Positions 1 to 32,298 of a stretch of DNA of 32,298 nucleotides are shown piece after piece (position 1 is the stretch's first letter; each line of letters opens with the position of its first letter). The notes under the pieces are model-generated. The model did not search any database. It was given only the letters and a program-made list of their open reading frames with translations, and was not told where the DNA came from. Position numbers and translations under genes: made by a program. The stretch is taken from the NCBI GenBank assembly GCA_030535375.1, contig JAUNJB010000005.1, forward strand, positions 1-32,298, given 5' to 3'. This DNA is from Clostridia bacterium. GTDB taxonomy: Bacteria > Bacillota > Clostridia > Christensenellales > Aristaeellaceae.

Positions 1-17
1 TTTCTTACCTCCGGAGA
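1..17 (-). promoter_or_regulatory. Ribosome binding site of a gene cut off by the left edge
   Basis: On the minus strand the window ends with CTCCGGAGGTAAGAAA. This is a strong Shine-Dalgarno sequence with the right spacing for a start codon just outside the window. It lies about 140 bases past the stop of the TRAP small permease in the same direction, so a further gene probably belongs to the TRAP operon. The reading rests on the motif alone. Confidence 0.5.
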
Positions 18-157
18 GAAAATTTCCGGCCGTTAAAGGAAAGCCGCATGCCTGCGCATCCCGTCAACCGAAAAATTCCTGCATTCCAAGCCCATTTGCA
101 TGGCGGCCTGAAACGCAGGAAAATGAATTATTCGGCTATTGTTTTGGAGCCTTCTCC

Positions 158-652
158 TTATCCTCTGTGATCTGCGACAGCCTTCTTCACGCCCAGGACG
201 ATGTCCCGGATGAAATAGCAAAGCATCAAGGCGCTGTTGACGGGGATACAGAGATACAGCCACTTGGTGGAAATCTTGAGGATCGGCGTGAACTGCGCAG
301 CCTTTTGCACCAGGATAAACGAATAGTGGAAAAGGGAAACGATGAACACCGCGCCGAGCACGGAAATCAGAACGTTGACGATATCCATCCACACCTTGCC
401 TTCAAACTTCGTTTGCAGGATATCGACCTTGAAATGCTGTCCGTCGCGCGTGATCAGGGTGGACGCGGTGAAAATCATCCACGCCATCAAAAGCTCGACA
501 ATCTCGTCCGTCCAGGAAAGCGGAACCAGAAGGGGCGTAAAACGGATGATGACGCGAATAAACAGGATGATCGCAATCCCGCTGCACATGAGCACGACGA
601 GAACCTTGAGAATCCTCGCAAGCAATTCATCCACTGTTTTTAGCAATTTCAT
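158..652 (-). CDS. dctQ: TRAP transporter small permease (DctQ family)
   Basis: 164-residue membrane protein with four hydrophobic segments (about residues 15-35, 48-66, 85-110 and 128-150). The acidic stretch WTDEIVELLMAWMIF after the first segments resembles the W-x-E-E-x-x-R/E-x-x-x-x-W core of DctQ proteins. In TRAP systems this subunit pairs with the large permease DctM for sodium-driven import of a carboxylate-type solute caught by DctP. The start is the ATG at 652, preceded by GGAGGAGGAGAGCT. It follows the large permease with a 15-base gap, so the gene order is P-M-Q; most TRAP operons, and the other one in this window, are P-Q-M. The substrate cannot be told from sequence. Confidence 0.9.
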   Translation of the reverse strand: MKLLKTVDELLARILKVLVVLMCSGIAIILFIRVIIRFTPLLVPLSWTDEIVELLMAWMIFTASTLITRDGQHFKVDILQTKFEGKVWMDIVNVLISVLGAVFIVSLFHYSFILVQKAAQFTPILKISTKWLYLCIPVNSALMLCYFIRDIVLGVKKAVADHRG

Positions 653-667
653 AGCTCTCCTCCTCCG

Positions 668-1948
668 TCAACCGATCAGGCCTGGCAACACAGTGGAAAG
701 AGGCGGCCAGAAAGCGCACACCAGAAGCACCACAAAGATGCCGATCACGTACGGCAGCACGCCCTTCGAAAGCTTCATCAGTGGAACATCCGTCACGCTG
801 GAAACCGCGTAAAGGCTCATGCCGACCGGCGGCGTCAGCAGGCCGATCATGGAAGCCAGAATCATGATCACGCCAAACTGCACGTAGTCCATGCCGATTT
901 TATCGATAATCGGCAGGAAAATCGGCGTGGCAATCAGGATGACGGCGGTGCCCTCCAGGAACATCCCCAGAATGATCAGAACCGCGATGATGAGCAGGAT
1001 GAGCATCGCCGGATTGGTGGTGATGGAAAGCATGCCCTCGATGACCTGGTTCGGGATCTTCTGATGGATCATGAAATAGGCCAGGAAGTTGGCAATTGCG
1101 ATGATAAAAAGCGTCTTGCAGCTTGTGATGATGCTGTCGTAGATGATGTTGACAAGTCGCTTCATGTCCACCTGGCGGTAGACCACCATGCTCAGGAACA
1201 TCGCGTAGAATGTCGCCACAATCGCGGCCTCCGTCGCGGTAAACAGGCCGCCCCAAATGCCGCCGATGATGATGACAACCGTCATCAGGCTCGGAATGGC
1301 ATCAATAAAATAGCGCATTCTCAGCTTCCAGGGCATCTTTTCGCTGACCGGGAAGCCCTTCCGCTTGGAAATCACGTAGACGCAGATTGCCATCGCGACC
1401 GCCATCAGCACGCCGGGAGCAAAGCCCGCGGCAAACAGCCGCGCAACCGAAACGCTGGTCACGGAGGAATAAACCACAAACGGGATGGACGGCGGAATCA
1501 CGGGGCCAATGGTCGAAGAGGCGGCCGTGATGGATGCGCTGAACAGATGATCATAGCCCGAATCGTCCATGGCCTTCATTTCAATCACGCCCAAACCGGC
1601 CGCGTCCGCAACCGCTGCGCCGGACATGCCCGAAAAGATCAGGCTGGAAAAGATGTTCACCTGCCCAAGGCCGCCCGGCCAGTGGCCTACGCAGGCCTTG
1701 GCAAAGTTGAAAATGCGGTCGGTGATGCCGCCGGTGTTCATCAGATTGCCGGCGAGGATGAAAAACGGAATGGCCAGCATGGTGAAGCCCGTCGTGCCGT
1801 TGTAGATGCGCTGCGCCATGACGGGCAGAATTTTCGAGAAGCCAAGCGCGGCAAAAACGCCCTCGCTTGTAATGCCCATCGCGACGCATACGGGCACGCC
1901 GACAATCATGAGCCCTACAAGCAGAACGCATACGATCAACGCGATCAT
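668..1948 (-). CDS. dctM: TRAP transporter large permease (DctM family)
   Basis: 426 residues with about twelve hydrophobic segments, the usual length for DctM. Family motifs visible: AIPFFILAGNLMNTGGIT near residue 60, FSGMSGAAVADAAGLG near 110, the GPVIPPSIPFVVY loop near 150, and LLTPPVGMSLYAVSSV near the C-terminus. It forms the ion-coupled transport channel and works with the small permease and the binding protein. The ATG at 1948 is preceded by AAAGGAGGGG at good spacing. It is the second gene of a leftward operon, after a 110-base gap from dctP that holds a perfect hairpin, so it may be expressed at a lower level than the binding protein. Confidence 0.95.
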   Translation of the reverse strand: MIALIVCVLLVGLMIVGVPVCVAMGITSEGVFAALGFSKILPVMAQRIYNGTTGFTMLAIPFFILAGNLMNTGGITDRIFNFAKACVGHWPGGLGQVNIFSSLIFSGMSGAAVADAAGLGVIEMKAMDDSGYDHLFSASITAASSTIGPVIPPSIPFVVYSSVTSVSVARLFAAGFAPGVLMAVAMAICVYVISKRKGFPVSEKMPWKLRMRYFIDAIPSLMTVVIIIGGIWGGLFTATEAAIVATFYAMFLSMVVYRQVDMKRLVNIIYDSIITSCKTLFIIAIANFLAYFMIHQKIPNQVIEGMLSITTNPAMLILLIIAVLIILGMFLEGTAVILIATPIFLPIIDKIGMDYVQFGVIMILASMIGLLTPPVGMSLYAVSSVTDVPLMKLSKGVLPYVIGIFVVLLVCAFWPPLSTVLPGLIG

Positions 1949-1982
1949 TCGGGAATTTCCCCTCCTTTGTCAGATAAAACGG

Positions 1983-2019
1983 AAAGGCAGCACCGCCTTT
2001 ATCCGTTGGTGCTGCCTTT
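1983..2019 (-). terminator. Intercistronic hairpin between dctP and dctM
   Basis: Perfect 12-bp arms AAAGGCAGCACC (1983-1994) and GGTGCTGCCTTT (2008-2019) around a 13-base loop. It is 40 bases downstream of the dctP stop and followed on the minus strand by CCGTTTTATC, a short T tract. It is best read as a leaky terminator or an mRNA-stabilising hairpin that gives more binding protein than permease, as is common for transport operons. Confidence 0.7.
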
Positions 2020-2058
2020 CGTTCGTGCAAATCCGTCGTGTCAGCGGCACGTGGAGTT

Positions 2059-3048
2059 TTACTTGGCGGTAGCCTCGACCATGGCGAGGAACTTCTGCAT
2101 ATCCTCTTCGCTGCCCTCGTACTCGGCGACAGCATCCCACGCCGGAGCCATGGCATCCTTGAACTCGGCCATGTCCACCTCGGTCACGACCATGCCGGCC
2201 TCGCTCAGCTTCTGAATATAATCCTGCTCGGAGCTCTGCACCTCGGCGCGCATCTGATCGCGGGCAACCGCCGAGGCCTCCTCGATCCAGCCGCGCTGTT
2301 CATCGGTCAGGCCGGTGAACCAGGTGTTGTTGACGGTGAGGTTGACGGCCTCCCAGGTGTGACGGGTCAGGGACAGATACTTCTGCTCGGCTTCCCACAT
2401 GCTGTTGTTGTAGATCGTGGAAAGCGGATTCTCCTGGCCGTCAACCGTCTTCTGCTTGAGCGCGGTGATCAGCTCGGAGAAAGCAACCTGCTGCACGTCG
2501 GCGCCAAGCGCCTCAAAGCAGGCCACCTTCTGCACCTCGCTGGGGGTGCGGATCTTGAGGCCGGCCACATCCGCCGGGCTCTTCACTTCGCGCTGGGAGT
2601 TCGTCAGGCAGCGGAAGCCGTAATCCCACGGGCCGACATTGTGCAGGTCGAAGGACTCCAGCACGCCGTCGGAAACCCACTCGGCGAACGGGCCGTCCAC
2701 CACAGCGTAAGCCTGCTCATAGCCGGAGTAGACATACGGAGCGGTCACGAGCGCGTAGCGGATATCGTACTTATCCAGGGAGCCCTGGGAAACCAGGCAG
2801 GCCTGAATCGCACCAAGCTGCGTCTGCTCGATCATCTCTTTGGCGTCGCCCAGCGCGCTGTGGCCCTGGATGTCGACGACGAACTCGCCGCCGGACAGCT
2901 CTTCGAGCTTCGCTTTGAAGGTTTCAGCCGCGGAGCTCACAGGCTCGCCGGGCGCGCCGAAGTGTCCCAGCGTGATGGTTTCCGCGCCCGCCGTCGCCGC
3001 CAGAAGCAGCAGGGACAGGGTCATGATCACCGTGAGAATCTTTTTCAT
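2059..3048 (-). CDS. dctP: TRAP transporter solute-binding protein (DctP family)
   Basis: 329 residues from the ATG at 3048, which is preceded by AGGAGGAGAAAC; a longer reading back to 3102 has no ribosome binding site. A signal peptide (KK, hydrophobic core, cleavage after ATAGA, about residue 22) directs export. It has no lipobox cysteine. DctP-family landmarks: the opening beta strand ETITLGHFGAPGEP, an alpha-beta core, the GLKIRTP segment with the arginine that normally binds the ligand carboxylate, and the VDGQENPLSTI segment. The TRAP protein catches a small acidic solute outside the membrane and passes it to DctQM. First gene of the leftward operon, behind a sigma-A promoter and a leader of about 200 bases. 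Confidence 0.94.
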   Translation of the reverse strand: MKKILTVIMTLSLLLLAATAGAETITLGHFGAPGEPVSSAAETFKAKLEELSGGEFVVDIQGHSALGDAKEMIEQTQLGAIQACLVSQGSLDKYDIRYALVTAPYVYSGYEQAYAVVDGPFAEWVSDGVLESFDLHNVGPWDYGFRCLTNSQREVKSPADVAGLKIRTPSEVQKVACFEALGADVQQVAFSELITALKQKTVDGQENPLSTIYNNSMWEAEQKYLSLTRHTWEAVNLTVNNTWFTGLTDEQRGWIEEASAVARDQMRAEVQSSEQDYIQKLSEAGMVVTEVDMAEFKDAMAPAWDAVAEYEGSEEDMQKFLAMVEATAK

Positions 3049-3229
3049 GTTTCTCCTCCTCATATTTGATGCCGGCAATATCGTGCACCGGCCAATATGC
3101 ATAAAGTTTCATTCCCGTCCCGCCGCTTCTCCGGCGATCAGGCGGTCAAACATGTGTTTTTCGATTGCGGCGCGACCATTTTTATCGATTCCAGGAAATC
3201 CAGGCAGATCCACACTTATCTAAGCCTTC

Positions 3230-3721
3230 TTAACGCTTTTTTAATTTCATATCTACGGTTATATCAGTATTCGCTACAATTGTCAATAGAAAATTCGTCA
3301 TTTTATACAAAGAAACAGGGATGGGCCAATGGCCTGCCGGCAGGGCGTTCACGCCAAACCGAAGCCGAATGGCCCTATCCCTGACAAACAGGATGGACGG
3401 AATATCGGTCATTGGATGCCGTTGGATTTCTTCCCGCTTTGTCGTGTCCTCCCGCGGCTCCATCCGGCCGGTAAACCGGTCGATGATTGCCTTTTGCGGT
3501 ATCGCCAGATGCCGTTGGTTTTCAGACTCATCCGGATAGAAGCGATCGCCCTTTTGCGCGCTGGCGACCTTGCCGGGATGCACAGCCGGCCTCCGAAGGA
3601 CGCCCTGACGCTCGTGGGGGCGAAGATCAGCGCATGTTTTGCTGCCGCAGTGTTTCAGGCATTTATTTTGCATGAATATGTTTTTGGCTTCTTCGATCTC
3701 CTTTTCGATCAACGGCCGCAT
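3230..3721 (-). CDS. Unrecognised open frame, possible small gene or gene remnant
   Basis: 163 residues, acidic and basic residues mixed, no membrane segment or signal peptide. The N-terminal half has cysteines and a histidine close together (CLKHCGSKTC near residues 21-30), as in a metal-binding knuckle. In its favour: GAGGACGGC lies just before the ATG, and the translation reads more like a protein than the overlapping rightward frame. Against it: no family is recognised, and the last 15 or so codons overlap the promoter of the next gene. It could be real, a decayed gene, or chance. Confidence 0.3.
   Translation of the reverse strand: MRPLIEKEIEEAKNIFMQNKCLKHCGSKTCADLRPHERQGVLRRPAVHPGKVASAQKGDRFYPDESENQRHLAIPQKAIIDRFTGRMEPREDTTKREEIQRHPMTDIPSILFVRDRAIRLRFGVNALPAGHWPIPVSLYKMTNFLLTIVANTDITVDMKLKKR
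3258..3286 (-). promoter_or_regulatory. Sigma-A promoter of the first TRAP operon
   Basis: On the minus strand TTGACA (3281-3286) is followed after exactly 17 bases by TATAAC (3258-3263). Transcription should begin near 3251, leaving a 5' leader of about 200 bases before the dctP start. Read directly from sequence. Confidence 0.75.
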
Positions 3722-3817
3722 GCCGTCCTCGTATGTTGATCAACCGGCGTCCTTCAAACAATGCGTCCGCGATGAAAATAATACGGTTCGTAAAGGCAAG
3801 CTGCTTTCAATCATCTG

Positions 3818-3846
3818 TTGACTTTCCGACACGAGTGTCGTATAAT
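3818..3846 (+). promoter_or_regulatory. Sigma-A promoter of the tetR-MBL operon
   Basis: TTGACT (3818-3823), 17-base spacer, TATAAT (3841-3846). The spacer is filled by the first copy of a palindromic operator, which is the typical layout of a self-repressed TetR gene. Confidence 0.85.
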
Positions 3847-3868
3847 AAAGAGACACAAGTGTCGGAAA
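3823..3868. promoter_or_regulatory. Twin palindromic operator, likely bound by the adjacent TetR protein
   Basis: Two copies of TTTCCGACACnnGTGTC face each other: 3823-3839 on the plus strand and 3852-3868 in reverse. Each core GACAC-nn-GTGTC is a perfect palindrome, centres 24 bp apart, one on each side of the -10 box. Binding would block RNA polymerase at the spacer and at the start site. TetR regulators usually repress their own promoters through sites of this size; that this TetR is the binder is inference. Confidence 0.8.
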
Positions 3869-3886
3869 ATGAAAGGGGTTGCGGCG

Positions 3887-4468
3887 ATGGGCAGGAAAGG
3901 GGAAGCGACAAAGGCCGCGATACGGAAAGCGGCGCTGGGATTGTTTGTCCAAAGAGGCTTTAAGGACGTGACAATGAAGGATGTTTGCGAAGCGACGGGG
4001 CTGAGCCGCGGCGGCCTGTATATGCATTACGGGAGCACCGGGCAGATCTTTGCGGACATCATCAATGAAATGATGTCGGGATTAAAGGATGAAGTCGCCG
4101 TGAAGCTGGAGCAGGGAATGTCCGCGACCGTCATATTGGATGAGCTCCTGGCGCGGTATCAGTCCGAAATGCTCGACAGAAGCGGCTCGCTGGGGCTTGC
4201 TTTTTATGAGTATTACAGCGGTATACCGCTGTCGGACGACAACGCCATGCTGAAGCAATACTATATTTCAAAGGAGATGCTTCGCACCCTGATTGAATAC
4301 GGGATCGACAGCGGTGAATTTAAACGGGTGAATGTCAATGCGGTGGTGGATCTGCTGCTTTTCTCTTATCAGGGTGTGCGGATGCTGAGCAGCATCATGC
4401 CGCTGGACGATGACGATATTCCCATGGGAATGATTCGCGAAATCAGAGGATGGATCGTCAAATCATAA
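3887..4468 (+). CDS. TetR/AcrR family transcriptional regulator
   Basis: 193 residues from the ATG at 3887, which has AAAGGGG eight bases before it; an in-frame ATG at 3869 lies on the operator and lacks a binding site. The N-terminal helix-turn-helix is clear: AAIRKAALGLFVQRGFKDVT, then MKDVCEATGLSRGGLYMHYG, as in AcrR and TetR. The rest is the helical ligand-binding and dimer domain, whose ligand cannot be predicted. It is the first gene of a two-gene operon with a PhnP-like hydrolase 24 bases downstream, and probably represses that operon through the twin operator at 3823-3868. The unlinked, leftward TRAP operon may also be a target, but its promoter carries no copy of the operator. Confidence 0.93.
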   Translation: MGRKGEATKAAIRKAALGLFVQRGFKDVTMKDVCEATGLSRGGLYMHYGSTGQIFADIINEMMSGLKDEVAVKLEQGMSATVILDELLARYQSEMLDRSGSLGLAFYEYYSGIPLSDDNAMLKQYYISKEMLRTLIEYGIDSGEFKRVNVNAVVDLLLFSYQGVRMLSSIMPLDDDDIPMGMIREIRGWIVKS

Positions 4469-4492
4469 GCCGTGTCGTGAGGTGAACGTGAA

Positions 4493-5317
4493 ATGAAGCT
4501 GAAAATTGTGGGGAGCGGTGGAATGTTTCAGATTCCCAACCCCTTTTGCAGGTGTCCCGTCTGTGAGGAGGCGAGGATCAAGCGGGGAAGATATGAACGG
4601 CTGGGGCCGAGCCTTTATATAGAGGACATCAAGATGCTCATTGACACGCCGGAGGATATCGGCGTCGCCTGTGACAGACAGGGGATTTCCGAGATCAAAT
4701 ATCTTTCCATCTCGCATAAGGACCCCGATCACACGAGAGGCATGCGCATCGTGGAGCCTCTGGGGTATAACTGCATCACCGATGAAGGGAATCCCATATC
4801 ATTCATCGCATTGCCCGAGGTAGTGGACGATATCAACGCGTGGAATGGCGATGGGCTGCATTACTATGAGGATGTTCTCGGGTGTATATCGATGATCAAA
4901 ACGGATGCTGTGAAGATCGGCGATATAGAATTGCGCCTGGTTAACAACAAAACGCATCGGGGGAATATGACATTTTATGTCATATCACAGGGAATGAAAA
5001 AGGCCATATATGCCTGCTGCGATGTGAAGCCCTTTGTCTTTAACGAGCTGTACTTCGATGCGGATGTGCTGATCGTCGGGCTCGTCTCTGATGACGGGAT
5101 ACTGAAGGACGGGTCCAGGCTTGAGGACGCGCCCTTCCGGGACGATATGTTTACCATGGATGAACTGATGGAGATTCAGCGCAGGTACAGAATCAAACGC
5201 GTTGTCGTCACACATATAGACGAGTATTGGGGAAAATCCTATGCGCGTTACAGAGAAATCGAGAAGGAGCTGGATCACATATCATTCGCTTATGACGGCA
5301 TGGAGATCGTATTATAG
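4493..5317 (+). CDS. Metallo-beta-lactamase fold hydrolase, PhnP-like
   Basis: 274-residue soluble protein. The start MKLKIVGSGGMFQIP and the nearby cysteines in FCRCPVC (residues 19, 21, 24) match the PhnP branch, in which cysteines bind a structural zinc. The MBL signature is present but altered: SISHKDPDH (residues 72-80) reads H-x-D-x-D-H where H-x-H-x-D-H is usual, so the third ligand position is Asp77 instead of His. Later ligand candidates are the His in NKTHRGN, the Asp in YACCDVKPF and the His in VVTHIDEYWG. PhnP cleaves cyclic ribose phosphates, but this protein has no phn neighbours, so a generic phosphodiesterase or related hydrolase is the safe call. It shares an operon with the TetR gene 24 bases upstream. 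Confidence 0.82.
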   Translation: MKLKIVGSGGMFQIPNPFCRCPVCEEARIKRGRYERLGPSLYIEDIKMLIDTPEDIGVACDRQGISEIKYLSISHKDPDHTRGMRIVEPLGYNCITDEGNPISFIALPEVVDDINAWNGDGLHYYEDVLGCISMIKTDAVKIGDIELRLVNNKTHRGNMTFYVISQGMKKAIYACCDVKPFVFNELYFDADVLIVGLVSDDGILKDGSRLEDAPFRDDMFTMDELMEIQRRYRIKRVVVTHIDEYWGKSYARYREIEKELDHISFAYDGMEIVL

Positions 5318-5645
5318 CCGCTAAAAAGGCGATGGCGTGCATTCGGGGGCGCCAGGATGCGGGGCGATGGGCGCATCATAATGCCCGCGGGCGGGGACTG
5401 GCGGCTCCCCTATGGTAAGCGGCTGCTTGGGCCATTTGCGGCGGGGCTATTCGTGTGTGTGAGAAAAGGACGAGCCGGTATCGGATATGCGCGCCATGGG
5501 CGGTAAAGCATATAAATGGATATGGTTTACTTGACATTTTTGCCAAAATCCGATATCGTAATAAGGAAAAAGAAAACACACAGGATATCAATCCCCCCGC
5601 GCATAAAGTGCGGGACGGTTGATCACGGGAAGGAATCTTAAAGCT
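5318..5645 (+). other. Intergenic region upstream of the YheO-type regulator
   Basis: Holds no gene I can support. It contains a promoter at 5531-5559, an 8-bp inverted repeat (TATCGGAT at 5479-5486 and ATCCGATA at 5548-5555) with its second arm entering the -10 box, and a 7-bp leader hairpin CCCGCGC/GTGCGGG near 5597-5615. The inverted repeat could be an autoregulatory site. No clear terminator for the upstream hydrolase gene is seen. Confidence 0.5.
5531..5559 (+). promoter_or_regulatory. Sigma-A promoter of the YheO-type regulator
   Basis: TTGACA (5531-5536), 17-base spacer, TATCGT (5554-5559). The -35 box and spacing are consensus; the -10 box is moderate. The transcript would start near 5566 and carry a leader of about 80 bases. 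Confidence 0.7.
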
Positions 5646-6329
5646 ATGAATTCGGATTATCAGCGCCTTATCAAGAGCATCATGAAACTGATTGCGGCAC
5701 AATTTGGAGAGAATTGTGAGGTGGTCCTGCATGATTGGTCCAATGAGTATGATAAAACCATCATCGCTATCGAAAACGGGCATGTTTCCGGGCGGCATGT
5801 CGGCTGCGGCGGCAGCAATCTGGGGCTGGAGGTGATGCGGGGAACGAGCGATGGCTCCAACCAGCTGAATTATTTGACCCAGCTGCCCGACGGCAGAATG
5901 CTGCGCTCGTCCTCCCTCTATCTGGAGGATGAGAATGGACAAAAGATCGGCGCACTCTGCATCAATTCGGATATCACGGAGTTTATCAACATTCAGCGCG
6001 TCGCCTCGCAGATTACGATGATTCCCGACCGGCTGAATGGCGATGGAAGCGGCACCAAGGAGCTCTTTACAAAGGATGTCAATGAGCTGCTGGATTATCT
6101 GCTCGTGGAGAGCGTGCATCTGATCGGGAAAATCCCCTCTGAGATGACAAAGGAGGAAAAGAAGCAGGCCATCTGCTACCTTGACCAAAAGGGTGCGCTG
6201 CTGATCACGAAATCCGGCCCGAGAATCTGCCAGTACTTTGGCATTTCCAAGTACACGCTCTACAGCTATCTGGAGGAAATCCATCAGAAGCAGCGCGAGG
6301 AGAAAAACGGGCAGGAAAAGACGGAGTGA
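5646..6329 (+). CDS. YheO-like PAS / helix-turn-helix transcriptional regulator
   Basis: 227 residues from the ATG at 5646 with GGAAGGA upstream; a TTG nine codons earlier lacks a good binding site. The N-terminal half is a YheO-like PAS domain (Pfam PF08348 type): the opening GENCEVVLHDWS, then the GxKIGALCINSDIT strand. The C-terminal third is the HTH_22-type DNA-binding domain, ending in the family's hallmark KSGPRICQYFGISKYTLYSYL. DauR, the regulator of D-arginine use in Pseudomonas, is of this family, and members often sit beside RidA, PLP enzymes and amino-acid catabolic genes, as here. It is probably the regulator of the ridA and TRAP-amidohydrolase genes to its right, sensing an amino-acid derivative. 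That link is inference from position. Confidence 0.88.
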   Translation: MNSDYQRLIKSIMKLIAAQFGENCEVVLHDWSNEYDKTIIAIENGHVSGRHVGCGGSNLGLEVMRGTSDGSNQLNYLTQLPDGRMLRSSSLYLEDENGQKIGALCINSDITEFINIQRVASQITMIPDRLNGDGSGTKELFTKDVNELLDYLLVESVHLIGKIPSEMTKEEKKQAICYLDQKGALLITKSGPRICQYFGISKYTLYSYLEEIHQKQREEKNGQEKTE

Positions 6330-6358
6330 TGCCGCGCGCGGAAGAATCTAAAGGAAGA

Positions 6359-6403
6359 AAGGCTGCCGGCCGAAAGCAACATGCTTTCGGCCGGCAGCCT
6401 TTT
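6359..6403. terminator. Bidirectional intrinsic terminator between convergent genes
   Basis: Perfect stem of 16-18 bp: GGCTGCCGGCCGAAAG (6361-6376), 7-base loop, CTTTCGGCCGGCAGCC (6384-6399). It is followed by TTTT on the plus strand and has AAAG before it, so it also yields a T-rich tail on the minus strand. It serves the YheO-type regulator from the left and ycxB from the right. Confidence 0.92.
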
Positions 6404-6419
6404 GTGTGATCTCCGATTC

Positions 6420-7028
6420 CTACCGGATGTTCTTTCTGGACTTGAACAGGGAGCGCAGGGAGACGTTATACCAGAGATTGAGCGAGGTAAAACGCAGGCC
6501 GGTTTTCTCCTCTAGATAGAGCTTCAGCGCGGGCAGCTGCTCCGTGCCGACACACGGCGCGGGGAAGAGAAAGGCCGCTTCCTGACTGATAAAGTAGTAG
6601 AGATCGCCCTTGGATTCGACCAGGCGGCGGCAGTCCTTGTAGAGGTGATCCTCTCCCGGGCCGGCGTCCCCCTTCGCGGTGACGTGTATCCGGTCGCCGA
6701 GGAATTCGAAGATTGTGCAGGGATACGCGCCGCCGGAGGATTCCACCTGCGCGATGACCTTTTCCGCGCGGGACTTGGCCGGCACATTCAAAAAGGCGAA
6801 GACGAGACACCCGTACAGCGAAAAGAGATAATTGAACGGCTCCGCGATATTTCCGATGAGATGTGTGCCGAGCAGCAGGCAGACAACCGCCGTGATGACC
6901 TGAACGATGCGCTGCATTTCATGCGTGGCCGCGTATTGCGTGCGCGAGAGCGTCATGACCGTCTCGCGGGAATGCTGAACCTCGAAGCGGAACTTGGCGG
7001 CGGCGCTCGCCTTATTGAGCCTGGCCAT
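6420..7028 (-). CDS. YcxB-like membrane protein
   Basis: 202 residues. Two adjacent hydrophobic segments (about 43-60 and 64-82) are followed by a soluble C-terminal domain whose ending (KDCRRLVESKGDLYYFIS, then LFPAPCV and LYLEEKTGL) matches the YcxB-like C-terminal domain: a short beta-rich membrane-associated unit of unknown role. Its ATG at 7028 overlaps the ridA stop as TGATG, which implies translational coupling to ridA. An upstream TTG (7034) would extend it by two residues but lacks a reason to be used. The pairing with ridA suggests a shared condition, but no function is established. Confidence 0.75.
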   Translation of the reverse strand: MARLNKASAAAKFRFEVQHSRETVMTLSRTQYAATHEMQRIVQVITAVVCLLLGTHLIGNIAEPFNYLFSLYGCLVFAFLNVPAKSRAEKVIAQVESSGGAYPCTIFEFLGDRIHVTAKGDAGPGEDHLYKDCRRLVESKGDLYYFISQEAAFLFPAPCVGTEQLPALKLYLEEKTGLRFTSLNLWYNVSLRSLFKSRKNIR

Positions 7029-7492
7029 CAGCAATACTCGACGAGCACTTCGATTTCGACGGCGATGTTGCCCGGCGTGGCATTGACGCCCATCGCCGTG
7101 CGGGCCGGCAGGCCGCGCTCCTCGCCGAAGAGATCCAGAAGAAGCTGGGAGCCGCCGTTGACAACCTGCGGCTGCTGGGTGAAATCATCCGCGCTGTTGA
7201 CAAATGCCAGCACCTTCACAAAGCGCTTGATGCGGTTGAGGTCGCCGAGCTTGGCGTCAAGGTTGGCCAGGAGGTTGAGCATGCAGCGGTAGGCGGCCTG
7301 CTGGCCCTGCTCTACGGTGAGGTCCGCGCCGAGCTTGCCGTCGATGCTGTCGCCGCAGAGCTGCGGGCCGCAGCCGGAGCAATACAGCAGATGATCGCCG
7401 AATTCCATGACCGGTGTATAAAGGCCGCCTTTGGCCGGGGGTGTCGGCAGGGAGATGTTCATTTCCTTCAGCTTGTCATAGACGTTGTTCAT
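7028..7492 (-). CDS. RidA family enamine/imine deaminase
   Basis: 154 residues from the ATG at 7492, preceded by AAGGAGGAAATCAAC. The C-terminal family signature is PARTAMGVNATPGNIAVEIE, with the arginine that holds the substrate carboxylate. It is longer than E. coli RidA (about 128 residues), as in the YjgF-like subgroup of about 150. RidA hydrolyses reactive 2-aminoacrylate and related enamines/imines that PLP enzymes release. It is divergent from the TRAP-amidohydrolase-PLP enzyme-M20 operon, so its likely job is to clear by-products of that pathway, or to act on an imine in it. It has its own promoter at 7601-7628 with a palindrome in the spacer. Confidence 0.92.
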   Translation of the reverse strand: MNNVYDKLKEMNISLPTPPAKGGLYTPVMEFGDHLLYCSGCGPQLCGDSIDGKLGADLTVEQGQQAAYRCMLNLLANLDAKLGDLNRIKRFVKVLAFVNSADDFTQQPQVVNGGSQLLLDLFGEERGLPARTAMGVNATPGNIAVEIEVLVEYC

Positions 7493-7600
7493 GTTGATTT
7501 CCTCCTTAAAAAGCACTGCTGTCATCGTCGGCGTTCCGGTGATGGAACAATCAACCAACGCAGACAAATTTTTAGATTTTTTCTGAAAACCGATGTCCAT

Positions 7601-7628
7601 AGTATATCACAGAATCTGATTCAGTCAA
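7601..7628 (-). promoter_or_regulatory. ridA promoter with a palindrome in the spacer
   Basis: On the minus strand TTGACT (7623-7628), 16-base spacer, TATACT (7601-7606). The spacer is almost filled by CAGAATCTGATTCAG (7610-7624), a 7-bp inverted repeat around one base with a single mismatch. A protein bound there would block the promoter. The transcript leader is about 100 bases. Confidence 0.7.
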
Positions 7629-7688
7629 CAAAAAAGTTTGGAAAAACACAAAAAGCAGAAAAATTTTCAGCTAATTTCTCGAGAGGTA

Positions 7689-7717
7689 TTGACGGGAAGA
7701 GACAAAGATGCTAGAAT
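7689..7717 (+). promoter_or_regulatory. Sigma-A promoter of the second TRAP catabolic operon
   Basis: TTGACG (7689-7694), 17-base spacer, TAGAAT (7712-7717); predicted start near 7724. It lies back to back with the ridA promoter, about 60 bases away, so both could answer to one regulator. Confidence 0.78.
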
Positions 7718-7729
7718 GAAGCCAATAAA

Positions 7730-7748
7730 TTTGACGATTTTCGTCAAA
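7730..7748 (+). promoter_or_regulatory. Inverted repeat after the TRAP operon start site, probable operator
   Basis: TTTGACG (7730-7736), ATTTT, CGTCAAA (7742-7748): perfect 7-bp arms, centred about 15 bases downstream of the predicted start of transcription. The arms are AT-rich and there is no T tract suited to a terminator, so a repressor site is the best reading. The likely binder is the YheO-type regulator nearby, but this is not shown. Confidence 0.6.
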
Positions 7749-7768
7749 AAAACAAGGAGGTTATTTGT

Positions 7769-8755
7769 ATGAAGAAAATTGTCGCCCTTGTCATGTGCCT
7801 GACTTTTTGTCTGGGCATGACGGCTGTCGCCAGCGCCGCTACCTATGAGCTGGTTTACAGCACGCCGCTTTCCCAGGAGCAGAGCTCCACGATTCTCTTT
7901 GACAAGGCGCTTGACCTGATCACCGAGCGCACCAACGGCGATGTGACCTTCACGCGCACCTACTCCGGTACGCTGGGCAGCGAGCATGACCTGGGCGTCA
8001 TGTGCACCGGCGGCGATATCGACATCACCTGCGTGGGTCCGGGCCAGTGGAGCGACTGGGACGAGGCGTTCAAGGTGTTTGACTGCCCGTTCCTCTTCAC
8101 CAGCTTTGAGCATTTTGACCGCATGCTGGCGTCCGAGGATTACCAGGCATGGCTGGAGGAGCACGGCAAGGCGATGAACCTCAAGTTCGTCATGACCTTC
8201 AACCAGGCGTTCAAGGGCATCCTCAACACGAAGCGCGACGTCTATTCCGCCGATGATCTGGCCGGCCTCAAGCTGCGCGTGCCGGACTCCGCTTCCCTCA
8301 TCGAGATCGGCAACGCGATGGGCTACACCGCGACCCCGATTGCCGCGTCCGATCAGTACATGAGCATCTCCCAGGGCATCGTCGACGGATCGGATCACGC
8401 GCTGTGGGCGCATCAGACCTGGAAGCTGACCGAGGTTGCCAAGCACTACACGGACAGCCGCCACGCGCTGCAGGTGGTCTTCTTCGCGATGAACCGCGAG
8501 ACGTTTGACAGCCTCCCGGAGGAGTACCAGACGATCATGCTCGATACCTTTGAGGAGATCCAGGCCGAGCTGAGCGCGAAGACCGTTCAGGATTCCGACG
8601 AATCCTATGAGAAGGCCGAGGAAGACGGCGTCACCATCGTTCCTTATGAGGAAGTGGATGTCGAGTCCTTCAAGACCGCGCTTTCCGGCATCGTGGAGAG
8701 CTACTCCCAGATCGATCCGGAGCTCTACGAGATCATCAGCAGCCTGGCTGACTGA
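7769..8755 (+). CDS. dctP: TRAP transporter solute-binding protein (DctP family), second system
   Basis: 328 residues; ATG with AAGGAGG nine bases upstream. Signal peptide of about 24 residues (MKKIVALV, core, cleavage after VASA); no lipobox cysteine. DctP landmarks: the first strand YELVYSTPLSQEQSS, the GLKLRVPDS segment with the ligand-binding arginine, and the GIVDGSDHALW segment. It is only distantly similar to the first DctP in the window, so the substrates probably differ. It heads the operon with DctQ, DctM and three hydrolytic/PLP enzymes, so the substrate is likely to be the compound those enzymes break down: an amide- or peptide-like carboxylate. Confidence 0.94.
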   Translation: MKKIVALVMCLTFCLGMTAVASAATYELVYSTPLSQEQSSTILFDKALDLITERTNGDVTFTRTYSGTLGSEHDLGVMCTGGDIDITCVGPGQWSDWDEAFKVFDCPFLFTSFEHFDRMLASEDYQAWLEEHGKAMNLKFVMTFNQAFKGILNTKRDVYSADDLAGLKLRVPDSASLIEIGNAMGYTATPIAASDQYMSISQGIVDGSDHALWAHQTWKLTEVAKHYTDSRHALQVVFFAMNRETFDSLPEEYQTIMLDTFEEIQAELSAKTVQDSDESYEKAEEDGVTIVPYEEVDVESFKTALSGIVESYSQIDPELYEIISSLAD

Positions 8756-8839
8756 GCACATCCACCCGCTTTTGCAGGCGGATCAAAACAACCGATTCGG
8801 TAAAATCTCGCAAAACACGACAGAGGGGAGTCATTTCAT

Positions 8840-9331
8840 TTGAAAATAGTTTCGAAGATCAATCAATGCCTTTGTAAGATTGAGGGCTTTGTGATGGTCG
8901 TCTGGTTTGCCATCGTGCTGGCTGTGATGGCCTGTCAGGTCGTAGCCCGCTATGTATTGGGCTCCCCTCTGGCGTGGAGCGAGGAGTTTGCGCGTTATTC
9001 GTTCGTGTGGATCAGCTACATCGGCTGCGCGTACTGCGTGGGTGTGGACGGCCACACGAGCATCACGGCGATTCGGGACAAGCTTCCCGAGCTTGGGCAG
9101 AAGATTCTGATCGTCATTGGCAACCTGATATTTGCCTATGTGCTGATCCGTGTCATGCCCATCGCGATGAAATTTATCCGCAACAACGGCAAGTTCCTGA
9201 CATCCGTCATGCGGATTCCGTTCAAATACCTGTATTATTCTCTTCCGGCCGGCCTGCTGCTGACGATTGTGCAGCTCGTGCTCAAGAGCGTTCTGCTCTT
9301 TGACAAAGCGCCGGAAGACGTGAAAGCGTGA
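8840..9331 (+). CDS. dctQ: TRAP transporter small permease (DctQ family), second system
   Basis: 163 residues, four hydrophobic segments. The DctQ core is clear: VARYVLGSPLAWSEEFARYS, followed by FVWISYIGCAY. The start is taken as TTG at 8840, nine bases after GAGGGGAG; no in-frame ATG lies nearby upstream. Cotranscribed with dctP (84 bases upstream) and dctM (13 bases downstream). Works as the small subunit of the TRAP permease. High confidence in family, moderate in the TTG start. Confidence 0.9.
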   Translation: MKIVSKINQCLCKIEGFVMVVWFAIVLAVMACQVVARYVLGSPLAWSEEFARYSFVWISYIGCAYCVGVDGHTSITAIRDKLPELGQKILIVIGNLIFAYVLIRVMPIAMKFIRNNGKFLTSVMRIPFKYLYYSLPAGLLLTIVQLVLKSVLLFDKAPEDVKA

Positions 9332-9344
9332 GGAGGATAAAGAG

Positions 9345-10619
9345 ATGATGTGGATCATGTTGATCATCATTGTGGCGATGGCGCTGATTGGCGTGCCGAT
9401 GTCCTTCTCCATCCTGACGGGCTCTGTCTGGTACATTCTTGCCAGCGGCATGCCGCAGACGCTGCTCATTCAGCGCCTGATTATGTCCGTGGGCGACTCG
9501 TTCAGCATGCTGGCGATTCCGTTCTTCATGCTGGCGGGCACGATTATGAATGCCGGCGGCGTGGCAACCCGTATCTTTAACTTTTGCAATACCCTCGTTG
9601 GCGATATCCCGGGCGGCCTGGGCCACGTCAACGTGTTCTGCAGCGTGATCTTCGCCGGCATGTCCGGCAGCGCGCTGGCCGATACCGGCGGAATCGGCGC
9701 AATCGAGCTCAAGGCCATGAAGGACGCGGGCTTTGACGACGATTTCTCCGCGGCGATTACGGGCGCATCCTCCTGTCTCGGCCCGATCATTCCGCCGAGC
9801 ACGGGCATGGTGCTTTACGCGATGATGGCGGAGGAATCCGTCGGCAAGCTGTTTATCGCCGGCATCATTCCGGGCATCATCATGGCGGCCGTGATGTGCC
9901 TGATGGTCTATATCACGGCGAAGAGGCGCAATTATCCGGTCAGCCCGCGGGCGACGCTCAAGGAGCGCGGAGAGGCGCTTTGGCGCGCGATTCCCGCGCT
10001 GCTGTCGCCGATCATCCTGCTCAGCGGCATTCTCCTGGGCATCTTCTCGGCGACGGAGGCGTCTGTCGTCTGCTGCGTGTACTCCCTGTTCCTGGGCATC
10101 TTCATCTATCGCGAGCTGCCGATGAAGGATGTCTACAAGGTGTTCCTGGATACGCTGAAATCCAGCGGCATGATCATGAGCCTCGTCACATTCTCGATGG
10201 TTTTGGCGACGATCCTCAACTACAACCAGATTCCGCAGATGATGGCGACATTCGCCGTCACGCACATCTCCTCCAGGGTGGGCATCCTGCTCTGCTGCAT
10301 GGCGCTGATTATCGTCGCGGGCATGGTGATCGATGTGACCCCGGCCATGCTGATTCTCATCCCCATTATGCTGCCTGTGATCCGCAGCTACGGCTTCAAC
10401 ACGATCGCCTTCGGCGTCGGCTCCACGCTGCTGTTCTCGCAGGGCCTGCTGACGCCGCCGGTCGGCAGCATTCTCTACGTGCTGGCGGATTACACCAAGA
10501 TGCCGGTCATGCGCATTGCGAAGGCAGTCTTCCCCTACATCATCGTGTTCATGATTCTGGCCTTCACGTTCATCATGGTGCCGCAGATCTGCACGTTCCT
10601 GCCGGGACTCATCCAATAA
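9345..10619 (+). CDS. dctM: TRAP transporter large permease (DctM family), second system
   Basis: 424 residues with about twelve hydrophobic segments. Family motifs: LAIPFFMLAGTIMNAGG near residue 55, FAGMSGSALADTGGIG near 105, SSCLGPIIPPSTGMVLY near 145, and LLTPPVGSILYVLADYTKM near the C-terminus. ATG at 9345 with AGGAGGATAAAG before it. It carries the sodium-coupled transport step. The following 80-base gap contains a hairpin with a short T tract, so the enzymes downstream are probably made at a lower level than the transporter. Confidence 0.95.
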   Translation: MMWIMLIIIVAMALIGVPMSFSILTGSVWYILASGMPQTLLIQRLIMSVGDSFSMLAIPFFMLAGTIMNAGGVATRIFNFCNTLVGDIPGGLGHVNVFCSVIFAGMSGSALADTGGIGAIELKAMKDAGFDDDFSAAITGASSCLGPIIPPSTGMVLYAMMAEESVGKLFIAGIIPGIIMAAVMCLMVYITAKRRNYPVSPRATLKERGEALWRAIPALLSPIILLSGILLGIFSATEASVVCCVYSLFLGIFIYRELPMKDVYKVFLDTLKSSGMIMSLVTFSMVLATILNYNQIPQMMATFAVTHISSRVGILLCCMALIIVAGMVIDVTPAMLILIPIMLPVIRSYGFNTIAFGVGSTLLFSQGLLTPPVGSILYVLADYTKMPVMRIAKAVFPYIIVFMILAFTFIMVPQICTFLPGLIQ

Positions 10620-10633
10620 AAGCTGGGCATGTG

Positions 10634-10679
10634 GTTTGCCGTTCATTGCCTGACTGGGTGATGGACGGCAAATCATTTT
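10634..10679 (+). terminator. Intercistronic hairpin after the second TRAP transporter
   Basis: GTTTGCCGTTCAT (10634-10646) pairs with ATGGACGGCAAAT (10661-10673) over 13 bp including two G-T wobbles; loop 14 bases; then CATTTT. It lies inside the operon, between the transporter genes and the catabolic genes, and so is best read as a partial terminator or a processing/stability element. Confidence 0.6.
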
Positions 10680-10698
10680 GTGTAAAAGGAGAAGGAGC

Positions 10699-11937
10699 AT
10701 GTGCGCGCAAACCTATTTGATCCATGCAAGGGGTATCTACGACAGCGAACGCCGGGCGATTGCGGACGCGGACGGCATGCTGATCCGCGATGGGCGGATT
10801 GAGGCGATATCCTCCTTTGAATGGCTGCTGGCGCAGAGGCCCGGGGTGCGGCAGCTCGATTTATCCGATTGCTTTCTGTTTCCGGGCCTGATCAACACCC
10901 ATGTCCATTTGGAGTTTGACGCGTCCGCGGAGGCCAGGCTCCACTATCTGGCGGGGTCCGAGGGCGGGCGCATCCTCCTCGCGGCGGAGCATGCAAAGCA
11001 GCTGCTGCGCTCGGGGGTGACGACGGTCCGGGACGCGGGAAGCTCCTGGCGGGCGCTGGATCTTCTTGATGAGCAGGTGAGCCGGAGCATATGCCTGCCG
11101 CGCATGCAGCTGGCGGGCCCGCCGCTGACCGTGACGGGCGGTCATTTGCATTTCCTGGGCGAGGAGACCGACGGCGTGACGGATATGGTGCGCCAGACGC
11201 GCATCCGCCAAAAGCGCGGCTGCGGCGCGGTCAAGCTGATCGTGACGGGCGGACAGATGACGCCCGGCTCCGTTGCGGAGCGCGTCAGCATGACGGTCGG
11301 GGAGATCCGCGCGGTGACGCGGGAGGCGCATTCTCTGGGGCTCAGAACCTTTGCCCACTGCCTGACGACGGAGGGCTTCGTCCGCTGTATGGAGGGCGGG
11401 GTGGACTGCATCGAGCACATCGCCTGCTTCAAGCGCAACGAGGGCAACCGGCTTCTTGAGCGCGTGTACGAGCCGGAGCGGATGGAACCCTACCAAGGCG
11501 CAAAGCGGGATTTCATGATGGGGCTTTCCGCGGGCTATCACAATCTGGATGCATACCGTGACGCGGAACGGGCCTGCGGCGCGAACGAGGCCTTCTGGCT
11601 CGAACAGGAGGAGCGGATGTTCTCGATATTCAGGCGCTGCGTCGCCCTTGGGCTGCGCCCGGTCTGCGGAACGGACGCGGGAACGGGAGGCACCCGCTTT
11701 GACGAAACCTGGCTTGAGCTGGCCCTGATGGTGGAGCGGGGCGGCTTTACGCCCGCGCAGGCGATTGCCGCGGGCACGGAGAGCGCCGCGGCCTGTCTGG
11801 GCCTGGAGAAGGTGACGGGACGGCTGCGGGAAGGATACGACGCGGACGTGATCGCGCTGCGGGAGAATCCGCTTGAGCGCATTCGGGCGCTCGGATGTGT
11901 GCGGCGGGTGATCAGCCGCGGAACCATTGTTCTTTGA
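10699..11937 (+). CDS. Amidohydrolase superfamily enzyme (imidazolonepropionase/prolidase-like)
   Basis: 412 residues from the ATG at 10699 (AAAGGAGAAGGAGC upstream). It shows the full metal-site set of the superfamily in order: H68-x-H70 in GLINTHVHLEF, the lysine in GCGAVKLIVTGG, His in TFAHC, His in CIEHIACF and Asp in CGTDAG. The C-terminal segment ITRGEGYDADVI-type ending (REGYDADVIALRENP) is also typical. Relatives hydrolyse cyclic amides such as imidazolonepropionate or dipeptides such as Xaa-Pro. No signal peptide, so it acts inside the cell on what the TRAP system imports. The exact substrate is not evident; the downstream PLP enzyme and M20 hydrolase suggest an amino-acid derivative. 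Confidence 0.87.
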   Translation: MCAQTYLIHARGIYDSERRAIADADGMLIRDGRIEAISSFEWLLAQRPGVRQLDLSDCFLFPGLINTHVHLEFDASAEARLHYLAGSEGGRILLAAEHAKQLLRSGVTTVRDAGSSWRALDLLDEQVSRSICLPRMQLAGPPLTVTGGHLHFLGEETDGVTDMVRQTRIRQKRGCGAVKLIVTGGQMTPGSVAERVSMTVGEIRAVTREAHSLGLRTFAHCLTTEGFVRCMEGGVDCIEHIACFKRNEGNRLLERVYEPERMEPYQGAKRDFMMGLSAGYHNLDAYRDAERACGANEAFWLEQEERMFSIFRRCVALGLRPVCGTDAGTGGTRFDETWLELALMVERGGFTPAQAIAAGTESAAACLGLEKVTGRLREGYDADVIALRENPLERIRALGCVRRVISRGTIVL

Positions 11938-11952
11938 CAGAGAGGAGCATTC

Positions 11953-13203
11953 ATGAGCATGAACCTGAGATGTACGGTTTGCCATAAGCCCTATGTGGGG
12001 CCCCAAAATCACTTCGTTTGCACGCACTGCGGCGCGTCCGTCGAGAGCCCGGTTGATTTGCGGCGCGACCCTGAGGGCCTGCGCCGGGTCATTCGCGAGG
12101 GAAGCGCGGACGGCATATGGGGCTACCGCGATTTCTTCTGCGTTGCGCCGGATGCCGAGCCGGTCACGATGGGCGAGGGGAATACCCCGCTGCTGCGCGC
12201 GAAGCGCCTTGCGGAGCGCTACGGGATGACGGAGCTCTACCTGAAGAATGAGACGCTGAATCCCTCCGGCACGTACAAGGACCGCTTTGCGACGGTGGCC
12301 ATGACGCTGGCGCGGGAGGACGGCATCCGTCAGGTGGCCATCGGTTCTGCGGGCAACGCGGCGGCGGCCGTGGCCGCCTATGCGGCGAAGGCGGGCATGG
12401 AATGCTACATCATGCTGCCGCCGGGGGCCGTCAAGGAGCGCGCCTGGCAGAATATGGCCTATGGCGGCCACTTTATCTATGGCATGGGCGGCGTGAACGA
12501 CTGCGTGCAGATGGCCGAGGACGGCGAGAAGATCTTCGGCTGGAAGAATATGTGCACGACGATGATGAACAATCCGCTTGCGTGCGACGGATACAAGACG
12601 ATCGCCTATGAGATCGCGCGTTCGATGAGATTTGAAGCGCCGGACTATGTGGTCTGCCCGGTCGGCGGCGGCATCATCGTCAGCAAGATCTACAAGGGCT
12701 ATGAGGAAATGCTGGAGCTCGGCCTGATCGACCGGCTGCCGAAGATGATCGCGGTGCAGGCCGCGGGCTGCGCGCCGCTTGTCAAGGCATATGACGAGGG
12801 GAAGACGGCCACGGAGAAGTGGGAGAATGGCGATACAATCGCCTTTGCCATCTTTGATCCGGTGACATTTGAGGGCGTGACCGCGCTTCATACCGTGCGG
12901 AGCAGCGGGGGAAGGGCCGTCGCGGTGACCGACGACGAGCTTCTCGCGGCCATGCGCGAATGCGCGAGGCTGGAGGCCGTGCTGCCGGAGCCGGCGAGCG
13001 CCGCGACCGTCGCGGCGGCCGCAAAGCTGCATGCAGAGGGCTATATAAAGCCGGAGGACCGGGTCGTCTGCGTGCTGACGGGCAGCGGCCTGCGCGATCT
13101 GAAGCTCTACGCGAAGGAGAACGACGATACGCCGCAGGTGCGGCCGGGCGACATGGATTCGCTGCGCAGGGCCGTCGAGCATTACCGGAAGCAAGGGGAT
13201 TGA
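11953..13203 (+). CDS. PLP-dependent threonine synthase-like enzyme
   Basis: 416 residues of PLP fold type II. A zinc-ribbon-like N-terminus (CxxC at residues 7/10 and 23/26) precedes GEGNTPL (74-80), the cofactor lysine K109 in NPSGTYKDRF, the GSAGNAAAAV loop (about 132-141) that holds the substrate carboxylate, and the phosphate-binding CPVGGGI. These are threonine synthase features, and the ribbon is seen in archaeal/clostridial-type threonine synthases and cysteate synthase. The context (TRAP import, amidohydrolase, M20 hydrolase, RidA) argues against housekeeping threonine synthesis and for a beta- or gamma-eliminating catabolic role. It follows the amidohydrolase by 15 bases, with AGAGGAG before the ATG. 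Confidence 0.85.
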   Translation: MSMNLRCTVCHKPYVGPQNHFVCTHCGASVESPVDLRRDPEGLRRVIREGSADGIWGYRDFFCVAPDAEPVTMGEGNTPLLRAKRLAERYGMTELYLKNETLNPSGTYKDRFATVAMTLAREDGIRQVAIGSAGNAAAAVAAYAAKAGMECYIMLPPGAVKERAWQNMAYGGHFIYGMGGVNDCVQMAEDGEKIFGWKNMCTTMMNNPLACDGYKTIAYEIARSMRFEAPDYVVCPVGGGIIVSKIYKGYEEMLELGLIDRLPKMIAVQAAGCAPLVKAYDEGKTATEKWENGDTIAFAIFDPVTFEGVTALHTVRSSGGRAVAVTDDELLAAMRECARLEAVLPEPASAATVAAAAKLHAEGYIKPEDRVVCVLTGSGLRDLKLYAKENDDTPQVRPGDMDSLRRAVEHYRKQGD

Positions 13204-13329
13204 AAACGCGCGGCGGACCGCCGGTCAAGGCTTTTCTCCCCGGATGGGAAAAAGATGGGGACAAGCCGGGCGGTGCATGGAAACAAAACGCACAGGTGTC
13301 AGGCGCAAACAGCGCGAAGGAGGACTTTA

Positions 13330-14454
13330 GTGAACAGAGAGGAATTGACCCTGGAAATCTTCTTAAAGCTGATGGCTCAGGATACGATCAATCCGCCGGG
13401 CAACGAGCGCCGCGGCGCAGAGTGCCTCAGGGAGATTTTTGATCGTGCGGGCATTCGCTGCGAGATTCAGGATCTGGGAGACAACCGGGCGAATTTTATC
13501 GCCGAATTTGGGGAGGGAAAGCCGGTTCTCGAATTCAGCGGGCACCTGGATGTCGTGCCCTGCGTGGGCGATTGGCAGCACCCGTCCATCGGCGCGACGC
13601 AGGAGGGCGGGCTGATCTACGGCCGCGGCGCGTGCGACATGAAGGGCGGCGTTGCGGCGATGTGCGCGGCGGCAATCTCCCTGCACGAGGAAAAGGCGCC
13701 GCTCAAAGGAAGGATTCGACTGGTGTTTGTGGCGGATGAGGAGCATGCGAACCTGGGCATGCACGCATTCCTGGAGCGCTATCCCGCGGCCGATTACACG
13801 GTGCTCGGCGAGCCGACACAGCTGCATGTGGCGGTTGCGCACAGGGGCGTCGCGAGGTTTTATATTGATCTGAAGGGATATGCCTGTCACGCGGCGCTGA
13901 GGACGGGCGCGGAGAGCGCCGTGACGAAGGCCGCGCGCGCCATTCTCGCGATTGGAGAGATGAACGAGAGGCTGACGGCGACGACGCATGCCATTTTGCC
14001 GCCGCCATCGATCGTCATCACGCAGGCGGAGGGGTATGAAAAGGATAATGTGGTGCCCGGCCGCGTGCGGCTGCTGACCGATTTTCGCATCCTGCCCGGC
14101 ACAACGGAGCCGGATGCCCGCCGTATGATTTGCGAGGCGCTGGACCGGGCGGGGATAGAGGGCTATTCTCTTGAAAAGCGCTTCTATATGCCGGGCGGGG
14201 AAATCAGCCCCGGGGAGGAATTTGTCTCCCGCTGCTGCGAGGCCGCGGCGCAGACGAACGGGCGAAGCGAGACGCCGAGGGCGTTTGACGCCTCCTGTGA
14301 ACAGTGCTTCCTCGTTGAGGCAGGGTCAAAGACGGTCGTGCTCGGCCCGGGCAGCCTCGATCAGGCGCATACCGTGGATGAATTTGTGGAAAAGGCGCAG
14401 CTGCTTCGCGCGACGGAATGCTATCGCAGGATCGCCATGAGCATCCTGGGCTGA
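13330..14454 (+). CDS. M20 family metallo-amidohydrolase (ArgE/DapE-like)
   Basis: 374 residues from a GTG at 13330, with GAAGGAGGAC just before it; a reading from 13255 would add residues of no family likeness. The di-zinc site is complete: H72 and catalytic D74 in SGHLDVVP, bridging D103 in GRGACDMKGG, E137 (general base) and E138 in VADEEH, a GEPT segment, and the C-terminal His in LDQAHTVDEF. A dimerisation domain sits in the middle (about 180-290). M20 enzymes remove acyl or peptidyl groups from amino acids, as in acetylornithine or succinyl-diaminopimelate hydrolysis. It is the last gene of the TRAP operon and is followed by a strong terminator. Probable role: deacylation of the imported compound or an intermediate. 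Confidence 0.9.
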   Translation: MNREELTLEIFLKLMAQDTINPPGNERRGAECLREIFDRAGIRCEIQDLGDNRANFIAEFGEGKPVLEFSGHLDVVPCVGDWQHPSIGATQEGGLIYGRGACDMKGGVAAMCAAAISLHEEKAPLKGRIRLVFVADEEHANLGMHAFLERYPAADYTVLGEPTQLHVAVAHRGVARFYIDLKGYACHAALRTGAESAVTKAARAILAIGEMNERLTATTHAILPPPSIVITQAEGYEKDNVVPGRVRLLTDFRILPGTTEPDARRMICEALDRAGIEGYSLEKRFYMPGGEISPGEEFVSRCCEAAAQTNGRSETPRAFDASCEQCFLVEAGSKTVVLGPGSLDQAHTVDEFVEKAQLLRATECYRRIAMSILG

Positions 14455-14482
14455 GCCGCGTTTGCGTGCTTTCATCACATTG

Positions 14483-14557
14483 GCCGGGACACATGCGGCC
14501 GCTTCACCGGCAAAAGCCCATGCAGGGCTTCGCCGGGGGCGCATGTGTCCCGGCTTT
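14483..14557 (+). terminator. Intrinsic terminator of the TRAP catabolic operon
   Basis: Perfect 15-bp outer stem GCCGGGACACATGCG (14483-14497) with CGCATGTGTCCCGGC (14540-14554), followed by TTTT. A nested hairpin (CCGGC, AGCCC, GGGCT, GCCGG) fills the loop. It starts 28 bases after the M20 gene stop. Confidence 0.9.
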
Positions 14558-14581
14558 TATGGTGAAATGACGGGGATGCGC

Positions 14582-14610
14582 TTGACAGCGGGAAGAGCGT
14601 CGGCTATAAT
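14582..14610 (+). promoter_or_regulatory. Consensus sigma-A promoter of the second TetR gene
   Basis: TTGACA (14582-14587), exactly 17 bases, TATAAT (14605-14610): a perfect consensus promoter. A loose inverted repeat TGAC...GTCA (14612-14634) overlaps the predicted start and might be the TetR operator. Such a strong promoter usually implies tight repression. Confidence 0.88.
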
Positions 14611-14635
14611 GTGACTGTAATGATAATTTGGTCAT

Positions 14636-15241
14636 ATGGTGGTGCAGGGCGTGGCAAGAGCGTTTACGCGGCAGGAGATGGACATTATCCGGCAGAGGCT
14701 GAAGGCCGCGGCGCGGCGGTATGCCGTGACGCAGGGGATGCGGAAGACAACCGTGGACGAGCTCGCCGTGGACGCGGGAATCTCCAAAGGGGCGTTTTAT
14801 AAGTTCTATCCCACCAAGGAAATGCTGTTTTTTGAAATCATGGAGGACATGCACGCGGAGGTTTACGGCGCGTCGGCCGCCGTTCTGGAGAAAAACGCCT
14901 GCCTTCCCGCGTCCCAGCGGGCGGCGCAGGCCGTGCTGACGGCCTGCGGGAAGATGGCGCAGACCGGCATGATGGATTTCATGGAGAGAGACGTTGCGCT
15001 GCTTCTGTGCAAGATCCCCATGGATGTACAGGAAAAGCATTTTCACAGCGACGAGGAGCATATCAAGCTGCTGCTGCAAAACGCCGGCCTGTCGCCGGAG
15101 GGCGGCGCGGAGCTGGCGGCGTCCACTGTGCGGGGGCTGTTTCTGACCATCGCGCATAGGGACAGCATAGGGGAGCTGTATCCGCAGGTGCTGGAGCTTC
15201 TGGTGAAGGGCGCCTGCCGACAGCTGTTTCCGGAGGATTGA
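14636..15241 (+). CDS. TetR/AcrR family transcriptional regulator
   Basis: 201 residues. The helix-turn-helix is clear: AAARRYAVTQGMRKTTVDEL, then AVDAGISKGAFYKFYPTKEM. The C-terminal part is the helical effector domain, which is too divergent to name a ligand. The start is uncertain: the ATG at 14636 is about 20 bases from the predicted transcript start and has no ribosome binding site; the GTG codons at 14639, 14642 and 14651 are alternatives. It precedes the hydrolase/membrane protein operon by 84 bases, and a separate promoter with the GTTAG-N6-CTAAC site lies between, so the operon can be read both through and apart from this gene. It probably represses itself and the genes that follow. 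Confidence 0.88.
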   Translation: MVVQGVARAFTRQEMDIIRQRLKAAARRYAVTQGMRKTTVDELAVDAGISKGAFYKFYPTKEMLFFEIMEDMHAEVYGASAAVLEKNACLPASQRAAQAVLTACGKMAQTGMMDFMERDVALLLCKIPMDVQEKHFHSDEEHIKLLLQNAGLSPEGGAELAASTVRGLFLTIAHRDSIGELYPQVLELLVKGACRQLFPED

Positions 15242-15266
15242 GTCCGCTCTGCGGAGCGGTTTCTTT

Positions 15267-15295
15267 TTGACATGGAGTTAGCTTTTTCTAACGGA
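15267..15295 (+). promoter_or_regulatory. Internal promoter with GTTAG-N6-CTAAC operator (site 1)
   Basis: TTGACA (15267-15272) is followed by a weak -10 region near 15289-15295 (TAACGG). The palindrome GTTAG (15277-15281), CTTTTT, CTAAC (15288-15292) sits exactly between the boxes and enters the -10. A protein on this site would exclude RNA polymerase. The same palindrome recurs at 22436 and 26642, and with one mismatch at 22317. Confidence 0.7.
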
Positions 15296-15325
15296 TGTTC
15301 AATGATGACGGAGGAGGAAGAAGGT

Positions 15326-16507
15326 TTGACGATCCCGGAAGTGCATTTTAAAAGAGGAGATTATTCTCTCAATCCCGATCCCAATTACAATTTTCAGCTC
15401 AATCGTGTAATTCAGTGGGACGGCGGCAGGCTGGAGGATGTGCAGCCGGTGGCGGGGCGCATCAGAAGCAGCGAGGACTGGAAACGGGAGCTGGTTTTGC
15501 TTGGAGACAGGGCGCTGGCCGAAGAGCGGACGGAGAACGCCATCGCGTATTACCGCATGAGCGAGTTCTTCATGTATGACGGCGATCCCGATAAGAAGCG
15601 CTACTATCAAAAGGCCGCGGAGCTGTTTGCCGGGCACTATGCGGCATACTTTGACAACGGATGGGTCGAGAGGCTGGAGGCGCCCTATGAGGATGTCCGC
15701 CTGCCCATCATGCATGCGCGTCCGGAGGGGGAACGCAGGGATGTCATCGTCCTCCATGGAGGCAACGACAGCTACTACGAGGAGTTCTTCTTCCCGATGC
15801 TGTATCTGGCCAAGCATGGCTTTGAGGTCTATCTGTTTGAGGGGCCGGGACAGGGCGGCGTCGTCCGCGTGCAGGGAAAGAAATTCACCTATCAGTGGGA
15901 ACGGCCCGTGAAGGCCGTGCTCGATGTGATTGGCGAGACGGACGTGACGATCATGGGCGCTTCCCTGGGCGGGATGCTGGCCCCGAGGGCCGCCGCCTTT
16001 GATGACCGCATTCAGAGGGTGATCGGCTGGAGCGTGTTTCCCAACTTTTTGGATGTGGCTTTGTATGGGGAAATCCCGCCGTCGCTGCGGGGTGTGCTGC
16101 GCTTGATGATCGCGCACAGGCTCCGCCGGCCGATCAACGCCGTCATGAAAAAGAAGATGGCCGCGGAGCCCATCGTCGATTGGGCGATTCGCCATGGCAT
16201 GTACGCGTATGACGCACCCGATCCCTTTGGCTATATCAGGAAGCTTGACGATTTCAAGATGACGGACATCGGCCCGAAGATCACGCAGGATGTGCTGGTG
16301 ATTGGCGCAAGCCGGGATCATTTTATCCCCCAGGCGCTTTATAAGGCGGAGCTGGACGCATTGCCCAACGCGCGAAGCCTTACCTATCGGCTCTTTACCG
16401 AAAAGGAGGATGCCGGCGCGCATTGCAACGTGGGCAATCCCAAGCTTGTTCTGGATACGGTGATGGATTGGATCGTGGGGGTGAAGCGGAGGGATGAGCA
16501 TGTATGA
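15326..16507 (+). CDS. Alpha/beta hydrolase, FrsA-like
   Basis: About 393 residues from the TTG at 15326, which has GGAGGAGGAAGAAGG before it. An ATG at 15272 lies inside the promoter, and those at 15302-15305 lie at its expected start site without a binding site. The N-terminal 130 residues are helical. The hydrolase core then shows an oxyanion turn VLHGGND, the nucleophile elbow IMGASLGG (Ser about 213), an acid region GASRDHFIP and His in GAHCNVG. This layout is that of FrsA/2,6-dihydropseudooxynicotine hydrolase-type enzymes. It is soluble, with no signal peptide. The substrate is unknown. It is the first gene of an operon with an ATC hydrolase-like protein, a second serine hydrolase and three membrane proteins. 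Confidence 0.85.
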   Translation: MTIPEVHFKRGDYSLNPDPNYNFQLNRVIQWDGGRLEDVQPVAGRIRSSEDWKRELVLLGDRALAEERTENAIAYYRMSEFFMYDGDPDKKRYYQKAAELFAGHYAAYFDNGWVERLEAPYEDVRLPIMHARPEGERRDVIVLHGGNDSYYEEFFFPMLYLAKHGFEVYLFEGPGQGGVVRVQGKKFTYQWERPVKAVLDVIGETDVTIMGASLGGMLAPRAAAFDDRIQRVIGWSVFPNFLDVALYGEIPPSLRGVLRLMIAHRLRRPINAVMKKKMAAEPIVDWAIRHGMYAYDAPDPFGYIRKLDDFKMTDIGPKITQDVLVIGASRDHFIPQALYKAELDALPNARSLTYRLFTEKEDAGAHCNVGNPKLVLDTVMDWIVGVKRRDEHV

Positions 16508-16931
16508 GTCGAGGATCAGCGACGCCAGATGGATCGCTTACGACATCCCCGGGAATATCGGATGGATCGCATTTCTGGCGGGCATTGTCCTGTGCGTTGT
16601 CAAAGAGCCGCCAATCATGGAAAGCGGAACGATCCGTCTCCTGCTGCTGCCGGATATGCTCTGCGGTGCGGCCATGCTGATCGCGATTGCGGAGCTCATC
16701 GACGAGCGGATTCACAAGCTTGACCGCGTGCTGCCGAAGAAGCGCCTGTATCGCGGATTTGGCATGCTGGCGCTTGCCGGGCTCGTCGGAGGGGCCGTTT
16801 CGCTGGCGGCTCTGGGCGTTGCCGCCGCGGCTGGATTGGCGGGGAAGGCGTATCTGCTGCTCATGTGCGGCGGCGGTCTGCTCTGTCTGATCTTCGGCGG
16901 TCTGCTTTTCAGGGAGTATAAAGAGATCTGA
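16500..16931 (+). CDS. Small membrane protein of the hydrolase operon
   Basis: 143 residues with four hydrophobic segments (about 18-35, 44-65, 86-108 and 112-132) and charged ends. No family recognised. The start is taken at the ATG at 16500, with GGAGGG seven bases before it; an ATG at 16494 is too close to that site. It overlaps the upstream hydrolase stop by 8 bases, which implies translational coupling. Confidence 0.75.
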   Translation: MYESRISDARWIAYDIPGNIGWIAFLAGIVLCVVKEPPIMESGTIRLLLLPDMLCGAAMLIAIAELIDERIHKLDRVLPKKRLYRGFGMLALAGLVGGAVSLAALGVAAAAGLAGKAYLLLMCGGGLLCLIFGGLLFREYKEI

Positions 16932-16958
16932 GAGGGGCGCTTCGGCGGGGAGGGCGGA

Positions 16959-17618
16959 ATGAAATATACCTACTGTGAAGCGCTGATGTGGCGCCTGCTG
17001 ACACCGGCCATGTTCCGATGGCTGCGGACGCAAAGGCCCGAATGGGACATCGCGGAGCTCAGACGGGCGAGCAAGAGAACCTACCGCCGGATGGTGAGGC
17101 GGACGCCGGATATCGGCGGACTGTCCCGGAATTCGCTGCGCATCTGCCTTTCCAGCGGCATGGTCTTTCTTTCCGTTTACGAGGCGGCGGAGGGGAGGAT
17201 GGATGAGGCGTGCTTTGCCGGCATGGTGCTGGCCGGCATGGAGGCTCCGATCGTCAAGAGGTCCTTCCGCAAGAAGAGCCTGTTCACCGAGGAGGCGCAA
17301 AGAAAGCGCGCCGAAAACGCGGCAAGGGGCAACGCGCAGTCTGACAGCGCGCTGAACTGGAAAACCGAGGTCATCCCGGGGCGCGATGCCGATGAATGCA
17401 CGATCATCTATCATCAATGCGGGATATGCGCTTTGGGACGGCAGGAGAAGCTGCTGCATCTGGTGCCCCATATGTGCGTGCTGGACACGCTTTCGGTGGA
17501 ATGGATGGGCGGCGTGTTGTATCGAACGAAGACGCTTGCCGGCGGCGGGGACTGCTGCGACTTTTACATGTGCAAAAAGGGCTCAAAGTGGGATGCTGAA
17601 AGGGGCGGGACTGCGTGA
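16959..17618 (+). CDS. L-2-amino-thiazoline-4-carboxylate (ATC) hydrolase-like protein
   Basis: 219 residues, soluble. The C-terminal half carries the Cys/His pattern of the ATC_hydrolase family (Pfam PF14196 type): CTIIYHQCGICALGR, then HMCVLDTLSVEWMGGVL, and LAGGGDCCDFYMC at the end, with the conserved D of the VLD segment and the GGDxCDF motif. The founding enzyme opens a thiazoline ring in the Pseudomonas pathway that turns ATC into cysteine; most homologues are uncharacterised. The family is often found with TetR regulators and small membrane proteins. Here it lies between two membrane protein genes and shares an operon with two serine hydrolases. A role on a thiazoline-containing or thiol compound is a guess. 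Confidence 0.8.
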   Translation: MKYTYCEALMWRLLTPAMFRWLRTQRPEWDIAELRRASKRTYRRMVRRTPDIGGLSRNSLRICLSSGMVFLSVYEAAEGRMDEACFAGMVLAGMEAPIVKRSFRKKSLFTEEAQRKRAENAARGNAQSDSALNWKTEVIPGRDADECTIIYHQCGICALGRQEKLLHLVPHMCVLDTLSVEWMGGVLYRTKTLAGGGDCCDFYMCKKGSKWDAERGGTA

Positions 17619-18127
17619 ATTGGAGCAGAGTGATATTGGATGGTCTGGCCATGGCGGCGTATTTCAATCTGTTCGCCACGGTCATCGTGTTGGTTGATCC
17701 CAGGCTGATGATGTCCGGCTATCCGCGTTCCATCCAAAAAGCCGCGCCCTCGCCGCAGACCGGGAGGGAGCGAAGGATCTACCTCCTGTGGATGTATTTC
17801 GGGATGCTGCTGCCGCTGACCGTCTATGGTTCCCTCAGCCAGGTGAACGGGGGCATAGCCGGTTTTCAAAGCCTGTTCCGGGCGGCATACGCGCAGTGGC
17901 TCATCATCGGCTTCTCGGATTTCTTTTTGCTGGATATCCTCCTGCTGCAAAAACTGGGCCTGCGCGCCCGGATACCCGGCACGGAGGAGCATGAGGATTA
18001 CCGGCTGGGCAACTGGCTCAAAAAGCTGGCCGTACCGGAGCATTTTTTGGGCTGGCCCCTCGTGGTGGCGCCGGTGCTTTCGGTGATTCAGGCGGGTTTG
18101 GGGCTGCTGTGGGGCAAAATGGGCTGA
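17615..18127 (+). CDS. Small membrane protein of the hydrolase operon
   Basis: 170 residues with four hydrophobic segments (about 8-28, 57-75, 90-112 and 148-166). No family recognised. It begins at a GTG whose last bases form the TGA stop of the ATC hydrolase-like gene (GTGA overlap), with AAGGGGCGGG before it, so translation is coupled. The conserved-looking polar patch is the loop after the third segment. Confidence 0.72.
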   Translation: MNWSRVILDGLAMAAYFNLFATVIVLVDPRLMMSGYPRSIQKAAPSPQTGRERRIYLLWMYFGMLLPLTVYGSLSQVNGGIAGFQSLFRAAYAQWLIIGFSDFFLLDILLLQKLGLRARIPGTEEHEDYRLGNWLKKLAVPEHFLGWPLVVAPVLSVIQAGLGLLWGKMG

Positions 18128-18184
18128 GCAGCCGCGGAACGCGGTGCGCGGGGAACGGGCGCTTTGCCGGAAAGGAAGGAAAGC

Positions 18185-19093
18185 ATGAGCTTGATGTATG
18201 GGCTTCTCAAGCCAATCGTGAGGAAGCTGGTCAAGAACAGGGTGCATCAGGAGGAGAGCTATGAGGATTTTGTGCGCGTGTCGCATGAGATACAGGCGAA
18301 GTTCCGATTCAGGCTCCCCCAAATAAGGGGATATGAATTCCGAGACGAGCAGATCGGCGGATTTCACTGCATCGTCGGGCATAAGGCGGGAAGGACGCCC
18401 AAGCGGGCCTTGGTCTATTTTGTCGGCGGCGGGGAACGCAGGTGGCAGCTCCCTATGAAAAAATCCATGGCAAGGTATATGGAGGAGACGGACCGGGAGC
18501 TTTTCATCCCGCTGTATCCGCTCTATCCCGACTATAATATCGTGGATGAGGTGGAGATGATATGCAGCCTGCACCGCAGGATGCTGGAGCGGTATGAGGC
18601 GAAGGATATTGCCTGGCTGGGCTTTTCCGCGGGCGCTGACATGATCATGGCGACGGGCCGCTATATCGTCCGGCAGGGAAATCGGCTTCCTATGCCCGGT
18701 CTCATGATCCCCGTTTCGGGCTGCAACCTAAGCATTTCCGAGGAATCCTACGCGAGGATGCTGGAGATCGAAAAGCGGGATATGATGATGAATGCCGCGT
18801 CGATGAAGCTCTTTCCCGGGTTTTATAATCCGGGCGGAAAATATCCCGAATACCTCTGGGGATGCGCGGCGGAGGATGACTACACGGGCTTTCCCAGAAT
18901 CATCATGTACTTTGGCGGGGATGAGATATTCGCCGCGGAAGCGCCTGAATATGAAAAGGCGTTCAAGCGGTGCGGCGTGCCGGATTACACGATTCATGTG
19001 ACGCCCGGGATGTTTCACGCCTATCCCATGTTCTCTTTTTTGAAGGAGGGCAGACAGGGCGAAGATGAGATTATCGGCTATCTGAAGCAGTGA
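18185..19093 (+). CDS. Alpha/beta hydrolase (HSL-type esterase/lipase-like)
   Basis: 302 residues from the ATG at 18185 (GGAAAGGAAGGAAAGC upstream). It shows a complete serine hydrolase set: the oxyanion loop VYFVGGGERR (GGG in place of HGGG), the nucleophile elbow WLGFSAGAD (Ser about 148), the acid in MYFGGDEIF and the His in GMFHAYP. The order and the GDE/FHxYP pair are typical of hormone-sensitive-lipase-like enzymes that act on short acyl esters or amides. No signal peptide. It shares the operon with a different alpha/beta hydrolase, an ATC hydrolase-like protein and three membrane proteins. Substrate unknown. Confidence 0.85.
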   Translation: MSLMYGLLKPIVRKLVKNRVHQEESYEDFVRVSHEIQAKFRFRLPQIRGYEFRDEQIGGFHCIVGHKAGRTPKRALVYFVGGGERRWQLPMKKSMARYMEETDRELFIPLYPLYPDYNIVDEVEMICSLHRRMLERYEAKDIAWLGFSAGADMIMATGRYIVRQGNRLPMPGLMIPVSGCNLSISEESYARMLEIEKRDMMMNAASMKLFPGFYNPGGKYPEYLWGCAAEDDYTGFPRIIMYFGGDEIFAAEAPEYEKAFKRCGVPDYTIHVTPGMFHAYPMFSFLKEGRQGEDEIIGYLKQ

Positions 19094-19216
19094 GCGCGCA
19101 GCAGAGGACGCGTGTTGACCGGCGCTAAGGATGGCGGCGGGGGACCGGGGAGGACGGGATCTGCCCCGATGCGTTTCATACTGGAAAACCGAACCGATGT
19201 GAGACGGGGGAAGGAC

Positions 19217-19918
19217 ATGACGGTGAAAAGAAAAATACAAGCCGCACTTCTGTGCGGCATGCTGGGCTGTGTGTGCTTCGGCGCGGGCGACTGGCTGATG
19301 ATCTATGGCGATACGGCGCATTCGGGCGCCCTGGCCTGGCTGACGGAGGGGGCGGCCGCGATTGCCCCGTGGAGGAACGCCGTGGCCATGGCGCTGGCGT
19401 TCCCGGGGATTATTCTCTACGGCATCGCCCTGTTCGCCATTGCCGCATTTCTCAGGGAGGAAAAGCAGCGGCGGATTTATCATTATCTGACTGCGTTCGG
19501 CCTGACGCCATGGCTTGGGCTGCATCTGTTTTATATCATGATCCTGTATGGGTTTGCCTGGATGTCCGCCGGCGGGTATCAGGAGGGGGCGCTCGCGGCA
19601 TCGGAGGCGATGTTTGGCCACCTGTCCTGGGTCGTCATCCTCAGCGAGGCGCTGATGCTGCCGCCATATCTCTATTGGTTCTGGGTGCTTGCGCGGGGGA
19701 ACAGCGCCTTCCCCAAGAGGATGGCGCTGATCAATCCCCTCATCCTGTATGCCCTTCTCAAGCTGATCACGCTGCTCATGCCGGAAAGTGCGTTTCGGCT
19801 CGCCTTTACCAATGGCCTGATGAGCGAGAGCATGATCATCTGGTTTGCTGCGATGCTGGCGTGGAACGCGCGGCAAGGGCCGCGGGGCATGCGGCAGGCC
19901 CCTTCGCTTCCGCGCTAG
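19217..19918 (+). CDS. Polytopic membrane protein ending the hydrolase operon
   Basis: 233 residues from the ATG at 19217 (GGGGGAAGGAC upstream). About six hydrophobic segments. Distinct motifs: CFGAGDWLMIYGD after the first segment and the GLHLFYIMILYG segment in the middle; I think it belongs to an uncharacterised family of such proteins in Firmicutes but cannot name it with certainty. Its stop codon shares the bases CTAG (19915-19918) with the stop of the convergent gene, so no terminator separates them. Confidence 0.72.
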   Translation: MTVKRKIQAALLCGMLGCVCFGAGDWLMIYGDTAHSGALAWLTEGAAAIAPWRNAVAMALAFPGIILYGIALFAIAAFLREEKQRRIYHYLTAFGLTPWLGLHLFYIMILYGFAWMSAGGYQEGALAASEAMFGHLSWVVILSEALMLPPYLYWFWVLARGNSAFPKRMALINPLILYALLKLITLLMPESAFRLAFTNGLMSESMIIWFAAMLAWNARQGPRGMRQAPSLPR

Positions 19919-20859
19919 ACGGCAAAGCGGGAACAGCCGGTTGCCCCTGCGCCGTCGTGCGCGGAGGGCAGGTATTTGCGGTAAAGCGCGTAAAACTCCT
20001 CCGGCGAAACGGCGGAGAGCCACGGGGCGGACGCGATCATGCAGCTTTCCCCCTCCTGCGTGCTGTGCCCTTCGGCACAGGACGGGAAGAGAATCAGGTC
20101 GCCGTTTTGAACGTAGAAATTGCAGAGCTCGCGGCTCATGACGGCGTCCAGCACGCGGCGCGCGGCGGCCTCCGGGATGGAGCGGCGGGCGCAGATGTAG
20201 GAGGCGACGAGCACGGGGCCCTCCTGCGGCGTCACAAGGTGCGTCGCCATGCCGTCGGCGCGCAGCGCATAGAGGGAGGGAACGAGCGCGGTCTCTCTTT
20301 CGCCCGTGCGCACCTGCTGATAGGCGCCGATGGGCATGTCGGACACGCTGCCGCGCGCGAGAACGCGTTCGGCCGCATCCTTGCCATAGCGCTCCCAAAC
20401 GCTTTTGACGATGGACTTTGCCGCGGAGTTGTTGATGCCGCCAAAGGCGAGATCCTCGATCTCGGGAATCGGTTTTTTGCAGCCCTCCGGGTTTCTGGTG
20501 AAATAGACCATCGGAATGGCCGCGAAGGGGATGAGCGAGCGATCCCGCGTGCAGGCCGTCAGCACAGGCGAGGGACGAAGCGCGCTCCAGTCCCGGGCGG
20601 GATAAAGCCCGTCCCTGAAGCGGCTGAAGATCAGCGGATTTTCAAAGACCTCCAGGTCGGCGGAGACGATGACATCCGGCAGCACGGCGTCCCTTCGGGC
20701 GAGGTATTCCGACATGTGCTCGCCGTATCCGAGGCCGAAGCAGCGAACCTCCAATTCGATGCCGTCGTCTCTCAGCGCCTCCGCGATCCGGCGGAGGTAT
20801 TCCTTTTCCTGGCGATGCAGCACGCAGATGTGGTTCCAATAGAGTAAAACGTGAGTCAT
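19915..20859 (-). CDS. Binding-protein-like protein lacking a signal peptide, part of a GTPase/ATPase operon
   Basis: 314 residues. The fold looks like a type II periplasmic binding protein: an opening strand MTHVLLYWNH, a VIVSADLEVFENP segment, then FGGINNSAAKSIVKSVWERY and a hinge-like VSDMPIGAYQQVRTGE. There is no signal peptide or lipobox, so it should stay in the cytosol, unusual for this fold. It overlaps the ABC ATPase gene by 4 bases (ATGA) and ends the leftward operon. No permease gene is present. Possible roles: a cytosolic carrier or sensor for a metal or small anion, or a subunit of the ATPase complex. I am fairly sure of the gene, unsure of the function. Confidence 0.7.
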   Translation of the reverse strand: MTHVLLYWNHICVLHRQEKEYLRRIAEALRDDGIELEVRCFGLGYGEHMSEYLARRDAVLPDVIVSADLEVFENPLIFSRFRDGLYPARDWSALRPSPVLTACTRDRSLIPFAAIPMVYFTRNPEGCKKPIPEIEDLAFGGINNSAAKSIVKSVWERYGKDAAERVLARGSVSDMPIGAYQQVRTGERETALVPSLYALRADGMATHLVTPQEGPVLVASYICARRSIPEAAARRVLDAVMSRELCNFYVQNGDLILFPSCAEGHSTQEGESCMIASAPWLSAVSPEEFYALYRKYLPSAHDGAGATGCSRFAV

Positions 20860-21599
20860 GCGAGGTGCTCTCCCTTCCGCAAAAGCGTTTGATAGGTTCT
20901 TTGCAGCCGGTATTGGCGGCTGAGCTCTTCGTAAAGACGGGTCTCCCCGGCCGTTCGCCTGGGCGCCGCGATCATCGCGCCCGAGGACATGACGATGCGC
21001 CGCCCGGCCATGAGCGCGGTGTGCGGATCGTGCGTGACGACGAGGACGAGCTTATCCGCGCTTTGCAGATAGCGGAAGGCCTTTTCCTTGTCGATGCCCG
21101 CATTTTCGATCTCGTCGATCAGCACGATGGGGCTGTCGCAGACGCAGGCGATGTCGGCGATCATCAGCGCGCGGGACTGCCCGCCGCTCAGAAGATTCAG
21201 ATTTTGCCCGAGCAGGATGGGCTCGGGCGTGATGTCGTTCGCCATCCCGAGCGCCCTGGCCGGATCGATTTGCTTGTCCCGGCAGCGGGCGTGCAGCAGC
21301 AGGAATTCCTCGACGGTCGTATCCAGCACGAAGCGCATGTTCTGCCCCAGATGCGCGACGAGCCTGTCGGAGATGGCCTGGCGCTCGGCGCGGGCGACGC
21401 TTTGCCCGTTCAGCAGAATCCGGCGCCGCGATACGGAATCGCCGTCGGCCAGCTGCTCGACGTCCTTGATGAGCCGGCTTTTGCCGGAGCCCGTATGCCC
21501 GACGATGGTGATCAATTCGCCTCTGCGCATCGTGACGGAGGGAAGCGCCTCGGGGCGGCCGTCCTTGCCAAAGCCCGAAAGGATGGTGATGTCGTTCAT
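20856..21599 (-). CDS. Orphan ABC ATPase of the GTPase operon
   Basis: 247 residues. Walker A GHTGSGKS (about 34-41), Q-loop region GQNMRF, signature LSGGQ, Walker B IVLIDEIENAG and H-loop VVTHDPHT are all present. The Walker B is followed by ENAGIDKEKA rather than the usual PT-x-x-LD, a divergence from transporter ATPases. No transmembrane partner is encoded in the operon. It starts by ATGA overlap with the GTPase stop and ends by ATGA overlap with the binding-protein-like gene. Tight coupling of all three implies one complex or pathway, perhaps loading of a metal or cofactor. Confidence 0.85.
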   Translation of the reverse strand: MNDITILSGFGKDGRPEALPSVTMRRGELITIVGHTGSGKSRLIKDVEQLADGDSVSRRRILLNGQSVARAERQAISDRLVAHLGQNMRFVLDTTVEEFLLLHARCRDKQIDPARALGMANDITPEPILLGQNLNLLSGGQSRALMIADIACVCDSPIVLIDEIENAGIDKEKAFRYLQSADKLVLVVTHDPHTALMAGRRIVMSSGAMIAAPRRTAGETRLYEELSRQYRLQRTYQTLLRKGEHLA

Positions 21600-22297
21600 G
21601 GATTTGCCTCCCCGAAGTCGATCTTGCCGATGATGCCCTGCTGGAATGCCGCGCCGACGCGCGTTTCGCCCACGCAGTAGGAGCAGATGCCGCTGGGCAT
21701 CGTGTGGCGCAGCGTGTCGCCCTCAAAGCTCCGGCAGACCTCGCTTTCCAGGAGCCAATCGGCCAGGAGATCGACGCCGTATCCCACGAGGCCGTCCACA
21801 CGAAAGAGGACCGCGGAGGGGTTCAGGCGGCGGATATTCCAGCTGATGATTTCCAGCTCCGCCTGGGAGACCATGTCGATCTTTGTCAGCACGATGAAAT
21901 CCGCCTGCGTGAGCATGGGGCCGAGCTTATCGGGCGTCTTGCAGCTGGCGGTGCAGTCGAGCACGCAGCCGGCGATCATGCGCTGCGTGGCGGGGGAGCA
22001 GCGGTGGCAGAGCCCCGCCGTCTCGATGACGAGCGTATCGCATTGCCGGTTGTCCGCCCAGGCAAAGAGCTCCGGAAGATTGGAGACGAGAAAGTGATCC
22101 GGACAGATGTCGCCGCTCAGGCCTGTGACGCAGGGCAGGCCGAGACGGCCGTAAACCGCCGCGTCGTCCGAGTGCAGGCAGTCGATCTTGCAGACGCATG
22201 GATGCGTTCTGCCGGAAAGGAGCGGAAGAAGCCAGCGCAGCACGGCGGTTTTTCCGCATGCGGAAGCGCCGGAGAAGAGAAGGATTCGCTTTGGCAT
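21596..22297 (-). CDS. Cysteine-rich G3E family GTPase (HypB/UreG/CobW-like)
   Basis: 233 residues from the ATG at 22297 (GGAGG seven bases before it). P-loop GASACGKT (10-17), switch segment VIETAGLC and the guanine-specificity motif VLTKID are visible; this is the SIMIBI/G3E arrangement of metallochaperone GTPases. It is rich in paired cysteines: CVCKIDC (34-40), GLCHRC, DCTASC and GICSYC near residue 210, plausible sites for nickel, zinc or an iron-sulfur cluster. First gene of the leftward operon; its promoter region carries a near-perfect GTTAG-N6-CTTAC site. Probable role: GTP-driven metal delivery to an enzyme not in this window. The metal is unknown. Confidence 0.82.
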   Translation of the reverse strand: MPKRILLFSGASACGKTAVLRWLLPLLSGRTHPCVCKIDCLHSDDAAVYGRLGLPCVTGLSGDICPDHFLVSNLPELFAWADNRQCDTLVIETAGLCHRCSPATQRMIAGCVLDCTASCKTPDKLGPMLTQADFIVLTKIDMVSQAELEIISWNIRRLNPSAVLFRVDGLVGYGVDLLADWLLESEVCRSFEGDTLRHTMPSGICSYCVGETRVGAAFQQGIIGKIDFGEANP

Positions 22298-22316
22298 GGA
22301 GAACCTCCAAATTGTT

Positions 22317-22332
22317 GTAAGCATAGACTAAC
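22317..22332 (-). promoter_or_regulatory. Operator of the GTPase operon (site 2, one mismatch)
   Basis: On the minus strand GTTAG, TCTATG, CTTAC: 9 of 10 arm bases fit GTTAG-N6-CTAAC. A weak promoter fits around it (CTGACA near 22346-22351, 17 bases, TAGTCT), so the site would cover the -10 region and the start. It faces site 3, about 120 bases away, across the divergent intergenic region. Confidence 0.6.
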
Positions 22333-22400
22333 ATCATTTGCCCGGCCTGTCAGTATCATCTGAGACTGCGCGCGCAAAAAAAAGAGTTTGATGCAAAGGA

Positions 22401-22429
22401 TTGACTTTGTATCGTATTTATCGTAAAAT
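22401..22429 (+). promoter_or_regulatory. Sigma-A promoter of the Crp/Fnr-ABC importer operon
   Basis: TTGACT (22401-22406), 17-base spacer, TAAAAT (22424-22429); predicted start near 22436, which is the first base of operator site 3. Confidence 0.8.
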
Positions 22430-22435
22430 AACTAC

Positions 22436-22451
22436 GTTAGAATGCGCTAAC
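22436..22451 (+). promoter_or_regulatory. Operator of the Crp/Fnr-ABC importer operon (site 3)
   Basis: GTTAG (22436-22440), AATGCG, CTAAC (22447-22451), flanked by C and G so that the palindrome extends one base more on each side. It covers the start of transcription, 14 bases before the start codon of the Crp/Fnr gene. Such placement usually gives repression. Confidence 0.75.
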
Positions 22452-22464
22452 GAGGGGGGAAGAG

Positions 22465-23127
22465 ATGGACGAAATCGCGCGGGCCCTGTCCCTGTCCAGT
22501 CTGTTTGCCGGATGTGATGCGGCGAAGCTGCGGTTTGAGCTGAGGCGCTTTCCCTCCGGACGCATGCTGTCGGATTGCCCCGCCGGCGTATCCAGCGTGG
22601 GGCTTGTGACCAAGGGACGCGTGGACGTGTATTCCGTTGCGCTGGACGGGCGGGACGTGCTGCTCAGCTCGCTTGGCGCGGGGGAATGCTTCGGCATCTG
22701 CAACCTGCTGGCGGACGGCGAGATGGAAACCGTGCTTCGCTGCGGCGTGGATACGCACATCGCATATATCTCCAAATCGTGCCTGCTCGGGCTGCTGCAT
22801 GAGGATGTGGAGTTCGCGCTCAGATATGCGGCGCTGTGCAACGAGAAGCTGCAGTTTCTCCTCGGCAAGATCGAGTTGCTGACCGTGCAGTCCTGCCGGG
22901 GAAAGCTGATCTCGTGGCTGACCCTGCACGCGGATGCCCGGGGCATGGTGGCGTGGAAGGCTTCGCGCGATGAGCTGGCGCGCCATCTGAGCGTCAGCCG
23001 GGCGGCGCTGTTTCGCGAGCTGGGAAGCCTGCAGGAGTGCGGAGCGGTGAGGGCGCAGGAAAACGGGTTTCAGATCCTCGACAGGCAGCGCCTGGAGGAT
23101 CGGATGAGGGAAACCGAAAACGCATGA
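22465..23127 (+). CDS. Crp/Fnr family transcriptional regulator
   Basis: 220 residues; ATG with GAGGGGGGAAGAG before it. N-terminal cyclic-nucleotide-binding-like beta roll (VGLVTKGRVDVYSV, then LGAGECFGICNLLADGE), a long dimer helix (about 115-145), and a C-terminal winged helix: ASRDELARHLSVSRAALFRELGSLQ. In CRP the recognition helix begins SRETVGR; here it is SRAALFR, so the Glu that reads the TGTGA half-site is Ala and a different site is expected. It has several cysteines but not the FNR cluster pattern. The palindrome GTTAG-N6-CTAAC at its own start site has Crp/Fnr spacing, so self-regulation is likely. It heads the operon with an ABC importer and an AraC regulator. Confidence 0.9.
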   Translation: MDEIARALSLSSLFAGCDAAKLRFELRRFPSGRMLSDCPAGVSSVGLVTKGRVDVYSVALDGRDVLLSSLGAGECFGICNLLADGEMETVLRCGVDTHIAYISKSCLLGLLHEDVEFALRYAALCNEKLQFLLGKIELLTVQSCRGKLISWLTLHADARGMVAWKASRDELARHLSVSRAALFRELGSLQECGAVRAQENGFQILDRQRLEDRMRETENA

Positions 23128-23188
23128 CGGATTTAGCCGCCGGGTGCGGCATGAATCTTCATAAATGTAGAAAGGAAGGAACCCCTAT

Positions 23189-24157
23189 ATGAAAAAGATC
23201 ATTTCTGTGATGATCGCTGCGGTGCTGCTCTGCGTGTGCGCCGCTGCGATGGCGGACATGAACATTGTTGCCCTGAGCGGCCCGACTGCGATGGGCATGG
23301 TACAGATGATGAATGAGGCCGAGGAGGGCGGCAGCCTGGAGGAGCGCGGCTACAGCTTCACCATCGCCTCGGCGGTGGACGAGGTATCCCCGATGATCGT
23401 GCAGGGAACGACCGATATCGCGGCCGTGCCGGCGAATCTGGCCTCCGTGCTGTACAACAAGACCGAGGGCGGCGTGCAGGTGCTGGCCGTCAACACGCTC
23501 GGCGTGCTCTACATCGTGGAGAACGGCGAGAGCGTTCAGTCCGTTGAGGATCTGCGCGGCAGGACGATCTATGCCAGCGGAAAGGGCGCGACGCCGGAGT
23601 ACGCGCTCAATTACATCCTTTCCAGCAATGGCATCGATCCGGAAAAGGACGTGACGATCGAGTGGAAGAGCGAGCACGCCGAGTGCCTCTCCACGATCCT
23701 CGCGGAGGAGAACGGGGTTGCCATGCTGCCCCAGCCGTTTGTGACGACCGCGCAGACGAAGAGCGAGGCGATCCGCGTCGCACTGGATCTGACCGCGGAG
23801 TGGGATGCCCTGCAGGCCGATGTCGAAAACCCGAGCGCGCTGATTACCGGCGTGGTCATCGCCCGCAAGGCGTTTGTCGAGGAGAACCCGGATGCGGTGA
23901 AGGCGTTCATGGAGGATTACAAGGCCTCCGTCGAATTCGTCAACAGCAGCAACGACGAGGCCGCGGCGCTGGTGGGCAAGTACGGCATCGTGCCGGAGGC
24001 CGTGGCGCAGAAGGCGCTTCCCGCGTGCAATATCGTGTTTATCGAGGGCGGCGAGATGCAGGAGAAGCTGGAGGGATATCTCTCTGTGCTGCTTGAGCAG
24101 AATGCTACATCCGTCGGCGGCAAGCTGCCGGAGGCCGACTTCTACTACGCGCAATAA
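23189..24157 (+). CDS. ABC transporter solute-binding protein (NitT/TauT/ThiY type)
   Basis: 322 residues; ATG behind AAAGGAAGGAA. Signal peptide of about 22 residues, cleavage after AAAMA, no convincing lipobox. The mature part is a small two-lobe binding protein of the NMT1/SsuA class: MNIVALSGPTAMGMVQ at the start, VQGTTDIAAVPANLASVL near 70, DLRGRTIYASGKGATPEY near 125, and a VVIARKAFVEENPDAV stretch near 230. Together with the next two genes it forms a nitrate/sulfonate/thiamine-precursor-type importer. Similar transporters next to Crp/Fnr genes have no assigned substrate; the regulon here points to a metal chelate or related small molecule (inference). Confidence 0.88.
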   Translation: MKKIISVMIAAVLLCVCAAAMADMNIVALSGPTAMGMVQMMNEAEEGGSLEERGYSFTIASAVDEVSPMIVQGTTDIAAVPANLASVLYNKTEGGVQVLAVNTLGVLYIVENGESVQSVEDLRGRTIYASGKGATPEYALNYILSSNGIDPEKDVTIEWKSEHAECLSTILAEENGVAMLPQPFVTTAQTKSEAIRVALDLTAEWDALQADVENPSALITGVVIARKAFVEENPDAVKAFMEDYKASVEFVNSSNDEAAALVGKYGIVPEAVAQKALPACNIVFIEGGEMQEKLEGYLSVLLEQNATSVGGKLPEADFYYAQ

Positions 24158-24180
24158 GGCGACAACAGCAAAACAGGCAT

Positions 24181-24202
24181 ATGCTCTCCGCACGGGGAGC
24201 AT
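24181..24202 (+). terminator. Intercistronic hairpin between binding protein and permease
   Basis: ATGCTCTCC (24181-24189), GCAC, GGGGAGCAT (24194-24202): 9-bp stem with one G-T wobble, then TTTGCTTTC. Its place, right after a binding-protein gene, is the same as that of the hairpin at 1983-2019. Partial termination or mRNA protection would give excess binding protein. Confidence 0.6.
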
Positions 24203-24225
24203 TTGCTTTCTAAATCGGGAGTGCG

Positions 24226-24975
24226 ATGATGAAAAAAAGGAAAATTAAGCTGTGGGCGGTCATCAGCTGGCTGCTCGTCTGGCAGGCGTGCAGCATGGCG
24301 GTGAAAAGCGACATCTTTCTGGTGTCGCCGCTGCGCGTGGTGAGCAGGCTCTTTGAACTCGCCGTGACGGCGAAGTTCTGGCAATCCATCGGCTTTTCGC
24401 TGGCGCGCATCGGCAGCGGGTTCCTGCTGGCGATGTGCTGCGGCATTGTGCTGGCGGCGCTGGCCGCGCGCTATTCGCGCATAGAGGAGCTGCTGGCCCC
24501 CGCCGTTCTGGCGATCAAGACGATTCCCGTGGCTTCGTTCATCATTCTGGCGCTCATCTGGTTTTCCTCCAGGAACCTCGCCGTGCTGATCTCGTTTTTG
24601 ATGGTTTTGCCGATCATATACACGAATGTGCTCGATGGCATACGGGCCGTAAAGCCCGAAATGCTGGAGATGGCGGCGCTCTTTCGCATTCCGGCGGTGA
24701 CCAGGGTGCGCTGCGTCTATCTGCCGGAGGTCATGCCGTTCTTTCGCTCGGGCTGCACGGTGGCCTTGGGGCTCTGCTGGAAATCCGGCATTGCGGCGGA
24801 GGTCATCGGCGTGCCCAAGGGCTCCATCGGCGAGCATTTGCAGCAGGCGAAGATCTATCTGGAGACGCCGGATCTGTTTGCCTGGACGATTGTGATCGTG
24901 CTGGTGAGCGTGCTTTTTGAAAAGATCATCCGGCTGCTCCTGGACAGACTGGCCGCGCGCCTGATGGAGGTGTGA
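24226..24975 (+). CDS. ABC transporter permease (NitT/TauT type)
   Basis: 249 residues with six hydrophobic segments. The cytoplasmic EAA-like loop that docks the ATPase is seen at about residues 147-166 (EMAALFRIPAVTRVRCVYLP). The SPLRVVSRLFELA segment after the first membrane span is typical of SsuC/ThiX-like permeases. Starts at ATG 24226 and overlaps the downstream ATPase region by GTGA. Forms the importer with the binding protein and the ATPase beside it. Confidence 0.9.
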   Translation: MMKKRKIKLWAVISWLLVWQACSMAVKSDIFLVSPLRVVSRLFELAVTAKFWQSIGFSLARIGSGFLLAMCCGIVLAALAARYSRIEELLAPAVLAIKTIPVASFIILALIWFSSRNLAVLISFLMVLPIIYTNVLDGIRAVKPEMLEMAALFRIPAVTRVRCVYLPEVMPFFRSGCTVALGLCWKSGIAAEVIGVPKGSIGEHLQQAKIYLETPDLFAWTIVIVLVSVLFEKIIRLLLDRLAARLMEV

Positions 24976-24977
24976 AC

Positions 24978-25592
24978 GTGGGCGATATCGTCATCAAAAA
25001 TCTGAATAAAGCGTTTGATGGAAAGCCCGTGCTGCGCAATCTGTCGCTGCGGATTCCCTCGGGGCGGTGCTTTGCGATCATGGCGCCGTCCGGATACGGG
25101 AAGACGACGCTGCTTCGCATACTGATGGGCTTTGAACGGGCGGACAGCGGCAGCATTGACGGGCTTGAGGGACAGCGCCTCAGCGCGGTTTTCCAGGAGG
25201 ACAGGCTATGCGAGCATCTTTCCGCGCTGCAGAATATCCGGCTTGTGCGCCCCGAACTGCCGAGGGATGCGATGGTCGGGGCGCTCCGGAACGTGGGCCT
25301 CGCGGATTGCTGCGATCAGCCCGTGCGGGAGCTCTCCGGCGGCATGCGAAGGCGCGCCGCGCTTGTGCGGGCGCTGATGGCCCAATATGATGTGCTTATC
25401 CTGGATGAGCCGTTCAAGGGGCTGGATGAGGAGACGAAGGCGCTTGTCATCCGGGAGACCAGGGAGAGGATCGCGGGAAAGACGGCTGTGATGGTGACGC
25501 ACGATCCCAAGGAGGCCGAAGCCATGGGCGCGGAGGTTGTGGCGCTTGAAAGCGCGGCGGATGTGCAGCCCGGCGAGAGGCCGGCGGAATGA
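24978..25592 (+). CDS. ABC transporter ATP-binding protein (NitT/TauT type)
   Basis: 204 residues from the GTG at 24978, seven bases after GGAGG; the GTG at 24972 overlaps the permease stop but is too close to that site. Walker A APSGYGKTT (about 35-43), signature LSGGM, Walker B VLILDEPFKGLDEE, H-loop MVTHDPKEA. At 204 residues it is shorter than usual (about 240-260), mostly because the N-terminal and C-terminal extensions are trimmed; all motor motifs are kept. It drives the importer formed by the two upstream genes. The next gene (AraC) starts in its stop codon. Confidence 0.9.
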   Translation: MGDIVIKNLNKAFDGKPVLRNLSLRIPSGRCFAIMAPSGYGKTTLLRILMGFERADSGSIDGLEGQRLSAVFQEDRLCEHLSALQNIRLVRPELPRDAMVGALRNVGLADCCDQPVRELSGGMRRRAALVRALMAQYDVLILDEPFKGLDEETKALVIRETRERIAGKTAVMVTHDPKEAEAMGAEVVALESAADVQPGERPAE

Positions 25593-26581
25593 ACGGAAAG
25601 CGATGGGACAGCGTGGAGGAAAGGACATACGAGGAAGAGGCGTTTGGGCAACGGGCCCGCAGGCTGAGCGAGCAGGGCGAAAAGGTGGTCTATCGGATTG
25701 ACTGTGATACCGGCATGGGGATCATCACGGATTACCGGCTGTTTCCGGGGATCAGCCTGCAGTTTAACGAGATTTGCGGCAGCGCACTGCCGGAGCAGCC
25801 GTGCAAAGCGCCCCTTTTGGAACTCAACTACTGTGAAAAGGGGCAGTATGAGTGCGAATTCAGCCGGGGCGGCTGCGCATGCCTGCGTGAGGGAGGCTTT
25901 GCCGCCAGCAGCCAGAACGAGCGCAAGATCCGCTCCCATTTCCCGCTGGAAACCTATGTGGGCATCAGCGTGCTGATTGACGTGTCCAGGGCGCAGCGCT
26001 TTGTTTCCGCCCATTATCCGGAGCTTTCCCTGTGCCTTGACGCTTTGCCGGAACGCCTCTGCCCGGAGCATACCTGCCTGAGCCTGCCGGATCACAACCG
26101 GATCCGGGAGATCTTCAGGCAGATATACGACGTGCCCGCGGCGGTGGAGGCGCCGGCATACTACCGAGTCAAGGTGCTGGAGCTTCTTCTCCTGCTGACC
26201 TCGATCAGGCCGTGTCCGTCCGCGTGTGTGCACTATCTCAAGGGGGACAGAAAGGCGCTGATGGAGCAAATCCGGCTGCGCCTGCAGCAGACGCTTGACG
26301 AGGAGCTTCCGCTCCGCGGCGTTGCGGAGACATACGGCATCTGCCTCAGCGTGCTCAGGCGGGATTTTACGCGGCTTTACGGCCTCGGCCCCGGCGCGTA
26401 TCGCAGACGCTGCCGGATGCAGGCAGCCGCGAGAATGCTTGTGGGCACGGATCTGCCCGTCACGGACATCGCCGCGCAGGTGGGCTACCGAAACGCCAGC
26501 AAGTTTTCATCGGCGTTTCGGGAAGAGATGGGAAAGACACCTGCGGCTTACCGAAAAACGCACGGCGTTTTGGAGCATTGA
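25589..26581 (+). CDS. AraC family transcriptional regulator
   Basis: 330 residues, starting by ATGA overlap with the ABC ATPase. The C-terminal 100 residues carry the double helix-turn-helix: LPLRGVAETYGICLSVLRRDF and then DIAAQVGYRNASKFSSAFRE, the second one a strong AraC signature ending KTPAAYR. The N-terminal domain (GMGIITDYRLFPGISLQFNE, then LLELNYCEKGQYECEF) is like that of the other AraC protein at 31102-32052, and both resemble YbtA-type regulators that sense siderophores. It probably activates the importer or a linked metallophore system when its ligand is bound. Confidence 0.9.
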   Translation: MNGKRWDSVEERTYEEEAFGQRARRLSEQGEKVVYRIDCDTGMGIITDYRLFPGISLQFNEICGSALPEQPCKAPLLELNYCEKGQYECEFSRGGCACLREGGFAASSQNERKIRSHFPLETYVGISVLIDVSRAQRFVSAHYPELSLCLDALPERLCPEHTCLSLPDHNRIREIFRQIYDVPAAVEAPAYYRVKVLELLLLLTSIRPCPSACVHYLKGDRKALMEQIRLRLQQTLDEELPLRGVAETYGICLSVLRRDFTRLYGLGPGAYRRRCRMQAAARMLVGTDLPVTDIAAQVGYRNASKFSSAFREEMGKTPAAYRKTHGVLEH

Positions 26582-26604
26582 GGCGGAATGAGGCCGTTCA
26601 GGAG

Positions 26605-26661
26605 TGGCAAAGCGGCTGGAGATGGGGTAAAATCCCTTTTAGTTAGAATAAGCTAACTAAA
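26605..26661 (+). promoter_or_regulatory. Promoter and operator of the ZinT-like gene (site 4)
   Basis: A weak -35 (TGGCAA, 26605-26610) and a good -10 TAAAAT (26628-26633) are followed by the longest copy of the palindrome: TTTAGTTAG (26638-26646), AATAAG, CTAACTAAA (26653-26661), 9-bp perfect arms with core GTTAG-N6-CTAAC at 26642-26657. The site lies over the predicted start of transcription, as at site 3. Direct reading; the binding protein is inferred. Confidence 0.75.
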
Positions 26662-26682
26662 TAAATGGAAAGGGTGTTTCAT

Positions 26683-27369
26683 ATGAAGAATTGCTTTGCA
26701 TCCGTGATGGCCGTATTCCTTCTGGCCTGTCTGCTGGTGGTATCCTCCGCCGTGGCGGAGGAGGCGGTCAATCCCGAGGCGCTGCTTGATGAACTGACCG
26801 GCACGTATGACGAGCTGTTTACGACCATCTGCGCGCCGGAATACGACGACATTTGGCTGGAGCGCTGCGCGCAGTACGTCGGTGCAGAGAATGCGGAGGC
26901 CGTCGCCGCGATGCTCAAGGGCGCATGCGTGGGCGAGATTTACGGCCAGGAGGCCGTCGATGCCTACACGGCCGCGCCGGAGAGCACGGTGTTTGACTGC
27001 TTCTTCATCAACGGGGTAAACCAGTTTGTCTTTAGCGGCAGCCGGATCAGCGGCCTTGACAAAGAGGGCAATGTGGTGTTTGACCATGACTACCGGTATG
27101 TGGAGACCGTGGAAGGGATTTTCACACCGTACATCTACAAGACCGATGATGCGGATGCGGGCGAATTCACCTACGTCTGTCTGGCGCCCGACACCCCGGA
27201 GGGCACGTTCCACATCGAGTTCCGCTATGGCGGCGATCTTGAAGCGCTCAAGCAGGCGTATGAAGGGCCCTATGCCTATTGGCTGGCGGCGGGCATTCCT
27301 GCCGATGCGGACGCCGAGATGATCTACAACTGCATCGATCTCTTCTGCTCGGAGAACGCGGCGGAGTGA
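26683..27369 (+). CDS. Secreted ZinT/AdcA-like metal-binding protein
   Basis: 228 residues from the ATG at 26683, with GGAAAGGG eight bases before it. Signal peptide of about 25 residues ending SSAVA. The mature protein is strongly acidic. Its C-terminal part (EGTFHIEFRYGGDLEALK, then GPYAYWLAAGIPAD, ending CIDLFCSEN) looks like the HFHI...Gx...WPTYYP region that ends ZinT and the ZinT part of AdcA, in which His residues bind zinc outside the membrane. Only some of the classical His ligands are evident, so it could bind another metal. It is alone between site 4 and a terminator. A secreted metal carrier under the same operator as the importer and GTPase operons fits a metal-starvation response. 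Confidence 0.6.
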   Translation: MKNCFASVMAVFLLACLLVVSSAVAEEAVNPEALLDELTGTYDELFTTICAPEYDDIWLERCAQYVGAENAEAVAAMLKGACVGEIYGQEAVDAYTAAPESTVFDCFFINGVNQFVFSGSRISGLDKEGNVVFDHDYRYVETVEGIFTPYIYKTDDADAGEFTYVCLAPDTPEGTFHIEFRYGGDLEALKQAYEGPYAYWLAAGIPADADAEMIYNCIDLFCSENAAE

Positions 27370-27394
27370 GATTGGCCTTACATCCCGGGAATTG

Positions 27395-27445
27395 AAAAAA
27401 AGCGGGCTTCCCCTTCGCGATGGAGAGGGGAGCCCGCTTTTTATG
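27395..27445. terminator. Bidirectional intrinsic terminator between convergent genes
   Basis: AAAAAGCGGGCTTCCCCT (from 27397) pairs with AGGGGAGCCCGCTTTTT (to 27442) with one bulged T and a short loop. A runs precede it and T runs follow it, so it works for the ZinT-like gene and for the leftward ABC genes. Confidence 0.9.
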
Positions 27446-27449
27446 CGAT

Positions 27450-29204
27450 TCAGGAGGCGGTGATTTTCCAGCCCTCGGCCTGTCTGCGCACCTCGGCAAA
27501 GCGCCTGTACAGGCCGTCCTCGCCGATCAGCTGCGCGTGCGTGCCCTGCTGGACGATGCGTCCGTCCTGCACGACCAGGATCTGGTCGGCGTTTTCGATG
27601 GTGGCCAGCCGGTGGGCGATGGTGACGACGGTCTTTTTGCGCGTCAGCTCTGCCAGTGCGGCCTGGATGAGATGCTCATTCTCCGGATCGATGCTGGCCG
27701 TGGCCTCGTCCAGGATGACGATGGGCGCGTCCTTGAGGATGGCGCGCGCGATGGAGATGCGCTGGCGCTCCCCGCCGGAGAGCGTGCCGCCGCCCTCGCC
27801 GATTACGGTGTCGTAGCCGTTGGGCAGGGCCATGATGAAATCGTGACACTGCGCCTTTTTGGCTGCGGCGATCATCTCCGCCTCGGTCGCGCCGGGCCTG
27901 CCAAAGCAGATGTTCTGGCGGATGGTGTCGTGGAACAGATACACGTTCTGGAACACCATGGAGATGTTCTTTAAAAGGCTGTCGCAGGTGAACTCCCGCA
28001 CGTCGTGGCCTCCGATGCGGATGCAGCCGCTGTTGACATCATAGAATCGGGCGATCAGGTTGCAGATGGTGGTCTTGCCGCTGCCCGACGGGCCGACGAT
28101 CGCGGTGGATGTGCCCTCGGGCATGGAAAAGCTCACATCGCGGAGCACGTCGCCCTCCCCGTAGCCAAAGCGGACGCGGTCAAAGGTGATGTCAAACCGG
28201 CGGAGCGGGATATCCCGGCCGTCCCTGTCGATGTAGTGCTGTTCCTTGAGGGCGTCCAGCTGGTCCATGGCGTGATCGATGATGCTCAGCACATGGGCGC
28301 TGTCGCTGATGGATTCCACCCCCGCAAAGATGCCGAAGGAGAGGAAGGCAAACATCAGCATCAGAGGAAGCGCCATCTGTCCGGCGAGGCCCATGGAAAT
28401 CGCCGCGGCGGCCAGAGCGACCGAGGCGGTCTTGAGCGCCAGCAGATGCAGGCAGTTGGCGGGGGTGTAGCCCCATTCGATATCCAGATTGACCTTGCGG
28501 CTCTCGGCGCAGGCGTCCGCCAGGGAGGCCATGGCCGCGCCGCCCTGGCCGAAGGATTTGACCGTGGCCAGGCCGCGCGCATATTCCAGTGTGGCGGCGG
28601 TCAGGTCGCGCTCCGCCTGTGTGGCCCTCGGCGCGAACCGCGCGCTGTGACGGCCGATGAGCAGCAGAAACAGGAAGGAGACTGCCGCGCCCGCCAGCGC
28701 GATCAGCGCCGTTTTGGGGCTGATGACCGCCAGAGACAGAAAGATGCACAGAAAATTGAGATAGCCGCCCACAAAGGTATCCACCATGCGCATGCCCATG
28801 TTTTCCAGCGTGTTCAGCCCCGTGGTGATGGCGTTCAGGATGCTGCCGGTGTCCATCTGCTGGAAATAGCCGAGGGACACGCGCTTGAGCGCGTCTCCGA
28901 TGGCCAGCCTGTCCCGCGCCACCAGCTCGTAGCCGATTGTCTCCTGGAATTTGGAGCGCATGTAGTCAAACAGAAAGCGCAGAAAAACCAGTATGGCGAT
29001 GATCAGGAGGCTGAGCCAGGTCCAGCGGGAGTCGAAGGAAACGCCGTCCCGGGCGGATTCGATGAGCATGCCGACGGTATATGCCGCGATCATCACAGGG
29101 CCTGCGGCGAACCAGGTGGAGAAAAAGGAAAAGACGAAGCCGATGTAGAGATTCCTGCGGAAGGAACCGCACCAACGGATAATTCTGGCGATGGTTCTGA
29201 ACAT
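27450..29204 (-). CDS. ABC half-transporter, second subunit of a YbtPQ/IrtAB-like pair
   Basis: 584 residues: a six-span membrane domain (about 15-310) joined to a nucleotide-binding domain with Walker A GPSGSGKTT, signature LSGGERQR, Walker B VILDEATASIDPENEH and H-loop TIAHRLA. DEATAS-x-DPENE is typical of the siderophore-related YbtPQ/IrtAB branch of exporters-by-fold, some of which import ferric siderophores. It begins 3 bases after the first subunit ends, so the two surely form a heterodimer. The operon lies under an AraC regulator of YbtA type. Transport direction cannot be settled from sequence. Confidence 0.9.
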   Translation of the reverse strand: MFRTIARIIRWCGSFRRNLYIGFVFSFFSTWFAAGPVMIAAYTVGMLIESARDGVSFDSRWTWLSLLIIAILVFLRFLFDYMRSKFQETIGYELVARDRLAIGDALKRVSLGYFQQMDTGSILNAITTGLNTLENMGMRMVDTFVGGYLNFLCIFLSLAVISPKTALIALAGAAVSFLFLLLIGRHSARFAPRATQAERDLTAATLEYARGLATVKSFGQGGAAMASLADACAESRKVNLDIEWGYTPANCLHLLALKTASVALAAAAISMGLAGQMALPLMLMFAFLSFGIFAGVESISDSAHVLSIIDHAMDQLDALKEQHYIDRDGRDIPLRRFDITFDRVRFGYGEGDVLRDVSFSMPEGTSTAIVGPSGSGKTTICNLIARFYDVNSGCIRIGGHDVREFTCDSLLKNISMVFQNVYLFHDTIRQNICFGRPGATEAEMIAAAKKAQCHDFIMALPNGYDTVIGEGGGTLSGGERQRISIARAILKDAPIVILDEATASIDPENEHLIQAALAELTRKKTVVTIAHRLATIENADQILVVQDGRIVQQGTHAQLIGEDGLYRRFAEVRRQAEGWKITAS

Positions 29205-29207
29205 GGT

Positions 29208-30977
29208 TTAAACCTCCCTTCCCGACGATACCGCCCAATGCTGCGCGCCCACATGGGCCTGCCACATCCGCCGGTAGAGCGGGCAGCGCTTCAGCAGTTC
29301 ATCCTGCGTGCCCTGCGCGGCGATCCGTCCCTGGTCGAGCACGACGATGTTGTCCGCGTGGCGGATGGTGGAGAGCCTGTGCGCGATGACCAGCAGGGTC
29401 TTGCCCTTCGTCAGCGCTGCGATGCCGCGCTGAAGCTTGTCCTCGTTTTCGGGATCGGTGAAGGCTGTGGCCTCGTCGAGAATCACGATCGGCGCGTCCT
29501 TGAGCAGCATCCGGGCGATGGCGATGCGCTGCTTTTCGCCGCCGGAGAGGCGCTTGCCCGCTTCGCCCGCGGGCGTGTCGTAGCCCTGCGGCAGACGGCG
29601 GATGAATTCGTCGCACTGGGCCGCGCGGGCCGCGGCGTAGACCTCCTCATCGGTCGCGTCCGGTTTGCCCAGGCGGATATTCTCCCTGAGCGAGCAGCGG
29701 AAGAGAAAATTATCCTGCGCAACGAAGCTGACCATGTCCGCCAGCTGCCCGAGCGGCATGTTTTTGATGTTCACCCCGCCGATGGCGATCTCGCCGGCAT
29801 CCACGTCCCAGAAGCGGGAGATCAGCCTGGCCAGCGTCGATTTGCCGCTGCCCGAGGGGCCGACCAGCGCGGTGAAGCTTCCCTGAGCCAGCGTGAGCGA
29901 TACGCCGTGAATGACCTCGTTTGCCGCTTTGCCCGAATAGGAGAAGCGGACATCCCGCAGGGTGATGCCGCAGCCTTCTGGCGACGCCTTGGCCGCGGGC
30001 TCGGGAAGGGAGGGCATATCGAGGTACTGCTGCAATTCTTCCACGGTGAGCTGTACCTGCTTGATGCGGTTGGAAAAGACCTCCAGTTGGGCAAGCGATG
30101 TCACCATGGACATGGACAGCATCACGCACAGGGCGGCCTGCGCGGCCGTGAGCTGGCCTTGCGCGGCCAGGTGCAGGCTCACGGGCAGCACGCCCAGCAG
30201 CGTGGAGGGGAACAGCGCGAAGGCGAGCTTCATGGTCACCCAGGTGGAGGAGAGCCACTTGATGATGAAATCCCGGTACCGCGTGATGGAGCCGGCGAAT
30301 TTCTCATAGGACACGCCGGAGCGGCCGAAAGCCTTGATGACCTCGATTCCCTCCACGTATTCCACGATGGCGCTGTTCATGGAGGAGCCGGATTGATTGT
30401 ACACATCGTAGTTTTTGCCGCTGATTTTAAACGTAAGGGCCATGCACAGGAAGGAGAGCGGCAGGGTCACCAGCGAGGCGAGTGCCGCCCGGACATCCAC
30501 CGTGCACAGCGCGATGAAGCTGACCAGGGGCAGGATCAGATGACCGCAGCCCTCGGGGATCATGTGGGCCAGAGGGGGCTCCATGCCCTCGATTTTTTCG
30601 ACCATGGCGTTCTTGATTTCGCCGATGGAGTGCGCCGTAACCTCGCCGAGCGGCGCATGCAGGAATCGATCCGCCAGCCGCAGGCGCAGCTCTTCCAAAA
30701 TGGTGTAGGCCGCCGTGTGGGACAGTCCGGTGGACAGGCCGAAGCCGACGACCTTGACGACGTAGGCGGTCAATGCCAGGCCGCACCAGCGCGCCATATC
30801 CTGCATGGTCAGGCGGTCCGCCGCAAACAGATCGATCAGGCGGAATACGCAGAAGTAGGGGATCAGCCCGGCCGTGACGCTGACGACGGACAGCGCGACG
30901 GAGCCGATCAGCAGCTTCTTTTTGGGCTGGGCGTAGCCGAACAGAACGGCCAGCCAGCCCTGTTTTTTGTCTTTCAA
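29208..30977 (-). CDS. ABC half-transporter, first subunit of a YbtPQ/IrtAB-like pair
   Basis: 589 residues from the TTG at 30977, about nine bases after AGAAAGGAG; a TTG at 31034 would add residues that run through a hairpin and lacks a binding site. Membrane domain with six spans (about 10-310), then the nucleotide-binding domain: Walker A GPSGSGKST, signature LSGGEKQR, Walker B VILDEATAFTDPENED, H-loop VIAHRLST. The DEATAFTDPENE wording matches one partner of YbtPQ-like pairs and the downstream gene matches the other. Its ribosome binding site is one arm of a perfect 17-bp inverted repeat (30980-31059), so translation may be gated. It follows the AraC gene by about 125 bases. Confidence 0.9.
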   Translation of the reverse strand: MKDKKQGWLAVLFGYAQPKKKLLIGSVALSVVSVTAGLIPYFCVFRLIDLFAADRLTMQDMARWCGLALTAYVVKVVGFGLSTGLSHTAAYTILEELRLRLADRFLHAPLGEVTAHSIGEIKNAMVEKIEGMEPPLAHMIPEGCGHLILPLVSFIALCTVDVRAALASLVTLPLSFLCMALTFKISGKNYDVYNQSGSSMNSAIVEYVEGIEVIKAFGRSGVSYEKFAGSITRYRDFIIKWLSSTWVTMKLAFALFPSTLLGVLPVSLHLAAQGQLTAAQAALCVMLSMSMVTSLAQLEVFSNRIKQVQLTVEELQQYLDMPSLPEPAAKASPEGCGITLRDVRFSYSGKAANEVIHGVSLTLAQGSFTALVGPSGSGKSTLARLISRFWDVDAGEIAIGGVNIKNMPLGQLADMVSFVAQDNFLFRCSLRENIRLGKPDATDEEVYAAARAAQCDEFIRRLPQGYDTPAGEAGKRLSGGEKQRIAIARMLLKDAPIVILDEATAFTDPENEDKLQRGIAALTKGKTLLVIAHRLSTIRHADNIVVLDQGRIAAQGTQDELLKRCPLYRRMWQAHVGAQHWAVSSGREV

Positions 30978-30979
30978 AG

Positions 30980-31059
30980 GGAAACGCTCCTTTCTCTTCA
31001 AGCGATGGACGGCAGCGTTTTTCTGCCGTCTCAAGCTTAGCAGAGAAAGGAGCGCGTTT
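30980..31059 (-). promoter_or_regulatory. 17-bp inverted repeat that can bury the ribosome binding site of the ABC pair
   Basis: In the minus-strand RNA the arm from 31059-31043 (GGAAACGCUCCUUUCUC) is perfectly complementary to the arm 30996-30980 (GAGAAAGGAGCGUUUCC). The second arm holds the AAAGGAG ribosome binding site and ends two bases before the TTG start. Between them lies a second perfect hairpin (GACGGCAG, 7-base loop, CTGCCGTC; 31008-31030). There is no T tract, so a terminator is unlikely; a structural gate on translation is the best reading. An alternative is a DNA-level site for the AraC regulator. Confidence 0.75.
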
Positions 31060-31101
31060 CCGCTCCGTCTGGGCGATCCTGTCCCGCCCGGATGAAAAAG
31101 T

Positions 31102-32052
31102 TTACCGGATGGCGCGGCGGTAATCCAGCGGCGTTGTGCCCATCGTCCGCCGGAAGGCCGCGGCGAATTTGCTGGGGCTGTCGTAGCCCACTCGCCCGGC
31201 GATTTCCGCGATGCTCATCCCGCGCTCCTGCCTCAGCCATACCGCCGCCTGATTCATGCGGTATCGCGTCAGCCATGTGCCGATGCTTGTGCCGAATACG
31301 GAGCGGAAGCACTGCTTCATGGCGGTCATCGGGATGCCGAAGCGCCGGGCGAGTTCCTGCTGGGGATAGCTCTTGTCCATGTTTTCCGCCAAAAAGGCCT
31401 GAATCGCCTTGACCTTTTCCACCTGGGTCTTGTAAAAATAAGGCTTCTCCTCGAGCGTGTCGGGGAGCTCCAGCGCATCGAGAAAGAGCAGAAGCTCGAG
31501 AATCTTGATTTTGAAATAGGGCAGCTTGATCGCCTCGGGCACGGTGTAGAGCTCCGCGAAGATGTGTTCAATGGCGGGCTGGCTGCGCAGCACGTGGGGA
31601 TAGCGGTCCGCACAGTATTTTCCTTGCAGGCGGAGGAGATCCACGGGAAAGTCCCTGAATTCCCCGGGCAGCGCGGCACAGGCGCGGACCATGTCCATGG
31701 AGACCATCGCGCCGTGGTAGTGGCTCAGCGGCATCTCAAAATGGCCGTTGTGCGTCAGCCGCCGGTCGAGCTTGAGGTCGCCTGCCTCCACATAGCCGTA
31801 CGCGTCGTTGCGCGCGGTGTATTCAAGCCGCCCCTCGCGGCAGTGATCGATGCACAGCATCGCCCTGTCCGGCACGAATTCTGAATCGAAATACCGCATG
31901 TGAAAATCGTTGTAGGCCAGTGTCACGCCGGGAAACACATCGTACATGGTGATGGTTCCCTCGCCGGTTTCGTTGTGCAGCTGATAGACTGTGCAGCCGC
32001 CGCTCTGGGCCAGCAGGTGCACCTGATCACAATCGCCAAAGTAGGATGGCAT
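31102..32052 (-). CDS. AraC family transcriptional regulator (YbtA-like)
   Basis: 316 residues; ATG behind AAAGGAGACGGCC. The C-terminal AraC domain is complete: YPQQELARRFGIPMTAMKQCF and then IAEIAGRVGYDSPSKFAAAF, ending TTPLDYRR. The N-terminal domain (GEGTITMYDVFPGVTLAYND, then LCIDHCREGRLEYTA) matches that of the AraC protein at 25589-26581. Regulators of this kind commonly lie next to siderophore-type ABC pairs and activate them when the metallophore is bound. It reads in the same direction as the two ABC genes downstream and is shielded from upstream transcripts by two repeat-borne terminators. Confidence 0.92.
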   Translation of the reverse strand: MPSYFGDCDQVHLLAQSGGCTVYQLHNETGEGTITMYDVFPGVTLAYNDFHMRYFDSEFVPDRAMLCIDHCREGRLEYTARNDAYGYVEAGDLKLDRRLTHNGHFEMPLSHYHGAMVSMDMVRACAALPGEFRDFPVDLLRLQGKYCADRYPHVLRSQPAIEHIFAELYTVPEAIKLPYFKIKILELLLFLDALELPDTLEEKPYFYKTQVEKVKAIQAFLAENMDKSYPQQELARRFGIPMTAMKQCFRSVFGTSIGTWLTRYRMNQAAVWLRQERGMSIAEIAGRVGYDSPSKFAAAFRRTMGTTPLDYRRAIR

Positions 32053-32145
32053 GGCCGTCTCCTTTCCGTGCGGGCCGTTTTACGCCCTTTTAACCAGCAT
32101 AGCATATTTGCCGCGGCATTTCTGCCCTGATCCGCCGAAAATCGC

Positions 32146-32200
32146 CCGATCAGCCAAAAAGCGCGCCGTGCGCGCTCCCACTGCCGAAGCACTTCCCATT
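32146..32200 (-). repeat. 55-bp direct repeat, copy 1, carrying an intrinsic terminator
   Basis: Identical over 55 bases to 32244-32298; period 98 bases. On the minus strand it contains AGCGCGC, loop ACG, GCGCGCT followed by TTTTT: a compact terminator for transcripts coming from the right. It lies about 95 bases upstream of the AraC gene and insulates it from read-through. Confidence 0.85.
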
Positions 32201-32243
32201 CCAAAGCGTTTTTGTGCTCGCCGCCTGATATTTTGCGCAATTT

Positions 32244-32298
32244 CCGATCAGCCAAAAAGCGCGCCGTGCGCGCTCCCACTGCCGAAGCACTTCCCATT
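32244..32298 (-). repeat. 55-bp direct repeat, copy 2, at the window edge
   Basis: Exact copy of 32146-32200, including the hairpin (32258-32274) and the T tract on the minus strand. The window ends exactly where the repeat ends, so the repeat may continue or the end may reflect an assembly break. The 43 bases between the copies (32201-32243) show nothing I can name. Confidence 0.85.

Follow-up and report, generated by a model that had tools for sequence, protein, structure and literature searches.

GTTAG-N6-CTAAC as a likely DtxR-type operator of a predicted iron regulon in a genus of uncultured gut Clostridia

We analysed a stretch of 32,298 nt from a Clostridia bacterium, referred to below as the window, in which copies of a palindrome, GTTAG-N6-CTAAC (the box), lie upstream of several operons. 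The relevant features are as follows, with the boxes given without strand.

14636 to 15241, forward: TetR-family regulator gene (PF00440), directly upstream of the 15277 box
15277 to 15292: exact box GTTAGCTTTTTCTAAC, 9 bp ahead of the ATG (15302) that opens the operon for alpha/beta hydrolases, ATC hydrolase and DUF6796
15302 to 19918, forward: hydrolase operon (PF12697, PF14196, PF07859, PF20599)
19915 to 22324, reverse: GTPase operon, with a G3E/CobW-type GTPase (ATG 22300), an ABC ATPase and a third protein (PF02492, PF00005)
22317 to 22332: GTAAG-N6-CTAAC, a box with one mismatch, ahead of the GTPase operon; a possible site
22436 to 22451: exact box at the start site predicted for the Crp/Fnr-ABC-AraC operon; 13 bp before the Crp/Fnr start
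22465 to 26581, forward: operon of Crp/Fnr (22465-23127), NMT1/SsuA-type binding protein, permease, ABC ATPase and AraC (25589-26581)
26642 to 26657: exact box, upstream of the secreted ZinT-fold protein
26665 to 27369, forward: secreted protein P0004, ZinT fold in the predicted structure (pLDDT 88)
27450 to 31034, reverse: exporter-fold ABC pair, resembling YbtP/IrtA in 29208-31034 at least and not preceded by an exact box

A terminator-like hairpin (15244-15259) lies between the TetR gene and the 15277 box. The hydrolase operon encodes, in order, an alpha/beta hydrolase, an unknown protein, ATC_hydrolase (16959-17618), another unknown, a second alpha/beta hydrolase (18164-19093) and DUF6796 (19112-19918). 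Some relatives of the third protein of the GTPase operon carry SBP_bac_6 (PF13343), and the binding protein of the Crp/Fnr operon matches the TIGR01728 subfamily, below the model cut-off. P0004 had been called ZinT-like in a preliminary description made from the letters of the window, and its structural model supports that fold: all nine PDB structure matches at E <= 0.001 are ZinT, YodA or AdcA, with TM scores (query) of 0.47-0.49. A sequence search of the PDB gave no match for P0004; in its alignment A2, His183 is invariant and His141 nearly so.

Scanning the window, we recovered the three exact copies and the single one-mismatch copy, with its GTAAG arm, exactly where the preliminary description had placed them. 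Matches with up to two mismatches number 5 in the window against 3.2 in shuffled sequence. Since this count is barely above that of the shuffles, only the exact copies in the window are informative. Across the genome to which the window belongs, the exact palindrome occurs 18 times, compared with once for a control pattern read backwards. Copies with exactly one mismatch number 18 (36 minus 18), compared with 42 (43 minus 1) for the control; that is, one-mismatch copies as a class show no overall excess in this genome. The only over-represented one-mismatch variant is ATTAG/CTAAT, which accounts for 10 of the 18 copies where 1.2 would be expected. We therefore count one-mismatch copies as sites only where there is further support.

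All 18 exact copies in this genome lie about 5-208 bp upstream of an assumed gene start, and none of the 18 falls within a family-matched stretch. Four of the assumed starts are non-start codons (L021, L022, L025 8588 and L026), and for L016, the window box at 15277, L021 and L022 an earlier in-frame start codon would bring some or all of the box into the reading frame. The boxes had been proposed to sit on four promoters. At two of them this agrees with what we find: promoter-like pairs occur at 22401-22429 and at 26604-26633, their -10 elements ending 6 bp upstream of the 22436 box and 8 bp upstream of the 26642 box. The 15277 box had been placed between the -35 and -10 elements, and no promoter-like pair was detected in a scan of 15200-15320. 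As to control, the claim is plausible for the three exact boxes and unproven for the fourth, at 22317. Since the one-mismatch class lacks an overall excess, that copy draws no support from numbers, and for the GTPase of its operon a search of 119 other genomes turned up relatives in 6, all remote (22-25%). The GTAAG variant also occurs at C47:33529, another divergent promoter.

What are the genes beside these boxes? In the genome of the window, exact boxes precede genes for FTR1, flavodoxin/DUF3793, YbtP/IrtA-like ABC transporters and AhpC, and one-mismatch boxes precede feoAB and a dtxR gene. Judging from these annotations, the box-adjacent genes form a predicted iron regulon, and the earlier proposal of a metal-type palindromic regulon joining the operons of the window is supported. 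A pyruvate formate-lyase gene also carries boxes (the product at L023 is formate C-acetyltransferase). In C. difficile pfl is lowered when iron is scarce (PMC6311696), which counts against the regulon and led us to drop this gene as proof of iron sparing.

The association extends across the genus. Leaving out 3 loci at contig ends, a box with no more than one mismatch lies in the feoA promoter at all 16 testable genus loci (6 exact; control 0/16), and an exact box in the DUF3793 promoter at 16 of 18 (control 1/18). A point against the regulon is that, among the relatives, 14 of 40 site stretches lack a relative of any target in the genome of the window.

The dtxR gene beside feo encodes P0001, a DtxR-family protein of 172 residues located on another contig than the window. 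Its gene is transcribed divergently from feoA/feoB; the intervening stretch contains two one-mismatch boxes, and a third precedes feoB. We compared 41 DtxR loci, one from this genome and 40 from relatives: feoB is divergent in 15, and every one of these is preceded by a box with no more than one mismatch, compared with 2 of the 26 loci without divergent feoB. Since these 26 genes do not adjoin feoB and mostly lack a box, autoregulation is not general. Among named genomes, the box is present at 6 of 7 DtxR loci with divergent feoB and at 2 of 69 without (reversed control 0/76); 4 of 80 loci were dropped from this set, and four of the seven feoB-divergent records overlap the set of 41. Outside the genus, the motif is found 211 times against 96 for the control in 73 genomes with a P0001 homologue, and 18 times against 39 in 18 genomes without one. 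Thus, the motif excess outside the genus follows the DtxR homologue. Five genomes run counter to this pattern, showing a motif excess and no P0001 match: G001, G007, G012 and G013 within the genus (76-84% complete) and G049 outside it (80% complete; motif 8 against 1).

P0001 itself has the metal-binding and dimerisation domain PF02742, at 53.1 bits against a curated cut-off of 27. Its residues C142, E145 and H146 correspond to the DtxR ligands Cys102, Glu105 and His106 and are invariant in 10 aligned genus proteins; the ligand stretch DAC..EH is present in 12 feo-linked proteins. We consider it likely, from the sequence comparisons above, that GTTAG-N6-CTAAC is a one-dimer operator of P0001 over the predicted iron regulon, with binding, metal and direction of control inferred. 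The preliminary description had listed a metal-dependent repressor of the Fur or DtxR class, with its gene elsewhere, as its main alternative, and the data favour the DtxR class. A second DtxR-like protein of this genome (the C142 locus, 33% identity) was rejected as reader: its ligand stretch is DARLLAH, and no box with at most one mismatch occurs on its contig of 7.7 kb.

When Fe2+ is sufficient, P0001 would be loaded with metal and, as a dimer, occupy the box at the start site or -10 region, preventing transcription. At low iron it would leave the box, and uptake would be switched on through feoAB, FTR1 and the FecCD-like and YbtP/IrtA-like ABC systems, together with flavodoxin, peroxide defence and P0001's own gene. 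In the window, the regulated members would be the hydrolase/ATC-hydrolase operon, the Crp/Fnr-ABC-AraC operon and the ZinT-fold protein, the Crp/Fnr protein acting as a second, local layer of control on its own transporter operon.

P0001 might instead read the same box while sensing Mn2+, or several metals, as an MntR-like regulator. The Met10 ligand position is occupied by Asn in the genus and by Asp in some relatives, which resembles published descriptions of MntR. The SH3-like third domain of DtxR is absent (the match ends at DtxR residue 128 of 226). MntR provides both the best NCBIfam match (93 bits, below the cut-off of 153; all MntR models remain under cut-off) and the best PDB match (2h09). 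The iron-subgroup equivalog NF053665 scores 50.6 bits, under its cut-off of 290. A ZinT-fold member also hints at a broader metal role. However, position 102, described as Glu in MntR, is Cys in all 10 aligned genus proteins; the targets include feoAB, FTR1 and flavodoxin, and no Mn transporter was noticed among the annotated targets. We judge this variant quite improbable.

It is still less probable that one of the two Fur-family proteins of this genome reads the box. According to published work, C. difficile and C. acetobutylicum control iron through Fur, but no box with at most one mismatch occurs in the 9.0 and 6.0 kb around the two genes, and the C. acetobutylicum Fur site quoted in the literature differs in sequence.

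The preliminary description preferred the Crp/Fnr protein at 22465 as reader. An exact box lies 13 bp ahead of its gene, and the 5-6-5 geometry of the box resembles that of CRP sites. Remote Crp/Fnr homologues also correlate weakly with motif number (157 against 67 for the control with them, 72 against 68 without). A close ortholog, however, is present in only 2 of 29 genus genomes (this one and G020), and the 27 others still show the motif 134 times against 26 for the control. In G020, moreover, both the Crp/Fnr gene (43%) and that for the binding protein (74%) are retained, and a scan of the contig's first 9 kb, allowing up to one mismatch, gave no box. Since the motif persists in genomes without a close Crp/Fnr ortholog and follows the DtxR homologue, the outcome that the preliminary description had set as refuting this reading, we reject Crp/Fnr as general reader, a role for which we see almost no chance, and regard its gene as a probable target. 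Equally hard to credit is a TetR-family reader: TetR genes adjoin boxes in the window, L020 and L022, as do TetR-like genes (by tblastn) in L120, L127 and L149 of relatives, but the proteins at boxes are different paralogs, and an unsystematic view noticed none beside the genus-conserved feoA and DUF3793 boxes.

Assignment of the box to P0001 invites comparison with IdeR and DtxR of Actinobacteria, for which a 19-bp site, TTAGGTTAGSCTAACCTAA, and a one-dimer 14-bp site, TTAGGNNNNCCTAA, are described (PMC8464063). The repressor family, the TTAG/CTAA arms, the position near the start site and the iron genes are alike, and the 14-bp register of a single dimer, as in TTAGG-N4-CCTAA, is preserved in the box (PMC8464063). 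Unlike the IdeR site, the box avoids the inner G (3% of half-sites in this genome, 4% in relatives), includes the outer G/C in the palindrome, and has no second overlapping dimer site in its consensus. P0001 departs from IdeR/DtxR in lacking the SH3 domain and in having Asn/Asp for Met10. Its recognition helix reads SRPTVSI where that of DtxR reads SGPTVSQ. Arg/Lys replaces Gly38, and Gln43 is absent; the helix differs at positions matching the operator change. Like MntR of B. subtilis and E. coli, P0001 is a short DtxR-family protein, with MntR as nearest models and solved chain; unlike MntR, it has Cys for Glu at position 102 and iron targets. Iron/siderophore transporters and flavodoxin are shared with the C. 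difficile Fur regulon as described in PMC6311696, where the regulator family and site are different and pfl falls at low iron.

According to a 2023 review (PMC10317159), low-GC Gram-positives use Fur for iron, with DtxR proteins limited to manganese. In the present genus of uncultured gut Clostridia, the iron regulon appears to be governed by a DtxR-family protein. Streptococci have iron-responsive DtxR-type proteins, so the rule has exceptions. In bacteria of this kind, where Fur would be expected, iron control by a DtxR-family repressor would be unusual; one-dimer sites of the type seen here have only recently been demonstrated, for IdeR. For DUF3793, DUF6796, ATC_hydrolase, the ZinT-fold protein and exporter-fold ABC pairs, membership of the regulon suggests a role in iron starvation that can be tested, and the recognition helix and operator, having changed together, lend themselves to studies of protein-DNA specificity. 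In agreement with the earlier view that the regulon is undescribed, we recognised no account of the motif, in several spellings, or of a DtxR iron regulon in Clostridia in the open-licence PMC literature.

A more far-reaching scenario, speculative and on balance unlikely, is that a distinct DtxR subclass (no SH3, Asn-Cys ligands, Arg/Lys helix) displaced Fur from the role of master regulator of iron within a clade of gut Clostridia and altered the operator from TTAGG-N4-CCTAA to GTTAG-N6-CTAAC. The regulon would then serve siderophore piracy: YbtP/IrtA-like systems would import foreign siderophores, ATC-type (thiazoline-opening) and alpha/beta hydrolases would dismantle them, and the ZinT-fold protein would bind extracellular iron.

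The YbtP/IrtA likeness of the ABC proteins, which belongs to the main reading as well, rests on the following scores. Two-half eukaryotic pumps outscore the YbtPQ/IrtAB siderophore importers in total, both halves matching; among half-size chains YbtP ranks first and IrtA second. L017:6168-7940 matches YbtP at 307 and IrtA at 295 bits, where Sav1866 and BmrA reach about 240; L016:8882-10714 matches them at 347 and 329 bits, against 272 for MsbA. In the window, the scores of 27450-29204 do not separate importers from MsbA, and 29208-31034 matches YbtP at 333 and IrtA at 268 bits, against 243 for Sav1866.

The box, the palindrome GTTAG-N6-CTAAC, was counted against a control, the same pattern read backwards. 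The preliminary description had placed three exact copies and one single-mismatch copy in the window, and a motif scan finds all four at those positions. Across the 265 contigs (3.30 Mb) of the full genome, the exact box occurs 18 times, as compared with one control copy. These 18 copies are spread over 16 promoter regions and lie about 5-208 bp upstream of the assumed gene start. Four of the assumed starts were not start codons, and at four sites (loci L016, L021 and L022, and window 15277) reading from an earlier start codon in frame would include the box. None of the 18 lies inside a family-matched gene stretch. Copies with exactly one mismatch show no excess (18, against 42 in the control), and we therefore treat that class as a whole as noise; within it, the variant ATTAG/CTAAT accounts for 10 of the 18 copies, where 1.2 are expected.

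Genes associated with the box in this genome (exact box upstream unless stated)
Window: operon of alpha/beta-hydrolase, ATC_hydrolase and DUF6796
Window: Crp/Fnr-ABC-AraC operon
Window: secreted protein with ZinT fold (structure model and structure matches)
Outside the window: FTR1
Outside the window: AhpC with an AhpF-like protein
Outside the window: DUF3793 and flavodoxin; two exact copies (thioredoxin shares the region)
Contigs C20 and C47: exporter-fold ABC genes
Outside the window: a further ATC_hydrolase gene
Outside the window: a further DUF6796 gene
Outside the window: TetR gene
Outside the window: SBP_bac_1 gene
Outside the window: alpha/beta hydrolase
Locus L023: pyruvate formate-lyase, exact boxes
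feoB: one-mismatch copy upstream
feoA/dtxR intergenic region: one-mismatch copies; feoA, without an NCBIfam match, identified by place and size
Permease gene, putative FecCD (read without a family scan): one-mismatch copy upstream

The preliminary description proposed that the Crp/Fnr protein encoded at 22465 reads the box, and said that a motif persisting without that gene while following a Fur or DtxR gene would speak against this. Across the genus (this genome and 28 others, several of them Clostridia records from animal-gut samples) the exact box occurs 159 times, against 29 for the control. The excess persists in the 27 genomes without a close Crp/Fnr ortholog (134 against 26; 24 genomes above the control and three equal to it), and in the related genome G020 the Crp/Fnr and binding-protein genes are retained with no box in 9 kb. 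The genus data and the boxless G020 locus weigh decisively against Crp/Fnr as the reader. Outside the genus, the motif instead follows a DtxR homologue.

Our favoured candidate is P0001, a DtxR-family protein of 172 residues encoded on contig C181, and the one protein of the genome to pass the PF02742 cut-off. Of the 28 further genomes of the genus, 24 encode an ortholog (61-83% identity); boxes are also present in the remaining four, which gave no match and are 76-84% complete. Outside the genus, the motif is in excess in the 73 genomes with a P0001 homologue (211 against 96) as compared with the 18 without (18 against 39; Fisher p 2e-7), with the exception of G049 (8 against 1, no P0001 match). 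Having any Crp/Fnr homologue, which is a remote one in nearly all cases, likewise goes with more motif (157 against 67, versus 72 against 68 without), and so the outside-genus comparison is not clean by itself.

The P0001 gene and feoA/feoB are divergent, and the stretch between them contains two one-mismatch boxes. Among 41 DtxR loci (this genome's and 40 from relatives), feoB is divergent in 15, and an exact or one-mismatch box occurs within the 280-292 bp upstream in all 15, versus 2 of the 26 loci without feoB; the backward control for the 41 covered the 8-base core only (1/41 vs 9/41). In the best 80 of 571 DtxR loci from genome_contigs, four of which were dropped, the box is present in 6 of 7 feo-linked loci (four of the seven from genomes already among the 41; L211 is the exception) versus 2 of 69 others, with 0/76 for the control. 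The feoA gene itself is present in 16 of 29 genus genomes (17 matches, of which the weakest, L272, may not be feoA), and all 16 readable loci have a promoter box with at most one mismatch, six of them exact (control 0/16), some being the same promoters as in the 41-locus set. In six genus genomes (L062, L064, L066, L070, L073, L074) the feo-dtxR promoter contains an arm variant, GTTTG-N6-CTAAC, which is absent from this genome's exact set.

A second, more remote DtxR-like protein of this genome (C142; L273:4652-6267) is without the Cys/Glu ligands, and no box lies near its gene, which directly follows genes reading like cation-efflux (CDF) and TetR-like ones. In two relatives (L145, G023:C35; L275, G004:C135) an exact-box FTR1 gene, read from translation in L275, and the gene of a second DtxR paralog, 35-36% to P0001, are arranged divergently.

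We find DUF3793 in 20 of 29 genus genomes, with an exact promoter box in 16 of 18 readable loci (control 1/18; L247 and L254 have none); 11 of the 16 have two exact boxes and three an exact and a one-mismatch box. By tblastn, 26 of 40 stretches round exact sites, taken from G002, G006, G023 and part of G004, encode a relative of a target in this genome, and 14 do not. In G002 a ZinT-like relative (44%) lies downstream of two boxes, co-directional with flavodoxin, and the ZinT-fold protein may therefore be a standing member of the regulon.

For IdeR (PMC8464063 and the review PMC10317159), two CCTAA repeats are spanned by each dimer, one dimer alone binds a half box with affinity comparable to other targets (14-bp consensus TTAGGNNNNCCTAA), and the box of repressed genes overlaps the start site or -10 region. 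GTTAG-N6-CTAAC keeps the 14-bp register of the one-dimer consensus, but G follows TTAG in 3% of the half-sites at this genome's 18 sites and in 4% at 50 sites of relatives. The base pair of this G is the one that Gln43 contacts in IdeR. In the recognition helix of 12 of the 15 feo-linked relatives, the other three being left out for frame reasons, the Gln43 position is Ile, Val, Phe, Tyr or Arg, and Gly38 is replaced by Arg or Lys, which, we would guess, reads the outer G. Because IdeR Q43A is reported to bind still, the change at residue 43 and the avoided inner G amount to no more than a correlation. In the window, the 22436 and 26642 boxes lie 6 and 8 bp after the predicted -10, and their placement is therefore consistent with repression. 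As for the metal sensed, iron is suggested both by the target genes and by the Cys at position 102; with Asn or Asp at position 10, manganese is still a candidate.

The pyruvate formate-lyase upstream region (L023:6382-6587 and 8007-8022) contains two exact boxes and one with a mismatch; since pfl is lowered at low iron in C. difficile (PMC6311696), control of this gene could run in either direction. P0002, the protein of window 19915-20859 (-), resembles a binding protein (SBP_bac_6 in some relatives), with no signal peptide obvious by eye. At L036:4755-4770, the one-mismatch box ATTAG-N6-CTAAC precedes a cluster that by eye reads like NADH-dehydrogenase/hydrogenase subunits. On C47 (L017:540-9672; compare window 27450-32052), AraC-type and TetR genes are clustered with three exporter-fold ABC pairs; the near-box GTAAGTCTCCCCTAAC at C47:33529 occupies a promoter from which an AraC-like gene and one of the ABC pairs diverge, and an exact box at C47:38137 precedes another exporter-fold ABC pair.
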